This document shows, one piece after another, positions 1-64,000 of a stretch of 64,000 bases of DNA. The notes below the pieces were generated by a model, which saw only the letters and a list, made by a program, of their open reading frames with translations, was not told the DNA's origin and did not search any database. The stretch covers positions 1 through 64,000 of the forward strand of contig NZ_JAABOQ010000004.1 of the NCBI RefSeq assembly GCF_010671565.1, given 5' to 3'. The position numbers and the translations under genes were made by a program. This stretch comes from Spongiivirga citrea. Its GTDB lineage: Bacteria; Bacteroidota; Bacteroidia; Flavobacteriales; Flavobacteriaceae. Numbering within the stretch: the stretch's first letter is position 1; every line of letters starts with the position of its first letter.

Positions 1-116
1 ATATAAAACCAATTTTTAATTCACACAACAAAAAAATTAAACTTTTTTTCGACCCTAACTCCCAATAAAAAATGAACTCCCAAATCACCCCTAAACGTTC
101 CCCGTCTAAGCGGCTG

Positions 117-147
117 CAAATATAAAATGAGATTTCAAACTGCCAAA
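117..147 (-). promoter_or_regulatory. Bacteroidota-type promoter reading out of the left edge
   Basis: On the minus strand TTTG (144-147), a 19-base spacer and TATATTTG (117-124) match the Bacteroidota housekeeping consensus exactly. Transcription would start near position 110 and run left out of the window. Positions 1-110 contain no minus-strand ATG, so the target gene (unseen) has a leader of at least 110 nt. The remainder of 1-283 shows no gene. Confidence 0.6.
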
Positions 148-283
148 CCTTTTTTGAATAAAAAACACTTGTAGTTATTAACAATAAATAAACAATTGCA
201 ATCTATCTATTTCGATAGTGCTACAAACAAAGGAGTTATCGTTTAAAGGGAACCTTAAATATAAAGAAAAATAATGAAAGTAT

Positions 284-967
284 TTATTCTTTTTTGTCTT
301 CAGAAGTAGCTTTCCACTTATTTGAAAGCTCTAGGTAATCAAAATCGAGTGCGCTTTTTTGACGTTTCAAAAGATTAGCTGCGAATGCTCTTTGTAAAAT
401 ATCTTCAATTAAATAGTCTTCTTGCTCCTCTTTTGGGTTGTATTCTTCCTTTAAAGAGATGTCAAATAAGCTAGCTGTGGTGTTATACCAAAACGCTTTC
501 CAACCACTGCGCAATTCTTTTACCAAAGCAAAAGCCGTTATCCCAGTTTGACGATGCACTAGTTTAATTAAAATTTGTCCTTCTGTTCTAGTCAATTTTT
601 TAAGCTCGGCACTAAACTCTTTTTCAATATACTTTTGAATCTTTTTGGTATACCGTTTGCGCTTTCTCCTTTTCTTGATTTTCTTTAAACTATCATTTAG
701 TGTAGTAAGCTGTTCAGCGGCTAACTTTGCATAAGGAAACACTTTGATCGTTTTCCTCCTTAATATAAGGTAGCGAACCTTTTCATCATAGGATTTAAAG
801 TTGAGTTTATTAAAGACATAAATTTCATCTAGATCGATCGACGGTCTAAAAATAGAATCACCTTCTACTTTTATATAATCTTTCGGAATAGAATCTTGCT
901 TGACTGGTTCTTGGGCATACCCCAAAAAACTAAAAAGCATCATTAATATATATATGTGTTTCTTCAC
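284..967 (-). CDS. DUF4294 domain-containing exported protein
   Basis: This 227-residue protein starts at a GTG codon. It opens with a short hydrophobic signal peptide (about residues 1-18, ending near GYAQ) and continues as a soluble, strongly charged domain with a lysine/arginine-rich stretch around residues 95-115. Length and sequence fit the DUF4294 family, which is common in Flavobacteriia and has no established function. The first residues (KKHIYILMML) are a credible signal n-region, supporting the GTG start. It is divergent from the M42 peptidase gene, and a perfect minus-strand TAnnTTTG lies about 25 bases upstream. Export is inferred from the signal peptide; the role is unknown. Confidence 0.75.
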   Translation of the reverse strand: MKKHIYILMMLFSFLGYAQEPVKQDSIPKDYIKVEGDSIFRPSIDLDEIYVFNKLNFKSYDEKVRYLILRRKTIKVFPYAKLAAEQLTTLNDSLKKIKKRRKRKRYTKKIQKYIEKEFSAELKKLTRTEGQILIKLVHRQTGITAFALVKELRSGWKAFWYNTTASLFDISLKEEYNPKEEQEDYLIEDILQRAFAANLLKRQKSALDFDYLELSNKWKATSEDKKE

Positions 968-992
968 AATAATTAAGCACCTAAAATCATAC

Positions 993-1000
993 CAAAAATA
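993..1000 (-). promoter_or_regulatory. -7 element of the DUF4294 gene
   Basis: TATTTTTG on the minus strand is a perfect TAnnTTTG box, 25 bases upstream of the GTG start at 967. I saw no TTTG partner at the ideal spacing, so only the -7 element is called. Confidence 0.4.
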
Positions 1001-1072
1001 CTAATTACTACAACTCTATTATCTACCTTATTATTACTATTATTCTTATTTTCGTGTTAAATACAATATAGC

Positions 1073-2161
1073 ATGGCGAAGAAATCAATTTTGAATAAGA
1101 AATCACTTAACTTTTTAGAAAAGTACCTTAATAATGCCGCCCCCACAGGTTATGAGTGGGAAGGTCAAAAAATATGGATGGATTACCTGAAGCCATACGT
1201 AGATGAGTTTTTTACCGATACCTATGGTACAGCTGTAGCAGTAATAAATCCGAAAGCAAAATACAAAGTAGTAATAGAGGGCCATGCCGACGAGATTAGC
1301 TGGTATGTAAACTACATATCTGACAACGGACTTTTATATGTTGTTCGAAATGGTGGTAGCGATCATCAAATCGCTCCTAGCAAAATAGTAAACATTCACA
1401 CTAAAAAAGGAATTGTAAAAGGTGTATTCGGTTGGCCTGCAATTCATACAAGAAATCGTGCAAAGGAAGAAGCTCCTAAACCGGATAATATTTTTATTGA
1501 TGTAGGAGCGAAAGACAAGGAAGAAGTTGAAAAAATGGGAATTCATGTAGGTTGTGTTATTACCTATCCAGATGAATTTCATATTCTGAATAAAGATAAA
1601 TTTGTTTGCAGAGCATTAGATAACCGCGCAGGCGGGTTTATGATTGCCGAAGTAGCGAGGTTATTACATGAGAATAAAGTTGAATTACCTTTTGGTTTAT
1701 ATGTGGTGAATGCCGTACAAGAGGAAATAGGGCTTCGTGGTGCTCAGATGATTGCTGAGCGTATTCAACCCAATGCGGCAATCGTTACCGATGTAACTCA
1801 TGATACCACTACGCCGATGATCAATAAAAAAGTACAGGGAGATTGTGCTATTGGTAAAGGACCTGTTATTGCCTATGCACCTGCCGTACAACAAAAACTT
1901 CGAGACCTAATTACAGACACAGCTGAAGAAAAGAAAATACCAATTCAACGAAATGCTTTATCGCGAAGCACAGGAACAGATACTGATGCTTTTGCCTATA
2001 GTAACGATGGTGTTGCTTCAGCATTAATTTCATTACCACTTCGATATATGCACACCACTGTGGAAACGGTTCATAAGGATGATGTTGAAAATGTAATTAA
2101 ACTTATTTACGAGACACTTTTAAAAATGAAAGGCAACGAGACCTTTAGTTATTTTAAATAG
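1073..2161 (+). CDS. M42 family metallopeptidase (aminopeptidase)
   Basis: A 362-residue cytosolic protein of the M42 (FrvX/TET-type) aminopeptidase family, which trims N-terminal residues from peptides with a dinuclear metal centre. Expected ligand motifs appear in order: EGHADE (His71), CRALDNRAGG (Asp183), NAVQEEIGLRG (Glu217/218), VTDVTHD (Asp240) and MHTTVET (His near residue 327). The length is normal for the family and there is no signal peptide. The gene ends 10 bases before a strong intrinsic terminator and appears monocistronic. The family assignment is secure. Substrate preference cannot be read from the sequence. Confidence 0.93.
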   Translation: MAKKSILNKKSLNFLEKYLNNAAPTGYEWEGQKIWMDYLKPYVDEFFTDTYGTAVAVINPKAKYKVVIEGHADEISWYVNYISDNGLLYVVRNGGSDHQIAPSKIVNIHTKKGIVKGVFGWPAIHTRNRAKEEAPKPDNIFIDVGAKDKEEVEKMGIHVGCVITYPDEFHILNKDKFVCRALDNRAGGFMIAEVARLLHENKVELPFGLYVVNAVQEEIGLRGAQMIAERIQPNAAIVTDVTHDTTTPMINKKVQGDCAIGKGPVIAYAPAVQQKLRDLITDTAEEKKIPIQRNALSRSTGTDTDAFAYSNDGVASALISLPLRYMHTTVETVHKDDVENVIKLIYETLLKMKGNETFSYFK

Positions 2162-2171
2162 TTGAAATACC

Positions 2172-2203
2172 AAATCCCCTGCGAAAAGACAGGGGATTTT
2201 TTA
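2172..2203 (+). terminator. Intrinsic terminator after the M42 peptidase
   Basis: A perfect 10-bp stem, AAATCCCCTG (2172-2181) with CAGGGGATTT (2190-2199), closes an 8-base loop and runs into a T-tract. Confidence 0.9.
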
Positions 2204-2214
2204 TTCTATGTTAC

Positions 2215-2763
2215 ATGGCAGATGAACTAATCGATATCGTTGATAAAAATGGGAATCCTACTGGAGTTCAACATATGAAGTCCTATGCTCATAAAAAAGG
2301 GTTACGACATGCCAGCGTTCATATTTGGCTCATTAATCACAACAATGAAATACTTTTTCAACGGCGCGCTCTTGATAAAGACACTTTTCCTGGTCTTTGG
2401 GATGTATCAGCGGCCGGGCATATCGGGGCCGATGAGAATCCGAAAATAGCAGCGTTGCGCGAAGTGAATGAGGAAATTGGAGTTCAATTAAGTCCAAAAG
2501 ATTTAATTAGTATTGGTAAGTGGCATGAAAGGCATGCCCATCCAAATAATATTATCGATGATGAGATACATATTATATATATCGTAAAAATTGCGATGGA
2601 TCTCGAAGATGTTCAATTGCAGGATGAAGAAGTTATGGCAGCTAGATTAATGCCTCTCGAAACTTTCAAGAGTAAATTAATCAGTAATGAAATAGAAGAA
2701 TTTGTACCCCATGATTTAGATTATTACCACTTTATTATTGATGCCCTAACCAAAACATTTTGA
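2215..2763 (+). CDS. NUDIX hydrolase (IDI/YfcD-like)
   Basis: A 182-residue NUDIX protein. The full NUDIX box spans residues 68-90 (G-x5-E-x7-REVNEEIGV), with the metal-binding REVNEE core. The opening (DELIDIVDKNGNPTG) and the segment around residues 30-65 resemble the isopentenyl-diphosphate isomerase-like/YfcD branch. Proteins of this branch hydrolyse nucleoside-diphosphate-linked or isoprenoid diphosphate substrates, and the actual substrate here is unknown. The gene sits just after the peptidase terminator, and its TGA stop overlaps the TTG start of the next gene by three bases, implying translational coupling. Confidence 0.88.
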   Translation: MADELIDIVDKNGNPTGVQHMKSYAHKKGLRHASVHIWLINHNNEILFQRRALDKDTFPGLWDVSAAGHIGADENPKIAALREVNEEIGVQLSPKDLISIGKWHERHAHPNNIIDDEIHIIYIVKIAMDLEDVQLQDEEVMAARLMPLETFKSKLISNEIEEFVPHDLDYYHFIIDALTKTF

Positions 2764-4676
2764 AAAACACTATTGCAGAACGTATTGCGGATTTTCTAAA
2801 AAAATTCCCTCCTTTTAATCTACTTGAAAAAGATGACTTAAAGGCCATTTCTGAAAACGTCAAAGTTCACTACTTAGATAAAGGACGGCATTGCTTCACA
2901 GAGAATGATGAGCGACATGATCAATTTTACTTTGTTAAAGATGGTGCTGTCGGCTTGTACAAAAATGATGGTGATGAAGAATCGCTAGTTGACATTTGTG
3001 ATGAAGGTGATATATTCGGTTTGCGTCCGCTAATCACTCAGGAAAACTATCAAATGAGTGCTCTAGCGAACGAGGAGTCGGTTCTATATGGAATCCCGAT
3101 ACAGAACTTTACGGCAATTGCAGAAAATGAAAAGAAGATAAGCAACTACCTAATCGCAAGTTTTGCGAGCAATACCAGAAATCCTGTCGAGCTTGAAAAA
3201 GGAGGTAAACTTTTTACTGAATATAAAGTAGAACGCAATCCTGATCTTTTCGAACTTCAGACTGCAACATATATCAGTAACCCAATTTGCTGTTCGCCAG
3301 AAACACCAGTAAAAGATGCTGCTTTAAAAATGCGAAACCAGAAAATTGGGAGTATTATAGTTGTAAATGATCAACAAGTCCCTTTAGGTGTTATTACAAA
3401 CTCAGATATTCGAAACAAGATAGCCACAGGTGATTTTAGTATCAATACGCAAGCATCCTTTATTATGTCGAGTCCTGTAATTACACAACCATCCGGAATT
3501 ACAATTGCTCAAGCACAAATGATTATGGTGCGCCATAATATTCGTCATATATGCATAACTGAAGACGGTACCGCCAATACCAAACTTATTGGAATGCTAT
3601 CGGAACATGACATTATGCTTTCAAAAGCCAATAATCCATCAGTACTTATAAAAGGAATAAAACGGGCTAAGTCGATTAAGACACTTCGAGAGATCAGACT
3701 TAAAATAGGCGTGCTTTTAAAGGCCTATATCGATCAAAATATTCCATTATCACATGTTCTAAAGATTGTTAGCGAACTAAATAGTCTTATTCTCGATCGC
3801 GCCATTGAGCTATCGGTTGCCGAAATGCCAACTTCACCTCCTGTAAAATTTGCTTGGATAGCATTAGGTAGCCAAGGAAGAAAAGAACAATTACTTCCTA
3901 CCGATCAAGACAATGCTTTAGTATTTCAGAATGTTGCCGATTCAAATTATGAAGAAACAAAGTCTTATTTTTTAGAACTAGCAGGAATCATTACCAAACA
4001 TTTACACACCATTGGTTTTGAGTACTGCAAAGCCGATATGATGGGCAGTAATCCCAAATGGTGCAACTCATTGTCGATCTGGAAAGAGCAGTTTTCTAAC
4101 TGGATCGCAAAGCCAAGTCAAGAAACCATTTTATTATCTTCTATATTCTTTGATTTTGATTTGGTTTATGGCGATGCACAATTGGTAGATGAACTGTCTA
4201 AATCAATTTTCAAATCGCTGGAAAAGGGTGATCTATTTTATTCTTTAATGGGCAGAGATGCACTTAAAAGCCCTTCTCCTCTAGGGTTTTTTAGGCAGTT
4301 TTTGGTAGAGCATGACGGAAAGAATAAAGATACATTCGACATCAAATCACGGGCAATGATGCCGCTTATAGATGCAGCTCGCCTACTAACATTATCACAA
4401 CATGTTAAAAACATAAATAATACTGCCTTGCGCTTTGAAAATTTGGCCGTTTTGGAACCACAAAACGCGGAGCTCTATAAGTCATGTGCGTATGCATTTA
4501 AAGCACTTTTAAAGTTTAGAACCAAACAGGGCATTCTCAATAATGACTCAGGAAGGTATATACAGTTGGGTAAGCTTAGCAAAGAAGATCGTTTAAAACT
4601 CAAACGCTGTTTTAAACCTATAAAGGATATACAAGAACTGCTTAAAGTTCGCTTTCAGCTAACTCACTTCTTATAG
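2760..4676 (+). CDS. cNMP-binding / CBS pair / DUF294 nucleotidyltransferase-like protein
   Basis: A 638-residue multidomain cytosolic protein with three parts: an N-terminal cyclic-nucleotide-binding-like domain (about 1-135), a tandem CBS pair (about 165-290), and a DUF294 nucleotidyltransferase-like domain. The last has a GSQGRKEQ...TDQDNAL motif near residues 370-387, followed by the family C-terminal domain. DUF294 proteins resemble GlnD-type transferases, and regulation by adenine nucleotides through the CBS pair is inferred. TTG is the start; it overlaps the preceding stop and no upstream in-frame alternative exists. The gene is followed after two bases by a DnaQ-like exonuclease, a pairing seen in many bacteria. 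The substrate is unknown. Confidence 0.88.
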   Translation: MKNTIAERIADFLKKFPPFNLLEKDDLKAISENVKVHYLDKGRHCFTENDERHDQFYFVKDGAVGLYKNDGDEESLVDICDEGDIFGLRPLITQENYQMSALANEESVLYGIPIQNFTAIAENEKKISNYLIASFASNTRNPVELEKGGKLFTEYKVERNPDLFELQTATYISNPICCSPETPVKDAALKMRNQKIGSIIVVNDQQVPLGVITNSDIRNKIATGDFSINTQASFIMSSPVITQPSGITIAQAQMIMVRHNIRHICITEDGTANTKLIGMLSEHDIMLSKANNPSVLIKGIKRAKSIKTLREIRLKIGVLLKAYIDQNIPLSHVLKIVSELNSLILDRAIELSVAEMPTSPPVKFAWIALGSQGRKEQLLPTDQDNALVFQNVADSNYEETKSYFLELAGIITKHLHTIGFEYCKADMMGSNPKWCNSLSIWKEQFSNWIAKPSQETILLSSIFFDFDLVYGDAQLVDELSKSIFKSLEKGDLFYSLMGRDALKSPSPLGFFRQFLVEHDGKNKDTFDIKSRAMMPLIDAARLLTLSQHVKNINNTALRFENLAVLEPQNAELYKSCAYAFKALLKFRTKQGILNNDSGRYIQLGKLSKEDRLKLKRCFKPIKDIQELLKVRFQLTHFL

Positions 4677-4678
4677 GT

Positions 4679-5353
4679 ATGGAATGGCCTTGGAATAAAT
4701 CGAATAAAAACGAATTGCCCCAATTTTGGAAGGAGTATCTAGCTACTTTTAAAGAGAGCAAAGATCCGCTTTTAAGCCGGACGAGAATTGTGGTTTATGA
4801 TACAGAAACAACAGGATTTGACATAAAAAATGATCGCATATTAAGTATTGGCGCTATCGCAATTACGAGTGGTGTTATTGATCTTTCTGATAGTTTTGAA
4901 ATCTATATTGAACAAGAAATTTTTAACGAAGAGACGGTTAAAATTCATGGCATTTTAAAAGAAGGTAATTATCAAAAGGTTGCTGAGGAAGAAGCCATTG
5001 AACGCTTTATTCGCTATCTGGGAAATGCCCCTTTAATTGCCCACCATGCCGTTTTCGATCAACGTATGATAAATCAGGCACTAAATAGAATGGGCTTGGA
5101 AAAATTAAAAAATGTCATTTACGATACCGGCCTTCTGTATAAAAAAACGAAACACTTTATTAGCGAAAGTATTCCCGAACAATCATATACACTGGACGCC
5201 ATTGCGAAAGAGCTCAATATTTCTATGGAGGACAGACACACTGCCGCGGGTGACGCATTTATTACAGCTTTGGTGTTTCTAAAAACGGTCACGAAACTTG
5301 ACCCTGACAAAAAACTCACTGTAAAGCGCTTAAATAGGTCCTCTTTATTTTAA
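4679..5353 (+). CDS. 3'-5' exonuclease, DnaQ-like (DEDDh)
   Basis: A 224-residue exonuclease of the DEDDh superfamily. Motif ExoI is YDTETTGFD (Asp41/Glu43), ExoII is HHAVFDQRM (Asp near residue 126), and ExoIII is HTAAGDA with the catalytic His and Asp. This is a stand-alone DnaQ-type domain without polymerase or UvrC/GIY-YIG fusions. Such proteins degrade 3' ends of DNA or RNA. Its start lies two bases after the DUF294-type gene, so both are probably on one transcript and may act in the same pathway, although that pathway is not established. Confidence 0.9.
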   Translation: MEWPWNKSNKNELPQFWKEYLATFKESKDPLLSRTRIVVYDTETTGFDIKNDRILSIGAIAITSGVIDLSDSFEIYIEQEIFNEETVKIHGILKEGNYQKVAEEEAIERFIRYLGNAPLIAHHAVFDQRMINQALNRMGLEKLKNVIYDTGLLYKKTKHFISESIPEQSYTLDAIAKELNISMEDRHTAAGDAFITALVFLKTVTKLDPDKKLTVKRLNRSSLF

Positions 5354-5409
5354 TTTTTCGTGTTAAGTGATTGGTATTATTATCCGATTTAAGTTGGACT
5401 TTTTCTTCC

Positions 5410-5417
5410 TATTTTTG
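5410..5417 (+). promoter_or_regulatory. -7 element of the acyl-CoA carboxylase operon
   Basis: TATTTTTG is a perfect TAnnTTTG box, 29 bases before the ATG of the biotin-carrier gene. The nearest upstream TTG (5394-5396) has only a 13-base spacer, so the -33 element is uncertain. Confidence 0.45.
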
Positions 5418-5446
5418 ACAAACACAATTTTTACAGCGACCACATT

Positions 5447-5935
5447 ATGGCTTCAGATTTGTTTCAACTTCACATCAACAATAAACAATCAATCGACCTC
5501 AATACATCTGACATTAAAGAGCTTAACCTAATTAAAACAGCAGAAAACACCTATCATCTAATTGATGGAGATGCTTCCTATACAATCGAAGTAGTCGCTA
5601 GTGATTATAATTCAAGATCATATACTTTAAAGATTAACGGTCAATTACAAGAAGTTTCTATTAAAAACAGCCTTGATTTATTGATCGATAAAATGGGATT
5701 GACCGCAAGTACTACCAAAGACGTTAATGTTGTAAATGCTCCTATGCCAGGTCAAATTATTTCTGTTGAAATAAAAGAAGGACAAGAAGTGGATGAGAAT
5801 GACCCCATACTGATTTTAGAAGCTATGAAAATGGAAAATGTAATGCTTGCACCCAAGAGTGGCGTTATAAAAAACATTCATGTCGATACTGCTCAAGTAG
5901 TAGAAAAAGGACAGTTATTAGTAGAATTTGAATAA
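5447..5935 (+). CDS. Biotin carboxyl carrier subunit of an acyl-CoA carboxylase
   Basis: A 162-residue protein whose C-terminal half (about 92-162) is a biotinyl/lipoyl domain. It has the biotinylation motif EAMKMEN with Lys128 as acceptor and a preceding P-M-P-G-Q turn. The N-terminal half is a beta-rich adaptor typical of Bacteroidota carriers. Biotinylated carrier shuttles CO2 between the biotin carboxylase and the carboxyltransferase encoded just downstream. First gene of a three-gene operon (next gene 39 bases on). No signal peptide. Whether the holoenzyme uses acetyl-, propionyl- or another acyl-CoA cannot be settled from this subunit. Confidence 0.93.
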   Translation: MASDLFQLHINNKQSIDLNTSDIKELNLIKTAENTYHLIDGDASYTIEVVASDYNSRSYTLKINGQLQEVSIKNSLDLLIDKMGLTASTTKDVNVVNAPMPGQIISVEIKEGQEVDENDPILILEAMKMENVMLAPKSGVIKNIHVDTAQVVEKGQLLVEFE

Positions 5936-5974
5936 ATGATCATCATTTAATCCTTTTACAAAAGAATAATCTAA

Positions 5975-7420
5975 ATGAGAAAAATATTAGTAGCCAATCG
6001 CGGAGAAATTGCCATACGAGTAATGAAAACGGCTAAGAAAATGGGAATTAAAACCGTCGCAGTATTCTCTGAAGTTGATAGGCATGCGCCACACGTTCGC
6101 TATGCTGACGAAGCTGTTTGCATTGGCGAAGCGGCATCAGCCAAATCATATCTACGAGGTGATGTCATCATTGATGTTGCTAAAAAATTGCAGGTAGACG
6201 GTATTCATCCTGGTTACGGCTTTTTAAGTGAAAATGCCGATTTCGCCGAGGCCGTTACCAAAGCTGGGATCAAGTTTATCGGACCAAAGCCTGAGGCTAT
6301 TCGGGTTATGGGTGATAAGTTATCAGCAAAAGATGCTGTTAAAAAATACGACATCCCAATGGTGCCTGGTGTTGATACTGCGATTACTGATATTGAAGAA
6401 GCCAAGAAAATAGCGCAAGAAGTGGGCTTTCCTATTTTAATAAAAGCATCTGCCGGTGGTGGTGGAAAAGGAATGCGTATTGTAGAAGACGTGAATGAGT
6501 TTGAATCACAAATGGATCGAGCCGTTAGTGAGGCTGTTTCCGCATTTGGTGATGGTGCTGTATTTATTGAAAAGTTCGTTACCAAACCTCGACATATAGA
6601 AATACAGGTACTCGCTGATGAACATGGTAATGTAGTACATCTTTTTGAAAGGGAATGCAGCATACAACGTCGTCATCAAAAAGTAGTTGAAGAAGCGCCT
6701 AGTGCTGTACTAACTCCCCAATTAAGAAATGCAATGGGAGAAGCCGCAGTACGAGTGGCACAAGCCTGTGATTATGTCGGTGCTGGTACTGTTGAATTTT
6801 TACTAGACAGTGATCTAAATTTCTATTTCTTAGAAATGAATACTCGACTTCAGGTGGAGCACCCTGTTACTGAAATTATTGCTGGACTGGACTTAGTAGA
6901 GCAGCAAATTAAAGTAGCAAGAGGAGAAAAACTAGCTTTTGCACAATCCGATCTTTCCATTCAAGGGCATGCCTTAGAACTTCGTGTATATGCTGAAGAC
7001 CCCTATGATAATTTCGCACCGAGTATCGGAACATTGTCTACTTATAAAACACCTAAAGGAGAAGGAATTCGCCTTGATGATGGATTTGAAGAGGGGCAAG
7101 AAATCCCGATTTATTACGACCCTATGATCTCCAAACTCATCACCTATGGTGAAACTCGGGATGAAGCCATTCAACTTATGATTCATGCCATTGATAACTA
7201 TCATATAAAAGGCATTGAGACCACCCTACCTTTTGGGCGTTTTGTGTGCAAGCATGAGGCTTTTGTATCTGGAGATTTTGATACCAATTTCGTCAAGAAG
7301 TACTATTCTAAAGACGATATAGAACAAGATGAAAAAGCGGCTGCTACGATCGCGGCAAAAGCTGCATTAAAGATATTTTTAGAAGACAAAAAACAACTTC
7401 GTTTACCCATTCAATCATAA
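5975..7420 (+). CDS. accC: Biotin carboxylase subunit (AccC-like)
   Basis: A 481-residue biotin carboxylase. The N-terminal biotin-carboxylase domain opens with [14 protein letters not shown]. It is followed by the ATP-grasp domain with the glycine-rich loop [11 protein letters not shown] (about 160-170) and the active-site segment [14 protein letters not shown], then the C-terminal carboxylase domain ending with a YDPMISKL motif. It carboxylates carrier biotin using ATP and bicarbonate. The length is slightly above the usual 450 residues because of a C-terminal helix. It lies between the carrier and carboxyltransferase genes, the latter only two bases downstream. Confidence 0.95.
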
Positions 7421-7422
7421 CT

Positions 7423-8964
7423 ATGAAGGATAAATTATCAATATTAAACGATAAAATAGCCAAGGCAAAAGTAGGCGGTGGCGAAGCACGTATTGAAAAA
7501 CAACACGCAAAAAACAAGCTAACAGCAAGAGAACGAATAGACTATTTATTAGATGAAGATTCGTTTGAAGAGATTGGCATGTTTGTAACTCACCGTACCA
7601 CTGATTTTGGTATGGCAAACCAACAGTTTTATGGCGATGGTGTAGTAACAGGATACGGAACTATCAATAAACGATTAGTCTACATTTTTGCTCAGGATTT
7701 CACTGTCTTTGGCGGTGCTTTATCCGAAACACATGCGGAGAAAATCTGCAAGATCATGGATATGGCAATGCAAGTAGGTGCTCCCTTTATCGGGCTTAAT
7801 GATTCGGGTGGTGCACGTATTCAAGAAGGTGTAAGATCGTTAGGCGGCTATGCCGATATTTTTTACCGCAATGTAAAAGCCTCTGGAGTTATCCCGCAAA
7901 TATCAGCGATAATGGGACCTTGTGCAGGTGGTGCAGTATATTCCCCGGCGATGACGGACTTTACAATGATGGTAGAAAACACCAGTTATATGTTTGTAAC
8001 AGGACCCAATGTTGTGAAAACCGTAACTAATGAGGAAGTAACTAGTGAAGAACTTGGTGGTGCCCATACCCACGCAACCAAAAGTGGTGTTACCCATCTA
8101 ACCAGTGCAAATGATGTAGCTTGTTTAGAGGATTTGAAAAAACTAATTAGCTATGTCCCACAAAGCAATCAGGAAAAGCCAATAGATCTCCCCTATCAAT
8201 TAGGTGATGAAATACGTAATGAACTAACGAGTATTGTACCCGATAATCCTAATAAACCTTATGATATGCATGCGGTTATTAATGGGATTACCGATGAAGA
8301 TTCATTCTTCGAAATTCATAAAGAGTACGCCGACAATATTATCGTAGGCTTTGCGCGCTTAGCAGGAAAAAGTGTTGGTGTGGTTGCCAATCAACCGATG
8401 AGTTTGGCAGGAGTTTTAGATGTCGACAGTAGTAAAAAAGCCGCTCGATTTACTCGTTTTTGTGACTGTTTCAACATTCCATTACTAGTATTAGTAGATG
8501 TACCAGGGTTCTTACCGGGAACGGATCAAGAGTGGAACGGTATTATCACAAACGGGGCAAAGCTACTTTATGCTTTAAGCGAAGCTACAGTACCTAAAGT
8601 AACGGTCATTACAAGAAAAGCCTATGGTGGTGCTTATGATGTGATGAATAGTAAGCATATTGGTGCCGACTTTAATTTTGCTTGGCCAGGTGCAGAAATT
8701 GCGGTAATGGGCGCAAAAGGTGCCAGTGAGATTATCTTTAAAAGAGAAATTCAAGCAGCTGACGATCCTGTTGCCAAGTTAGCTGAAAAGGAAAAGGAAT
8801 ATGCAGATAAATTCGCCAATCCTTATCGCGCTGCTGCGAGAGGGTTTATTGATGAAGTCATTCTACCTGAAAATACGCGAAGAAAACTGATCAAGGCTTT
8901 TGCAACACTTGAAAATAAGGAGTTAGAAATGCCTTATAAGAAGCATGGGAATATTCCACTTTAA
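7423..8964 (+). CDS. Acyl-CoA carboxylase carboxyltransferase (beta) subunit, propionyl-CoA type
   Basis: A 513-residue carboxyltransferase with both crotonase-like halves in one chain, the PccB/MmdA architecture. The N-half has [20 protein letters not shown] and the [12 protein letters not shown] oxyanion region. The C-half has [17 protein letters not shown] and [11 protein letters not shown]. This arrangement is characteristic of propionyl-CoA or broad acyl-CoA carboxylases rather than split AccA/AccD. It transfers the carboxyl group from biotin to acyl-CoA, probably forming methylmalonyl-CoA, though substrate choice is inferred. It is the last gene of the operon. Confidence 0.93.
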
Positions 8965-8967
8965 ATT

Positions 8968-9052
8968 CAGTATTCAGTTGGCAGTCGCAGTATGCAGTTT
9001 TTTCATTTAGTGAGCTGCAGTTTGGAATTTGATGCTTGGGATTTGGAATTTG
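8968..9052. repeat. Degenerate short-repeat spacer between convergent genes
   Basis: The whole gap between the carboxyltransferase and arfB is built from repeated words: CAGT-containing units (CAGTATTCAGTTGGCAGTCGCAG and a second CAGTATGCAGTTT), then TTTGGAATTTG twice, separated by ATGCTTGGGA. No coding potential and no clean hairpin. It may be a tandem-slippage product; origin unknown. Confidence 0.55.
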
Positions 9053-9475
9053 TTAATCAATATCTGGTTTCCGGCGATTCGCTTTCTTAGCAGATTGCTT
9101 CTTCTTGGTGTCTAACCGCTTTTGCTTAACTGCTCTAGAAGGGCGAGTTGCTTTTCGTTCTTTCTCTGGGATTAAGGCTTCTTCAATAAGTGCGAAAAAT
9201 CGAGACGTTGCTAGTTGTTTATTGTTTACCTGACTCCTACTTTCTGAGCAGTTTAATTGTAAAACTCCTCTTGAATTTAATCGACTGGCAAGTCTTGTGC
9301 GAAGCAATTCTTTTTGTTCATCATCAAACACTACGGAATTCTTAAGATTCCAACTCAATAATATCTTCGTACTCGTTTTATTCACATGCTGTCCACCCGG
9401 ACCGCTGGCCTTAACTGCTTTATACTCGAGTTCAGTTAGTAGTTTGTATTGATTAAAAATGAGATCTAACGGCAT
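9053..9475 (-). CDS. arfB: Alternative ribosome-rescue aminoacyl-tRNA hydrolase ArfB
   Basis: A 140-residue release-factor-like hydrolase. The catalytic GGQ is at residues 27-29 in the context ASGPGGQHVNKTSTK. The C-terminal tail (about 110-140) is rich in Lys/Arg, matching the ArfB/YaeJ tail that inserts in the empty mRNA channel of stalled ribosomes. The missing codon-recognition domain distinguishes it from RF1/RF2. It frees nascent peptides from ribosomes stalled without a stop codon. It is transcribed alone, convergent to the carboxylase operon. Confidence 0.93.
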   Translation of the reverse strand: MPLDLIFNQYKLLTELEYKAVKASGPGGQHVNKTSTKILLSWNLKNSVVFDDEQKELLRTRLASRLNSRGVLQLNCSESRSQVNNKQLATSRFFALIEEALIPEKERKATRPSRAVKQKRLDTKKKQSAKKANRRKPDID

Positions 9476-9743
9476 AGTTGTTTATAGAATCACTAAAGTA
9501 CTATAATACTGTGCTTTATATAAAGTCGGTTTAGAGATTTTATCATTTTTTATTTAACAGTCTGAAAATCAATGTCAAAACTGACATACAACCATATAAT
9601 TGTAACAATTCGAGAATTTAAACTACTAATTATCATATATTTAAAGGTGCTTTTCCCTCCTAGCATACTAACTAATCAAACCAATATTTAAACTCTTCCG
9701 CCATATTCGTAGCTTCAAGACCACCATCCAAAACCCTTTAAAA

Positions 9744-10766
9744 ATGAAAAACACTGTATTCGTCCTTATTTTGGCAATTGCCATCTCTCTTGGTTCATGC
9801 ACCTCTAAAAAAGAATCTCCCAAAAATCCTCCAATAGTTGAGGAAAGCACTCCCTTAAAAATTGACCATACATTAACAACAGAAAATACCCATAACAAAT
9901 TCAGCAGCACCATTAAACCAGTAATTACGGTAGCGTCGGGAGCAGTTATTGAAGCATATACCAAAGAAGCCAGCGACGGACAGGTTTCTCCAAATTCTAC
10001 CATCAGCGCATTAGATTCCTTAGATTTCGAACCCATACATCCATTAACCGGACCCGTCTATGTCGAAAATGCACAACCAGGTGATGTTCTTAAAGTGACT
10101 CTTCATAAAATAACATTAGGCGATTGGGGATGGAATGCTATTTTACCAGGCTTTGGTTTTCTATCGGAGACCTTGAACGTAAAATATTTGAAGCTTTATG
10201 AATTAGGTGAAAATCGTCGTACTGTGACCTTTAAAGATGGAATGGAACTTGAGCTAAACCCCTTTCCAGGTGTTATGGGCGTGGCACCTGATACTACGGA
10301 GCTACTGAATACCATACCGCCGCGGGCCAATGGTGGCAATATGGACGACCCTAATATGAGCGAAGGCACCGTACTCTATTTTCCTGTTTTTGTAGAAGGT
10401 GGATTATTCTCTATTGGTGATGGACATGCGGTACAAGGTTTAGGCGAAGTATGTGGTACCGCTATAGAATGCCCGTTGCGCATCGTATATGAGATAGAAC
10501 TCATTAAAGGCAAAACGCTTTCCGAGCCGCAATATGAAACAGCCGAATACTATGCCACAACCGGTTTTGCTCCCACAATAGACGAAGCGGCAAAAAAAGC
10601 CACCCTTTTTATGATAAATTACCTAAAAAATGAGCATGGTCTCACCACCGAGGAAGCTTATGCATTATGTTCCCTTGCAGGAGATCTTCAGATTGCAGAA
10701 GTAGTCGATTTGCCCAATATGTTAGTTACCATGCATATGCCAAAATCAGTATTGAAAGCGAATTAG
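9744..10766 (+). CDS. Acetamidase/formamidase family lipoprotein
   Basis: A 340-residue FmdA/AmdA-family protein with a lipoprotein signal peptide; the lipobox SLGSC puts the modified Cys at position 19. The mature domain has family landmarks such as VYVENAQPGDVLKV, the FPGVMGVAP segment and the SIGDGHAVQGLGEVCGTAIE block. Family members hydrolyse small amides to ammonia, and surface or periplasmic location is inferred from the lipobox. The 268 bases upstream hold no gene. A small exported protein follows within 55 bases and may be co-transcribed. Confidence 0.87.
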   Translation: MKNTVFVLILAIAISLGSCTSKKESPKNPPIVEESTPLKIDHTLTTENTHNKFSSTIKPVITVASGAVIEAYTKEASDGQVSPNSTISALDSLDFEPIHPLTGPVYVENAQPGDVLKVTLHKITLGDWGWNAILPGFGFLSETLNVKYLKLYELGENRRTVTFKDGMELELNPFPGVMGVAPDTTELLNTIPPRANGGNMDDPNMSEGTVLYFPVFVEGGLFSIGDGHAVQGLGEVCGTAIECPLRIVYEIELIKGKTLSEPQYETAEYYATTGFAPTIDEAAKKATLFMINYLKNEHGLTTEEAYALCSLAGDLQIAEVVDLPNMLVTMHMPKSVLKAN

Positions 10767-10818
10767 AAGTAATATGATAAATTTTTTCTACTATATTCAT
10801 AACACTAAACTATTAGCA

Positions 10819-11529
10819 ATGAAAAATTTAATCTTTTTGACTTTAACGTTACTAATGACTTTTAGTATCAATGCGCAAGGTTTTATAGGCGCATGGGAAG
10901 GCACTCATACTACAGATTCGGGGCAAGAAATCAAAACAGTTGTTATTTTTTCAAGTAAATATCAGGTAACGACTCAGTACGATGCTAAAACCGGTGAATT
11001 TGTAATGACCAATGGTGGTACTTGGGAGCTAGCCGGAGACACGATGACCGAAACTATCGAATTTGACACTAAAAACCCTGAACGTGTCGGAACAGAAGTC
11101 AGTTTTAAAGTATTCATCAAAGATTCTATAATGGGGATCGTGGGTAGTGAACAAAAATTGAAAAGAATTGATGACGGTAGTCCTGGAAAATTACAAGGTG
11201 CTTGGTTAATGTCTGGTCGAATTCGAAATGGTAAAACGCAACAGCGAGATACGAACAGGCCAAGGAAAACCATGAAGATATTATCTGGTAGTCGTTTTCA
11301 ATGGATAGCGTACAATACAGAAACCAAACAGTTTATGGCCACTTGTGGCGGTTCCTACACTACAGTAGATGGTAAATACACCGAAAACCTAGAATTCTTT
11401 TCTAGGGATAATGCTAAAGTCGGTTTGCAACTTCAGTTCGATTATAAGTTGGTCGATGGTAAATGGCATCATTCAGGCTTGTCAAGTAAAGGTGATCCTA
11501 TTTACGAAATATGGAGTCAACGAGAGTAA
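10819..11529 (+). CDS. Exported two-repeat protein of unknown function
   Basis: Start chosen at 10819 because it begins a proper signal peptide (KNLIFLTLTLLMTFSINAQ). An earlier in-frame ATG at 10774 would add 15 non-signal residues. The 236-residue product appears to be two related halves, each opening with GAW and containing a Y-x-x-x-T-x-x-F-x-x-x-x-G-G turn (around mature residues 22-95 and 120-225). The halves look like beta-barrel, lipocalin-like modules, an inference from pattern only. I do not recognise a function. It lies between the acetamidase-like gene and a DUF6090 gene on the same strand. Confidence 0.65.
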   Translation: MKNLIFLTLTLLMTFSINAQGFIGAWEGTHTTDSGQEIKTVVIFSSKYQVTTQYDAKTGEFVMTNGGTWELAGDTMTETIEFDTKNPERVGTEVSFKVFIKDSIMGIVGSEQKLKRIDDGSPGKLQGAWLMSGRIRNGKTQQRDTNRPRKTMKILSGSRFQWIAYNTETKQFMATCGGSYTTVDGKYTENLEFFSRDNAKVGLQLQFDYKLVDGKWHHSGLSSKGDPIYEIWSQRE

Positions 11530-11573
11530 CAAAACTAAATATAAGGTTCACTTAAGAAAGTAAATTGAAGGCT

Positions 11574-12311
11574 ATGGTCAAAATTTTTAGGCGGATTAGA
11601 CAACAACTACTTTCTGAAGGAAAAGCAAGTAGATATTTCCTTTATGCCATTGGCGAAATTGTACTAGTAGTTATTGGTATTCTTATTGCGTTACAGATCA
11701 ATAATTACAGTCAGCTTCAAAAGGAGCGAAATCTTGAACGTTCGTTACTTAACAGTTTGTCAAGCGATGTCAATTTAGATGTTTTACAAATTGAGGGCAA
11801 CACGCGACAATCAAATGAAAGGTTATCTAGACTAGATAGTTTGATTCAAACTCTTGGAGCTGCACAGGAAATTAATATTACCGATTTTATTAGAAGTAGC
11901 TATGACTTCGTTATTGATAACTATTTTAAATGTAACAGTGGTGTTTTTGACGAAGCGGTCTCCTCTGGCAAAATGAGTTATATACAAAACGAAAAGCTAC
12001 GTCAAAACATCTTCGATTATTATCGTACTGCAAAAGACAGCTACACAGACGGTACCACAAGACAAATTACTGATGAAGTCATTACACCACTCATGGTGGA
12101 ATCCCTATTCCTAAATCGAGAAGGGTTTTCTATTCTTGCAATGGATGTTCAACATATTTCCTCCTTAAATGAGCTAAATCTAGAAAGCTTAAAAGAAAAT
12201 AAAGATTTCTGGAAAATGGTGATGCTCAAGTTTGGAGGTAATCAAGAACAAATGATTCGTTGGGGAGTAATGAAAAAACAAGATCGATCAAGAGTTAGAA
12301 AAGCTAAATAG
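11574..12311 (+). CDS. DUF6090 family membrane protein
   Basis: A 245-residue protein with the typical DUF6090 N-terminus: a basic amphipathic stretch (VKIFRRIRQQLLSEGK) followed by one transmembrane helix (about residues 22-44, YAIGEIVLVVIGILIALQIN). A mainly helical soluble domain follows. An upstream TTG at 11565 is possible, but the ATG at 11574 fits the family start. The family is abundant and often in several copies in marine Flavobacteriia; its function is unknown. The 168 bases after it contain no gene. Confidence 0.8.
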   Translation: MVKIFRRIRQQLLSEGKASRYFLYAIGEIVLVVIGILIALQINNYSQLQKERNLERSLLNSLSSDVNLDVLQIEGNTRQSNERLSRLDSLIQTLGAAQEINITDFIRSSYDFVIDNYFKCNSGVFDEAVSSGKMSYIQNEKLRQNIFDYYRTAKDSYTDGTTRQITDEVITPLMVESLFLNREGFSILAMDVQHISSLNELNLESLKENKDFWKMVMLKFGGNQEQMIRWGVMKKQDRSRVRKAK

Positions 12312-12479
12312 AGATTAATTTTTTTGGTCGCATTCGCCAAAACCTAATTATAAAAACCAGTATAACAAACAGGTAGAGAAGCCATCAGTTCCCTTGACAA
12401 AGTGATTTCTCCTCCAATTAACGCTTTAATTTGTTTATATAAAATAGCTTATATTTAAAATAGTACATACCAACAAAAC

Positions 12480-14120
12480 ATGACGAAGTTCAATTCTATT
12501 CTAGATGCATTCACGCACTGGGAAACAACAACGGCTGACGCTATTTTTTTAAATCAACCAGTAAACGGAAAGAACGTACCCTATTCGTTTTACAAAGCTG
12601 GACAGGAAGCAAGAAAAATAGCAGCCAGACTTCAATCTTACAATCTACCCGAAAAAAGCCATATTGCTCTTTTATCCAAAAACTGTGCGCATTGGATGAT
12701 TAGTGACATCGCCATTATGATGGCAGGCTACGTTTCTGTACCTATTTATCCAACACTAAATGCCGAGTCCGTAAATCAGATTTTAGTACACAGTGATGCA
12801 CGTGCCATTATCATTGGTAAGTTAGATAATTATGAAGCCCAGCGCTCTGGTATTCCTGATATACACAAAATAAGTATAGAGCTCTATAACAATAACGAGG
12901 GTGAAAGTTGGGAGCAAATAGTTGATACTACAGCGCCTCTTATTAAAACAAACGAGGCAAAAAAAGACGATTTACTAACCATAATATACACCTCTGGTAC
13001 CACTGGAACTCCAAAAGGCGTAATGCATAGCGTAGGAAATTTTATTGAAAGTGTCACAACGCTAGCTGACTTTTTTAATATTCCTAAACAAGCAAAACAA
13101 TTTTCATACTTACCATCCGCACATATTGCCGAACGTATTGGTGGCCTGGTAGGAGTCATAAATGGTGCTAATATATTTTTCCCTGAAAGCCTAGAAACTT
13201 TTGCTTCGGATTTAGCAAAAACACAACCAGATACTTTTGGCTCCGTTCCGAGGATACTTGATAAATTTCAAGAGAAAATACTGGAAAAAATTCCACAAAA
13301 AAAGTTGAGCAGGCTTCTAAAAATTCCGGTGATAAATACTATTGTAAAAAACAAGCTGAAGGAAAAACTTGGTCTCAAAAATGCAAAAACAATTATTTGT
13401 GGAGCCGCTCCCGTTGCAGCTAGCACAATTAAATGGTATAAAAAAATTGGTCTAGATATTTTGCAGATGTACGGCATGACCGAAGATTGTATTGTATCGC
13501 ACGCCAACCTACATCACGCTAATAAAATTGGTAGTGCAGGAAAAGCGCTTCCCGGAGTAACAAGAAAATTATCTGCAGAAGGCGAGATACTTATAAAAAA
13601 TAACTGTTTAATGAAGGGCTATTATAAATCTCCTGAACTCACTGCGGAAGTCTTTACAGAGGATGGATTTATCAGAACAGGGGATATTGGAGAGTTTGAT
13701 CATGACGGGTTTTTAAACATCACCGGAAGGGCAAAAGACAAATTTAAAACAGATAAAGGTAAATACATTTCACCTGCGACTATTGAAAAATTGCTTACTG
13801 GAAACCCTAATGTCGAAATGCGTTGTGTTGTAGGTACAGGTATCCCACAGCCTATTTTACTAGTTACATTATCTGAGACTGGTAGGAAACAAGATAGAGT
13901 TGGGTTGTCAAAGAGCCTTTTGGATGACATTAGTAGTGTGAATCCAATACTGGAAAAGCATGAAAGAATACAAAAAATCATTGTTATGAAAGAGGATTGG
14001 ACGGTAGACAACGGATTGGTCACTCCCTCGCTTAAAATTAAACGTAATGCAATAGAAAAAATACACGAACCTTATTATAAACAGTGGTTTGAAAAAGAAG
14101 AAGCGGTACTATTTGAGTAA
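12480..14120 (+). CDS. AMP-binding acyl-CoA synthetase/ligase
   Basis: A 546-residue member of the ANL adenylate-forming superfamily, long-chain acyl-CoA synthetase branch. The P-loop motif [14 protein letters not shown] lies near residues 163-176. The adenylate motif QMYGMTED and the [25 protein letters not shown] hinge follow. It activates a carboxylic acid with ATP and loads it onto CoA. It is a little shorter than the roughly 590-residue relatives, with the C-terminal lid compact. It has no membrane segment. A sortilin-like gene starts 38 bases downstream. Confidence 0.88.
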
Positions 14121-14158
14121 ACAGCATATACAAAACCAAACCAACCAAATACCACCAA

Positions 14159-17100
14159 ATGAAATTTCTAAAACTAGTAGTTATTGCTCTGATCTTATTC
14201 AGCAGTAATACAAATGCTCAAAAGAAACGTAAAAAACAAAAAGCCATATCAGGAATTGTTTTAACTGATAGCTTATTCCACGGATTAAAATGGAGAAATA
14301 TAGGTCCGTTTCGTGGTGGTCGAAGTGTAGCCTCATCGGGAGTAATCGGTCAACCCCTCACCTATTATATGGGATCAACTGGAGGTGGTGTATGGAAAAC
14401 TACTGATGCGGGAATTAGCTGGAAAAATATTTCGGACGACTTCTTTAAAACAGGAACAGTCGGGGCCATCGCTGTTGCCGAAAGTGATCCTAATATTGTG
14501 GTAGTAGGAATGGGAGAACATGCAGCTAGAGGTGTTATGACTTCTATGGGCGATGGTGTATATAAATCGATGGATGCTGGTAAAACTTGGAAACATATTG
14601 GGTTAGAAAAGTCTAGACATATATCCGATGTGGTGATTCATCCTTCGAATCCAGATATCATCTATATAACAGCGCAAGGCGCCCAATACGGTCCGTCAAA
14701 CGAACGAGGGGTTTACCGTACTACCGATGGTGGAAAAAATTGGTCTAAAGTCTTATCAGTAGATCAAAATACCGGTGCTTCTTCCCTATCGATGGATATG
14801 AATAACCCTAGAATATTATATGCCGCTATGTGGCAGCACCGCCGCTATCCTTGGATCATGGAAAGTGGTGGTAAAAATTCTGGTTTGTATAAATCTACCG
14901 ATGGTGGTGTTACCTGGGAGAAATTAAAAAAAGGATTACCTAAGGAATTCGGAAAAGCTGGGATTTCGGTCTCAAGAGCAAATTCCGAACGGGTTTTTGC
15001 AGTTATCGAAGCTGAAGGAGAAAAAGGCGGTGTATATCGATCTGATGATGCTGGAGAAAGTTGGAAACAGATCAATAAAAATCGAGTAAATATTGCCCGT
15101 TCTTGGTACTATATGGAAATATTTGCCGATCCTCAAAATGAGAATGTCGTGTATGTATTAAATGCACCTGTAATGAAAAGTATTGACGGTGGAAAGAGCT
15201 TTTCTAACATTCCAGTGCCACATGGCGATAACCATCATTTATGGATCAATCCGACCGATAACACCAACCTCATCAACTCTAACGACGGCGGAGCCAATAT
15301 CTCATTTAACAGCGGAAAAAGCTGGAGTACGCAACAAAATCAACCTACGGCTCAGTTCTATCGCGTGATTACTGATAATCAAGTCCCATATTACGTATAT
15401 GGAGGACAGCAGGATAACTCTACCATGGCAATTGCTAGTCGCACAAAAGATGGCGGTATCGATTGGAAAGATTGGTATGCAGTAGCTGGTGGTGAAAGTG
15501 CATTTATCGTATTCGATCCAGATAATCCGACGACGGTTTATGGTGGCACCTATCAAGGGAACATCAGTAAATGGACGAAGGGTTCACAAGAACAGAAACC
15601 GATCAAACAATATCCAGAACTAGGATTGAGTATCGCTCCTAAAGATTCAAAATATCGCTACAACTGGAATGCGCCTATCATAAGCTCCCCTCATGATAGA
15701 AATACAATTTACCACGCCGGGAATATGGTGTTTAAAACTACTGATGGTGGATTAAGTTGGGAGACTGTAAGTCCGGATCTTACTAAAAACGAAAAAGAAA
15801 AACATGGTCCAGGTGGAGGCCCATACACCAATGAAGCCGCAGGAGGTGAAAATTACAATACCATAACCGCACTAGTAGAATCTAATCATGAAAAAGGTGT
15901 TTTGTACGCTGGTACGGATGATGGCTTGCTGCACGTTACAAAAAATGGAGGCCAAAACTGGAGTAACATCACCCCAAAAGGCATTCCTGATGGTATAATT
16001 AATAGTATTGATATTTCTGAACAAGATCCTGCAACGGCTTATGTTGTAATTATGCGATATAAATCAATGGATCTTAGTTCGCATATTTTTAAAACCAACG
16101 ATTATGGAAAGTCTTGGAAGAAAATAGTTAGTGGATTGAACGATCCTAACGGATTTACTCGAGTCGTTCGAGCTGACAAGAAAAAGAAAGGTCTACTCTA
16201 CGCGGGTACAGAAGTTGGCTTGTATGTATCTACTAATGATGGCGACGATTGGCAAAAACTAGCATTAAACCTTCCTACAGTCCCCATAAACGATCTTATT
16301 ATTCAAGATAACGACTTAGTTGCTGCAACATCCGGAAGAGGGTTTTGGATTTTAGATGATCTTGGAACGTTGCAACAAATGACTACAAGTCAAGCCGAAT
16401 TTAAAATCTTCAAACCGAAGAATTCATATCGCATTTTTGGTGGAAATTCGAAGGGCATTGGGCAAGGTCAAAACCCTAAAAGCGGTGTCACCTTCGATTA
16501 CTATCTTCCTAAAAAACTAGATTCTTTGGAATTAAAGCTGGAAGTACTCCAAGGTAATGAGCTAATAAGGACCTATAGCAGTAAAAAACCTAAAGATTTT
16601 AAGTCATGGCCAGGTGGACCTTCGAAGCCAGAAGTACTTCCCGCAAAACAAGGCTATAATCGCTTTACATGGAATTTTTCGAGGGAGGCACTACCAGCCG
16701 TAAATAAAGTATTTGTATTCGGCGGCTTAGGCGGGTCATCAGTAGGACCAGGTGCGTATACCTTAAGGTTAACATTGGATGACGAGGTTCAAGAGACTAC
16801 AGCCACCATTTTGGCGGATCCATCTATCAACGCATCACAAGCCGACTATGACGAGCAACAAAAAATGCTATCGACCATAGCTTCTATCATCAAGGAAATG
16901 CATGAGTCTGTCAACACAATGCTATCTGCCAAATCACAATTAAAACAGTATGCAAAATTGCTAAAGGAGAATGAGGAAGCAAAAGAGTTGTTAGATCAAG
17001 GGAAATCACTTATGAAACGAATCTCAACTTGGGAGGAAAATCTAATTCAACCCAAACAAAAGACTTTTCAGGATGTTATTAATTTTAATAATAAGCTGAA

Positions 17101-17302
17101 TGCCCAGTTAATCAATTTATCAGGGTATATCGACTCAGCACACCCGAAAGTAACAGCCGGCGCTAAAGAACGTTTACAAGATCTATTAAAAGATTGGAAG
17201 GGTTATAAGACCGAAAGAGATGCAATCATCAATAATGAAATGAATACGTATAATACCAAGTTTAAGGCTTTAGACATACCCGCACTAATCTTAGAAGACT
17301 AA
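14159..17302 (+). CDS. Exported sortilin-like (VPS10/BNR) beta-propeller protein
   Basis: A 1047-residue secreted protein with a signal peptide (about residues 1-20, ending NTNAQ). Repeated BNR/Asp-box motifs (S/T-x-D-x-G-x-x-W, such as [20 protein letters not shown] and [10 protein letters not shown]) run to about residue 740 and predict a large beta-propeller of the sortilin/VPS10 type. The last 250 residues include a coiled-coil-like helical part (about 895-1000). Such proteins in Bacteroidota are often annotated as glycosyl hydrolases, but I see no catalytic signature, and binding or peptidase-associated roles are equally possible. It overlaps the convergent ATP-grasp gene by four bases. 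Confidence 0.82.
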
Positions 17303-18189
17303 ATATACCGTAATATACCATCCGCAAAGTCTTCAGCGCTTTGCGGATTATTACGAACCCATAATTCAGGCTCAACAATTTCGAGCTCGCCAAGCAGAAT
17401 GTTACCATCAGAATCCCAAAGAATATCAGCTCTTCCATAAGCTGGCATTTCTGAACATGCCTTAAAACAGGCCTCGGCAAATGCTATTTCTTCATTGGTT
17501 GGATTGTAGTTATGTACCGTCCCTCCAAAATCGTCTTGCACTCGATAATCACCAGTCTTGACCTTTTTTAAAATAGCATGGGTATATTTTCCATTAAAAA
17601 CCATTAAGGAAGCTTCACCTTTTGTTGCAATTGTCTCAATAAAAGGCTGTACCAACATATCACGCTCACCAACCAATTTTTCAAAAACAGCTTCATAAGT
17701 GTCTCTTTCTCCTTCAATAACCTTATACGTATGAAAAGCTGTACCAGATATAGCCGGTTTGATAATTACATTTTTCCAATTCATTTCTTGGCAAACATTC
17801 TGTAAAGTTCGATGTGATCCATTATCAACAAATACAGTTGGGACGATTGCAATTCCTTTTTGACTTAGATCCTGTAAGTAGTGTTTATCAACATTCCAAG
17901 ATATCAGCGATTTCGGATTGCAAAGCTTAGTTTGCTTACTTACTTCTTCAAGCCAAGGTTTAAATTCTTCAAAACGTTCAAAATAATCCCATATGGTTCT
18001 AAAAACAATGGCTTTTGTTTGACTGAAATCGTAATCTGGATTATCCCAATTGGTAATTTCAACACTTAGCCCTCTTCTTTCCAATGCCTCTCTTAATAAT
18101 CGGCGCTCTTCGAGTATATTCTTAATTAAAACATTATTTACTTCAGGTTGTACATACTTTTTTTCGGTCAGAATAGTAATATCTGTCAT
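17299..18189 (-). CDS. ATP-grasp domain protein
   Basis: A 296-residue protein of the ATP-grasp fold (glutathione synthetase/RimK-like). A central [17 protein letters not shown] segment (about 145-160) holds the lysine-containing ATP-binding strand. [21 protein letters not shown] follows, and the C-terminal [24 protein letters not shown] carries the metal-binding acidic residues. These enzymes join a carboxylate to an amine or thiol through an acyl-phosphate. The partner substrates are unknown. Its end overlaps the convergent sortilin-like gene by four bases. No amino-acid-ligase neighbours give context. Confidence 0.83.
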
Positions 18190-18333
18190 TAGCGCGGTTA
18201 TATTTAGCGATTAAAATTAGAAAGTCTTAAATAAAGGAACAAGGAAAAATTAAAATGATAGGTGAATACGGTATGCGTACTGTTCTGGCTGTTAAAACTT
18301 CCTTAAATGAAATAACGCCCTTGCTATTCTCTT

Positions 18334-18341
18334 TATATTTG
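18334..18341 (+). promoter_or_regulatory. -7 element of the PIG-L / symporter operon
   Basis: TATATTTG is a perfect TAnnTTTG box 22 bases upstream of the PIG-L ATG. No properly spaced TTTG was found upstream. Confidence 0.45.
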
Positions 18342-18363
18342 GAAGCACGCTAACCAAATTTAA

Positions 18364-20883
18364 ATGATGCGAAAAATTGTTTTGGCCCTTGCTTTAGTGG
18401 CATTTTTAAAGGTCAATGCCCAGCAACCAAAAAGATACAATCCAAGCGAAATATATGAGGCCGTAAAAAAATTGAACTTTTTAGGTTCTGCTCTATACAT
18501 CGCTGCTCATCCAGATGATGAGAATACCCGACTTATTTCATACTTATCAAATAATGTAAAGGCTCGTACAGCCTATCTATCACTTACTAGAGGTGATGGA
18601 GGTCAAAACCTAATCGGCACAGAAATACGGGAGCTCTTGGGAGTAATGCGTACTCAGGAGTTACTAGGAGCACGATCGGTAGATGGAGGTGAACAACTAT
18701 TCACCCGAGCCAATGATTTTGGCTATTCTAAACATCCAGATGAAACCTTATCTATTTGGAATAAGGAAGAAGTACTAGGAGATGTTGTTCGTGCTATTAG
18801 AAAGTTTAAACCCGATGTAATTGTAAACCGGTTTAATCACAGGACCCCCGGGACTACTCATGGTCATCACACCTCATCCGCCATGTTAAGCGTTGAAGCT
18901 TTTGATTTAGTTGGTGACAAAACAAAATTCAAAGAGCAGCTCAATACCTTAGAAACATGGCAACCAAGAAGGCTGTTTTTTAATACCTCATGGTGGTTTT
19001 ATGGGAGTCAAGAAAAATTTGCTAAGGCTGACAAGTCGAATATGCTGAATGTCGACGTAGGAGCATACTACCCTTCTTTTGGATTATCGAATAATGAGAT
19101 CGCTTCTATAGCAAGTAGTCAGCACTTATGCCAAGGCTTCGGTAGATTGACTACAAGAGGCAGTCAAAATGAATATATAGAATTATTAAAAGGTGATTTA
19201 CCTAAGGATAAAGACAACATATTTGATGGAATTGATACTAGCTGGAATCGTGTAAAGGGTGGTAAAAAAGTTGGAGCAATTCTAGAAAAAATAGAAGCAA
19301 ATTTCAATTTTAGAAATCCCACTATTCATCTTGATGAATTAGCAAAAGCCTTTCAACTTATAAATACGTTAGAAGATGATCACTGGAAGGAAATCAAATT
19401 AAAAGAGATCACAACCATTATTAGTGCGTGTGCTGGTCTTTATCTTGAGGCATCTACAAGTGAATCTGCTGTTACCCCAGGAAGTTTAGTCGATCTTAAT
19501 ATCGAAGCTATTAACAGAAGCAGTGTAGATATTACAATTGAGAACATTGATTTTCCACCATTAAAATCGACAATTGATAACCCGACGAAATTAATTTATA
19601 ACGAACGGCAAAACATCAAAAAGAAGATTGCAATTCCGCTTGAAACAAAATATACCAGTCCATATTGGTTAATGAAAGAAGGCACTAATGGAATGTATCA
19701 AGTAGACAATAAAGAATTAATTGGAAAACCTGAAACCCCACGTTTTCTTCATGTCAATTTTGATCTGTCTATAAATGGAACTAAAGTGACAATTACGCGC
19801 CCGGTAGTCTATCGTTACTCGAAACCAGATAAAGGTGAGTTATACAAGCCTTTTGAAATATTGCCAGAAGTAACGGCCTCTTTCAAATATCCTGTTATCA
19901 TATTTGACGGCAAGAGTACTCAAGATGTTCAACTTACTATCCGGGCAGGAAAAGACGGTTTACAAGGAAAAGCTTCATTGACCTATCCTAAAGGTTGGAC
20001 AATTTCTCCTCGTGAAATCCCATTTGAGATAAAACAAAAAGGCGATGTTGCCAATGTGATGTTTAAGGTGACACCACCAAAAACCGAAAGTGTTGGTACT
20101 ATTTCTCCAAAAATAGAAGTCAAAGGAATAATGTATAACCGTCAGCTTGTTGAAATTGACTACGACCATATTCCATTTCAATCTGTCTTACTTCCTGCCA
20201 AAACAAAAGTGGTGAATGTAGCTATACAGAAAAATGGGACTAATATTGCTTATATCGCGGGTGCTGGTGATGTAATTCCTGAAAGCCTTAGACAAATAGG
20301 TTATAATGTTACGGTAATTCCGACCGAGAAAATATCTGAAAATACCTTAGTCGATTTTGACGCAGTGGTATTAGGAATTCGTGCTTACAATGTGGTTGAA
20401 GATTTAAAATTTAAACAACGTTTTCTACTAGATTTTGTAAAAAATGGTGGAAATATGATCGTACAATATAACACGGCAGGACGTCGTGGTGTTGATGTCA
20501 TGGCTCCTTATGAGTTGAAAATGTCAAGAGATCGCGTGACTGATGAAACTGCGGATGTACGCATTTTAAACGCGGATCATGCTGTAATGAACTTTCCAAA
20601 TAGCATTACTAAAAATGATTTTGATGGTTGGGTGCAAGAGCGCGGATTATACTTTCCAAGAGCATGGGATGATAGCTACACTCCTATACTATCAATGAAC
20701 GATAAAGGAGAAACTGCCAAAGACGGTAGTCTATTAATTGCCAAATACGGCGAAGGACATTATATCTATACAGGCCTTAGTTTCTTTAGAGAATTACCTG
20801 CTGGAGTGCCTGGAGCTTATAAACTCTTTGCTAATATGCTATCACTAGGTAAAGGGCCACAATCATCAAAAATAAAAGGATAA
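18364..20883 (+). CDS. PIG-L family deacetylase, exported, multidomain
   Basis: An 839-residue exported protein (signal peptide about 1-19, ending VNAQ). The N-terminal domain carries the PIG-L zinc motif AHPDDEN (near residues 45-51) and a downstream THGHHTSS histidine segment. PIG-L enzymes remove acetyl groups from N-acetylglucosaminyl or related substrates. The middle part is beta-rich. The C-terminal 200 residues (around LGIRAYNVVEDLKFKQRFLLDFVKNGG) resemble a GATase-like domain. The stop TAA shares its last base with the ATG of a 39-residue membrane protein, and that gene in turn overlaps a symporter gene, so the three form a coupled operon. Confidence 0.87.
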   Translation: MMRKIVLALALVAFLKVNAQQPKRYNPSEIYEAVKKLNFLGSALYIAAHPDDENTRLISYLSNNVKARTAYLSLTRGDGGQNLIGTEIRELLGVMRTQELLGARSVDGGEQLFTRANDFGYSKHPDETLSIWNKEEVLGDVVRAIRKFKPDVIVNRFNHRTPGTTHGHHTSSAMLSVEAFDLVGDKTKFKEQLNTLETWQPRRLFFNTSWWFYGSQEKFAKADKSNMLNVDVGAYYPSFGLSNNEIASIASSQHLCQGFGRLTTRGSQNEYIELLKGDLPKDKDNIFDGIDTSWNRVKGGKKVGAILEKIEANFNFRNPTIHLDELAKAFQLINTLEDDHWKEIKLKEITTIISACAGLYLEASTSESAVTPGSLVDLNIEAINRSSVDITIENIDFPPLKSTIDNPTKLIYNERQNIKKKIAIPLETKYTSPYWLMKEGTNGMYQVDNKELIGKPETPRFLHVNFDLSINGTKVTITRPVVYRYSKPDKGELYKPFEILPEVTASFKYPVIIFDGKSTQDVQLTIRAGKDGLQGKASLTYPKGWTISPREIPFEIKQKGDVANVMFKVTPPKTESVGTISPKIEVKGIMYNRQLVEIDYDHIPFQSVLLPAKTKVVNVAIQKNGTNIAYIAGAGDVIPESLRQIGYNVTVIPTEKISENTLVDFDAVVLGIRAYNVVEDLKFKQRFLLDFVKNGGNMIVQYNTAGRRGVDVMAPYELKMSRDRVTDETADVRILNADHAVMNFPNSITKNDFDGWVQERGLYFPRAWDDSYTPILSMNDKGETAKDGSLLIAKYGEGHYIYTGLSFFRELPAGVPGAYKLFANMLSLGKGPQSSKIKG

Positions 20884-21002
20884 TGGAAGATGCTAACAAA
20901 CCACCTTTTTTAGGAAGCTGGAAAAATATTTACATAGCCGTTTTGGTTTTCCAGCTCATTTTAGTTGTCTTTTTTATCTATCTAACTAACATTTACGCTT
21001 AA
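20883..21002 (+). CDS. 39-residue single-span membrane microprotein
   Basis: A short frame with ATG at 20883 and TAA at 21000-21002 encodes 39 residues. It has a hydrophilic start (MEDANKPPFLGSWKN) followed by one hydrophobic helix (about 16-35) and a short polar tail. The case for it being real is architectural: its ATG overlaps the PIG-L stop by one base (TAATG) and its own stop overlaps the symporter ATG in the same TAATG manner. It could be a small accessory subunit of the symporter, by analogy with other microproteins beside transporters. This role is inference. Confidence 0.72.
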   Translation: MEDANKPPFLGSWKNIYIAVLVFQLILVVFFIYLTNIYA

Positions 21003-22717
21003 TGCATATTATTGATTGGTCAGTATTGATCGTTATCCTGTTGGGTATTGTTTTGTATGGTGTTTGGAAAAGCCGCAATGCAAAAACTACTGAAAGTTAT
21101 TTAAAGGGAGATCATAACCTAAAATGGTGGACCATCGGTTTATCGGTTATGGCGACCCAAGCAAGTGCCATTACCTTTTTATCAACCCCAGGTCAGGCCT
21201 ATGACGACGGAATGCGATTTGCACAATTCTATTTCGGATTGCCTTTAGCAATGATCATTCTCTGCATCTTTTTTCTTCCACTGTACTATAAGCTCAATGT
21301 ATACACCGCTTATGAGTTTCTGGAGAATCGATTCAATTTAAAAACACGCTCGCTTACTGCTATTTTATTTTTAATACAACGTGGATTAGCAGCGGGGATC
21401 ACTATCTACGCCCCTGCAATTATACTATCAACCATATTAGAATGGAACTTAAACATTACTATTCTTATTATTGGAGTAATAGTAATATTTTATACGGTTT
21501 CAGGTGGAACAAATGCAGTAAGTCAAACCCAGAAACAGCAAATGATTGTTATCCTATCAGGAATGGTAGTTGCTTTTGTGGTGTTACTCAATAAGCTACC
21601 AGAACACATTGGTTTTGGTGATGCTGTAGATGTTGCAGGAAATCTTGGAAAACTAAATATTGTAAGTTTTAATTTCGATCTCTCTGATCGATACAATATA
21701 TGGACTGCCATGCTAGGTGGAACATTCTTATTTTTAAGTTATTTCGGAACCGACCAAAGTCAGGTACAACGGTATCTTTCTGGAAAGTCGTTAACCGAAA
21801 GTAGATTGGGACTGCTATTTAATGGTGTTTTTAAAGTACCAATGCAGTTTTTAATCCTCTTTGTTGGGGTAATGGTATTCATGTTTTATCAATTTAATGA
21901 TGCGCCACTGCACTTTAACGCCGCCAATGTAGCCGATGTTAAGCAAACCGAGATGGCGGATGAATATGCGGTTTTAGAACAGCGTTTGGTTGACAACAAT
22001 GAAGTGAAACGACAAGCAATTGATCAATTCATTACAGAAAATAAATCAGGACAAGCATCAGAAGCGGTAGTTGCCAGCATGAATGCTGCTGTAGATGCTG
22101 AAAAGGCGCTTAGAAATGAAGCAAAGACTCTAATCGAAAAAGCAGCTATTGCCAATGATATGGAAATGGATGCTGAAGATACCGATTATGTCTTTATAAC
22201 CTTTATAACTGAACATCTTCCTATTGGTTTAATCGGATTGCTCTTAGCAGTAATATTCTCCGCAGCGATGTCTAGTACCGCATCAGAATTAAGTGCACTT
22301 GCAACGACATCGGTTATCGATATTTACAAACGTAGTTTTGTACAGGATAAAAAGGATAGTTTTTACCTAGGAGCTTCTAAAGTGTTTACACTTATTTGGG
22401 GTTGTATTGCGCTCGCATTTGCCATGTTCGCTTCCTTGTTCGATAACCTAATTGAAGCTGTAAATATTATTGGGTCTATATTTTACGGTTCTATCTTGGG
22501 AATATTTGCAGTGGCATTCTTCTTAAAATGGATTAAGGGAAATAGCGTATTTATTGCTGCTATTCTTGCAGAGACTATTGTAATCGCCTTATTTGTTCTT
22601 GATAAATACGGTTACATAGAACTTGCCTATTTGTGGTTAAACCTTATTGGTTGTGCATTAGTGATGCTGTTTGCTGCAATATTTGATGGTTTGGAAACTA
22701 AAAAAGCCCCACTTTAA
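21002..22717 (+). CDS. Sodium:solute symporter (SSS family)
   Basis: A 571-residue integral membrane protein of the SSS family with about 13 predicted helices. Family landmarks include KWWTIGLSVMATQASAITFLSTPGQAYDDG near residues 40-70 and FSAAMSSTASELSALATTS near residue 420. A hydrophilic, probably helical insert of about 90 residues (about 303-396, rich in Glu, Ala, Asn) interrupts the membrane segments. Coupling to a PIG-L deacetylase suggests a sugar or deacetylated amino-sugar substrate, but this is inferred. Translation probably couples to the microprotein upstream. A terminator hairpin overlaps the stop codon. Confidence 0.9.
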   Translation: MHIIDWSVLIVILLGIVLYGVWKSRNAKTTESYLKGDHNLKWWTIGLSVMATQASAITFLSTPGQAYDDGMRFAQFYFGLPLAMIILCIFFLPLYYKLNVYTAYEFLENRFNLKTRSLTAILFLIQRGLAAGITIYAPAIILSTILEWNLNITILIIGVIVIFYTVSGGTNAVSQTQKQQMIVILSGMVVAFVVLLNKLPEHIGFGDAVDVAGNLGKLNIVSFNFDLSDRYNIWTAMLGGTFLFLSYFGTDQSQVQRYLSGKSLTESRLGLLFNGVFKVPMQFLILFVGVMVFMFYQFNDAPLHFNAANVADVKQTEMADEYAVLEQRLVDNNEVKRQAIDQFITENKSGQASEAVVASMNAAVDAEKALRNEAKTLIEKAAIANDMEMDAEDTDYVFITFITEHLPIGLIGLLLAVIFSAAMSSTASELSALATTSVIDIYKRSFVQDKKDSFYLGASKVFTLIWGCIALAFAMFASLFDNLIEAVNIIGSIFYGSILGIFAVAFFLKWIKGNSVFIAAILAETIVIALFVLDKYGYIELAYLWLNLIGCALVMLFAAIFDGLETKKAPL

Positions 22718-22728
22718 AGTGAGGCTTT
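22703..22728. terminator. Bidirectional terminator hairpin overlapping the symporter stop codon
   Basis: AAAGCCCCACTTT (22703-22715) pairs with AAAGTGAGGCTTT (22716-22728) with one mismatch. A-runs lie on the left and T-runs on the right, so it could terminate both the symporter operon and the convergent DUF2911 gene. Confidence 0.75.
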
Positions 22729-22752
22729 CTATACTATAAATTGAATGTTAGC

Positions 22753-23604
22753 TTAGATAGCTCCCCATTCTTTTAACGAATCCGTATTTAATTTTACGTA
22801 GTCGGCATTTTTTGCTTTCTCGGCAAGCTTCAATGATTGCTTTGCCGCAGCGATAGCAGTTTTCTTCTTTCCAGCTTTTGCATGAATTAAAGACTGCTGA
22901 CGTAAGTACCAAAAACGTGGTTCCTTTTCCGTCATAGCAACGGCTTTATCAATCCATTTCATTGCTTTATTGATGTCTTTTCCAGTCTCTAAGTAGTATA
23001 CTGCAGAAGAAAAGAAATCTCCAGGACCAGGCCCTGCCATTACTTTCTCAATTGACGCACTAACGGCTTTGTCAGTAGGCACTTCTAACTTCATACCAAC
23101 GTATGTGTTTTCCCACATAATGCCAAGTTCTGCACTATCTGTCTTCAAATTATCAAACATTATTGTGAAATTCTCGATCATTGCAGGAATTTCTTGAACT
23201 TGAGCCGTAACTGTAGCGGCAACTTTACTGTCATCCCATTTCCTTGGCGTGCCCCAATTATTAGCATCTGAATAAAAAATAACCTCCCAAGCTGTTGTAT
23301 TAGGCTTTGTGAAGATTGCATAGGTTCCTTTTTTCAAGTCTTTACCTCCTACTTTTACGTCTTCACTAAATGTAATCTTAGTGTTAGCATTTGCTCCTGT
23401 TCTCCAAAGTTTTCCCATTGGAACGAGGTCTCCAAAAATAGTTCTTCCTCTTGCCCCTGGTCTTGAGTATTCTACGTGAACATCAGTCAATCCAACCTTT
23501 TGTTCCATTTTTGAAAACGGACTAGGTTGCGGTGTTTCGACTTGTGCATTTAAAGTTAATCCTGCTAAAAGGATAAAACTAAATGCGAAAATGATTTTTT
23601 TCAT
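22753..23604 (-). CDS. DUF2911 domain-containing exported protein
   Basis: A 283-residue protein with a signal peptide (about 1-20, ending LNAQ) and a DUF2911 domain (about 30-170) with the family's VEYSRPGARGRTIFGDLVPMGKLWRTGANANTKI block. The C-terminal 100 residues are alanine/lysine-rich helical hairpins typical of TPR-like repeats. Function unknown. It is exported (periplasm or beyond) by inference from the signal. It converges on the symporter operon. A TTG-N18-TACTTTCG arrangement upstream on the minus strand (about 23693-23721) is a near-consensus promoter. Confidence 0.85.
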   Translation of the reverse strand: MKKIIFAFSFILLAGLTLNAQVETPQPSPFSKMEQKVGLTDVHVEYSRPGARGRTIFGDLVPMGKLWRTGANANTKITFSEDVKVGGKDLKKGTYAIFTKPNTTAWEVIFYSDANNWGTPRKWDDSKVAATVTAQVQEIPAMIENFTIMFDNLKTDSAELGIMWENTYVGMKLEVPTDKAVSASIEKVMAGPGPGDFFSSAVYYLETGKDINKAMKWIDKAVAMTEKEPRFWYLRQQSLIHAKAGKKKTAIAAAKQSLKLAEKAKNADYVKLNTDSLKEWGAI

Positions 23605-23749
23605 GGTTGAAAGTTTAAATAAAAATTAAGTGTTTTTAGAATAAATTGATATATCACCCTGTCTAAGCCATTAGATGATTTGTTTAACATAACGAAAGTA
23701 GTAATTCACCTATACGAACAATGTTAATAAAACCTTAAATGAACTGGGA

Positions 23750-24649
23750 CTAATCCACACCATTTACTTGGTATAATTTGCCAGGAACAATAATATTAAA
23801 GCCTTTAATGGTTTTTTCAATACGCTCACTAATAAGATACAATTTGGAATTGTGATACGTCACTCCTTCTATTTGACTGGTGAAACCAGTTCCTTTAAGA
23901 TCGTGCTTCGTTATCTTTCCGTCAAAAATAGCATCGGCGGTTACATCATTTATCTCGTACAAAAAAGGCTGAAGCGTTCTAGTATATCCTGTTAGAAACA
24001 AGTTTTTCTTTTTTGAATCATAGGCTCCTCCGCTAATTAATCCGTCAACCTCAAAAGATTCACCTTTAGTTAAAAGATGAATAGAATCTGAGGGCTCTTT
24101 TGGAATCTCATAAGCCGTTGTTTTTCCTGATTTCCATTCCTTAGAAAAAAGGAAAAGCTTCCCATCAATATGACATAAGGCTTCGGCATCATAATCAATA
24201 CCCCCTTCTATATATACCTTATCTTGAAAATCTTTGTATTTAAATTTAATAGCCTCGGGAGCTACCACATCTTTATTATCAAAATCAGATTTTTTAATGC
24301 GATACACATTCATAAAATCCCGATATCCATAAAAATTACCAATATCTCCTAGATAGATATAGTTCTCATCTTCCGTTATATCTTCCCAATCGCTCCATTC
24401 AATATTTTTTGCTCCAAAAAGCGAAACCGTCCTTTTGATCTCTCCAGTCTTAAGATCAATTGCAAATAACTCACTACTATTACCGGAATCATTGAACGTT
24501 ATGACATCGCCCTTATAATAGAGCAAACCAGAGGCTTCCGCCAATTTCTTGTCCATTTCATGAAGGGTAACTACTTTAAAGTCCACAAAACTTAGACTTA
24601 TAAACGTAATTAACGCAATACCTATCCCTATAAAAAGAAGTCGTTTCAT
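23750..24649 (-). CDS. Membrane-anchored or exported beta-propeller-like protein of unknown function
   Basis: Start set at 24649 (KRLLFIGIGIALITFIS). An upstream in-frame ATG at 24670 lies inside a perfect minus-strand -7 box and so should not be in the transcript. The 299-residue product has an N-terminal hydrophobic helix (signal or anchor) and repeated beta-strand segments such as LLYYKGDVITFNDSGNSSELFAIDL and YIYLGDIGNF, suggesting a propeller similar to esterase-like/SdiA-regulated proteins. I cannot assign a function. It is divergent from the aquaporin gene. Confidence 0.7.
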   Translation of the reverse strand: MKRLLFIGIGIALITFISLSFVDFKVVTLHEMDKKLAEASGLLYYKGDVITFNDSGNSSELFAIDLKTGEIKRTVSLFGAKNIEWSDWEDITEDENYIYLGDIGNFYGYRDFMNVYRIKKSDFDNKDVVAPEAIKFKYKDFQDKVYIEGGIDYDAEALCHIDGKLFLFSKEWKSGKTTAYEIPKEPSDSIHLLTKGESFEVDGLISGGAYDSKKKNLFLTGYTRTLQPFLYEINDVTADAIFDGKITKHDLKGTGFTSQIEGVTYHNSKLYLISERIEKTIKGFNIIVPGKLYQVNGVD

Positions 24650-24667
24650 ATACAATTGCACCGAGAA

Positions 24668-24675
24668 CAAATATA
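24668..24675 (-). promoter_or_regulatory. -7 element of the propeller-like gene
   Basis: TATATTTG on the minus strand, perfect TAnnTTTG, 19 bases upstream of the chosen ATG. It overlaps the alternative upstream ATG and so decides the start. Confidence 0.5.
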
Positions 24676-24720
24676 TCTAAAGCCATTTCCTTAATTGATA
24701 AGAAAACCTTAAAAAGCTAT

Positions 24721-24728
24721 TATCTTTG
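24721..24728 (+). promoter_or_regulatory. -7 element of the aquaporin gene
   Basis: TATCTTTG is a perfect TAnnTTTG box. A TTG at 24695-24697 lies 23 bases upstream, slightly long for -33. The box overlaps the most upstream possible TTG start (24726), favouring the TTG at 24744. Confidence 0.5.
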
Positions 24729-24743
24729 GCAAAAAATAGTAGC

Positions 24744-25412
24744 TTGAAACGATATATAGGAGAACTTATAGGAACTTTCGCCATGGTGTTTTGTGGTACG
24801 GGTGCAATGACAATCAACGAAGTCACAGGCGGAGATGTTTCTCATGTAGGTATTGCCATAACCTGGGGATTGATTGTCATGGCTATGATCTATGCCTTTG
24901 GAGATATTTCTGGAGCTCATTTTAATCCTGCTGTAACAATTGCCTTTGCTTATGCTAAGAAATTTGATTGGAAAGAGGTTCCTAAATACATACTTTTTCA
25001 ATGTTTAGGAGCTATTCTAGCAAGTGGTGTTTTGTTCATGTTATTTCCTGCAAGTAACGAATTGGGTGCGACATTTCCAGCAGATGGCTTTGAACCATGG
25101 CGGGCTTTTGTGCTTGAATTACTCCTTACCTTCTTTCTTATGCTGGTTATAATCAACGTCTCCACCGGATCCAAAGAAGTGGGTACCATGGCAGCTATCG
25201 CCATTGGCGGTGTTGTTTTATTAGAAGCAATGTTCGCTGGACCGATGACCAAAGCGTCAATGAACCCGGCAAGGACATTAGGACCAGCTATTTTTTCTGG
25301 AAAATGGGAACATACCTGGCTCTATTTTACTGCCCCCCCCCTTGGTGCTATTCTTGCAGTCATCAGCTGTAAACTGGTAAAGGATGATCAGTGTTGCGAT
25401 AACGATTGTTGA
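24744..25412 (+). CDS. Aquaporin / MIP family channel
   Basis: A 222-residue major intrinsic protein with six predicted helices and both NPA boxes: GAHFNPAVTIAF (about residues 60-70) and ASMNPARTLGPA (about residues 172-183), the latter with the selectivity arginine. It forms a water or small-neutral-solute pore. No ATG precedes the first helix. TTG at 24744 (KRYIGELIGTFAMVF) is preferred because the TTG at 24726 lies inside a perfect -7 box. The tail ends in a Cys/Asp-rich stretch (DDQCCDNDC), unusual for the family and possibly metal binding. Confidence 0.88.
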   Translation: MKRYIGELIGTFAMVFCGTGAMTINEVTGGDVSHVGIAITWGLIVMAMIYAFGDISGAHFNPAVTIAFAYAKKFDWKEVPKYILFQCLGAILASGVLFMLFPASNELGATFPADGFEPWRAFVLELLLTFFLMLVIINVSTGSKEVGTMAAIAIGGVVLLEAMFAGPMTKASMNPARTLGPAIFSGKWEHTWLYFTAPPLGAILAVISCKLVKDDQCCDNDC

Positions 25413-25430
25413 TACACTGGTATTTTATTT

Positions 25431-25460
25431 TGTTTAACTTATTTAATTTTTAATTAAACA
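25431..25460 (+). promoter_or_regulatory. Inverted-repeat operator candidate before the photolyase operon
   Basis: TGTTTAACTT (25431-25440) and TAATTAAACA (25451-25460) match at 8 of 10 inverted positions across a 10-base spacer. The repeat ends 10 bases before a near-consensus -7 box, TATATTCG (25471-25478), and covers the -33 region, where no TTTG is present. This layout fits a regulator-dependent promoter. Confidence 0.45.
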
Positions 25461-25495
25461 TTTTCAGTCGTATATTCGCTAAAAAGAACGATGCA

Positions 25496-25993
25496 ATGAA
25501 AATATACAGACTTCACACAAAGCAAAATCTACCCATTAGTCTAGATGCGGCATGGGATTTTTTATCTGACCCAGTTAATCTGCGAACTATTACCCCTCCG
25601 CATATGGGCTTTGAAATACTCTCAGGTGCCGATAGAAAAGTCTATGCTGGACAAATCATTCAATACAACGTAACTCCTATTTTAGGAATTAAACTTAAAT
25701 GGGTTACCGAAATAACACATGTCTACGACAAAAAGTACTTTGTTGATGAACAACGTTTTGGTCCATATGCCCTATGGCATCACAAGCATTTTTTAAAGGA
25801 GATCGATGGCGGTGTTGAAATGGAAGATATTGTCGACTATAAATTGCCACTGGGTTTTCTTGGTAGAATCATGCACACACTTTTTGTAGGCCGCCAGCTT
25901 AAGGACATCTTTAAATATCGAGAAGAAAAACTGATTAAGCTCTTCGGAAAACATAAAGGAGATAATGACAAGGTCATAAAAATGTACGGATAA
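25496..25993 (+). CDS. SRPBCC family protein
   Basis: A 165-residue protein of the START/SRPBCC hydrophobic-ligand-binding fold. The pattern YRLHTKQNLPISLDAAWDFLSDPVNLRTITPP is the characteristic opening, and RFGPYALWHHKHFLKEIDGGVEMEDIVDYKLP is the second half. No catalytic residues are predicted. It is first in an operon with an SDR and a photolyase, a combination found in other bacteria where it is often light-regulated. Its ligand is unknown. Confidence 0.86.
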   Translation: MKIYRLHTKQNLPISLDAAWDFLSDPVNLRTITPPHMGFEILSGADRKVYAGQIIQYNVTPILGIKLKWVTEITHVYDKKYFVDEQRFGPYALWHHKHFLKEIDGGVEMEDIVDYKLPLGFLGRIMHTLFVGRQLKDIFKYREEKLIKLFGKHKGDNDKVIKMYG

Positions 25994-25997
25994 CTAA

Positions 25998-26693
25998 ATG
26001 GGAAACATTCTTTTAATTGGTGGATCATATGGCATAGGCAATGCTCTTGCCAAAAAACTAGCTCAAAACAACAACTTATACATAGCCTCTAGAACTAATG
26101 ATGGCTTAAAAGACATCAACTGCAATCATATTCAATTCGATGCTAGTACTGACACATTAGACATCAGTCAACTACCAAATAGTTTGGATGGATTTGTGTA
26201 CTGCCCTGGTAGTATTGATTTAAAACCATTTAAAATGCTCAAATATAAGTCGTTTTTAAATGATATTAACATTAACTATTTAGCCTTAGTAAAAGTGGTT
26301 CAAACCATTATGCCGCTCATGGCCGAATCAGAACAAGCGAGTATGGTATTTTTTAGTACCGTTGCAGTAAAGGTGGGAATGCCTTTTCATACAAGCGTAG
26401 CTGGCGCAAAAGGCGCTGTAGAAGGTTTTGCCAAAGCATTGGCCGCTGAGTATGCTCCCTCTATTCGTGTAAATGTAATAGCTCCATCCCTTACAGATAC
26501 ACCTCTTGCCAAACGATTATTGAATCACGAAAAGAAAGTAGAACGAATGAACGAGCGCCATCCTTTAAAAAGAGTAGGAACAGCTGAAGATATTGCCAAC
26601 ATTGCGAGCTTTTTAATTCAGGATCAAAGTAGTTGGATAACGGGACAAGTTTTTGGTGTTGATGGTGGAATGTCGACCTTGAACGTAAGCTAA
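25998..26693 (+). CDS. SDR family oxidoreductase with degenerate active site
   Basis: A 231-residue short-chain dehydrogenase/reductase. The nucleotide-binding motif is GGSYGIGNALA (residues 7-17), and the catalytic serine region is FFSTVAV. The usual Y-x-x-x-K is replaced by a segment with Lys but Val at the Tyr position (SVAGAKGAVEGF), so ordinary SDR chemistry is doubtful. The C-terminal part (RVNVIAPSLTDTPLA, ITGQVFGVDGG) is canonical. It starts four bases after the SRPBCC gene, and its stop overlaps the photolyase ATG (TAATG). Confidence 0.87.
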   Translation: MGNILLIGGSYGIGNALAKKLAQNNNLYIASRTNDGLKDINCNHIQFDASTDTLDISQLPNSLDGFVYCPGSIDLKPFKMLKYKSFLNDININYLALVKVVQTIMPLMAESEQASMVFFSTVAVKVGMPFHTSVAGAKGAVEGFAKALAAEYAPSIRVNVIAPSLTDTPLAKRLLNHEKKVERMNERHPLKRVGTAEDIANIASFLIQDQSSWITGQVFGVDGGMSTLNVS

Positions 26694-27997
26694 TGGCTGA
26701 TAAAATTGTCATTTTTTGGTTTCGACGAGACCTGCGTTTCCATGATAATGTCGGTCTTTTAAAAGCTCTAGAATCCGGTTTTAAAGTACTTCCCATTTTC
26801 ATTTTCGATAAATCAATCTTAGACGAATTACCTGTAAATGATAGTCGAGTAAGTTTTATTCATGAAACTATTACTAACCTAAACGACCTACTTCAATCAG
26901 AATATCAAAGTGGTATAGCACAATATTATGGGACTCCAGACAAGGTGTATTCCCTATTAGCAAAAGAATATAATATTGTAGCAGTATACACCAATCACGA
27001 TTATGAGCCGTATGCTCGTAAAAGAGATCAAGAAATTAAAGCACAGTTAAACGATTTCAATATTCAATTTCACACCTTTAAAGATCAGGTAATCTATGAG
27101 AAAAGTGAAGTGGTGAAAGATGATGGAAGTCCGTACGCCGTATATACCCCTTATATGCGCAAATGGAAGAACCTTTTTAGGAGTACTCCCCTAATCCAAT
27201 TCAATTCTGAACAAAAATTAAACAATGCTGTTCAAGGAGCTGATTTCCCATCTATATCGCTACAAGAAATGGGGTTTGAAACGGCCACTATTCGAGTGGC
27301 ACCCTATAAATTGAATCCTAATCTAATCGAAACTTACAAGGACACTAGAAATTACCCTGCTAAAGATTCCACCTCAAAACTGGGGCCTCATTTACGGTTT
27401 GGTACGGTGAGTGTACGTGAGGTTGTGAAGAAAGCCATTGCTCAAAAAAATGAAATTTTCTGGAATGAATTAATCTGGCGAGAATTTTTCATGCAAATAT
27501 TATGGCATCACCCACATACCGTTAACAGTGCATATAAATCAAAATACGACCGTATCGAATGGCGCAATAATAAGACTGAGTTCGAGCAATGGAAAAAAGG
27601 AGAAACGGGTTACCCCCTAGTCGATGCTGCTATGCGTCAATTAAATGAAACGGGATTTATGCACAATCGTGTACGTATGCTTGTTGGTAGCTTTTTATGT
27701 AAACATCTGCTTATCGATTGGCGCTGGGGTGAAGCATATTTTGCTTTAAAACTTCATGACTATGATCAATCTAGTAATGTTGGAAATTGGCAATGGGTTG
27801 CAGGTTGTGGTGTAGACGCGGCCCCCTATTTCAGAATATTCAATCCCAGTTCTCAAATCGATAAGTTCGATAAACAACATGAGTTCATCAACCGATGGGT
27901 AAAAGACTTAAATGAGCTGACCTACCCTTCACCAATAGTTGATCATAAATTTGCTAGAGAGCGTTGCTTGCGAGTATATAAGGAAGCACTCACTTAA
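26693..27997 (+). CDS. phrB: Deoxyribodipyrimidine photolyase (cryptochrome/photolyase family)
   Basis: A 434-residue class I photolyase. The N-terminal alpha/beta antenna domain starts VIFWFRRDLRFHDNVGL. The C-terminal FAD domain has WNELIWREFFMQILWHHP, TGYPLVDAAMRQLNETGFMHNRVRM and NVGNWQWVAGCGVDAAPYFRIFNP, including the Trp of the electron-transfer chain. It repairs UV-induced cyclobutane dimers with light. The length is slightly short of the 470-residue E. coli enzyme. It is the last gene of the SRPBCC-SDR-photolyase operon. CPD specificity is probable but cryptochrome-like function is not excluded. Confidence 0.93.
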   Translation: MADKIVIFWFRRDLRFHDNVGLLKALESGFKVLPIFIFDKSILDELPVNDSRVSFIHETITNLNDLLQSEYQSGIAQYYGTPDKVYSLLAKEYNIVAVYTNHDYEPYARKRDQEIKAQLNDFNIQFHTFKDQVIYEKSEVVKDDGSPYAVYTPYMRKWKNLFRSTPLIQFNSEQKLNNAVQGADFPSISLQEMGFETATIRVAPYKLNPNLIETYKDTRNYPAKDSTSKLGPHLRFGTVSVREVVKKAIAQKNEIFWNELIWREFFMQILWHHPHTVNSAYKSKYDRIEWRNNKTEFEQWKKGETGYPLVDAAMRQLNETGFMHNRVRMLVGSFLCKHLLIDWRWGEAYFALKLHDYDQSSNVGNWQWVAGCGVDAAPYFRIFNPSSQIDKFDKQHEFINRWVKDLNELTYPSPIVDHKFARERCLRVYKEALT

Positions 27998-28346
27998 AGT
28001 TGAGTTTCACTCCTCTAATTGTTAATCAATTTATGTCTTACCTCGCCTAAAAGAGCACTTTAGACACTTAAAAACCAGGTGTAAAGTTTTAATCTAACCA
28101 AATAAATATAACTACCTATATATCAGTATTTAATGAGCTTTTTTAATATTAATTATGATCTGATGCCTACTTATATCACGTATGTTTTAAATGTTATGTT
28201 AACAGCACATCAGATATTTTAACACTTAAATCGTTTTTTTAAGAGTAACTCTACTGATTTTCATATCATTGTCCAGTTGCATGGAAGACTCGTTTTTATG
28301 CATGCCCCCAAACGCGATTGTAACGATCGACTATAACCGATAATAC
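27998..28346. other. 349-bp gene-free stretch
   Basis: AT-rich sequence between the photolyase gene and the GTG-started gene. The longest frame seen (from the ATG at 28133) is under 30 residues. I found no perfect TAnnTTTG box, strong terminator or RNA fold. Confidence 0.5.
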
Positions 28347-29165
28347 GTGAGAAACGAACAGGTCGAACATACTATTACCCTTACACTTCCCGAAGACATA
28401 CAGTCAATTACGGAAGCTGCTCGTGAGAGCTACTACTATCTCAAAAATGCAGGTTCGTTTTATGACAATGAGGTGACCTTACCTGAAGGAGTAGATGCCT
28501 ATATGTATCAAGAAGGAAGCAAGAAAATAAAGATGCTACAAGAGCAATTTATCCTTCTTGAAAATAGATTATATGAAAACTACAGTGCTGCCATTGGCAC
28601 CAAGCTAAAATACAATAAAGACCTTATTGCAACTGTCATCGATTATTTAATGCTGAAAGAGCGTATGGATAATCTGCAATTGGCAACATTACAGTTTATG
28701 TATGCCAATAAAAATGAATTGATCAGCGAGATCGTTGATAAGAACTCAGACCTCGACGCAATAAACAAACTACATACTCATACGATCCAACTTAATGAAG
28801 CATTCGATCATAGCATGGATGCCGACAAGTTCATAGATTATAAAATTTCGTTCTCCAATGAAAAATGGGAACGGAAGTATTCTAAAAAGAATGTATATCC
28901 TATTATCATTCGTATTATTGAGCATGACTATTTACTAAAAAGACAGCGATCCCAAATTGAGGAGCAACAGCGCATTCAAACCGAATTGGTGAAACACTTA
29001 GCCAACGAACGCAATCACGACAAAATTAGTGAGATAGCATCTACCAGTAGCTCAATGAAGAGTGTTATGGACAAGATTAACAAGAATATGTTAATCATTG
29101 GTATCATCGGAATTATCCTGATAAGCACCGGTATTTTCTTAGCGCTCATGGGATTTTTGAAATAA
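28347..29165 (+). CDS. Helical protein with C-terminal membrane anchor, unknown function
   Basis: A 272-residue protein starting at GTG (28347); an in-frame TAA two codons upstream rules out an earlier start. The body is predominantly helical with many charged residues and coiled-coil-like segments (about 50-110 and 185-225). A single hydrophobic helix lies at the C-terminus (about 247-270, MLIIGIIGIILISTGIFLALMGFL). This tail-anchored design suggests a membrane-tethered cytosolic domain. No known domain was recognised. It is convergent with murA, with only six bases between the stops. Confidence 0.65.
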   Translation: MRNEQVEHTITLTLPEDIQSITEAARESYYYLKNAGSFYDNEVTLPEGVDAYMYQEGSKKIKMLQEQFILLENRLYENYSAAIGTKLKYNKDLIATVIDYLMLKERMDNLQLATLQFMYANKNELISEIVDKNSDLDAINKLHTHTIQLNEAFDHSMDADKFIDYKISFSNEKWERKYSKKNVYPIIIRIIEHDYLLKRQRSQIEEQQRIQTELVKHLANERNHDKISEIASTSSSMKSVMDKINKNMLIIGIIGIILISTGIFLALMGFLK

Positions 29166-29171
29166 GCCTTC

Positions 29172-30479
29172 TTAAACCCGAACAATCTTAGCGCCAATAG
29201 CTCTTAACCGCTCATCAATACGCTCATAACCCCGATCGATTTGTTCGATGTTATGGATTGTACTGGTTCCTTTAGCAGATAAAGCCGCAATAAGTAATGA
29301 AATTCCAGCTCTAATATCGGGAGAAGTCATTGTAGTCGCTTTTAAGGTAGATTTAAAGTCATGGCCGATTACATTTGCTCTATGCGGATCGCAAAGAATG
29401 ATCTTTGCCCCCATGTCAATTAGCTTATCAACAAAGAACAGTCGACTTTCAAACATTTTTTGGTGTATTAAGACACTACCTCTTGCTTGTGTAGACACTA
29501 CTAATGCTATACTCAATAAATCTGGCGTAAAACCAGGCCATGGAGCATCGGCAATTGTCAATACTGAGCCATCAATATAACTTTGTATTTCATATCCGTC
29601 TTCATGAGCCGGAATATAGATATCATCACCTTTCTTCTCAAGCGTAATCCCCATTTTTCGAAACACATCAGGGATTTGTCCTAAGTTTTCCCAGCTTACA
29701 TTTTTTATCGTAAGCTCACTTCGTGTCATCGCAGCAAGTCCAACCCAACTTCCGATTTCAATCATATCGGGTAAAACACGGTGTGTACATCCACCCAACT
29801 CATCAACACCTTCAATTTTAAGCAAGTTGCTACCTACTCCTTCAATTTTTGCTCCCATGCTAATTAGCATGTTGCTTAATTGCTGTATATATGGTTCGCA
29901 AGCAGCATTGTATATTGTAGTTACTCCTTCGGCCAATACAGCTGCCATAATAATGTTAGCTGTACCTGTTACTGAGGCCTCATCGAGTAGCATATAAGTG
30001 CCTTTTAACTTCTTCGCTTCAACACCGTAAAAGTATTCTTCTCTATTATATCTAAAATCGGCTCCGAGCCTCATAAAACCTTCGAAGTGCGTATCTAAAC
30101 GACGACGTCCTATCTTATCGCCTCCAGGTTTAGGGATGTATCCTTTACCAAATCTAGCTAACAAAGGACCTACAATCATAATAGATCCTCGAAGACTACT
30201 ACCTTCTTGCTTAAACGCTTCTGATTCTAGATATTTTAAATTGATGTCATCTGCCTGAAATGTATACGATCCAGGTGCATTTTTTTGAATTTTAACGCCT
30301 AGGTTACTCAAAAGTAAAATGAGCTTGTTAACATCACGTATATCAGGAATGTTGTCGATAGTTACCTTTTCTGCTGTTAATAATACAGCACATAACACTT
30401 GTAATGCTTCGTTTTTGGCACCTTGTGGAGTAATACTTCCTTTTAGGCGATGCCCGCCTTCGATTTTAAACGTACCCAT
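29172..30479 (-). CDS. murA: UDP-N-acetylglucosamine 1-carboxyvinyltransferase MurA
   Basis: A 435-residue EPSP-synthase-fold enzyme catalysing the first committed step of peptidoglycan synthesis (enolpyruvyl transfer from PEP to UDP-GlcNAc). Landmarks: GGHRLKGSITPQGAKNEAL at the N-terminus (Lys22/Asn23 region), LRGSIMIVGPLLARFGKG, and an active-site loop reading KPGGDKIGRRR. The residue at the position of the catalytic cysteine (Cys115 in E. coli) is Asp121. Asp at this site is known from naturally fosfomycin-insensitive MurAs. It is co-transcribed with the DUF4290 gene just upstream. Confidence 0.94.
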   Translation of the reverse strand: MGTFKIEGGHRLKGSITPQGAKNEALQVLCAVLLTAEKVTIDNIPDIRDVNKLILLLSNLGVKIQKNAPGSYTFQADDINLKYLESEAFKQEGSSLRGSIMIVGPLLARFGKGYIPKPGGDKIGRRRLDTHFEGFMRLGADFRYNREEYFYGVEAKKLKGTYMLLDEASVTGTANIIMAAVLAEGVTTIYNAACEPYIQQLSNMLISMGAKIEGVGSNLLKIEGVDELGGCTHRVLPDMIEIGSWVGLAAMTRSELTIKNVSWENLGQIPDVFRKMGITLEKKGDDIYIPAHEDGYEIQSYIDGSVLTIADAPWPGFTPDLLSIALVVSTQARGSVLIHQKMFESRLFFVDKLIDMGAKIILCDPHRANVIGHDFKSTLKATTMTSPDIRAGISLLIAALSAKGTSTIHNIEQIDRGYERIDERLRAIGAKIVRV

Positions 30480-30484
30480 TAAGA

Positions 30485-31132
30485 CTAATAACGTTTGCGG
30501 TTGCGATTATTGGAATTGCTTCGACCTCCACCTTTTTTAGTGTACTTTTTCTTAGAAGGAGTACGCATTAAATCACCAGATGCACTAAGGTCTTCACTCG
30601 AATCTTCATTCAATCTTATTTTTCCTTCAGAAAGCTCGAAAAGATGATCAAAAATCACTTGATCTTCTACTGTATCTTTATTCCAGTTAAGGAAACATTT
30701 TTTCATGTGGTTTGCAATAGTATACACCAAGGCTGTTTTCATATCGCCTTCTTCCCATGTATTTGCTACATCGATCATCGTTTTAATGTTATTACCATAA
30801 AAACGATATTTCGGATGATTTTGCGGATAACCAAGTGGTGCTGGTTTTGCAAAAAGCACTTCCTTTTCCGGCTTTGGGTATGGGCTATCAACATCAAGCT
30901 TAAAGTCAGCTATAATTTGAATCTGATCCCATAATTTATGCTGGAAATCTGGCACATCACGCAAATGCGGTTGTAAATTTCCCATAACGCCAATGATGGC
31001 TTTGGTCACCTTATTGCGCTCTTCTCTATCTTCTATACTAATAGCATGATCTACCATTTTTTGAATATGACGACCATATTCGGGTATGATAAGCTTCTCA
31101 CGCTCAGTATTATATTCTAATTGATCTATCAA
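30485..31132 (-). CDS. DUF4290 domain-containing protein
   Basis: A 215-residue protein whose start codon is TTG; the N-terminus IDQLEYNTEREKLIIPEYGRHIQKMVDHA is the family opening and no ATG lies further upstream in frame. The DUF4290 domain covers about residues 1-175. The tail (about 190-215) is a basic, Gly/Asn-rich low-complexity segment (KKKYTKKGGG...), suggesting nucleic-acid contact, which is inferred. It is upstream of murA with five bases between. Family function unknown, restricted mainly to Bacteroidota. Confidence 0.8.
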   Translation of the reverse strand: MIDQLEYNTEREKLIIPEYGRHIQKMVDHAISIEDREERNKVTKAIIGVMGNLQPHLRDVPDFQHKLWDQIQIIADFKLDVDSPYPKPEKEVLFAKPAPLGYPQNHPKYRFYGNNIKTMIDVANTWEEGDMKTALVYTIANHMKKCFLNWNKDTVEDQVIFDHLFELSEGKIRLNEDSSEDLSASGDLMRTPSKKKYTKKGGGRSNSNNRNRKRY

Positions 31133-31259
31133 AATTTTATGTTTTATTGGGGATTTCTAAATTCGTGGAGAAATCGATGTTTGCAAAGTAGCAAAATTAA
31201 ATCGAATTAAGAAAAACTAGCTTCGTTTATACGAAGTGATTTTTGAGGTTTATTCGGCT

Positions 31260-31544
31260 CTATAATGAAATAACACCTTTCACCTTTGAAACTAACTGAT
31301 ATTTCTCGATTACCGCATCTGGGTTTTTCATTCGTACATTGATGGAAATACTGGTATACTTACCTTTAGAAGATGTCTTAGTATTAATTACAGCTCCCAT
31401 ATTGTTAAATGCACCTTGTACCTGGGCAATCTTATCCTTATCTGACGGTACGATAAATTTGTACAAATACTCGGCTGGCCATAGTGTACTTGTAGTTAAC
31501 TCTTCTTTTAGGCGCAGATAAAAATCCTCTTCTTTCTGACTCAT
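31260..31544 (-). CDS. DUF493 family protein
   Basis: A 94-residue protein beginning at the ATG at 31544 (SQKEEDFYLRLKEELTTSTLWPAEYLYKFIVP). Longer readings extend into the divergent gene and are spurious. The family (YbeD-like ferredoxin-fold domain) is small, cytosolic and of unclear role; the E. coli relative is next to lipoate genes. Here it is divergent from the AAA-type ATPase gene. Its fold is predicted with a beta-alpha-beta-beta-alpha-beta pattern including VRMKNPDAVIEKYQLVSKVKGVISL. Confidence 0.85.
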   Translation of the reverse strand: MSQKEEDFYLRLKEELTTSTLWPAEYLYKFIVPSDKDKIAQVQGAFNNMGAVINTKTSSKGKYTSISINVRMKNPDAVIEKYQLVSKVKGVISL

Positions 31545-31638
31545 TATAATTACTTGATTGCATTTTTTTACAACGCACAAAGATAGTGCTTTGTAACTAT
31601 TTTTATGTTCGATTATAAATTCATTATTTTGCTGAAAA

Positions 31639-32217
31639 TTGACGTATTTGACAACACAAAAAATTGTTATTGCAGGAGGACCAGGAACGGGAAAAACTTC
31701 AGTGGTTAACCTACTTGAGAAACAAGGGCATCTTGTTTTACATGAAGTGATTAGAACGATGACTCTAGAAGCCAAAGAAAAAGGTGATCTGGAAGCCTCT
31801 GCCTCTAACCCTATCGATGCTGTCGACGATCCTTTAGCTTTCAATATAAAGATATTAGAACAGCGTATTGCCCAATACAATGAGGCGCTTAATAGCGATG
31901 AAAAATTGGTGTTTTTAGATCGCGGTGTACCCGATGTAATCGCTTATATGGATTTCTTTGGTCAAGACTATGACGAGCTATTTATTAATGCCTGTAAGCA
32001 ATGCAAATATGATACTGTTTTTATTTGCCCGCCTTGGGAAGGTATTTACGTATCGGACAATGAACGCTTTGAAACCTTTGAAGAAGCCAATGCAATTCAC
32101 CATTGTTTAGTTAACGCATATGAACGCTTCGATTTTAATTTGATAGAAGTACCTTTACTGTCTATACCAAAACGAGTAGATTTTATTCTGAATTATTTGA
32201 ATGCAGAAACCACTTGA
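31639..32217 (+). CDS. AAA-type ATP-binding protein
   Basis: A 192-residue P-loop NTPase. Walker A GGPGTGKTSVV lies near residues 13-23 and a Walker B-like LVFLDRGVPD near residues 90-99. This fits the AAA_28 group of small kinase-like ATPases. No ATG lies near the N-terminus; TTG at 31639 or 31648 is the start. The gene overlaps recQ by 17 bases. The substrate is unknown, but the compact fold resembles nucleoside or small-molecule kinases. Confidence 0.78.
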   Translation: MTYLTTQKIVIAGGPGTGKTSVVNLLEKQGHLVLHEVIRTMTLEAKEKGDLEASASNPIDAVDDPLAFNIKILEQRIAQYNEALNSDEKLVFLDRGVPDVIAYMDFFGQDYDELFINACKQCKYDTVFICPPWEGIYVSDNERFETFEEANAIHHCLVNAYERFDFNLIEVPLLSIPKRVDFILNYLNAETT

Positions 32218-34102
32218 TATATTAAAACAGTACTGGGGATATGATGAGTTCAGATTATCTCAGTCGGATATTATTCAAGCGGTTTTAGATAAAAATGATG
32301 TCCTTGCCATGCTGCCCACAGGCGGCGGTAAGTCAATTTGTTTTCAAATTCCGGCATTAGCAGTTCCTGGAATTTGCATTGTAATCTCGCCACTTATTGC
32401 CCTGATGAAAGATCAGGTGCAGCGCTTGCAAGAAAAAGGAATAAAGGCCATTGCATTAACTGGTTGGATTCCGTATAAGGAAGTAGACACCTTATTAGAT
32501 AATTGTATTTATGGGAATTATAAGTTTCTGTATATCTCTCCAGAAAGACTACAGCAGGAACTAGTTCAAGAACGTATTAGACAGATGCCAGTTAACTTAA
32601 TTGCGGTTGACGAAGCACACTGTATTTCGCAATGGGGCAATGACTTTAGGCCCGCTTATAAAAAGATAACCCTACTCAAACAATTACATCCTAGCTGTAA
32701 GATGATTGCGTTAACAGCATCTGCAACTAAAAAGGTGGTAGTTGATATTACACATGATCTTGAATTTGAGGATCCTAAGATATTTCAAACCTCATTATCA
32801 AGAAACAACATTGCTTTTAAGGTTGTAAACACTGAAGATAAACACCATCAACTTGTTCAATTCATAAAAAGTAATCCAGGACCTTCCATTGTTTATACAC
32901 GAAATAGAAAAGCAACAATTGAATTAAGTAGACTTCTACAAGAAAATGATATAAGTAGTACTTTTTTCCATGGGGGTGTTGATACTATTGAGAAAGAAAA
33001 GCGCATGAAGCTATGGCTCGACGAGCGAATTCAAGTCATTGTAGCTACAAATGCTTTCGGAATGGGTATTGACAAACCAAACGTTCGCACTGTCGTGCAT
33101 ATGCAACTGCCTGACAGTATAGAAAGTTATTTTCAAGAAGCAGGACGAGCAGGACGTGATGGCCAACCAGCAGTTGCGATGATGCTGGTTCATAAGGGGG
33201 ACAGTATTCAGGTAAAAGATCAATTTTTAAAACACTTACCTTCAATAAATGATGTGAAGGATGTGTATCGACATCTTTGTAATTACTTTCAAATAAGTTA
33301 CGGCGAAGGGCAACAAACAAGCTACGGTTTTGAGTTTTCTGATTTTTGTAACACCTACAAATTGGCTTCTTTAAAAACGTATCACTGCCTACAATTATTA
33401 GATCGAGAAAGTATTATTTCGATGAGCGCTCAATTTGAAAAGAGTACCAAAATTCAGTTTATAGCCAGTAATAATGCAACTTTAAATTATCTTGATTCGC
33501 ATCAGAAAATAGATATTGTTGCTAAGGCAATTTTACGAACCTATGGTGGGATTTTTGATCAAGAGTTAAACATTAATAAACAACTAGTTGCTAATAAAAC
33601 ACTTTGTTCAATTGCAGAAATAGATAAAGTATTGGCTCAACTACATGATGACGGCATCATAAGTTTAAATGAACAAACAACTGATAGTACCATTACATTC
33701 TTGGTTCCTCGCGAAGATGAGCGCACCATAAACCCTATTGCGAAAAACACTTCTCTTCATTATAAAATAAAAGAAGAACAAGTCGCAGCAGTGATTGATT
33801 ATGTATCGAACGATTCTGTTTGCAAAACAAGACAATTGCTGCATTATTTTGGAGAATTACAGGTTGAAGATTGCGGTAAATGCTCTGTTTGTATCACCCG
33901 CTCTAAACCACTGACCAAACAGTTGAAACTTGAAATTAAGGACGCCATTCTAGCCAAATTGAATACGCCTTTAGATTCAAAGCAATTAGTAGCTTTGTTA
34001 CCGTTTCAAGAAACACATATTATTAAGGTATTAGGTTTAATGCTAAACCAACAATTACTTTATATTAATAAGGACAACAAATACTTACTTAATGACAACT
34101 GA
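32201..34102 (+). CDS. recQ: ATP-dependent DNA helicase RecQ
   Basis: A 633-residue RecQ helicase. Walker A is PTGGGKS (residues 39-45) and the DEAH box is VDEAHCISQWGNDFRPAY (about 137-154). The aromatic-rich loop is included there. Motif V-VI segments follow (FGMGIDKPNVRTVVHMQLP, ESYFQEAGRAGRDG). The zinc-binding region ends with DCGKCSVC. A winged-helix segment follows, but there is no clear HRDC domain, as in the shorter RecQ forms. It unwinds DNA for recombination and repair. It overlaps the preceding gene by 17 bases and fmt by 11 bases. Confidence 0.94.
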   Translation: MQKPLDILKQYWGYDEFRLSQSDIIQAVLDKNDVLAMLPTGGGKSICFQIPALAVPGICIVISPLIALMKDQVQRLQEKGIKAIALTGWIPYKEVDTLLDNCIYGNYKFLYISPERLQQELVQERIRQMPVNLIAVDEAHCISQWGNDFRPAYKKITLLKQLHPSCKMIALTASATKKVVVDITHDLEFEDPKIFQTSLSRNNIAFKVVNTEDKHHQLVQFIKSNPGPSIVYTRNRKATIELSRLLQENDISSTFFHGGVDTIEKEKRMKLWLDERIQVIVATNAFGMGIDKPNVRTVVHMQLPDSIESYFQEAGRAGRDGQPAVAMMLVHKGDSIQVKDQFLKHLPSINDVKDVYRHLCNYFQISYGEGQQTSYGFEFSDFCNTYKLASLKTYHCLQLLDRESIISMSAQFEKSTKIQFIASNNATLNYLDSHQKIDIVAKAILRTYGGIFDQELNINKQLVANKTLCSIAEIDKVLAQLHDDGIISLNEQTTDSTITFLVPREDERTINPIAKNTSLHYKIKEEQVAAVIDYVSNDSVCKTRQLLHYFGELQVEDCGKCSVCITRSKPLTKQLKLEIKDAILAKLNTPLDSKQLVALLPFQETHIIKVLGLMLNQQLLYINKDNKYLLNDN

Positions 34103-35051
34103 TAAAAAAAAGCTACGAATTGTATTTATGGGTACACCAGAATTTGCTGTAACCATTTTAGACGGTTTAGTAAAAGCTGATTATAATATTGTTGGTGTTA
34201 TAACTGCGCCAGACCGACCTGCTGGGCGAGGAAGAAAACTAAGAACATCTGCAGTAAAGGAATATGCCCTAAAGCACGATCTAACAATATTACAACCCAC
34301 TAACTTAAAAAGTGAGGCTTTTATTGAAACACTCGAGGCCTTAAAAGCCAATTTACAAGTTGTCGTTGCATTTAGAATGCTGCCTAAAGTTGTTTGGCAA
34401 ATGCCTGAGCACGGAACTTTCAATTTGCATGCATCTTTACTACCTAATTATAGAGGAGCTGCTCCTATTAATTGGGCGGTTATTAATGGAGAGTCTAAAA
34501 CCGGTGTCACCACCTTCTTTATTGACGAGAAAATAGATACAGGTCATATTATAGAATCGGCTGAAATTGACATATTACCAGATGAGACCGCAGGCGAACT
34601 TCATGACAAACTAATGCACCTGGGAAAAGACTTGGTTCTTATAACTGTAGATAAAATAGAAAAAGGAGATGCCAGCACTTACCCCCAACCTGAAATAGAG
34701 AACATTCGTACAGCTTATAAAATTCATAAAGAAACCTGCAAGATCGACTGGAATACTGATATCGATACCATTTATAATTTAATAAGAGGATTGAGCCCCT
34801 ATCCCGGGGCGTGGTGCGAATTAAACAATCCAGAGCAAGTAGGCACACTTAAAATATATAAGGTAGAAAAACGATTGCAAGACCATAACAAAAAAGTCGG
34901 GAGCATTCTTATTGAGAATAAAGAGATTGTGATTGCTGTTGAAAACGGACTGATCGTTTTGCAAAATTTACAGCTTCCTGGAAAGAAAAGAATGAATGCA
35001 ATAGATCTGTTAAATGGATTCGAGTTTCATAAAAATGCATTCGTCTCCTAA
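34092..35051 (+). CDS. fmt: Methionyl-tRNA formyltransferase
   Basis: A 319-residue Fmt. The formyltransferase domain carries MGTPEFAVTILDGL near residues 13-26 and the catalytic NLHASLLPNYRGAAPI (Asn111, His113), with Asp in EKIDTGHI (about residue 153). A C-terminal OB-like domain follows. It formylates initiator Met-tRNA for translation initiation. Length is normal. The start overlaps the recQ end by 11 bases, so translation is probably coupled. Confidence 0.95.
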   Translation: MTTDKKKLRIVFMGTPEFAVTILDGLVKADYNIVGVITAPDRPAGRGRKLRTSAVKEYALKHDLTILQPTNLKSEAFIETLEALKANLQVVVAFRMLPKVVWQMPEHGTFNLHASLLPNYRGAAPINWAVINGESKTGVTTFFIDEKIDTGHIIESAEIDILPDETAGELHDKLMHLGKDLVLITVDKIEKGDASTYPQPEIENIRTAYKIHKETCKIDWNTDIDTIYNLIRGLSPYPGAWCELNNPEQVGTLKIYKVEKRLQDHNKKVGSILIENKEIVIAVENGLIVLQNLQLPGKKRMNAIDLLNGFEFHKNAFVS

Positions 35052-35155
35052 ATACCTTGTAAACACTGTGTTTGCAGTTTATCGATATTTTAGTTTGCCT
35101 TTATTAACAATCACTTCAAGTTATCAACAAAAATCCCTATTTCGCCCGTTATTGC

Positions 35156-35185
35156 TTGCGTGAAACGAATATCCGTATAAATTTG
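35156..35185 (+). promoter_or_regulatory. Consensus promoter of the HU gene
   Basis: TTG (35156-35158), a 19-base spacer and TAAATTTG (35178-35185) match the Bacteroidota TTG-N19-TAnnTTTG consensus. Transcription would start near 35191 with a roughly 45-base leader before the ATG at 35238. Confidence 0.75.
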
Positions 35186-35237
35186 TGGTGGTATTAAATA
35201 ATGTGTTTAACCAACATTAACAATTAAATTTTAAATT

Positions 35238-35510
35238 ATGAACAAAACAGAATTAATCGATGCTATGGCGGCTGACGCTGGCATTTCTAAAGCGGCAGCT
35301 AAAAAATCATTAGAATCTTTTTTAGGTAATGTAGAAGGGTCTTTGAAAAAAGGCGGAAGAGTTTCATTGGTAGGATTTGGTTCTTGGTCTGTATCTAAAA
35401 GAGCAGCAAGAGATGGAAGAAATCCTCAAACAGGAAAAACAATTAAAATCGCTGCTAAAAACGTAGTTAAGTTTAAAGCTGGTGCAGATTTAGCTAAGTC
35501 TGTAAACTAA
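35238..35510 (+). CDS. HU family DNA-binding protein
   Basis: A 90-residue nucleoid protein. The N-terminal helix pair (MNKTELIDAMAADAGISKAAAKKSLESFL) dimerises, and the body contains the HU signature GFGSWSVSKRAARDGRNPQTGKTIKI (about 47-72), which is the DNA-wrapping arm. It bends and compacts DNA. It has its own consensus promoter and a strong terminator, as expected for an abundant protein. Confidence 0.96.
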   Translation: MNKTELIDAMAADAGISKAAAKKSLESFLGNVEGSLKKGGRVSLVGFGSWSVSKRAARDGRNPQTGKTIKIAAKNVVKFKAGADLAKSVN

Positions 35511-35531
35511 GACGATAATTTGTTATAATTT

Positions 35532-35564
35532 AAAAAGCGCTCTTTAATAGGAGCGCTTTTTTTG
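35532..35564 (+). terminator. Intrinsic terminator after the HU gene
   Basis: AAAAAGCGCTC (35532-35542) pairs with GAGCGCTTTTT (35551-35561) around an 8-base loop, followed by more T residues. Confidence 0.92.
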
Positions 35565-35653
35565 TTACCCCCATTTCTACCGAAACGATTTAACCTTCTT
35601 TCAAATTTGTTAAAGCTGTTTTTTTTTAATAGTTTTAAGATAAATTGCTCGCT

Positions 35654-36214
35654 ATGATTGCCTTAAAACCTGAGAAAGGTCACCTGCTTATTGCCGAACC
35701 TTCCATTATTGGAGATGTTTCATTTAATCGATCCGTAGTTCTACTAGCTAATCATAGCGATACAGGCTCAGTCGGATTTATAATGAATAAACCTCTAGAG
35801 TTTAAATTAAATGAACTAATTCCAGAAATCACTAAAGACTTTGATGTCTTTAATGGAGGTCCTGTCGAACAGGATAATCTATATTTTATTCACCGTGTTC
35901 CTGATAAAATAACTGATAGTATTGAAATATCGCATGGTATTTACTGGGGAGGTAATTTTGATTCGGCAGTTTTAGGCATTCAAAATGGAGAAATTGATTC
36001 GGCTGATATTCGTTTTTTCCTGGGATATTCAGGTTGGGATGCCGATCAGTTAGAATCGGAACTAAGCTCTAACTCCTGGGTTATTATTGAAAATAGTTAC
36101 AAGAACGCAATCATAGAAAAATGCTGCGAAAATTTTTGGAAGCAGAAAATGATTGAATTTGGTGGAGACTACCAAATTTGGTCCAACGCACCAGAAAATC
36201 CTAGCTATAACTAA
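35654..36214 (+). CDS. YqgE/AlgH family protein
   Basis: Start at 35654 (IALKPEKGHLLIAEPSIIGDVSFNRSVVLL), the family-typical opening; an upstream in-frame TTG would add only three residues. The 186-residue protein has the YqgE/AlgH core, including GFIMNKPL near residue 43, FNGGPVEQDNLYFIHR near residues 70-85, and RFFLGYSGWDADQLESEL near residues 120-138. The biochemical role of the family is not established. It is convergent with the aminotransferase gene, overlapping by four bases. Confidence 0.9.
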   Translation: MIALKPEKGHLLIAEPSIIGDVSFNRSVVLLANHSDTGSVGFIMNKPLEFKLNELIPEITKDFDVFNGGPVEQDNLYFIHRVPDKITDSIEISHGIYWGGNFDSAVLGIQNGEIDSADIRFFLGYSGWDADQLESELSSNSWVIIENSYKNAIIEKCCENFWKQKMIEFGGDYQIWSNAPENPSYN

Positions 36215-37056
36215 ATACCCAAACGCACTCTAGCATTTAATTTCACTAAAAGGTCGGAAGCCACCTTTCGGTCAAAAGTTTTCTTTCGGTATTTGGTAAT
36301 GGATTGAATTCCTTGTATCACATTGGTTACAAATAACTCATCGGCCTTTTGCAACTCAAATGGTGAGATAGATGATTCTTCTAAACTGTACTCCTCGCTT
36401 TTTTCCAATATTAAAAGTAGTTGTTTACGAATAATTCCTTTCAAACAACCATCAGGAGTAGGTGGTGTTTTAACCACATTACCCTTTACCAAAAACAAAT
36501 TTCCGTTTAAAGTTTCTACCACTTTTTTCTCATTATTGATAAGAATGCAATTGGCATACCCATTCTCTTTTGCGTAAATACTACCGAGAATATTCACCAT
36601 TTTATTTGTGGTCTTTAAAGAAGACAGCATTCCTTGATTAACATAATGATCTTTAAAAAGCTCAACCTCATAATCGCCTTCTTTATTATGGTACAATTCA
36701 CTATCCAAGGTATTCGAGGTAATAACATATCCGATATTGTTGCTACTAGGTGTGTATAAGCCAGCAGCATCGCGAAACACCGTAAAACGAATACGCTGTG
36801 CAGTACCTTCAAGTTTTTCAGCATCAATCAACCTCGCCATCTCATCTTGTAAAAACTCCATTGTAAAATTCATAGGAATCTCCATACGAAGAATGCGCAT
36901 AGAAGCCATGAGTCGAAAGTAATGGTCTTCCCAAAAAATCGGATTGCCATTTATCACTTTTACAGTCTCAAATAAGGCGTCGCCATATAAAAATCCACGA
37001 TTAAAAATTGAAAGTTGCGTATGTGATGCGACGATATCGCCGTTAAAATTGATCAT
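36211..37056 (-). CDS. Class IV aminotransferase (PLP-dependent)
   Basis: A 281-residue fold-type IV PLP enzyme. The start MINFNGDIVASHTQLSIFNRGFLYGDALFETVKV is typical of the D-amino-acid/branched-chain aminotransferase and aminodeoxychorismate lyase group. PLP lysine is Lys148 in SSLKTTNKM. I cannot distinguish lyase from aminotransferase by sequence alone. The ATG at 37056 directly follows the T-tract of a minus-strand terminator, so its own leader must be very short or derive from read-through. Confidence 0.88.
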   Translation of the reverse strand: MINFNGDIVASHTQLSIFNRGFLYGDALFETVKVINGNPIFWEDHYFRLMASMRILRMEIPMNFTMEFLQDEMARLIDAEKLEGTAQRIRFTVFRDAAGLYTPSSNNIGYVITSNTLDSELYHNKEGDYEVELFKDHYVNQGMLSSLKTTNKMVNILGSIYAKENGYANCILINNEKKVVETLNGNLFLVKGNVVKTPPTPDGCLKGIIRKQLLLILEKSEEYSLEESSISPFELQKADELFVTNVIQGIQSITKYRKKTFDRKVASDLLVKLNARVRLGI

Positions 37057-37081
37057 AAAAAAACCCGATAAAATATCGGGT
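37057..37081 (-). terminator. Intrinsic terminator abutting the aminotransferase start codon
   Basis: On the minus strand ACCCGATA pairs with TATCGGGT around a 3-base loop (37063-37081), followed by a run of T residues that ends at the ATG (37056). It terminates the START-like transcript, but its stem overlaps the ribosome-binding region of the next gene. Confidence 0.85.
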
Positions 37082-37107
37082 CAAATATAGTAGTTAGTAA
37101 TGTATTT

Positions 37108-37494
37108 TTAAACGGATCCTATCACATGTTTTAACGAACCGATTTGATTCTCCCAAAGCATTTTCGCTTCTTCTGTTTCATCTTCCTCAGCAAAATCGCC
37201 GACCATTAATGAAACATCCTTTGTGATTTCATCAACAACGATGCGTAGTTCGAAAAAATAAGGGTCGTCCTCGTCATCTAACCAACGAAACTTAACACGT
37301 TCTCCTGATTTTTTACTTAGTAATTTGGCCTGCTCCTCTGAGTCATCCCAAATAAAAGTAAATAATTCACCCCGGCTGTTTACATTATCGGCAAACCACT
37401 CTGACAAACCGGATGGTGTGGAAATATATTGATACAATAATGAGGGGGATGAATGTATCGGGAATTCAAGTTCAAAGAATGACTTTTTTGGCAT
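37108..37494 (-). CDS. START-like domain protein
   Basis: Start chosen at 37494 (PKKSFFELEFPIHSSPSLLYQYISTPSGLSEWFAD). The longer reading adds 25 residues of untranslated-type sequence. The 128-residue product fits the Bacteroidota START-like (SRPBCC-related) family, with an acidic middle (DDEDDPYFFELRIVVDEITKD). Function unknown. Its 5' end is the source of two degraded copies elsewhere (46321-46427 and 59885-60055), the first of which brackets the nitrate module. A terminator follows directly. Confidence 0.82.
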   Translation of the reverse strand: MPKKSFFELEFPIHSSPSLLYQYISTPSGLSEWFADNVNSRGELFTFIWDDSEEQAKLLSKKSGERVKFRWLDDEDDPYFFELRIVVDEITKDVSLMVGDFAEEDETEEAKMLWENQIGSLKHVIGSV

Positions 37495-37560
37495 ATTCAA
37501 TTTATTATGCAACCAATATAGATAATTATTAGTTAGTTTAAAAGAAAAGAAGAGAAATGA
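37454..37560. repeat. Direct repeat, left copy: 5' end and leader of the START-like gene
   Basis: This 107-bp segment (first 13 codons plus 66 bases upstream of the START-like gene) aligns without gaps to 46321-46427, with 15 mismatches (about 86%). Similarity stops right after 37560. The two copies flank the nap/Moco module in the same orientation. Confidence 0.85.
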
Positions 37561-37637
37561 GTGGCACATGTATGCTATTATGTTGTTTTACAGCTTTATA
37601 TATGACTGTTGTCATAAATTGAAACTACTATAGATTA

Positions 37638-37645
37638 TAAATTTG
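37638..37645 (+). promoter_or_regulatory. -7 element of the 230-residue HTH-like protein gene
   Basis: TAAATTTG is a perfect TAnnTTTG box. A TTG at 37619-37621 gives a spacer of 16 bases, shorter than ideal. It lies 38 bases before the ATG. Confidence 0.4.
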
Positions 37646-37682
37646 AGTGTAAACGGGACTTTTAATTTATAACATAGCAATC

Positions 37683-38375
37683 ATGAATAATTTTAAAATA
37701 GACGAAAAATATCATAAAGAGTTTGGCAAAAAGGTGTTGCATGCGATACCAAGTTTAAACCCATATGTTAAGCATAGATTATATCTAGCAGAAACTGTAG
37801 GGATTGTTCCACGAAAAATGTATCAGACTAATGGAATAATAGATGATGCTATTAGTAACTTATATGAGAACTATGAGGGTTGGCTCAATGATGATGATAA
37901 GATAAAGCTAAAGCTCTTTTCTTTGGTAAATGACAAACTGGATGAGCTATACAAAAAAGAGGGTTTTCATAAAAACACATTGAGCATTAATGAGATTCTA
38001 GAAAAAGAAATGGAGCAGCTTGAAGAAAATTTTGAGAGTGATCTTGATCAAGACCTTTTAATGAAAGATGAACTAGACGATATCTCATATCACCAACATG
38101 ATGACAATTTTGTTTATTTATATGAAGATGCTGAAAAGAACATCATACGATCAATGGAAATTAATGACGATCGAAAAAACCTTACCGAAGAAAGAAGGCA
38201 TGCTTTAAATAAAGTTTATAATTGGTTACCCTTTGAAATATCTAACATTGCAGATCTATACATTTTCGGCAATTTATCTTATAATGAGATCGCACAAATT
38301 AAAAATATAGATCCCCTAGAAGCCCAAAACATTATACAAAACGTGCGAAAAAGCTTTAGAAAGAATTTAAACTAA
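37683..38375 (+). CDS. Acidic helical protein with C-terminal sigma-4-like HTH
   Basis: A 230-residue cytosolic protein. The first 160 residues are acidic and helical. The last 45 (LPFEISNIADLYIFGNLSYNEIAQIKNIDPLEAQNIIQNVRKSFRKNL) look like the region 4 helix-turn-helix of sigma-70-type factors, where the recognition helix follows a Y-N-E-I-A-Q turn. A sigma-like or DNA-binding role is inferred; no region 2 was found. It lies inside the segment flanked by the 107-bp repeats, next to the Moco and nap genes, so it may regulate them. Confidence 0.6.
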   Translation: MNNFKIDEKYHKEFGKKVLHAIPSLNPYVKHRLYLAETVGIVPRKMYQTNGIIDDAISNLYENYEGWLNDDDKIKLKLFSLVNDKLDELYKKEGFHKNTLSINEILEKEMEQLEENFESDLDQDLLMKDELDDISYHQHDDNFVYLYEDAEKNIIRSMEINDDRKNLTEERRHALNKVYNWLPFEISNIADLYIFGNLSYNEIAQIKNIDPLEAQNIIQNVRKSFRKNLN

Positions 38376-38403
38376 TACCAATACCCTTAAGGCGCGGTAT
38401 TAA

Positions 38404-39312
38404 CTAAGAAGCATTTCGTTTTAGTGTTTTAAATACGTGTAAAACAGCAGGGAAAAGAGCGTCCATTGATTCCGAAGCACCATTAGTAGATCCTGGAAGT
38501 GCCATCACAAGCGTATTTTTTATGGTTCCTACTAAACTTCTAGAAAGCATGGCGTAAGGAGTTCTATCTTGTCCGTATTTACGAATTGCCTCTTCCATAC
38601 CAGGAACTGTGCGATCTAATATTTGGGCAAGCGACTCTGGAGTATTATCCTGTTCAGATAACCCTGTCCCTCCTGTAAAAATGATAAGATCTGCTCCTTC
38701 TTTTTGATAGTGTTTAGCTTTTTCCTGAACCATCTCTTCTGAATTAGGAATGGTCACATAATCTATAATATTCACATTACAAGCTTCCAATTTCTCTTTT
38801 ACAGCTTCACCCGCACTATCCGGTTTCCTACCTTCAAAAACTGCATCAGAAGAGACAATAACAGCGGCTTTAACCGAACTTCCAAACTTATTTTTGTAAG
38901 TGGACTTCCCTCCTTCTTTATTATCAAGTTTAATATGATGTATTTCTATTTCTTTATCAATAGGTTTCAGCATATCGTACATATTAACTGCTACGACGCT
39001 AGCTCCATGCATTGCTTCTACTTCAACACCCGTTTTATATATCGTTTTGACGGAAACTATTATCGAAATTTCCAAATCCTTAATTTCAAAATCTATCGAG
39101 GTATGCTCTATGGGCATCGGATGGCAATCAGGTAGAAGATCTGAAGTTTTCTTTACCCCCAATAAACCAGCAGCTTTAGACATGGCAAATACATCCCCTT
39201 TTGGGACTGTCTTATTCTGGATAGCGGTAATTGTCTCCGCCTTACTTACTTTAACTATTGCTTTTGCTGTTGCAGTGCGAAGTGTTGTGTTCTTATGAGT
39301 AATATCGACCAT
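38404..39312 (-). CDS. Bifunctional molybdenum cofactor protein MoaC-MogA/MoaB fusion
   Basis: A 302-residue fusion. The N-terminal part (about 1-145) is MoaC (cyclic pyranopterin monophosphate synthase) with LLPDCHPMPIEHTSIDF and GVEVEAMHGASVVAVNMYDMLK. The C-terminal part (about 147-302) is a MogA/MoaB-type domain (molybdopterin adenylation) with VIVSSDAVFEGRKPDSAGEA and IIFTGGTGLSEQDNTPE. Both steps feed molybdenum cofactor, needed by NapA encoded nearby. It lies 39 bases downstream of the ModE-like gene on the same strand, so both are probably one transcript. Confidence 0.93.
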   Translation of the reverse strand: MVDITHKNTTLRTATAKAIVKVSKAETITAIQNKTVPKGDVFAMSKAAGLLGVKKTSDLLPDCHPMPIEHTSIDFEIKDLEISIIVSVKTIYKTGVEVEAMHGASVVAVNMYDMLKPIDKEIEIHHIKLDNKEGGKSTYKNKFGSSVKAAVIVSSDAVFEGRKPDSAGEAVKEKLEACNVNIIDYVTIPNSEEMVQEKAKHYQKEGADLIIFTGGTGLSEQDNTPESLAQILDRTVPGMEEAIRKYGQDRTPYAMLSRSLVGTIKNTLVMALPGSTNGASESMDALFPAVLHVFKTLKRNAS

Positions 39313-39351
39313 AATGAGTACTTGAATTGTAATTTTAGTGGAATACTGGTT

Positions 39352-39692
39352 CTATAATTCTTCAATAAGCTTTAATTCCTCATCTAAAAACATCCAGCAA
39401 TTTTGATTAATCACATCAAAAGCATTTATTAGCTTTTTGCCATAAGGAGTTAGTTTAGTACCTCCTCCGCTTCTGCCACCAGCTATCTTCTGTACAACTT
39501 CTTTTTTGGCTGACCTATTTACAGAGTCAACTAATGTCCAAGCTTTTTATAAGACATGTTAATTGATTTTGCCGCTTGAGAAAGAGAGCCTTGTTCGTCG
39601 ATTGCTTTCAATAAGACGACCCGACCTTCGCCAAGTAATACATTGTCACCAGCCTCAATCCAGATTCTACTTTTTATACTGTACCTCTTCAT
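39352..39692 (-). pseudogene. ModE-like winged-helix regulator, frameshifted
   Basis: Translating the minus strand from ATG at 39692 gives 50 residues ending SYKK, then a TAG at 39531-39533. Adding one G at about 39541-39544 (AAG CTTGG to AAG GCTTGG) restores a continuous 113-residue ModE N-terminal-type domain through AWTLVDSVNRSAKKEV, KIAGGRSGGGTKLTPYGKKL and a stop at 39352. The GGRSGGGT wing and the SLSQAAKSINMSYKK helix are the ModE landmarks. It has only the winged helix, no molybdate-binding (MOP) domain, as in many Bacteroidota relatives. A single-base assembly error is possible. Confidence 0.82.
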
Positions 39693-39979
39693 TTTGTTTA
39701 ACCTTGTAAGCTGTTTAACAAAGAATAAAAAACAATTAATTTCTATTTTTTAATTAGTATATTATTTCTCCTTCTCAAACAATACATTAAATAAATCGAG
39801 AAGCATTAAAAAACCTCAAAGTATTTATTTTCAAGTAAATATAATGCAGTTTTATTTATTCAAATTATGATAAAAGTCATGATTTCATTTCTTATAAATC
39901 ATCAATTTTACTATCTTAAAGAAATGTTAGCTCGTTTATTTAAACAAAGCGCTAAACGTTAAACAAAACTATCCATCCT
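39693..39979. promoter_or_regulatory. Divergent control region of the modE-like and nap genes
   Basis: 287 bases between the modE-like start and napD. Paired direct repeats sit directly before each start: on the modE side GTTAAACA at 39712-39719 and 39695-39702 (minus strand, 17 bases apart), and on the nap side TTTAAACA at 39939-39946 and GTTAAACA at 39958-39965 (plus strand, 19 bases apart). They may be operators for a shared regulator. No perfect TAnnTTTG box was seen. Confidence 0.4.
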
Positions 39980-40216
39980 ATGCCAATAAAAAGTTACCTA
40001 GCACACCCACATGATGGCAAGAAAGAGCAATTACTACAAGATTTGTCCATAATTCAAGAATGCGAGGTACTACCCGCAGAAAATCGCGATATACTTATTC
40101 TAGTCACTGACACTAAGGATGATCATTCCGAGGTCGAACTTGAAAAAAAATTAAAAACTATAAAAAGTCTGAAATTATTAGCAATGGTATCGGGCTTCAA
40201 TTCTAAGCAAAACTAG
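39980..40216 (+). CDS. napD: NapD-like Tat-signal chaperone
   Basis: A 78-residue protein with NapD pattern: an opening MPIKSYLAHPHDGKKEQLLQDLSIIQECEVLPAENRD and a closing KTIKSLKLLAMVSGF beta-strand. NapD binds the NapA twin-arginine signal peptide to delay export until cofactor is inserted. It is the first gene of the nap operon and ends seven bases before napA. Small size makes recognition partly dependent on the neighbour. No metal ligands are expected in the family. Confidence 0.82.
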   Translation: MPIKSYLAHPHDGKKEQLLQDLSIIQECEVLPAENRDILILVTDTKDDHSEVELEKKLKTIKSLKLLAMVSGFNSKQN

Positions 40217-40223
40217 CGCGCTT

Positions 40224-42551
40224 ATGTACACTTCATTAACCAATAGAAGAGAGTTTATTAAGAAAATGGCAAAACTATCTGCCATGGCAGCCGCCGCTTC
40301 TATGTTTCCGGGAATCATATTTGCTGAAGAGCAAGAAGCAGGGATTCCAGCTGATGCCAAGTTAGATTGGAAGAAAGGTCCTTGTCGTTTTTGCGGCGTT
40401 GGATGTGGTATTTTGGTGGGCACAGAAAATGGCAAAGCTGTAGCTGTAAAAGGAGACCCTAAATGCGAAGTCAACAAAGGACTACTTTGTGTAAAAGGAT
40501 ACCATCAAACAATGTGCGTTCAAGCTAGGGATCGTTTAACACATGCCTTGGTAAAGAAAAATGGACGATACGTTAAAACCCCGATAGATGAAGCACTCGA
40601 TCTAGTTGCCTCAAAAATGAAAGAGACAATTGAGAAGCATGGTAAAGATTCAGTTGCCATGTACACTTCTGGTCAATCCACAATTCCGGAAGGATATGTT
40701 GCATCCAAATTAATGAAAGGTGCTATTGGTACTAACAATCTTGAATGTAATGCCCGTTTATGTATGGCAAGTGCAGTGGCGGGATTCTTAACCACTTTTG
40801 GTACAGATGAGCCCATGGGGTGTTATGAAGATATTGACCACGCAGATTACTTTGTTACCTGGGGAAATAATATGGCAGAAATGCATCCGGTATTATTCTC
40901 AAGAATGCTAGAACAAAAAAGTACACGTGGTGCTAAAATAATTGACTTTGCTACGCGTACATCACGATCAAGTGGTGCATCAGACAGGTCAATTTTATTT
41001 GAACCACAAACCGATCTTGCCGTCGCAAATGCCATTTGCTATGAGATCATAAATAATAATTGGATGAATAAATCCTTTGTTGAGAAACACTGCAATTTCA
41101 GCAAAGGCCTTACCAATATGGGTTATGGTACTGAAGATAAATACAAATTCAGTGACAAACCAGAAAAAGTAGACTTTGAAGCTTATAAAGAATTTCTAAA
41201 AGATTATACCCCCGAAAAAGTAGCAAAATACTCAAAGGTATCTGTAAAAGACATTAAGTACTTAGCGGCTATTTACGGCGACCCTAATAAGAAGGTGGTT
41301 TCCTATTGGTGCATGGGAGTTAATCAACATACCCGGGGTACATGGATGAATAATCTTATCTATAATATGCACTTGCTGACCGGCAAGATCTCGCAACCTG
41401 GAAATGGTCCTTTTTCATTAACTGGACAGCCTTCCGCCTGCGGTACTGCTCGAGAGGTGGGTACATTCACTCATAAACTACCTAAAGGGGTTGTGATGAA
41501 TGAGAAGCATCGTCGTTTAGCGGCTAAAATATGGAAAGTTCCTTACGAGAATATCCCTTCAAAACCGACCTATCACACTACCGAAATGTTTCGCGCGGTA
41601 GATCGCGGCGATATCAAGTTTATTTGGACACAAGTTACTAATCCATTGGTTTCATTACCAAAAACAAGTCGATATCGCCCAGGGATGCAAAAAGATTCTT
41701 GCTTTGTGGTGGTTTCTGATGTGTTTCCTACTCCAACATCTGATGTTGCCGATGTTATTTTGCCTGCATCTTGGCATATAGAAAAAGGAGGCATATACGG
41801 AAACTCCGAGCGAAGAACCCAATATTGGGATCAAATGGTCGAAGCACCTGGAGAAGCCACTCCCGATGCCTGGATGACCATTGAGATCGCCAAACGAATG
41901 GGATTTGGAGAGTTATTCCCATATACAAGAGAAAATCATGTTGATGAAATTTACAATGAATATCGTCAGTTTCATGAAGGTGTTAAGCACGGCATGGCGC
42001 CATTAGACGTTCTTAAAAAAGAATCTGGTGTTATTTGGCCATATGTAGACGGTAAATCTACACAATGGCGTTTTAATGCAACATACGATCCAGCCTGTGA
42101 CAATGGTGAAGATTTTCATTTTTACGGCAAACCGGATGGGAGAGCAATTATTTGGCTACGTCCATTTGAACCAGCCGCCGAATCACCTGATGATGAATAT
42201 CCATTCTGGCTAAATACAGGGCGCGTTGTTGAGCACTGGCATACTGGCTCAATGACAAGACGAATCCCAGTATTACATCAAGCAATGCCAGCCGCTTATG
42301 TTGAATTTCATCCAGATGACGCAAAAAAGCTTGGGGTAAGAAATGGAGAAAAAATAAAGGTATCATCAAGAAGAGGTTCTTGTATTTTGCCCGCTTCTAT
42401 CAACGAACGTGGTCTTCCAACAAGGGGGCAGGTTTTCGTTCCCTTCTTTGATGAGAACATGCTGATTAATGATGTTACCCTAGACGCTTTCTGTCCAATA
42501 TCAAAAGAACCGGACTTTAAAAAGTGTGCCGTTAAAGTCGAAAAAGCATAG
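40224..42551 (+). CDS. napA: Periplasmic nitrate reductase catalytic subunit NapA
   Basis: A 775-residue molybdopterin oxidoreductase. The N-terminus has a twin-arginine signal (NRREFIKK, Arg8-Arg9) with a hydrophobic stretch to about residue 34. The 4Fe-4S cluster ligands are Cys54, Cys57, Cys61 and Cys89, followed by Lys91 (VKGYH). The Mo-ligand cysteine is Cys180 in NARLCMASAVAGF, and DEPMGCYEDI follows, all matching NapA rather than formate dehydrogenases. It reduces nitrate to nitrite at Mo-bis-MGD in the periplasm. Electrons probably arrive through the multiheme subunits encoded downstream. Confidence 0.94.
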   Translation: MYTSLTNRREFIKKMAKLSAMAAAASMFPGIIFAEEQEAGIPADAKLDWKKGPCRFCGVGCGILVGTENGKAVAVKGDPKCEVNKGLLCVKGYHQTMCVQARDRLTHALVKKNGRYVKTPIDEALDLVASKMKETIEKHGKDSVAMYTSGQSTIPEGYVASKLMKGAIGTNNLECNARLCMASAVAGFLTTFGTDEPMGCYEDIDHADYFVTWGNNMAEMHPVLFSRMLEQKSTRGAKIIDFATRTSRSSGASDRSILFEPQTDLAVANAICYEIINNNWMNKSFVEKHCNFSKGLTNMGYGTEDKYKFSDKPEKVDFEAYKEFLKDYTPEKVAKYSKVSVKDIKYLAAIYGDPNKKVVSYWCMGVNQHTRGTWMNNLIYNMHLLTGKISQPGNGPFSLTGQPSACGTAREVGTFTHKLPKGVVMNEKHRRLAAKIWKVPYENIPSKPTYHTTEMFRAVDRGDIKFIWTQVTNPLVSLPKTSRYRPGMQKDSCFVVVSDVFPTPTSDVADVILPASWHIEKGGIYGNSERRTQYWDQMVEAPGEATPDAWMTIEIAKRMGFGELFPYTRENHVDEIYNEYRQFHEGVKHGMAPLDVLKKESGVIWPYVDGKSTQWRFNATYDPACDNGEDFHFYGKPDGRAIIWLRPFEPAAESPDDEYPFWLNTGRVVEHWHTGSMTRRIPVLHQAMPAAYVEFHPDDAKKLGVRNGEKIKVSSRRGSCILPASINERGLPTRGQVFVPFFDENMLINDVTLDAFCPISKEPDFKKCAVKVEKA

Positions 42552-42554
42552 ATT

Positions 42555-43268
42555 ATGAAAAAACGACTCGGCATTATATCATTCTTTGTGCTCATTTTAG
42601 CAGGTTTTATCATTAATTGGAATTACAGCTATCAAAAAGGTCTGGAAGAAGCCTATATTCCATTAATTGAAAACCCTTCAGGAAATTATCTTTCCTCAGA
42701 AAGAGGTGTTTTTAGACAGGCGACATTTGAGTTTAATTACTCCGATATGCCAGTTGATCCTGCTCATGAGCGTACTATAAAAGATTATTACAAGAACAGG
42801 GCTTATCTCGGTGCACCACCAAGCATTCCGCATCCATTATTAAAAGGAGAACGAGGTGTTGGTGGCACTAGTTGTTTGCAATGTCATCAAAATGGTGGCT
42901 TTGTAGAAAAATTTAAAGCCTATGCTCCTGTCACTCCGCATCCCGAAATGGTTAACTGTCGGCAATGTCATGTAGCACAAAATAGTACAAGCCTTTTTAA
43001 GCAAGTATCTGTTGAAAGAATAAATCCCCCCGGCGTTGGTAAAGGTGCTAATAATGCATTACTCGGCAGTCCTCCGATGATTCCTCACGGATTACAAATG
43101 CGCGAAAATTGCATAGCCTGTCATGCAGGACCAGGTGCTGTTAAAGAATTGAGAGTTTCACACCCAGAACGTATTAACTGTAGACAATGTCATTTACCAA
43201 AAGAAATGACTGGGATACCATTAGATACAACGAAGATTCTGAGACAATTCGATAAGCTAAATGAATAA
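42555..43268 (+). CDS. napB: NapB-like cytochrome c, duplicated (four hemes)
   Basis: A 237-residue protein with an N-terminal membrane anchor or signal (about 1-22) and four CxxCH heme sites at residues 107-111, 135-139, 186-190 and 209-213. The C-terminal pair lies in a segment close to NapB (IPHGLQMRENCIACHAGPGA and SHPERINCRQCH). The first pair is a weaker copy (IPHPLL...SCLQCH, and PHPEMVNCRQCH), so the protein looks like a tandem-duplicated NapB. Ordinary NapB has two hemes and about 150 residues. It starts three bases after napA and overlaps the next gene by eight bases. Confidence 0.88.
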   Translation: MKKRLGIISFFVLILAGFIINWNYSYQKGLEEAYIPLIENPSGNYLSSERGVFRQATFEFNYSDMPVDPAHERTIKDYYKNRAYLGAPPSIPHPLLKGERGVGGTSCLQCHQNGGFVEKFKAYAPVTPHPEMVNCRQCHVAQNSTSLFKQVSVERINPPGVGKGANNALLGSPPMIPHGLQMRENCIACHAGPGAVKELRVSHPERINCRQCHLPKEMTGIPLDTTKILRQFDKLNE

Positions 43269-43896
43269 TTCAACAAAAATATATCTGCTACTATTTCTGG
43301 TTTCACTAACCATTATTAGCTGCAAGAAAAAGGACGAATACCACAGTTTGGATGAGCGCATACATGCTGAGACCAGAACGGGAGCAAATGGTGGTGTCAA
43401 TTCAGAGATACTTCTCTCCGACAAAAACCTAATGGAAATTACTGAGGGGCATCATACTTTTTTAATTCCGGAACGCAAAGGAGAATTAACATCCTATTCA
43501 TGTACTGAATGTCATAACAAACCGCTCAAGCAAATAGCGAGTAGTGATATTAAAAAAGCACATTGGAATATTAAAATAAACCATGCAGGCAGTGAGGTTA
43601 TGAATTGTGCTACTTGCCATAATGGTAATGACATGAATAATCTTGTTAGCCTTACAGGAAAGAAAATAGATTTTAATAAGAGTTATAAGCAATGCGCTCA
43701 ATGCCATACCGTTCAATTTGAAGATTGGAAAGGAGGAGCACATGGTAAAAAGCTCGCTGGTTGGGCTCCACCGAGAGCTTCAATGACCTGTGTTAATTGC
43801 CATAATCCTCACGAGCCGAGTTTTGATCAACGGTGGCCAGTGCGTTTCAATAGTGAAAAAGTTCAAGAACGAAAAGACGGTTTCGAATTCAAATAA
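43261..43896 (+). CDS. Tetraheme cytochrome c lipoprotein
   Basis: A 211-residue lipoprotein (lipobox LTIISC, Cys21) with four CxxCH sites at residues 81-85, 116-120, 145-149 and 177-181. The mature protein is hydrophilic. It lies between the NapB-like and iron-sulfur genes and probably carries electrons between the membrane NrfD/FeS module and NapA. No NapC-type membrane cytochrome is encoded here, so this protein may take that place. It overlaps the preceding gene by eight bases. Confidence 0.87.
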   Translation: MNNSTKIYLLLFLVSLTIISCKKKDEYHSLDERIHAETRTGANGGVNSEILLSDKNLMEITEGHHTFLIPERKGELTSYSCTECHNKPLKQIASSDIKKAHWNIKINHAGSEVMNCATCHNGNDMNNLVSLTGKKIDFNKSYKQCAQCHTVQFEDWKGGAHGKKLAGWAPPRASMTCVNCHNPHEPSFDQRWPVRFNSEKVQERKDGFEFK

Positions 43897-43903
43897 TATA
43901 CCT

Positions 43904-45049
43904 ATGAGCGAAGAAAAAAAATGGTACAACTTCGATTTGGGGTTTACAAAACAAACTGCAAAAACAGGCACATGTGGTTGTGGAAAAAGCGAAGGCAGCT
44001 GTGGTAGCAAACAACAACCAAAAACAACTATTCAGAAAGAAGAAATAAGCGAAGAAGCATTCTTTGAAGCTGCAGTTGATGCTTCAATAGGTGAAGAACG
44101 ACATAAAGACGGCTTCGATCAGGTATTTGAGGTCAAGATGGATCGACGCTCAGCGTTCAGAAAACTAACAGCTAGCTTACTTATCGGAGCTGGTGCTGTG
44201 AATACAAGTTGTAGCATTACCGCTGGTGATGCTTCCAAAGAAAAAGCACAAATAGACTGGGAAGAGCAGTTTAAAGGTAATTACAAATTAATGACCGATG
44301 ATGAAAAGGAAGCAACCGTTAACCGCTTAATGAGATCATATGAGCTGCGTACGGGCAAAAACCTAAGTATGACCGCAGAAAATGCGAAAGAAAATGTGCT
44401 TTTTGGCTATGCTTTTAATATTTCTAAATGCCAGGGATATATGAACTGTGTCTCTGCCTGTGTAGAGGAGAATAATCAGGATAGAAATTCCCAGATGCAG
44501 TACATCCGTATTCATGAAATGAAAGATGGTAACGGTTTCAAATTTAATGATGCCGACGACAATTATTACCACGAAGTTCCCGCCGAAGGTCATTTTTATA
44601 TGGGTACGCAGTGTTTTCATTGCGACAACCCTCCTTGTGTAGATGTATGTCCAGTTCAAGCCACTTGGCGCGAAGATGATGGACTGGTCGTAATCGATTA
44701 TGATTGGTGCGTTGGTTGTCGTTATTGTATGGCGGCGTGTCCTTACGATGGTAGGCGTTTTAATTGGAGTAAACCAGAAGTTCCGGAAAAAGAGGTCAAT
44801 AAAAATCAGCATTATCTAGGAAACCGCGTGCGTAAAAAAGGTGTAATGGAAAAATGCACCTTCTGTGTTCAACGCTCTAGAAAAGGAGAAAATCCTGCAT
44901 GTGTTGACGCATGTCCAACAGGTGCACGAATTTTTGGGAACCTACTGGATCCAGATAGCACGATACGTTGGGTTTTAGAAAACAAAAAAGTATTTCGATT
45001 AAAAGAAGACCTGGGTACTGAACCCAAGTTCTGGTACTTTATGGACTGA
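43904..45049 (+). CDS. 4Fe-4S dicluster electron-transfer subunit (NrfC/ActB-like) with Cys-rich N-extension
   Basis: A 381-residue protein starting at 43904 (SEEKKWYNFDLGF); a longer upstream reading overlaps the cytochrome gene out of frame and is not supported. Four ferredoxin-type cysteine clusters occur: near residues 176-186, 237-249 (CFHCDNPPCVDVC), 269-279 (CVGCRYCMAAC) and 318-337 (CTFC...CVDAC). A twin-arginine motif (DRRSAFRKLT) starts at residue 80, followed by a hydrophobic stretch. An 80-residue N-terminal extension contains a CxC and a third Cys (24, 26, 33). It passes electrons between the NrfD quinol oxidase and periplasmic cytochromes. Confidence 0.88.
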   Translation: MSEEKKWYNFDLGFTKQTAKTGTCGCGKSEGSCGSKQQPKTTIQKEEISEEAFFEAAVDASIGEERHKDGFDQVFEVKMDRRSAFRKLTASLLIGAGAVNTSCSITAGDASKEKAQIDWEEQFKGNYKLMTDDEKEATVNRLMRSYELRTGKNLSMTAENAKENVLFGYAFNISKCQGYMNCVSACVEENNQDRNSQMQYIRIHEMKDGNGFKFNDADDNYYHEVPAEGHFYMGTQCFHCDNPPCVDVCPVQATWREDDGLVVIDYDWCVGCRYCMAACPYDGRRFNWSKPEVPEKEVNKNQHYLGNRVRKKGVMEKCTFCVQRSRKGENPACVDACPTGARIFGNLLDPDSTIRWVLENKKVFRLKEDLGTEPKFWYFMD

Positions 45050-45065
45050 TCAAAAGCATAAAAGC

Positions 45066-46292
45066 ATGAGACGATTTAAAGTTTTTAAGAGTTTAGTTAC
45101 CGACAGTCTGGATACAATTACCACAGGCTCTAAACGATATCATTTATGGATGGGCCTCCTGACAATCATTATGCTCGCTGGAATGTATTGCTACTCGATA
45201 CAACTTGATGAGGGCTTAAGCGTTACGGGAATGACAGACCGAGTTAGCTGGGGGCTGTATATATCAAATTTTACCTTTCTGGTTGGAGTTGCCGCGGCGG
45301 CTGTAATGCTCGTAATGCCGACCTATATATTGAAAGATATTGACTTTAAACAAGCAGTTCTTATTGGCGAAGGCCTTGCGGTGGCAGCATTAATAATGTG
45401 TTTGGCCTTTGTAATTGCCGATATGGGCGGACCCGCCGTATTATGGCATATGATTCCAGGTATTGGTGTTTTCAACTTTCCAGATTCCATGCTGACGTGG
45501 GATGTGATCGTGCTTAACGGCTATCTGTTCTTAAACATCAGTATCCCATTTTATATCCTGTTTAGACATTATCAAGGCAAAGATTCAAATCCGAAGGTTT
45601 ATATCCCAGGAGCCATATTATCGGTATTTTGGGCAGTAGCAATACACTTAGTAACGGCTTTTTTATATCAAGGTTTACAGGCACGACCATTTTGGAACAA
45701 TGCTTTATTAGGGCCACGCTTTTTAGCATCGGCTTTCGCCGCCGGACCGGCACTAATCATTCTTGTACTAGGAATAATTAAATCCTTTTCATCTTTTAAA
45801 GTTAAAGATGAAACTATCAAGAAAATTGCGATGATTGTGACGGTGGCCGCTCAAATCAACCTGATCATGCTAATCTCTGAATTGTTCAAAGAATTCTACG
45901 CACCTACCCACCATAGTGAAAGTGCATTCTATCTATTCTTTGGTCTACATGGTAAAACAGCCTTACTGCCTTGGATATGGACTTCTATAAGTCTTAATGT
46001 ACTCGCAGTGGTGATGTTAACTTTTGGAAGATTTAGAAACAATTTTAAGACCTTGTATTTCTGTTGTTTTATTCTGTTTGTGGCTATTTGGATTGAAAAG
46101 GGATTTGGCTTAATCGTTCCAGGTTTTATTCCTGGGCCTTATGGTAAAATTGCTGAATATACACCAACTGGAATTGAGATTGGTGTTACACTGGGAATAT
46201 GGGCACTTGGGGCTTTTGTATTTACAATACTTGCTAAAACTGCCATTGGCATTGAAACTGGTGAGATGCGATATGGCAAGAAAACTTCCTAA
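45066..46292 (+). CDS. NrfD/PsrC-family membrane quinol oxidoreductase subunit
   Basis: A 408-residue integral membrane protein with about ten predicted helices and the NrfD/PsrC/DsrP pattern (YHLWMGLLTIIMLAG, WGLYISNFTFLVGVAAAAVMLV). Subunits of this family oxidise quinol and hand electrons to a partnered FeS protein, here encoded 16 bases upstream. It is the last gene of the nap operon. Together with the FeS subunit it probably replaces NapC or NapGH as the quinol entry point. It lacks heme ligand motifs. Confidence 0.9.
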   Translation: MRRFKVFKSLVTDSLDTITTGSKRYHLWMGLLTIIMLAGMYCYSIQLDEGLSVTGMTDRVSWGLYISNFTFLVGVAAAAVMLVMPTYILKDIDFKQAVLIGEGLAVAALIMCLAFVIADMGGPAVLWHMIPGIGVFNFPDSMLTWDVIVLNGYLFLNISIPFYILFRHYQGKDSNPKVYIPGAILSVFWAVAIHLVTAFLYQGLQARPFWNNALLGPRFLASAFAAGPALIILVLGIIKSFSSFKVKDETIKKIAMIVTVAAQINLIMLISELFKEFYAPTHHSESAFYLFFGLHGKTALLPWIWTSISLNVLAVVMLTFGRFRNNFKTLYFCCFILFVAIWIEKGFGLIVPGFIPGPYGKIAEYTPTGIEIGVTLGIWALGAFVFTILAKTAIGIETGEMRYGKKTS

Positions 46293-46320
46293 TCTAGAAT
46301 TACCGTTTTTAAATTATAAA

Positions 46321-46427
46321 TGTATCGGGAATTCAAGCTCTAAGAATGACTTTTCTGGTATAGTCAATTTACTATTCCACTAATACATACAATTATTAGT
46401 TAGTTTAAAAGAAAACTAAAGAAATGA
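46321..46427. repeat. Direct repeat, right copy: START-like 5' fragment with lost start codon
   Basis: Aligns gaplessly with 37454-37560 (15 mismatches of 107). The position of the START-like ATG (minus strand, 46359-46361) reads ATA here, so this copy cannot initiate. It lies 28 bases after the last nap gene and 109 bases from the ompA-like stop. Confidence 0.85.
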
Positions 46428-46535
46428 ACTATATATAACTAGTTTTCATCACTAAAAGAAAATTAGCAAGCCAGACAAAAAGATTAAATACAATGATTAC
46501 TACTAGACTAAAATTATGTTTTAATATTTATTCAA

Positions 46536-48476
46536 TTAATCTATTCTAGTAATAATAAACTCCGATCTCCTATTTAAATCATGCTGATTATCAGTACAGT
46601 AGACATTATTAGAACAACTATTCAATAGTTTTGTTTCACCATAACCAATAGCACTTTCTATTCTAGATTCCTCTATTCCTTGAGAAATGATATAATCACG
46701 TGTAGATTTAGCACGTTCATCCGACAATTTTAGGTTATATGAATCGACTCCACGCGCATCAGTATGTGATTCTATTTTAATGATCATTTTGGGATATTTA
46801 GTCATTATATACACCACCTTATTTAGTTCAGAGGCTGCGTCAGAGCGTATATTTGATTTATCAAAATCAAAAAAGATAATACCCACGTCAATTTTAAATT
46901 GATTATCATCTTTGACTATAAGGTCGTCAAGTTTTTTAATTCCTAAAGGAACGCGATTTACTTCGCCATTTCTTGTTTTAGTAACAAAAGACTTACTTGA
47001 TTTCTCAAAACCATCTTTAGTAGCAACTACTTTATAGTTGGTTTCACAATTTGCTTCAAAATCAAAATGGTATTCTCCATTTGCGTTTGTAGTGCTTGAA
47101 TCTACTTCATTTCCTTTTTCGTCAAAAAGTGACACCTTAATGCCACTTTCAGGAATCCCATTTTGTGCATTGGCCACTGTTCCTTCAACTTCTTGTAAGC
47201 AGACTACCTTAATTCTTTGAAAAGAATATATATCATCGTCCCCTATGCCACCATCTCTATTGGAAGAGAAATATCCCCTTTGAGTATCCTCATCAACAAT
47301 ATAAGCGAAATCATCTTTTTTTCCATTTAGAGGTTTTCCCAGGTTTTCAGGTTCAGAAAATGAGTTTTGAATCTTGCTTTCAAATACATCTAATCCGCCA
47401 AGACCCAAATGCCCATCAGAAGCAAAATAAAGCTTGTTATTTGTAATAAATGGGAACATTTCCCGCCCTGCGGTATTAATAGTTGGACCAAGATTTTTCG
47501 GAGTTCCATAAACATCATCTCCTTGAATATCTACTACAAAAATATCAGTCCCCCCAATTGTTCCTGGCATATCTGACACAAAATATAGCTTTTTGCCGTC
47601 TTTGCTTAACGATGGGTGTCCCACCGAATAGTAATCGCTATTAAAAGGTAATTCTTGAACATCCGTCCAAATACTATCTTTTAGTACCGCCTTGTATAAT
47701 TTAAGATGATTCACACCTTGATCATCTCTTTGTAACTTACTTTTATTGTTAGCAATATTATTTCTTGTAAAATATATTGTTTTTTGATCGGGAGTAAAGG
47801 CGACAGCTGCTTCATGATATTTGGTACTTACTTCTTCCGAAAAATCGGTTTTGTTAGTCAAATCAACACTGGTTGAGTCCACATCAGCTATAAATAAATT
47901 TAAATATGGCTGTTCATTCCATTTATAATTTCTCTTATGAAAAACAGACTGATTTTTAACCGCTGCAAAAACAACTTTGTCTTCATAAAACATTGGAGCA
48001 AAATCTGAGAATTTGGTGTTGGTTGCAACATTTGCTATGTAAAACTGCGGTTGTGCGTTCACAATTCGGTCAATATTAGTATCATTATTTTGAAACTGAT
48101 CGACATTAAAACCACTTGTATCTAACTTATCACCATAGATTTTCATTAAGCCTTTTGCCAAATCGTAATCACCAATACCCTGCAATGAGTGAATGTAACG
48201 AAACGCATAAGTCGGACTTAATCTATTTTCATATTTAGAAAAGAGAATGCCATACCAGCGTGAGGCATTTTGCATATCAGTATTAAAGTAATAAGCATCA
48301 CCTACTTTTTGCAGTAACTCTTGTGAGTTATCTCCGCCTTTTACAGCGGATTCATAATGTTCAGCGGCTTCGATATACCACATTTTTTCGAAAAGCTGAT
48401 CGGCTTTTTTATACTTGCTTTGTGCACCTAGTCCTAGACTAAGTAATACAATTAAGTTTAGAATACGTTGTTTCAT
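46536..48476 (-). CDS. OmpA family protein with PD40 propeller (PorE-like)
   Basis: A 646-residue exported protein starting at 48476 (KQRILNLIVLLSLGLGAQS signal); a longer start at 48488 overlaps the porP stop in a TAATG arrangement and cannot be excluded. Domain order: TPR-like helical repeats (about 20-130), PD40/WD40-like propeller (about 200-420), a carboxypeptidase-regulatory-like beta domain (about 430-520) and a C-terminal OmpA peptidoglycan-binding domain (about 540-646; ESHTDARGVDSYNLKLSDERA). This design matches PorE-type T9SS-associated proteins. It is third in the adhesin-PorP-OmpA operon. Confidence 0.88.
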   Translation of the reverse strand: MKQRILNLIVLLSLGLGAQSKYKKADQLFEKMWYIEAAEHYESAVKGGDNSQELLQKVGDAYYFNTDMQNASRWYGILFSKYENRLSPTYAFRYIHSLQGIGDYDLAKGLMKIYGDKLDTSGFNVDQFQNNDTNIDRIVNAQPQFYIANVATNTKFSDFAPMFYEDKVVFAAVKNQSVFHKRNYKWNEQPYLNLFIADVDSTSVDLTNKTDFSEEVSTKYHEAAVAFTPDQKTIYFTRNNIANNKSKLQRDDQGVNHLKLYKAVLKDSIWTDVQELPFNSDYYSVGHPSLSKDGKKLYFVSDMPGTIGGTDIFVVDIQGDDVYGTPKNLGPTINTAGREMFPFITNNKLYFASDGHLGLGGLDVFESKIQNSFSEPENLGKPLNGKKDDFAYIVDEDTQRGYFSSNRDGGIGDDDIYSFQRIKVVCLQEVEGTVANAQNGIPESGIKVSLFDEKGNEVDSSTTNANGEYHFDFEANCETNYKVVATKDGFEKSSKSFVTKTRNGEVNRVPLGIKKLDDLIVKDDNQFKIDVGIIFFDFDKSNIRSDAASELNKVVYIMTKYPKMIIKIESHTDARGVDSYNLKLSDERAKSTRDYIISQGIEESRIESAIGYGETKLLNSCSNNVYCTDNQHDLNRRSEFIITRID

Positions 48477-48487
48477 TACTAGCGCCA

Positions 48488-49405
48488 TTAAAAGAATCTT
48501 GGGGATTTAACTTTACTTTCAGCGGATTTCAACTCAAAACGCAGCATGATCTCATGTGTACCATTATTATAATTTCTCAAGTTGCTTGTGGTAAAATCAT
48601 AAGCATAGCCAAGATGAAGTTGATCTGTTAGCTGCAAGCCTATCAATCCGCTAAATGAATCATTCCAGCGATACGCAAGTCCCAAAACGAACTTTTCATT
48701 AAACATAAAGTTTGCAGACAAATCTACAGACAATGGAGTCCCTTCAACGTATTTCATATAAGCAGCTGGCTTGAACTTAGTTTTTTGAGAAAGATCAAAT
48801 ACGTGCCCAGCTATAAAGAAAAAATGTAACCGTTCTGCCGCTACCGACTCTTGAATTTCATCATAATGATCTTGTGCAAAAATATTGGGTACAGAAAGCC
48901 CGACATAGGTTCGTTCCCCATAAAGATAAGCACCAGCCCCAATTGTCGGGAAAAACTCGCTAACATTCTGTTGAAATATTATATCTGGGTTATCTGTAAT
49001 ACCACGTGACCAATCAATATTAAAAAAACGCCCACCAGCTTTTAAGCCTAGTCCTAAATTCCAGAAGTCATCAACTTTTAAGGTATAAGAAAAGTTTACA
49101 TCTAAGTAAGTTTCACTTGACGGTCCCAACTCATCATGAAGCACTTGCAAACCCAAACCAACATTTTTACCTATCGGAGAATCTGCACTAAATATTGATG
49201 TCTGTGGTGCCCCATCTAAGCCAACCCATTGTGTTCTATGCAAACCATAGACTACTAGATTTTCTCGAGAACCTGTATAACCCGGGTTAACACTCATTAC
49301 ATTATACATGTACTGTGTAAACTGTGGGTCTTGCTGGGCATTCATCTGTAAGGTACTCGATACAAAGCCAAGGAGTACAAGCATTTTTATATATGGTACT
49401 TTCAT
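48488..49405 (-). CDS. PorP/SprF family type IX secretion-associated outer membrane protein
   Basis: A 305-residue protein with its start at 49405 (KVPYIKMLVLLGFVSSTLQMNAQ signal peptide, preceded by an AAAGAGC Shine-Dalgarno-like run); longer starts run into the adhesin stop. Characteristic PorP/SprF sequence begins right after cleavage (QQDPQFTQYMYNVMSVNPGYTGSRENLVVYGLHRTQW), then beta-barrel segments. Family members sit beside type B T9SS substrates and hold them at the surface. The adhesin ends 42 bases upstream and the OmpA gene overlaps its stop. Confidence 0.9.
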   Translation of the reverse strand: MKVPYIKMLVLLGFVSSTLQMNAQQDPQFTQYMYNVMSVNPGYTGSRENLVVYGLHRTQWVGLDGAPQTSIFSADSPIGKNVGLGLQVLHDELGPSSETYLDVNFSYTLKVDDFWNLGLGLKAGGRFFNIDWSRGITDNPDIIFQQNVSEFFPTIGAGAYLYGERTYVGLSVPNIFAQDHYDEIQESVAAERLHFFFIAGHVFDLSQKTKFKPAAYMKYVEGTPLSVDLSANFMFNEKFVLGLAYRWNDSFSGLIGLQLTDQLHLGYAYDFTTSNLRNYNNGTHEIMLRFELKSAESKVKSPRFF

Positions 49406-49446
49406 TTGCTCTTTTTTAACTATCAATTTCATCATCTCCATCTTCA

Positions 49447-52400
49447 TTATCGGTTTATGTATAACCATCCTGCTCTTGGCTCAGAGCCATCGCCTAGATT
49501 CAAAATATAATAATATGTACCCACGGGTAATTTCTTTTCTGGATTAATGGTCACACGACCATTTGACGTTCCGTCCCAATCATTATTATATCCATTGGCT
49601 TCAAAAACAATGTTACCCCAACGGTTGTAAACCTCAAGTTTATTATTTGGAAACCTCGAAATACAATCGATTGTGAAGAAATCATTCGTACCATCTCCAT
49701 TTGGAGAGAATTCATTAAATATTGTCAAGCATTGCGGTGAAACCATGGCATCTGCCTGATCATTATCCGGATTAACATCCGATTGATCAACTGAAATCAA
49801 GCTTGCGACATTTACATAGTTGTCCGCATCCAACACAGTAACCGTCATTGATAACGTTTCGGTGATACTTGCATCTACAGCCGCAATAGTCCAGAAGCCT
49901 GTTGCCTCGTCATAAATTCCGCTTGAAGTTGTTGCCGACACAAACTCATATCCTGAGGGCAATGCATCTTGTATCACTACATTGGTTGCATTTAGAACGG
50001 TACTATTGTTAGTAGCAGTTATAACAAAAACTACCGTGTCACCAATATCAGCATCCGAATTATCCACAGTTTTTGAGACAGCAATATCTACTGTTTGTGG
50101 AGTTACTATTACGGTAGCTTCATCGTCGTCTACTATACCATCCGCATAATCATCTATATCAAACCCATCAGCAACTACACTATCAGGATCTGCCTGATCC
50201 GCAGCTGTTATCTCAACGTTATTAATATACTCATCAGCTATTCCTGATGGTGAATTAACTTCAGCTAAAATGATAAGTGATTCTGTATTACCATTTACAA
50301 CAGTACTATTTAATGTCCATTGTCCATCTACTTCATTATAAAGACCCGCAGTCGATATATAAGAACTGAACGTATACCCTGCAGGAAGTAGATCAGTCAC
50401 CACTACTCCAGTAGCATCACTATCTCCGCTATTGGTTAAATTGATCGTAAACTCAACCATATCACCAACCAATGGCGTAGCATTATCTACTGATTTTGTA
50501 ATCGAAAGATCTGCCAAACCTGTTGGTCTTGGATTGATCGTTTCCTGATCATCTTCAGAATCAATATTATTATCTGGATTTGAATCAGGATCGAAAGTAT
50601 CCAACGCGATTAATTCTGCTGTATTATTATAATTTCCTGTTGGTAATACGGTTACAGTAATGTTAATTGTTTCTGTAATTCCGTTTGCAAGATTACCAAC
50701 GTTCCATGATCCAATAGCCTCATCATAAATTCCTGCAGAGGCTGTCGCAGACACAAATTGATATCCAGACGCTAACTGGTCTTCAACTACTATTCCCGTT
50801 GCATCACTTGGTCCATTATTGGTTACAGTTACTGTAAAGGTAATTTGTGAACCTACAGTTGGATTTAGATTGTCAACCGTTTTTGTCACCTCAATATCCG
50901 TAATTACTCTTGGGAATACCTGAACTTCATCTTGATCATCCTCACTTAATACATTATTGTTTGGTGTTGAATCAGGATCAATCTCATTAACAGCTGTTAC
51001 TTCAGCTACGTTTAAGTAACTTCCAGTTGTATTTATGGAAACTGTGATATCTATTGTCGTCGATGCACCACTAGCCAGACTTGCAATTGACCACAACCCA
51101 GTGGTTGAATCATATGCTCCGCCACTAGTATCAGAAACCCAATTAAATCCACTTGGTAATGCATCAGTAACTACGATTCCAGTTGCTTCACTAGGTCCAT
51201 CATTGGTTAGCGTTAAGGTAAATGTGACTAGATCTGTAACATCAGGGTTCAAATTATCAACGACCTTTGTTAAGGAAAGATCTGAAATTGGAACCGGTAT
51301 TGTGATCGCATTATCATCATTATTAGTGATATCAGAATCATTATTATCAGATGCTGTAATCGCTGCCGTATTATTATAATCACCTGTTGGATTTACAATT
51401 GCGGTAATAGTTAAGCGCTCAATATCACCTTGGACAAGTGTTCTGGTAATTCTCCAAAGTCCAGTTACTTCATCATAAATTCCAGCTGTTGCCTCGAAAG
51501 AGACAAAGGTGTATCCTGAAGGAAGTAAATCAGTAACTTCAATACCTCTTGCATCACTTAAGCCTAAATTTTCAACAAGAATTTCAAATTGAACGGTTTC
51601 TCCGACGTTTGGTGTTGGATTGTTAACTGTCTTAGTTAATGCTAAATCCGATACGCTAACCGGAACCGGCTCAATTGTTTGTTGATCATCCTCCGTATCG
51701 TCATTATTTGCTGGTACTGAATCGATATCGGGTTCAGTAGCATCAGTAACTTCAACTTTGTTACTATAATCACCACTTTCAAGTACTCGAGCGGTTATAG
51801 TAATTGTTTCTGTCGTACCGTTTGGTAAATTACCAATAGTCCATGATCCGTTTAATGGTTCATAACTTCCTATTGTAACCGTATTACTTAAATATTCATA
51901 GCCACTAGCCAATAAATCAGTAACTACCACATTTGTTGCATCACTCGGCCCGTCGTTAGTAACAGTCATTGTAAATACAATCTGACCTCCTACATCTGGT
52001 GTCATCGTATTTGCTGTTTTTGTTACCGATAGGTCAATGCGCGGTGTCAATTGTGGTATCACATTTACTTCATCTTGGTCATCCTCAGCTAATACTCCGT
52101 TATTTGGTGTAGAATCGAGATCAAGGACATCTGTTGCTGTTATTTCAGCATCATTTAGGTAATTTCCGGTTTCATTTACTAAAACATCGATTAAGAGGGT
52201 CTCAGTTGATCCTGAAGCTAGATTACCAACTGTCCAAACTCCAGTGTTTTCATCATAGAACCCTGTTGTTGAACTATATAAGATAAAATCATATCCATCT
52301 GGAAGTAAATCTTCAACAATTACACCAGTAGCATTTGCAGGACCATCATTGGTTACTCTAATTTCAAATGTGATTTCAGTTCCTGTGAATGGAGTTACAT

Positions 52401-55400
52401 CATTATCAACTACCACTTTCGTCAGTGAAAGATCGGCTACATCAACATAATCGACTACAACAGTTACCTCATTTGAAATATTTCCATCATTATCGGCTAC
52501 AGTGTAGCTTATTGGAGTAGGATCTGTAATAAATCCTGGTTCTGGAGCAAAAGTTAAATCACCTATTGCAGGATCGTATGTCCATAACCCTTCTCCTGGA
52601 ACTTCAAATGAAGTTACATCTCCATCACCATCTGTAACAACATTAATTGCTCCTGTCGGTACAATAAGATTCACGCCATTTGGATCTAATGTACCATCTG
52701 GATCGTTGTCATTACTCAGAATAGCAATAACTACGTCATTATTTGGATTATTATTTAGACTTTCGTCGTTTACTGCAACCGGATCAATTAGATAATCCAA
52801 GGTTACGGTCGCAGTATCACTTAATCCTGTATCAAGATCAGTTAACTCATAAACAATCGGAGTGGGATCATTATCAAAACCAGACTCTGGTGCAAAGCTC
52901 AACTCACCCGTTGAAGGATTGTAGGTCCAAGTGCCCTCACCTGGTATACTGATCGTGTTCTGTACCCCGGCTGTGCCTGGGTCTAAGTCTACCGTTACAT
53001 CCGATGGTGTTGGGGTACTACCATCTCCCAAAGTGTCATTGGCCAAGATATCCAATACCGTATCGGCTCCTTGTGGGGTTGATACCGCATTAGCATCATT
53101 GGTCGCTACTGGATTCGTGGCCGTGTACTCTATGTTTACTGTCGCTGCATTACTCGTATTACCATCATTGTCATCGACCGTATAAGTGATGTCCGTTGGA
53201 TTGCCCGTAAAGCCTGCAGCTGGTGCAAAGCTTATATTACCTGCACCATCATAACTCCATACCCCTTCGCCTGGTACTTCAAAGCCCGTCACATCGCCAT
53301 CACCATCAGTCGTGATATTAATCGCTCCCGTTGGAGTGCTTAAGTTCACACTTGCATCATCAATCGTTCCATCAGCATCCGTATCATTTACTGTAATGTC
53401 AACTACTACGGTAGCTCCTGCAGTGTTGGCTGTACTACTGTCGTCTACCGCTACTGGTAGTTCTTGGTACGTCACTGTTACTGTCGCAGTATCACTTAAG
53501 CCCGTATCTACATCCGTTAGCTCATAGGTAATGGCTGTTGGACTACCCGTAAAGCTCGGTTCTGGTGCAAAGCTCAACTCGCCTGTGGATGGATTGTAGG
53601 TCCAAGTACCCTCACCTGGTATACTGATCGTATTCTGTACCCCGGCTGTGCCTGGGTCTAAGTCTACCGTTACATCAGCTGGTGTTGGGGTACTACCATC
53701 TCCCAAAGTGTCATTGGCCAAGATATCCAATACCGTATCGGCTCCTTGTGGGGTTGATACCGCATTAGCATCATTAGTCGCTATAGGTGCGGTGGCAGGT
53801 ATATAGGTAATATTAATATTCGCTTGATTACTTATATTACCGTCATTATCATCTACTGTATATTGAATATCAGTCGGGTCTCCTAAAAAGCCAAATTCTG
53901 GATTGAAACTTAAAATCCCAGTAATATTAACATATACATAATTACCTTCTCCCGGTACATCAAAGCTTATAACATTTCCATTGGCATCCGTAACAATATT
54001 AATAGCCGTACCTGGAGGAATTAAGTCAACAGACGTTGGGTCAATCGTATTATTTCCATCCGCATCTGTATCATTTGCCGTTAAATCAAGGTTTGCTGTT
54101 GAAACAGGCGCATTATTTAAACTATCATCATCCACAGCAACTGGAGGTGATTGATAGTTGATAGTTATAGTTGTCGGAGCACTTACAGCTGTATTGTTAT
54201 CCGCGTCTGTTATTGTATAATTAATTATAGATGGATTTCCAACCAAATTAGCATCCGGCACGAAAGTCACTAAACCGGTTAATGGATCATAGGTCCAGGT
54301 ACCTTCATTTGGTATGATAACAGATGTATCAACAACACCTGGGGTACTCGGATCGAGATCAACAATGACATCAGTTGGGAGCGGCGTTGAGCCATCACCT
54401 AAGGTGTCATTAGTCAAAATGTCTAATACTGTATTATCTCCAGGGGAGGTTGGTATCACATTCTCATCAGCTACCGCAATAGGATCAACCGGAGTATATG
54501 TAATTGTTACAGTGGCTTGATTACTTGTATTTCCATCATTATCATCGACCGTATATTGAATTGGTACAGGATCACCTGTAAAACCATCAGCTGGATCAAA
54601 GCTCAATAATCCGGTTGTGTCATTATAAAACCATACGCCCTCACTAGTCTCAAAGCCTACTATATCACCTTGTACATCAGTAATTACATTTGTTTCGCCT
54701 CCTGGCAATATTAGGTTAACTGTATTAATTTCTACTGTACCATCCACATCAGTATCTCCGTCAATTATGTTTACAAGTACAGTCGCTCCAACAGTATTTC
54801 CTAGGCTGGAATCATTATCTGCTACAGGCGGATCGTTCGGTAAAATAGTTATAGCCACGGAGCTCTGATCATCCTCTGCTCCTAGGTTATTATTTGGAGT
54901 AGAATCGGGATCGAATTGATCCGACGCTGTAACCTGAGCAGTATTGTTATAGTTTCCGGTGGCATTTACAGTAGCCTGAAAAGTAAGACTAACTGTATTT
55001 CCGTTGTTAATAGTTAAATTAGACCAGGTAATGGAAAAATTCCCGGCATTATATACACCTCCGTTACTGACTGTACCAAAGACAAGGGTATATCCTGAAG
55101 GAATAAAATCTTGAACAATTACGCCTGTTGCGTTACTATTTCCATTGGCGTTGTTATTAAATAAGTCAATAGTAAATAATATCGTTTCTCCCACTTTAGC
55201 TGAAGTTGGGTTAACTGATTTTGTAAGTTCTAAATCAGAAATTCCAATAACATCAATTTGCACTGTATCCGAAACTACAGAACATATTCCGTTAGTAACT
55301 GTCCATTGAAATATGTATGTCCCCACGGTAGTACCTGTAACCTGAGAATTAAAGCTATTTGGGTTTAAAATAGAAGCCGTATTGGGTCCAGATACTTGAG

Positions 55401-58400
55401 TCCAGGTACCAGTAAACGGAGAAGGGTCGTCCGCATCAAGTGTTAAGGTAGCAAACTCTACAATTGTCTGATTAGGGCCAGCCTCGGCGGTTACGGGTTG
55501 AGACAATACCGTTACTTCCATTGTATCGGTATAGGAACACCCTCCACCATTTGTAGTCCAAGCAAACTCATAGGTTCCTTGAATAAGTCCAAATATTAAA
55601 CTGTTAGGGTTATTAGGAGATGCTATATTAGCAGTGTTTGGTCCTGAAATTTGTGTCCAAATACCAATTCCAGAACTCACGGCCGCAGCATCTAAGTTTG
55701 TTTGACTTGCATCACATAATTCCTGATCCGTTCCAGCATCGGCGATAGAAGGTGGAGCACCTGTAAAGGTTAATGTTACCGTATCTGACTGAGGAGCACA
55801 TGCTCCAGATGTTAGTGGACCGTTGGAAACAGTCCAAGTAAATACATACACATCGTCTAAACCATCATTTCCTGCATCATCTGGAATATTAGAAATAGTA
55901 CTTAGGGGGTTATTAGGACTATCTATTTGAACTTGTCCCGCGGACGGGTCCGTGGTAAGTACCCAAGTACCAATTCCAATAGTGGGTGCAGTTGCTGCGA
56001 GTTGTGCATCTAGCTGACATGCATTGGGTTGATCTGGCCCCGCTTCAATTGGTGTTGGCGCTTCAAATACTTCTACCCTCACAATATCGGCCTTATCCAA
56101 ACAAAAATTGCTTTCAAAGTTAAGTTCGAATATATAAAGTCCTGGAACAGTTAAATTGTTAATATCAGTTGTAATTGAATTATTTGGTGTCGCTATTGTT
56201 GCAGCACCTCCTGAAGGTTGCGATACTAAACGCCATTCTGACGTCACATCACCAGGTATTGATGTATTACCCGCCAGTAATGTAGCAGTAGCATCAACTA
56301 TACATACGTCTTGATCATCACCTGCATCTGGGTCTTCGCTTGGCCCGTTGCTGATTACAAATGTGACTTGGTCGCTATTATTACAGGTAATTCCTGTACC
56401 GGTATAGTCTGTAGTATATTCAAAAACATATTCAAACCCAGGATCTACCGGCGCATTAGCTGTATTACTATTAGAAGGAGATTGAATAGGTGCAAAACCA
56501 GCTGTACCAGCTGGGTTAGTAGTTGAAACTATTGTCCATGTCCCTGTGGTCCCGGTAGTTGCTTCTAGAAAAACACTGGTTGCTAGACATAAATTTTGAT
56601 CCGCACCCGCTGTAGCCGCTGCATAAACATCAACTATAACATCAGCTGATGATGATGTACAAAGTGGAGAACTTCCGGTGGTAGTCCACCTAAAAGTATA
56701 ACTACCAGTTGTTAAGCCAGTGACATTTATAGTATTACTACTGGGGTCATCAATACTTGGTGTATTGGGAGCTCCACTAAGCACTGTCCAAACACCAGAT
56801 TCCGTTAAAGGGTTTAGTAAAGGATCGGCTGTTATTATTGTTGAGTTTGAACCGCATAGGACTTGGTTACCTCCAGGAATATTGGCTGTTGTAGGTGGTA
56901 CTCCTACGTTTATGGTCACCTCATCAGCGGAAAAGGCACAATCACCATAGTCTATTCTCCATTCAAAAACATAGGTACCGTCAAGTAAATCGCTAAAAGT
57001 TGCTGTAGGACTATTTGCATTATCAACAGTATAACCTGCATTTCCGGAAACCAATATCCATGTTCCAACTCCGGGAGACGGAGGAATATCAGCAGCCATA
57101 GTAAACGAAAGCGGAACTGGAGTCGTAGTTGGATCCAAACATATTGTTTGGTCTAAACCTGCACTTACAAAGACTCCTGTATCAGCAATAGTGACCTCAA
57201 CATCATCGGAAGTTGTTCCGCAACCATTGGAGGTAACAAAGTCAATAGTCCATGTAAAGGTATAAGCTCCGTCTGTGGGAACAGTTGCCGTCGTATCAAA
57301 TTGTGTTGCATCAGCAAAAGTAACACCAGCAGAAGGTGCTACTGTCCAGATACCTTGTTGTCCCGCCGGAGGATCATTACCGGCTAGGGTAATAATAGTC
57401 GTTCCTGATGACTCACACTGATCCGGGCCGGCTTCAGCTGCCACTGGTGAAACATCTGTTGTAGTTGTTATATCTAAAGTACTGGTTACAGGAAGCCCAC
57501 AATTTATGCTACTGTTTTCTACGGACCATTGTAAGGTATAGATAGCAGTAGAAGAAAATCCTGTTGCAGTAGCATTAGGATCATTTATATCCGAAAACAC
57601 CACTCCAGCTGGTCCGCCAGTCTGACTCCATGTGCCCGTTTGATCATCTGTTGGTGTATTGGCAGCTAATTGAACCGGAGCATCAATACAAATGGTTTGA
57701 TCTGAACCAGCAAGAGACGGCCCATTAATATTTGAAGATACTAAAACAGTAGTATCGGGATCAGAAAAATTAACTGGACACCCGGGACCACCGCTTACAC
57801 TATACCTAAAAGTATATAGACCTGCTACTAAACCTGATATTGTTGGACTCTGTTCATAAATATCTGAAAATACCGCAGTATTTGGACCGCTTACTTGAGA
57901 CCAAACCGCAATTCCTGATGCTACAGGGCTACCAGCAAGCGTCGCCGTAGTCTCACCACAATTTAATACTTGATCCGATCCGGCACTAGCTCCAGATGGT
58001 GATAATGATACCGATACGTTAATGGCATCTGTAGCTTCATCGCAAGAAGTTAAAATTTGCCCTACCCTTCTTCTTCTAAAACTAACAGTATAGTTACCTT
58101 CTACATCAAATGCATTAATTGTAGTTGGACTATCTCCAGCATTTTGATAAGCGGTAGGAAAGGATATGGAAGAGTCACTCGGACCACTTATTATACTATA
58201 CTCTGTTCTGTTTCCGCTACTGAACACAAAAGGAATGCTAAAAGATGTTTGATCACAAACCCCTACTATGTCATTTCCTGAATTAACCACAATACTGATA
58301 GAGCCATTATTAAAACGGACTCTTCCGGTATCAGATGAGGTACAACCAGTAATATTATTGGTGATTGTATATCTAAAACGATATGAATTTGGTGAATTCA

Positions 58401-59517
58401 AACCCGTTACCTGCGTTGTAGGACTAAAAGGATTAACAATGGTTACTGGAGGGTTACCATCTATTTGTTCCCATTCAACAGTTTCATTAGTAAAGTCCGG
58501 TGTAGACCCAATAAGGGTTGCTGACGTAATTGAAGGATCGCAAAACCTTTGATTATCATTTTGCACAACTGCAGTAGTTACATCTTGGGTGGCACCAGGT
58601 ACTATTATATCCACTGTATCATTACCATTTACGCAAGGCCCAGAAACATCCCACCTGAAAGTATAGGTACCCTCAATTAAATTTGAAACTGATGTACTGG
58701 GACTATTAATATTAGCGATTGTAGGTGTGCTTGGACCTGTGACAAAAATCCATGTACCTTGCTGCCCATTTATGTTATTACCACCAAAACTTCCACTTAA
58801 AGAAGTAGACTGAGTAGCAGTATAACATTGTGATAGGTTTTGGTCAGGTCCGGCATCAACAGTACTTTCTCCTCCAAAATTTGTTACAAGAATATCTGAA
58901 AAAGAGCTACAAGATGTACCAGAATTTGTAAGTGTCCAACGCAAGGTAGTTGTTCCCGCGTTTGTCTCAGAAAGGTTTAAAGTCGTAGTAGTTGAACCAG
59001 GAAAATTAATTGTCACACCAGCATCGTTGCTCCCTACAATGGACCATATTCCAGTTTCGCCCGATCCGGGACTATTACCTGTAACTGTTATTGCCCCAGT
59101 ATTATCTGGGCATGAATTTACATTTCCACTAGTACTTGCTGTTGTTATAGAATTTACAACTACAGTAACAAAGTCTTCGGGCTCAGTGGCATTCTGACAT
59201 ACAGCCGAATACTTAAAAACATAGGTATTACCCCCACTATATCCTGTAATAACGGGATTGTTAATTCCTGTATCACTTATAATAACCGATGGCCCACTTA
59301 CCTGAGTCCATATAGGATTACTGGAAAAACTACCAGAACTATTTCCATCAAGCTGAAGAGTTTGATTCCCACAAATTGTCTGATCAACACCAGCATTCAC
59401 TACACAACTTTGAGCATGACCTATCATTGTTCCAAGGAACAAGAATAAGAGTAATATATAAAAAACACGAATATTTTTAAATGCGCTAAAAGATGTAAAT
59501 CGAGTAATAACATTCAT
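49447..59517 (-). CDS. Giant T9SS-exported adhesin with type B sorting domain
   Basis: A 3356-residue protein; the start at 59517 (NVITRFTSFSAFKNIRVFYILLLFLFLGTMIGHAQ) gives a normal signal peptide. Residue numbers here count from a possible ATG 10 codons upstream. Order: about a dozen PKD/Ig-like modules opening AGxDQ (about 45-1430), one DUF11 module (about 1439), seven CshA-fibril-like modules opening PVAVxD...NDTxxDG (about 1566-2369), seven more DUF11 modules opening DLSLTK (about 2369-3250), and a type B sorting domain with FSPNGDGTNDFF and NRWGN (about 3271-3366). It is predicted to form a long surface rod for gliding or adhesion, exported by T9SS and tethered via PorP/SprF. Confidence 0.92.
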   Translation of the reverse strand: MNVITRFTSFSAFKNIRVFYILLLFLFLGTMIGHAQSCVVNAGVDQTICGNQTLQLDGNSSGSFSSNPIWTQVSGPSVIISDTGINNPVITGYSGGNTYVFKYSAVCQNATEPEDFVTVVVNSITTASTSGNVNSCPDNTGAITVTGNSPGSGETGIWSIVGSNDAGVTINFPGSTTTTLNLSETNAGTTTLRWTLTNSGTSCSSFSDILVTNFGGESTVDAGPDQNLSQCYTATQSTSLSGSFGGNNINGQQGTWIFVTGPSTPTIANINSPSTSVSNLIEGTYTFRWDVSGPCVNGNDTVDIIVPGATQDVTTAVVQNDNQRFCDPSITSATLIGSTPDFTNETVEWEQIDGNPPVTIVNPFSPTTQVTGLNSPNSYRFRYTITNNITGCTSSDTGRVRFNNGSISIVVNSGNDIVGVCDQTSFSIPFVFSSGNRTEYSIISGPSDSSISFPTAYQNAGDSPTTINAFDVEGNYTVSFRRRRVGQILTSCDEATDAINVSVSLSPSGASAGSDQVLNCGETTATLAGSPVASGIAVWSQVSGPNTAVFSDIYEQSPTISGLVAGLYTFRYSVSGGPGCPVNFSDPDTTVLVSSNINGPSLAGSDQTICIDAPVQLAANTPTDDQTGTWSQTGGPAGVVFSDINDPNATATGFSSTAIYTLQWSVENSSINCGLPVTSTLDITTTTDVSPVAAEAGPDQCESSGTTIITLAGNDPPAGQQGIWTVAPSAGVTFADATQFDTTATVPTDGAYTFTWTIDFVTSNGCGTTSDDVEVTIADTGVFVSAGLDQTICLDPTTTPVPLSFTMAADIPPSPGVGTWILVSGNAGYTVDNANSPTATFSDLLDGTYVFEWRIDYGDCAFSADEVTINVGVPPTTANIPGGNQVLCGSNSTIITADPLLNPLTESGVWTVLSGAPNTPSIDDPSSNTINVTGLTTGSYTFRWTTTGSSPLCTSSSADVIVDVYAAATAGADQNLCLATSVFLEATTGTTGTWTIVSTTNPAGTAGFAPIQSPSNSNTANAPVDPGFEYVFEYTTDYTGTGITCNNSDQVTFVISNGPSEDPDAGDDQDVCIVDATATLLAGNTSIPGDVTSEWRLVSQPSGGAATIATPNNSITTDINNLTVPGLYIFELNFESNFCLDKADIVRVEVFEAPTPIEAGPDQPNACQLDAQLAATAPTIGIGTWVLTTDPSAGQVQIDSPNNPLSTISNIPDDAGNDGLDDVYVFTWTVSNGPLTSGACAPQSDTVTLTFTGAPPSIADAGTDQELCDASQTNLDAAAVSSGIGIWTQISGPNTANIASPNNPNSLIFGLIQGTYEFAWTTNGGGCSYTDTMEVTVLSQPVTAEAGPNQTIVEFATLTLDADDPSPFTGTWTQVSGPNTASILNPNSFNSQVTGTTVGTYIFQWTVTNGICSVVSDTVQIDVIGISDLELTKSVNPTSAKVGETILFTIDLFNNNANGNSNATGVIVQDFIPSGYTLVFGTVSNGGVYNAGNFSITWSNLTINNGNTVSLTFQATVNATGNYNNTAQVTASDQFDPDSTPNNNLGAEDDQSSVAITILPNDPPVADNDSSLGNTVGATVLVNIIDGDTDVDGTVEINTVNLILPGGETNVITDVQGDIVGFETSEGVWFYNDTTGLLSFDPADGFTGDPVPIQYTVDDNDGNTSNQATVTITYTPVDPIAVADENVIPTSPGDNTVLDILTNDTLGDGSTPLPTDVIVDLDPSTPGVVDTSVIIPNEGTWTYDPLTGLVTFVPDANLVGNPSIINYTITDADNNTAVSAPTTITINYQSPPVAVDDDSLNNAPVSTANLDLTANDTDADGNNTIDPTSVDLIPPGTAINIVTDANGNVISFDVPGEGNYVYVNITGILSFNPEFGFLGDPTDIQYTVDDNDGNISNQANINITYIPATAPIATNDANAVSTPQGADTVLDILANDTLGDGSTPTPADVTVDLDPGTAGVQNTISIPGEGTWTYNPSTGELSFAPEPSFTGSPTAITYELTDVDTGLSDTATVTVTYQELPVAVDDSSTANTAGATVVVDITVNDTDADGTIDDASVNLSTPTGAINITTDGDGDVTGFEVPGEGVWSYDGAGNISFAPAAGFTGNPTDITYTVDDNDGNTSNAATVNIEYTATNPVATNDANAVSTPQGADTVLDILANDTLGDGSTPTPSDVTVDLDPGTAGVQNTISIPGEGTWTYNPSTGELSFAPESGFDNDPTPIVYELTDLDTGLSDTATVTLDYLIDPVAVNDESLNNNPNNDVVIAILSNDNDPDGTLDPNGVNLIVPTGAINVVTDGDGDVTSFEVPGEGLWTYDPAIGDLTFAPEPGFITDPTPISYTVADNDGNISNEVTVVVDYVDVADLSLTKVVVDNDVTPFTGTEITFEIRVTNDGPANATGVIVEDLLPDGYDFILYSSTTGFYDENTGVWTVGNLASGSTETLLIDVLVNETGNYLNDAEITATDVLDLDSTPNNGVLAEDDQDEVNVIPQLTPRIDLSVTKTANTMTPDVGGQIVFTMTVTNDGPSDATNVVVTDLLASGYEYLSNTVTIGSYEPLNGSWTIGNLPNGTTETITITARVLESGDYSNKVEVTDATEPDIDSVPANNDDTEDDQQTIEPVPVSVSDLALTKTVNNPTPNVGETVQFEILVENLGLSDARGIEVTDLLPSGYTFVSFEATAGIYDEVTGLWRITRTLVQGDIERLTITAIVNPTGDYNNTAAITASDNNDSDITNNDDNAITIPVPISDLSLTKVVDNLNPDVTDLVTFTLTLTNDGPSEATGIVVTDALPSGFNWVSDTSGGAYDSTTGLWSIASLASGASTTIDITVSINTTGSYLNVAEVTAVNEIDPDSTPNNNVLSEDDQDEVQVFPRVITDIEVTKTVDNLNPTVGSQITFTVTVTNNGPSDATGIVVEDQLASGYQFVSATASAGIYDEAIGSWNVGNLANGITETINITVTVLPTGNYNNTAELIALDTFDPDSNPDNNIDSEDDQETINPRPTGLADLSITKSVDNATPLVGDMVEFTINLTNSGDSDATGVVVTDLLPAGYTFSSYISTAGLYNEVDGQWTLNSTVVNGNTESLIILAEVNSPSGIADEYINNVEITAADQADPDSVVADGFDIDDYADGIVDDDEATVIVTPQTVDIAVSKTVDNSDADIGDTVVFVITATNNSTVLNATNVVIQDALPSGYEFVSATTSSGIYDEATGFWTIAAVDASITETLSMTVTVLDADNYVNVASLISVDQSDVNPDNDQADAMVSPQCLTIFNEFSPNGDGTNDFFTIDCISRFPNNKLEVYNRWGNIVFEANGYNNDWDGTSNGRVTINPEKKLPVGTYYYILNLGDGSEPRAGWLYINR
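52890..53110. repeat. Near-identical internal repeat of the giant adhesin (copy 1)
   Basis: Matches 53565-53785 at a fixed 675-bp offset (225 residues) with only a few mismatches over about 190 bases, unlike the diverged neighbouring modules. It encodes a CshA-like module. Recent duplication or gene conversion is likely. Confidence 0.8.
53565..53785. repeat. Near-identical internal repeat of the giant adhesin (copy 2)
   Basis: Second copy of the 675-bp-offset repeat, spanning the CshA-like module that opens with PIATNDANAVSTPQG. Confidence 0.8.
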
Positions 59518-59547
59518 AAGAACGGGTAAAATTAATGGGGTAAACAA

Positions 59548-59884
59548 AATAGGTACAAAACAACTATTTTTTTTTAAGAAACCATTAACATTTTGAAATA
59601 AAAACGTGTAGTTTCAGGTTTAAAGGTTAAATTTATCGTCAAATAACATTAAAATAAACTTAAATTACCCTAAGCAACAATTAGTGAAACAACATATATT
59701 TAGCATTTAACGAATACCAATATGATTAGGGTTCGTAGATAGGATGCTAACTTAAAAAGTATCAAATTCCTTATGTTACTAATTGTCCAGAATGACACTA
59801 ATAAAACCTCTGATTTTTAAACCGTCGAAAATTAAAAAATAAACCCATAATCATATTATGGTTTAACCGCATTTTTAGCTTTTA
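59548..59884. other. Gene-free stretch upstream of the adhesin
   Basis: AT-rich sequence with a small hairpin (CCATAAT at 59845-59851 pairing with ATTATGG at 59855-59861 around CAT). No frame of note. It should contain the adhesin promoter, but no perfect TAnnTTTG was found. Confidence 0.45.
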
Positions 59885-60055
59885 ACTTAGCTAGTTTTGG
59901 AGTCATCCCAGATAAAAATGAATAATTAAAAAAGACTATTAACATTGTCTGAATACTATCTAGACATGTCATAAGTTTAAAAAATATATAGATACAATAT
60001 TAGAGATGAGTGTATCAAGAACTCCAGTTCTAACATTTACTTTTCTTGTCTATAG
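59885..60055 (-). pseudogene. Decayed START-like gene fragment
   Basis: This stretch aligns with the 5' part (about 60 codons) of the START-like gene at 37315-37494, with shared blocks such as GAGTCATCCCA and the TGTATC...GAA-T-CAAG-TTC segment, but with many substitutions and small indels. No reading frame survives. It follows the ompA remnant in the same orientation. Confidence 0.65.
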
Positions 60056-60061
60056 GTGGCA

Positions 60062-60123
60062 TTATGCATCTAACTTCGCAATAATGAACTCAGACTTACG
60101 ATTTAAATCTTGTTAATTAAGAT
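60062..60123 (-). pseudogene. Remnant of an OmpA-family C-terminus
   Basis: In one minus-strand frame it reads QDLNRKSEFIIAKLDA then stop, against QHDLNRRSEFIITRID at the end of the intact OmpA protein (9 of 10 matches in the DLNR.SEFII core). An in-frame stop lies just before it and no longer frame extends upstream. It sits downstream of the second porP gene, the same relative place as the intact ompA after the first. Confidence 0.75.
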
Positions 60124-60200
60124 CTAGAGCAAACAAATTGAGATACTAATTTAAAGGTTGAAACTTTCCTTATTAGCCTTTTTTGAAATTCTAATTTTTA

Positions 60201-61088
60201 TTAATATTTATTATCAAGGTTAAAGCGAAGCAGAACTTCATGTGTTCCACTATTATAAGTTGCGATATCCGTAATGGTATATTCGTATGAATATCCAATT
60301 TTTAACCACTTTGCGGCTCTAAAAAAAGTTGCTGCACTGATGCTTTCTTCATTACGATATGAAGCTCCTATTTCAAACTTTTTATAAAAACTAAATAACC
60401 CTGTTAGATCATAGGAAATAGGTGAACCCGCGACAGTCTTTATCATAAAGGAAGGATTGAAATCAATGTTTTCAGTCAATGTAAAAGTATAACCTGCTCC
60501 CGTAAATATGTGTAGCCTATCACTTGCAGAAACCGGAAAAAAGCCCTCTCTTTCGTATCTATCATTACTCAATAAACCAGGAGCTGAGATCGTCACAAAA
60601 TATTTTTCACCCAAAAGATAAGCACCAATCCCAATATTTGGATTAAACCTACTTACGTTTTGATTGAAAAGTGGGTCGTCATTAATACCGATTTTTACTA
60701 AATCAATATTTAGAAAGGATCCTCCAGCCTTCAAACCTAAGAACAAATTACTAGACTCCGATAGTTTTAATTTGTAAGAAAAATCAGCATATAAATGGGT
60801 CTCGTCTAATACAAATACATTGTCATGAACAACAGATAAGCCTAACCCTACATCATTACTTATTGGGGTACTTAATGAAAAACTTTGAGTTTCAGGTCCT
60901 CCAATAACACCAACCCACTGACTTCTAAAACCTGTATTTAACTCAGTATAACCTGTTGATCCAACATAAGCCGGGTTTACTATATTCATATTGTATTTGT
61001 ACAGGGTAAAATGAGGGTCTTGCTGTCCTGAAAGTTTGCAGGAACATAAAACAAGAAAAAGCAAATATATTCTAGTGATTCTATTCAT
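60201..61088 (-). CDS. PorP/SprF family protein (second copy)
   Basis: A 295-residue outer-membrane protein with its start at 61088 (NRITRIYLLFLVLCSCKLSGQQDPHF); the longer reading from 61115 has no signal advantage. After cleavage it reads QQDPHFTLYKYNMNIVNPAYVGSTGYTELNTGFRSQW, the family hallmark. Beta-strand-rich throughout, ending LLRFNLDNKY. It is paired with the thrombospondin-repeat protein encoded 38 bases upstream, as the first PorP is with the giant adhesin. The overall sequence is clearly diverged from the first copy. Confidence 0.9.
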   Translation of the reverse strand: MNRITRIYLLFLVLCSCKLSGQQDPHFTLYKYNMNIVNPAYVGSTGYTELNTGFRSQWVGVIGGPETQSFSLSTPISNDVGLGLSVVHDNVFVLDETHLYADFSYKLKLSESSNLFLGLKAGGSFLNIDLVKIGINDDPLFNQNVSRFNPNIGIGAYLLGEKYFVTISAPGLLSNDRYEREGFFPVSASDRLHIFTGAGYTFTLTENIDFNPSFMIKTVAGSPISYDLTGLFSFYKKFEIGASYRNEESISAATFFRAAKWLKIGYSYEYTITDIATYNSGTHEVLLRFNLDNKY

Positions 61089-61125
61089 TATCTTAAATTT
61101 TGTACGTGAAATCAACTATTAATGT

Positions 61126-63183
61126 TTAATAATTAATATAGATCCACCCATTAAATGGCATTGAATTAGGTTGTCCAGTACTAATGATATAGTAATAGTT
61201 TCCAACAGGCAGTTTATCACCAGATGAAATCACTCCTTTTACGTTAGAAACTCCATCCCAATTATTTGCATAACTAAGTGCGGTAAATACTTTGTGGCCC
61301 CACCTGTTATAAAGTTCTACCTTATTATTAGGAAACAGTTCAATGTTTTGTATTATCCAAAGATCATTGATTCCATCACCATTTGGAGAAAACCCTGGTT
61401 TTACCACTATATCACAAGAATCGCTATCTATGTAGTCTGGAATTCCATCATTATCACAGTCAGATGTATTGACATTACCGTTTTCATCTAAGATTTCTTC
61501 TCCGTCTGAAATACCGTCCCCATCACTATCGCTATTTGTTGGATTAGATCCTAGTGTTGATTCGTCACCATCGGAGATACCGTCACCATCGCTATCAGCA
61601 TTGTTCGGATCTGTACCAATCATAACTTCTTCTCCATCAGACAGACCATCACCATCAGTATCAGCATTGTTTGGATCAGTGCCCGAATTGAGTTCATCTT
61701 GATCAGAAATACCATCACCATCACTATCTTCGTTATTAGGATCAGTACCTGCTGCTGCTTCTTCATCGTTGGTCAAGCCATCTCCGTCTGCATCGCAAGT
61801 ACCTGCAGTGTTATCAGGTGAGCAAGGATCAGTGTTGGTCGCATCACCTTGATCTACCACGCCATCACCATCAGTATCTGTAGTTGTACTTTCTAGAGCA
61901 TCGATAATTCCATCGCCATCGGTATCGGTCGGATTATTTACATCCCCACCTACTTCTGCTCCGTCATTAATACCATCTCCATCGCTATCTGCATTATTAG
62001 GATCAGTACCCAATGTAGCTTCTTCGGCATCGGTTAAACCATCACCGTCACTATCCGTAGCACAACTACTATCAGTTGTAAATGGATCACAGATATTATT
62101 AGGATCACTAACGCCCGACGCTACAGCTGTAGTTGCAGGGTCATCTACTCCGTTTATTTCCTCTCCATCGTTTAATCCATCACCATCAGTGTCCGCTACA
62201 TTAGGATCAGTACCTGCTGCTGCTTCTTCATCGTTGGTCAAGCCATCTCCGTCTGCATCGCAAGTACCTGCAGTGTTATCAGGTGAGCAAGGATCAGTGT
62301 TGGTCGCATCACCTTGATCTGCCACGCCATCACCATCAGTATCTGTAGTTGTACTTTCTAGAGCATCGATAATTCCATCGCCATCGGTATCGGTCGGATT
62401 ATTTACATCCCCAACTACTTCTGCTCCGTCATTAATACCATCTCCATCGCTATCTGCATTATTAGGATCAGTACCCAATGTAGCTTCTTCGGTATTGGTC
62501 AGCCCGTCATTATCTGCATCACAATTCCCTACGGTGTTATCAGGAGAACATGCATCTAAGGCATCACTGGTGCCTGTGGCTACTATGGGCGTTGCAGGAT
62601 CGTCTACTCCATTGATCTCTTCTCCATCGTTAAGTCCGTCGCCATCACTATCGGCCACATTGGGATCAGTGCCTGCAGTAGCTTCTTCGGTATTGGTCAG
62701 CCCGTCATTATCTGCATCACAATTCCCTACGGTGTTATCAGGAGAACATGCATCTAAGGCATCACTGGTGCCTGTCGCTACTATGGGCGTTGCAGGATCG
62801 TCTACTCCATTGATCTCTTCTCCATCGTTAAGTCCGTCGCCATCACTATCGGCCACATTGGGATCAGTGCCTGCAGTAGCTTCTTCGGTATTGGTCAGCC
62901 CGTCATTATCTGCATCACAATTCCCTACGGTGTTATCAGGAGAACATGCATCTAAGGCATCACTGGTGCCTGTCGCTACTATGGGCGTTGCAGGATCGTC
63001 TACTCCATTGATCTCTTCACCATCATTAAGTCCGTCGCCATCACTATCGGCCACATTGGGATCAGTGCCTGCAGTAGCTTCTTCGGTATTGGTCAGCCCG
63101 TCATTATCTGCATCACAATTCCCTACGGTGTTATCAGGAGAACATGCATCTATTAAGTCCGTCGCCATCACTATCGGCCACAT
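61126..63183 (-). CDS. Thrombospondin-type-3 repeat T9SS substrate, C-terminal portion (after frameshift)
   Basis: A 685-residue frame with nothing but Asp-rich, calcium-binding thrombospondin type 3 repeats (DSDGDGxxDGEE, GTDPNxADxDGDGL) until about residue 570, then a type B sorting domain ([34 protein letters not shown]) at the C-terminus. Its first dozen residues are out of register with the repeats. The true N-terminal part is in another frame (63134 to the right edge). It would be exported by T9SS and anchored with the neighbouring PorP/SprF protein. The break at about 63155 makes it doubtful as a standalone gene. Confidence 0.85.
61737..62027. repeat. Long direct repeat in the thrombospondin-repeat gene (copy 1)
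   Basis: Nearly identical to 62202-62492 (465-bp offset, a multiple of three). Only isolated differences were seen, for example CTACCACG against CTGCCACG and CCCCACCTACT against CCCCAACTACT. Confidence 0.8.
62202..62492. repeat. Long direct repeat in the thrombospondin-repeat gene (copy 2)
   Basis: Second copy of the 465-bp-offset repeat, in frame with the first, immediately adjoining the 198-bp tandem array. Confidence 0.8.
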
Positions 63184-63660
63184 TGGGATCAGTGCCTGCA
63201 GTAGCTTCTTCGGTATTGGTCAGCCCGTCATTATCTGCATCACAATTCCCTACGGTGTTATCAGGAGAACATGCATCTAAGGCATCACTGGTGCCTGTCG
63301 CTACTATGGGCGTTGCAGGATCGTCTACTCCATTGATCTCTTCACCATCGTTAAGTCCGTCGCCATCACTATCGGCCACATTGGGATCAGTGCCTGCAGT
63401 AGCTTCTTCGGTATTGGTCAGCCCGTCATTATCTGCATCACAATTCCCTACGGTGTTATCAGGAGAACATGCATCTAAGGCATCACTGGTGCCTGTCGCT
63501 ACTATGGGCGTTGCAGGATCGTCTACTCCATTGATCTCTTCACCATCGTTAAGTCCGTCGCCATCACTATCGGCCACATTGGGATCAGTGCCTGCAGTAG
63601 CTTCTTCGGTATTGGTCAGCCCGTCATTATCTGCATCACAATTCCCTACGGTGTTATTAG
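62491..63660. repeat. 198-bp tandem array (66 residues per unit), one unit short by 71 bp
   Basis: The marker GGTATTGGTC recurs at 62491, 62689, 62887, 63085, 63212, 63410 and 63608. Spacings are 198, 198, 198, 127, 198 and 198 bases. Units are almost identical. The 127-bp step lacks 71 bases (joined at about 63152-63156, GCATCT directly to ATTAAGTCC), which is not a multiple of three. Confidence 0.92.
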
Positions 63661-64000
63661 GAATACAAGCATTTAATGGATCGGTATCCGTATTATCATT
63701 AACTCCATCTCCATCTGTGTCTACACTATAGGAATCTGTACCATTTGTTACTTCTGTACTATTAATAATTGTATCTCCATCACAATCTGCTGCCTGCCAG
63801 ATAGCATTCGCCGAATCATAACCGGTATATCCTGCAGACTGTACAGGTAAACAAGGATCATTTATTGCAGTATCAGTACTATCACCTACACCATCTCCAT
63901 CGGTATCGGTATCACAAGCATTAAAAAGAAGCGGATCTGTTACTTCTGCATTTGTTCCGGTATATCCATCTGTTCCTCCTGTTACCTGACCGTTTGCATC
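63134..64000 (-). CDS. Thrombospondin-type-3 repeat T9SS substrate, upstream portion (runs off the window)
   Basis: Open on the minus strand from the right edge to 63134 with no stop, so the true start is outside the window. It encodes DTDGDG-type repeats plus a linker with [36 protein letters not shown], then the 66-residue tandem units. After the shortened unit the frame shifts and ends after [10 protein letters not shown]. In the other frame the repeats continue into the C-terminal portion (61126-63183). The two were one gene. A real frameshift or an assembly collapse in the repeat are both possible. Confidence 0.85.

Follow-up and report, generated by a model that had tools for sequence, protein, structure and literature searches.

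The mobile element SXT inserts at prfC and restores the 5' end of this gene with its own copy. Among the published accounts that we found, the closest parallel to the locus described here is, as far as the accessible parts of the reports go, the microcin H47 island of E. coli, a 13-kb region that has no recombinase of its own and is flanked by imperfect direct repeats of 148 and 144 bp with 76% identity, and whose excision and integration have been demonstrated experimentally (PMC3191183, PMC5426353). In addition, the available text on ICECleSHZ29 describes tRNA-Met-CAT as an ICE site in a wider group of Flavobacteriaceae and their relatives (PMC12561888).

A nitrate-respiration segment of Spongiivirga citrea shares with the H47 island, as described in those sources, the lack of a recombinase detectable with Pfam and the presence of long imperfect direct repeats at both ends (112 bp, 86% identity). 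It differs in that its mobility is putative, in that its repeat corresponds to the 5' end of a living gene, here called START, and in that the remnants of this gene are layered. The tRNA species named for the ICEs likewise occurs in the interval between hisS and START, with an integrase beside it in some relatives, whereas the S. citrea segment has neither a visible integrase nor tRNA-derived repeats, its repeats being START-derived. In the published accounts, judged mostly on their titles and the beginnings of their abstracts, we found no comparable insertion at a START gene. With confidence only a little better than even, we incline to the view that the segment was inserted through START homology in an event that duplicated the front end of this gene, and that one or more earlier insertions had already taken place at the same spot.

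Direct repeats of the START 5' end around the nap operon

The window (the whole stretch of DNA analysed, 64,000 nucleotides) contains the following features from the START gene to the far end of the repeat-bounded segment:

37108..37494, minus strand: intact START_2-domain gene, 128 aa (Pfam PF19569, E 8.9e-44), next to pabC as in relatives
37449..37560, minus strand: left repeat copy, comprising the promoter region and codons 1 to 15 of intact START (sequence comparison)
37683..38375, plus strand: HTH-like gene; no Pfam match, weak sigma-70-like NCBIfam matches below the cut-off
38404..39312, minus strand: moaC-mogA fusion (Pfam PF01967, MoaC; PF00994, MoCF_biosynth)
39388..39722, minus strand: frameshifted gene that we take to be modE-like, with homology to a gene of genome G280 in two frames (39722-39543 and 39546-39388)
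39980..40216, plus strand: presumably napD-like gene, a name based in part on position; no Pfam or NCBIfam match; present in all 20 fetched nap loci
40224..42551, plus strand: napA, periplasmic nitrate reductase catalytic subunit (Pfam Molybdopterin; NCBIfam NF010055, 961 bits against an equivalog cut-off of 904)
42555..43268, plus strand: napB-like cytochrome (Pfam PF03892)
43261..43896, plus strand: multihaem cytochrome of the nap operon (Pfam, synteny)
43904..45049, plus strand: ferredoxin, which we assume to be NapG-like (Pfam Fer4 families)
45066..46292, plus strand: NrfD-family membrane subunit (Pfam PF03916; NCBIfam DsrP above the cut-off), ending 23 nt before the right repeat
46316..46427, minus strand: right repeat copy, dead START 5' end with an ATA start (sequence comparison)

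The two repeat copies align without gaps over 112 bp, with 96 identical positions and 16 differences, and cover positions -66 to +45 of the START gene (A of ATG = 0); a blastn comparison within 100 kb of the S. citrea contig returned the pair with E = 4e-28. An earlier note on this DNA had recognised 107 bp of this block, gapless and with 92 identical positions, a count that agrees with the 15 differences that we see over that length. It had also taken the right copy for a scar rather than a gene, and the right copy indeed has ATA in place of the ATG start codon. Four of its five coding differences alter the residue, the start codon among them, which fits the pseudogene-like decay in place of a duplicate and suggests that the right copy is a former START 5' end that was displaced. 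The genes that the note had placed between the repeats are those indicated by Pfam and, for napA, also by NCBIfam, except that the modE-like gene turned out to be frameshifted. Its remark that no transposase or integrase is visible is borne out as well: the START protein and eight segment proteins from the larger unbroken frames, including the napD-like one, yielded no recombinase and no transposase in Pfam, and none of 12 inverted repeat pairs was placed at both ends of the segment.

To gauge how unusual this arrangement is, 101 START loci or intervals with a total of 1.26 Mb of upstream DNA (some genomes represented twice) were each searched with their own START 5' DNA. The S. citrea pair scored 6e-29 and a third copy further out 1.7e-19, while the best reversed-query control reached 6.2e-5 and the strongest real match in any other locus, that in L103, 4.8e-5. 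S. citrea alone thus stands clear of the controls, which rule out chance similarity as the source of the repeats. When 397 family genomes were searched with the S. citrea START 5' query, scoring two candidates per genome, 303 of them (S. citrea included) gave a match at E<=1e-12 and only S. citrea gave two, although this search misses the oldest S. citrea copy and could thus also miss strongly decayed copies elsewhere. The idea that START 5' ends serve as att sites throughout the family finds no support, as extra copies were found only in S. citrea. Candidates for an empty site, as expected for islands of the H47 type, are the 302 other family genomes with one START 5' match each; none of them belongs to the same genus, so that they offer no before/after pair, and START adjoins a tRNA in most relatives, unlike in S. 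citrea.

Layered START remnants between START and tRNA-Met

The typical order in relatives is hisS, tRNA-Met, START and pabC. On the 3' side of START, the best 80 named Flavobacteriaceae loci listed contain pabC in all 80 cases, YqgE in 78, HU in 74 and fmt and recQ in 75 each, with several of the misses due to contig ends. On the other side, 113 of 117 loci (some genomes counted twice) have tRNA-Met(CAT) on the opposite strand at a distance of 119-295 bp from START, the four others having no tRNA within 400 bp, in the case of L115 with only 147 bp of upstream DNA. The distance between hisS and START is 231 bp in L096 and 10 to 58 kb in nine fetched intervals, which were picked for the right order on one contig; in many other genomes hisS is located elsewhere by its coordinates, and in L104 it is 778 kb from START and on the opposite strand, if contig C2 is taken to be the same one, which argues against simple synteny. 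Gene order among the relatives indicates that the ancestral neighbour of START is tRNA-Met, followed by hisS, and not ompA, the neighbour that the earlier note had implied.

In S. citrea, tRNA-Met (65637-65712, minus strand) and hisS (66740-68113, minus strand) are found on the same contig (C12) beyond the window, on the far side of a stack of genes that separates the tRNA from START by 28 kb. Read from the tRNA, this gap contains adhesin2-porP2, the oldest START remnant, adhesin1-porP1-ompA, the second remnant and the nap segment, followed by START. This tRNA has an inverted orientation with respect to START, which implies that at least one inversion shaped the region and that some of its junctions may be products of inversion or deletion. 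The outer part of the stack comprises:

46536..48488, minus strand: ompA-family gene (Pfam PF00691)
48488..49468, minus strand: porP1 (Pfam PF11751)
49447..59547, minus strand: adhesin1, 3366 aa, named from a look at the sequence and in part by assumption
59872..60073, minus strand: third, older START 5' remnant (-22..+184) with stop codons; 66% identity over 208 nt
60201..61115, minus strand: porP2, 42% identical to porP1 (Pfam PF11751)
61126..64000, minus strand: adhesin2, continuing past the window end, with two overlapping frames near 63134-63183

The third START 5' copy matches at the protein level with eight stops, and its DNA match was confirmed by blastn. No START 3' half was detectable beside it, with about 7% of random segments scoring as high. 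The three copies thus show graded decay (intact, 86% and 66%), the most decayed one being furthest from START. We infer that the order of decay reflects the order of arrival, provided that the copies were identical at the start; if an incoming START 5' end derived from a donor, the divergences of 14% and 34% would be meaningless as ages. The same proviso weakens the argument of the earlier note that 14% divergence marks an old event. Its central proposal, a single target-duplicating insertion between START and ompA, captured the duplication of the START 5' end around the nap block; the third remnant beyond the adhesin1-porP1-ompA block, however, indicates that this was the younger of at least two events.

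In the history that we favour, the adhesin1-porP1-ompA block would have been inserted at START at an earlier time, leaving the copy at 59872-60073. Later, the segment with the HTH gene, moaC-mogA, the broken modE-like gene and the nap operon would have been inserted at the 5' end of the same gene, placing an intact START inside and stranding the former 5' end (-66 to +45) outside as a dead copy, so that the remnants would lie in layers that grow older with distance from START. The insert most probably brought along a stretch of the START 5' region and recombined with the resident gene through this homology, either as a circle by a single crossover or as a linear molecule of which one end joined by homology and the other by illegitimate recombination. 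This route suggests itself because the tested proteins include no recombinase and the interval contains no tRNA-derived repeat. It is tempting to speculate, albeit on a reading that we consider improbable, that the 5' end of START, a housekeeping gene, serves as a recombinase-free docking site, at which modules carrying a START 5' end recombine in, each rebuilding a working gene and leaving the former 5' end behind as part of a layered record, and from which a module between two copies could exit as a circle. If the favoured history is true, the locus would show, step by step, how a respiratory module can move in the Bacteroidota without a visible mobile element.

Other histories of the locus

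The tRNA at the far end of the stack adjoins integrase-like genes in some relatives. Nine START loci encode a protein of one cluster next to it (one of them as a fragment), and the one member compared with Pfam produced phage-integrase matches, one of them above the cut-off; at the two loci for which sequence of the far end was retrieved, the 3' half of the tRNA recurs 22 and 33 kb away, with 27 of 27 and 38 of 39 identical positions. With the hisS-tRNA-Met interval as a tyrosine-recombinase site, ordinary integrase islands could have entered it in S. citrea, after which an inversion would have moved their cargo between the tRNA and START, the integrases would have been lost, and the START fragments would be by-products of rearrangement. 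The inverted tRNA of S. citrea, with the cargo on its 3' side, would suit such a course, as would the use of tRNA-Met-CAT by an ICE in Chryseobacterium, as stated in the available text of the report (PMC12561888). We regard it as rather unlikely, though, since no tRNA 3'-half fragment exceeds the shuffled controls in S. citrea 37000-65600, the repeats consist of START 5' DNA instead of tRNA, and Pfam identified no recombinase in the window proteins compared with it. Moreover, simple inversions with staggered breaks give rise to inverted rather than direct duplications. Of the candidate cargo, adhesin2 adjoins the tRNA 3' end and nap does not. For the neighbouring integrase elements, the repeats are the tRNA 3' half, which rules out that the START repeat is their att site; direct repeats beside a tRNA hotspot thus need not be the att sites of that tRNA.

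Repeated use of one gene end, with a new 5' end that is intact and an old one that is displaced, is also what an element targeting the START 5' end and restoring it with its own copy, like SXT at prfC, would leave behind after losing its integrase, and imperfect repeats fit attL and attR. However, no second START 5' match at E<=1e-12 was found in the other 396 family genomes, no integrase was seen beside either block, and a search of plasmid and phage collections returned only three distant START matches (38-41% identity), each of which covers at least 86% of the protein and thus does not represent a 5' fragment, making such an element very doubtful. Histories without insertions, in which START and its flanks were tandemly duplicated and then trimmed by deletions, or START-bearing neighbourhoods were swapped in from relatives, appear quite improbable to us. 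Each of the two remnants lies shortly beyond an adhesin block on its 3' side, which makes units of block plus START conceivable, and locus L090 has porP-ompA upstream of its tRNA and START in the same direction. Yet, porP1 and porP2 have diverged to the extent noted above, at E<=1e-4 the blocks, compared over 36.9-69 kb, share nothing but the START pieces, leaving a tandem duplication of adhesin-porP units with no DNA-level support, and the homology of the nap-flanking copies stops at -66, so that a trimmed tandem copy would need an extra precise deletion.

The nap segment in relatives and its possible origin

Periplasmic nitrate reductase genes were found in 54 of 299 family genomes, S. citrea included, with napA identities of up to 89%. 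Among the other 53 genomes, 22 were re-examined; 21 of these have a START match, which is on the nap contig in eight cases, at least 157 kb away, and on another contig of the draft assembly in the remaining 13. START, pabC, porP, ompA and the HTH gene are absent from the 20 fetched nap loci (several kb on each side), and nap, moaC-mogA and the HTH gene are absent from the best 80 START loci listed, 57 of which include more than 9 kb of upstream DNA. The genomes examined contained no circle, no donor and no second case of the module at START.

In relatives, nap comes after a Moco set. In L190, this set includes moaC-mogA and genes that we take to be moaE-, moeB-, mobA-, TauE-, modE- and moeA-like, with nrfHA following nap. 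Four genomes (G280, G310, G017 and G226, the last with its nap position taken from the family-wide nap search) have, in succession, pabB, the HTH gene, tilS, further genes including a purine/xdh-like stretch, the Moco set and nap. The 9-kb S. citrea segment resembles a shortened version of this block. It likewise contains the HTH gene, moaC-mogA, modE, the napD-like gene and the nap operon, collinear except for the reversed strand of the HTH gene, whereas it differs in its length, its frameshifted modE-like gene, its site at START and the absence of the presumed moaE-, moeB-, mobA-, TauE- and moeA-like genes between moaC-mogA and modE and between modE and nap. Elsewhere in S. citrea, a separate, divergent Moco cluster is found on contig C15 and nrfHA-like genes on C11.

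The base composition, which the earlier note had suggested testing against the flanks, gave no sign of foreign origin: the GC content of nap exceeds that of the core by 0.041 in S. citrea and by 0.042 on average in 19 relatives (sd 0.023). The nap identities between S. citrea and 19 of the 22 nap genomes (omitting G308, which has no START match, G025 and G323) follow the family trend, with residuals of z -1.6 to +0.3, and thus show no excess similarity to a sampled donor, although the trend itself is loose (r = 0.65 over 190 pairs). A foreign origin of the module is therefore not supported, and the normal GC offset and nap divergence speak against a recent transfer from any genus in the sample. 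Judging by these comparisons, the source of the module may be another place in the same genome or a closely related lineage outside the sample.

The HTH gene offers a further clue. Its homologue lies between the pabB-like and tilS genes in seven of eight relatives fetched around it. The S. citrea protein is 57% identical to its best match and 40-47% to many others, and its orthology to the HTH proteins of relatives is likely. Besides S. citrea, 13 genomes combine nap with a strong HTH match (E below 1e-40); ten of them have both on one contig and no more than 61 kb apart, in two the distance is about 300 and 340 kb, and in one they are on different contigs. On S. citrea contig C10, the corresponding slot contains a pabB-like gene, an alpha/beta hydrolase gene (Pfam) and tilS without the HTH gene, which hints that the HTH gene and nap moved together. 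In that case, an uncharacterised sigma-70-like HTH family would be linked to nitrate respiration.

Orientation and surroundings of the tRNA-Met gene

The tRNA-Met(CAT) gene of S. citrea, located beyond the window on the same contig (C12, 65637-65712; 5638-5712 in L119, the region around tRNA-Met and hisS), is inverted with respect to hisS and the START_2-domain gene, an orientation that differs from that at 113 of the 117 START loci, which include some genomes twice. At three START loci (L044, L088 and L097), no tRNA-Met gene was detected within 400 bp upstream of the START_2-domain gene, possibly reflecting further rearrangements of this tRNA-Met/START hotspot. Elements with an integrase-like gene adjoin tRNA-Met in L095 and L111 (Olleya sediminilitoris and Winogradskyella marincola), with the 3' half of the tRNA gene recurring at a distance of 22 and 33 kb. 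The tRNA-Met/hisS interval of S. citrea contains three mutually similar small ORFs of 53-55 aa on the opposite strand (C12 65954-66735; L119 5954-6735).

Genes of the nap segment and the usual slot of the HTH gene

The modE-like gene (window 39388-39722) is frameshifted, while the nap operon appears intact. The membrane subunit of this operon (45066-46292) matches, above the cut-off, the NCBIfam model for DsrP of the sulfate reduction complex rather than a NapH model. On contig C10 (6981-10597 of the piece L282), the HTH gene is absent from its usual slot between the pabB-like and tilS genes, which is occupied by an alpha/beta hydrolase gene instead.

The divided adhesin2 gene

Two overlapping frames divide adhesin2 within near-identical repeats (window 63134-63183), representing either a true frameshift or an assembly collapse.
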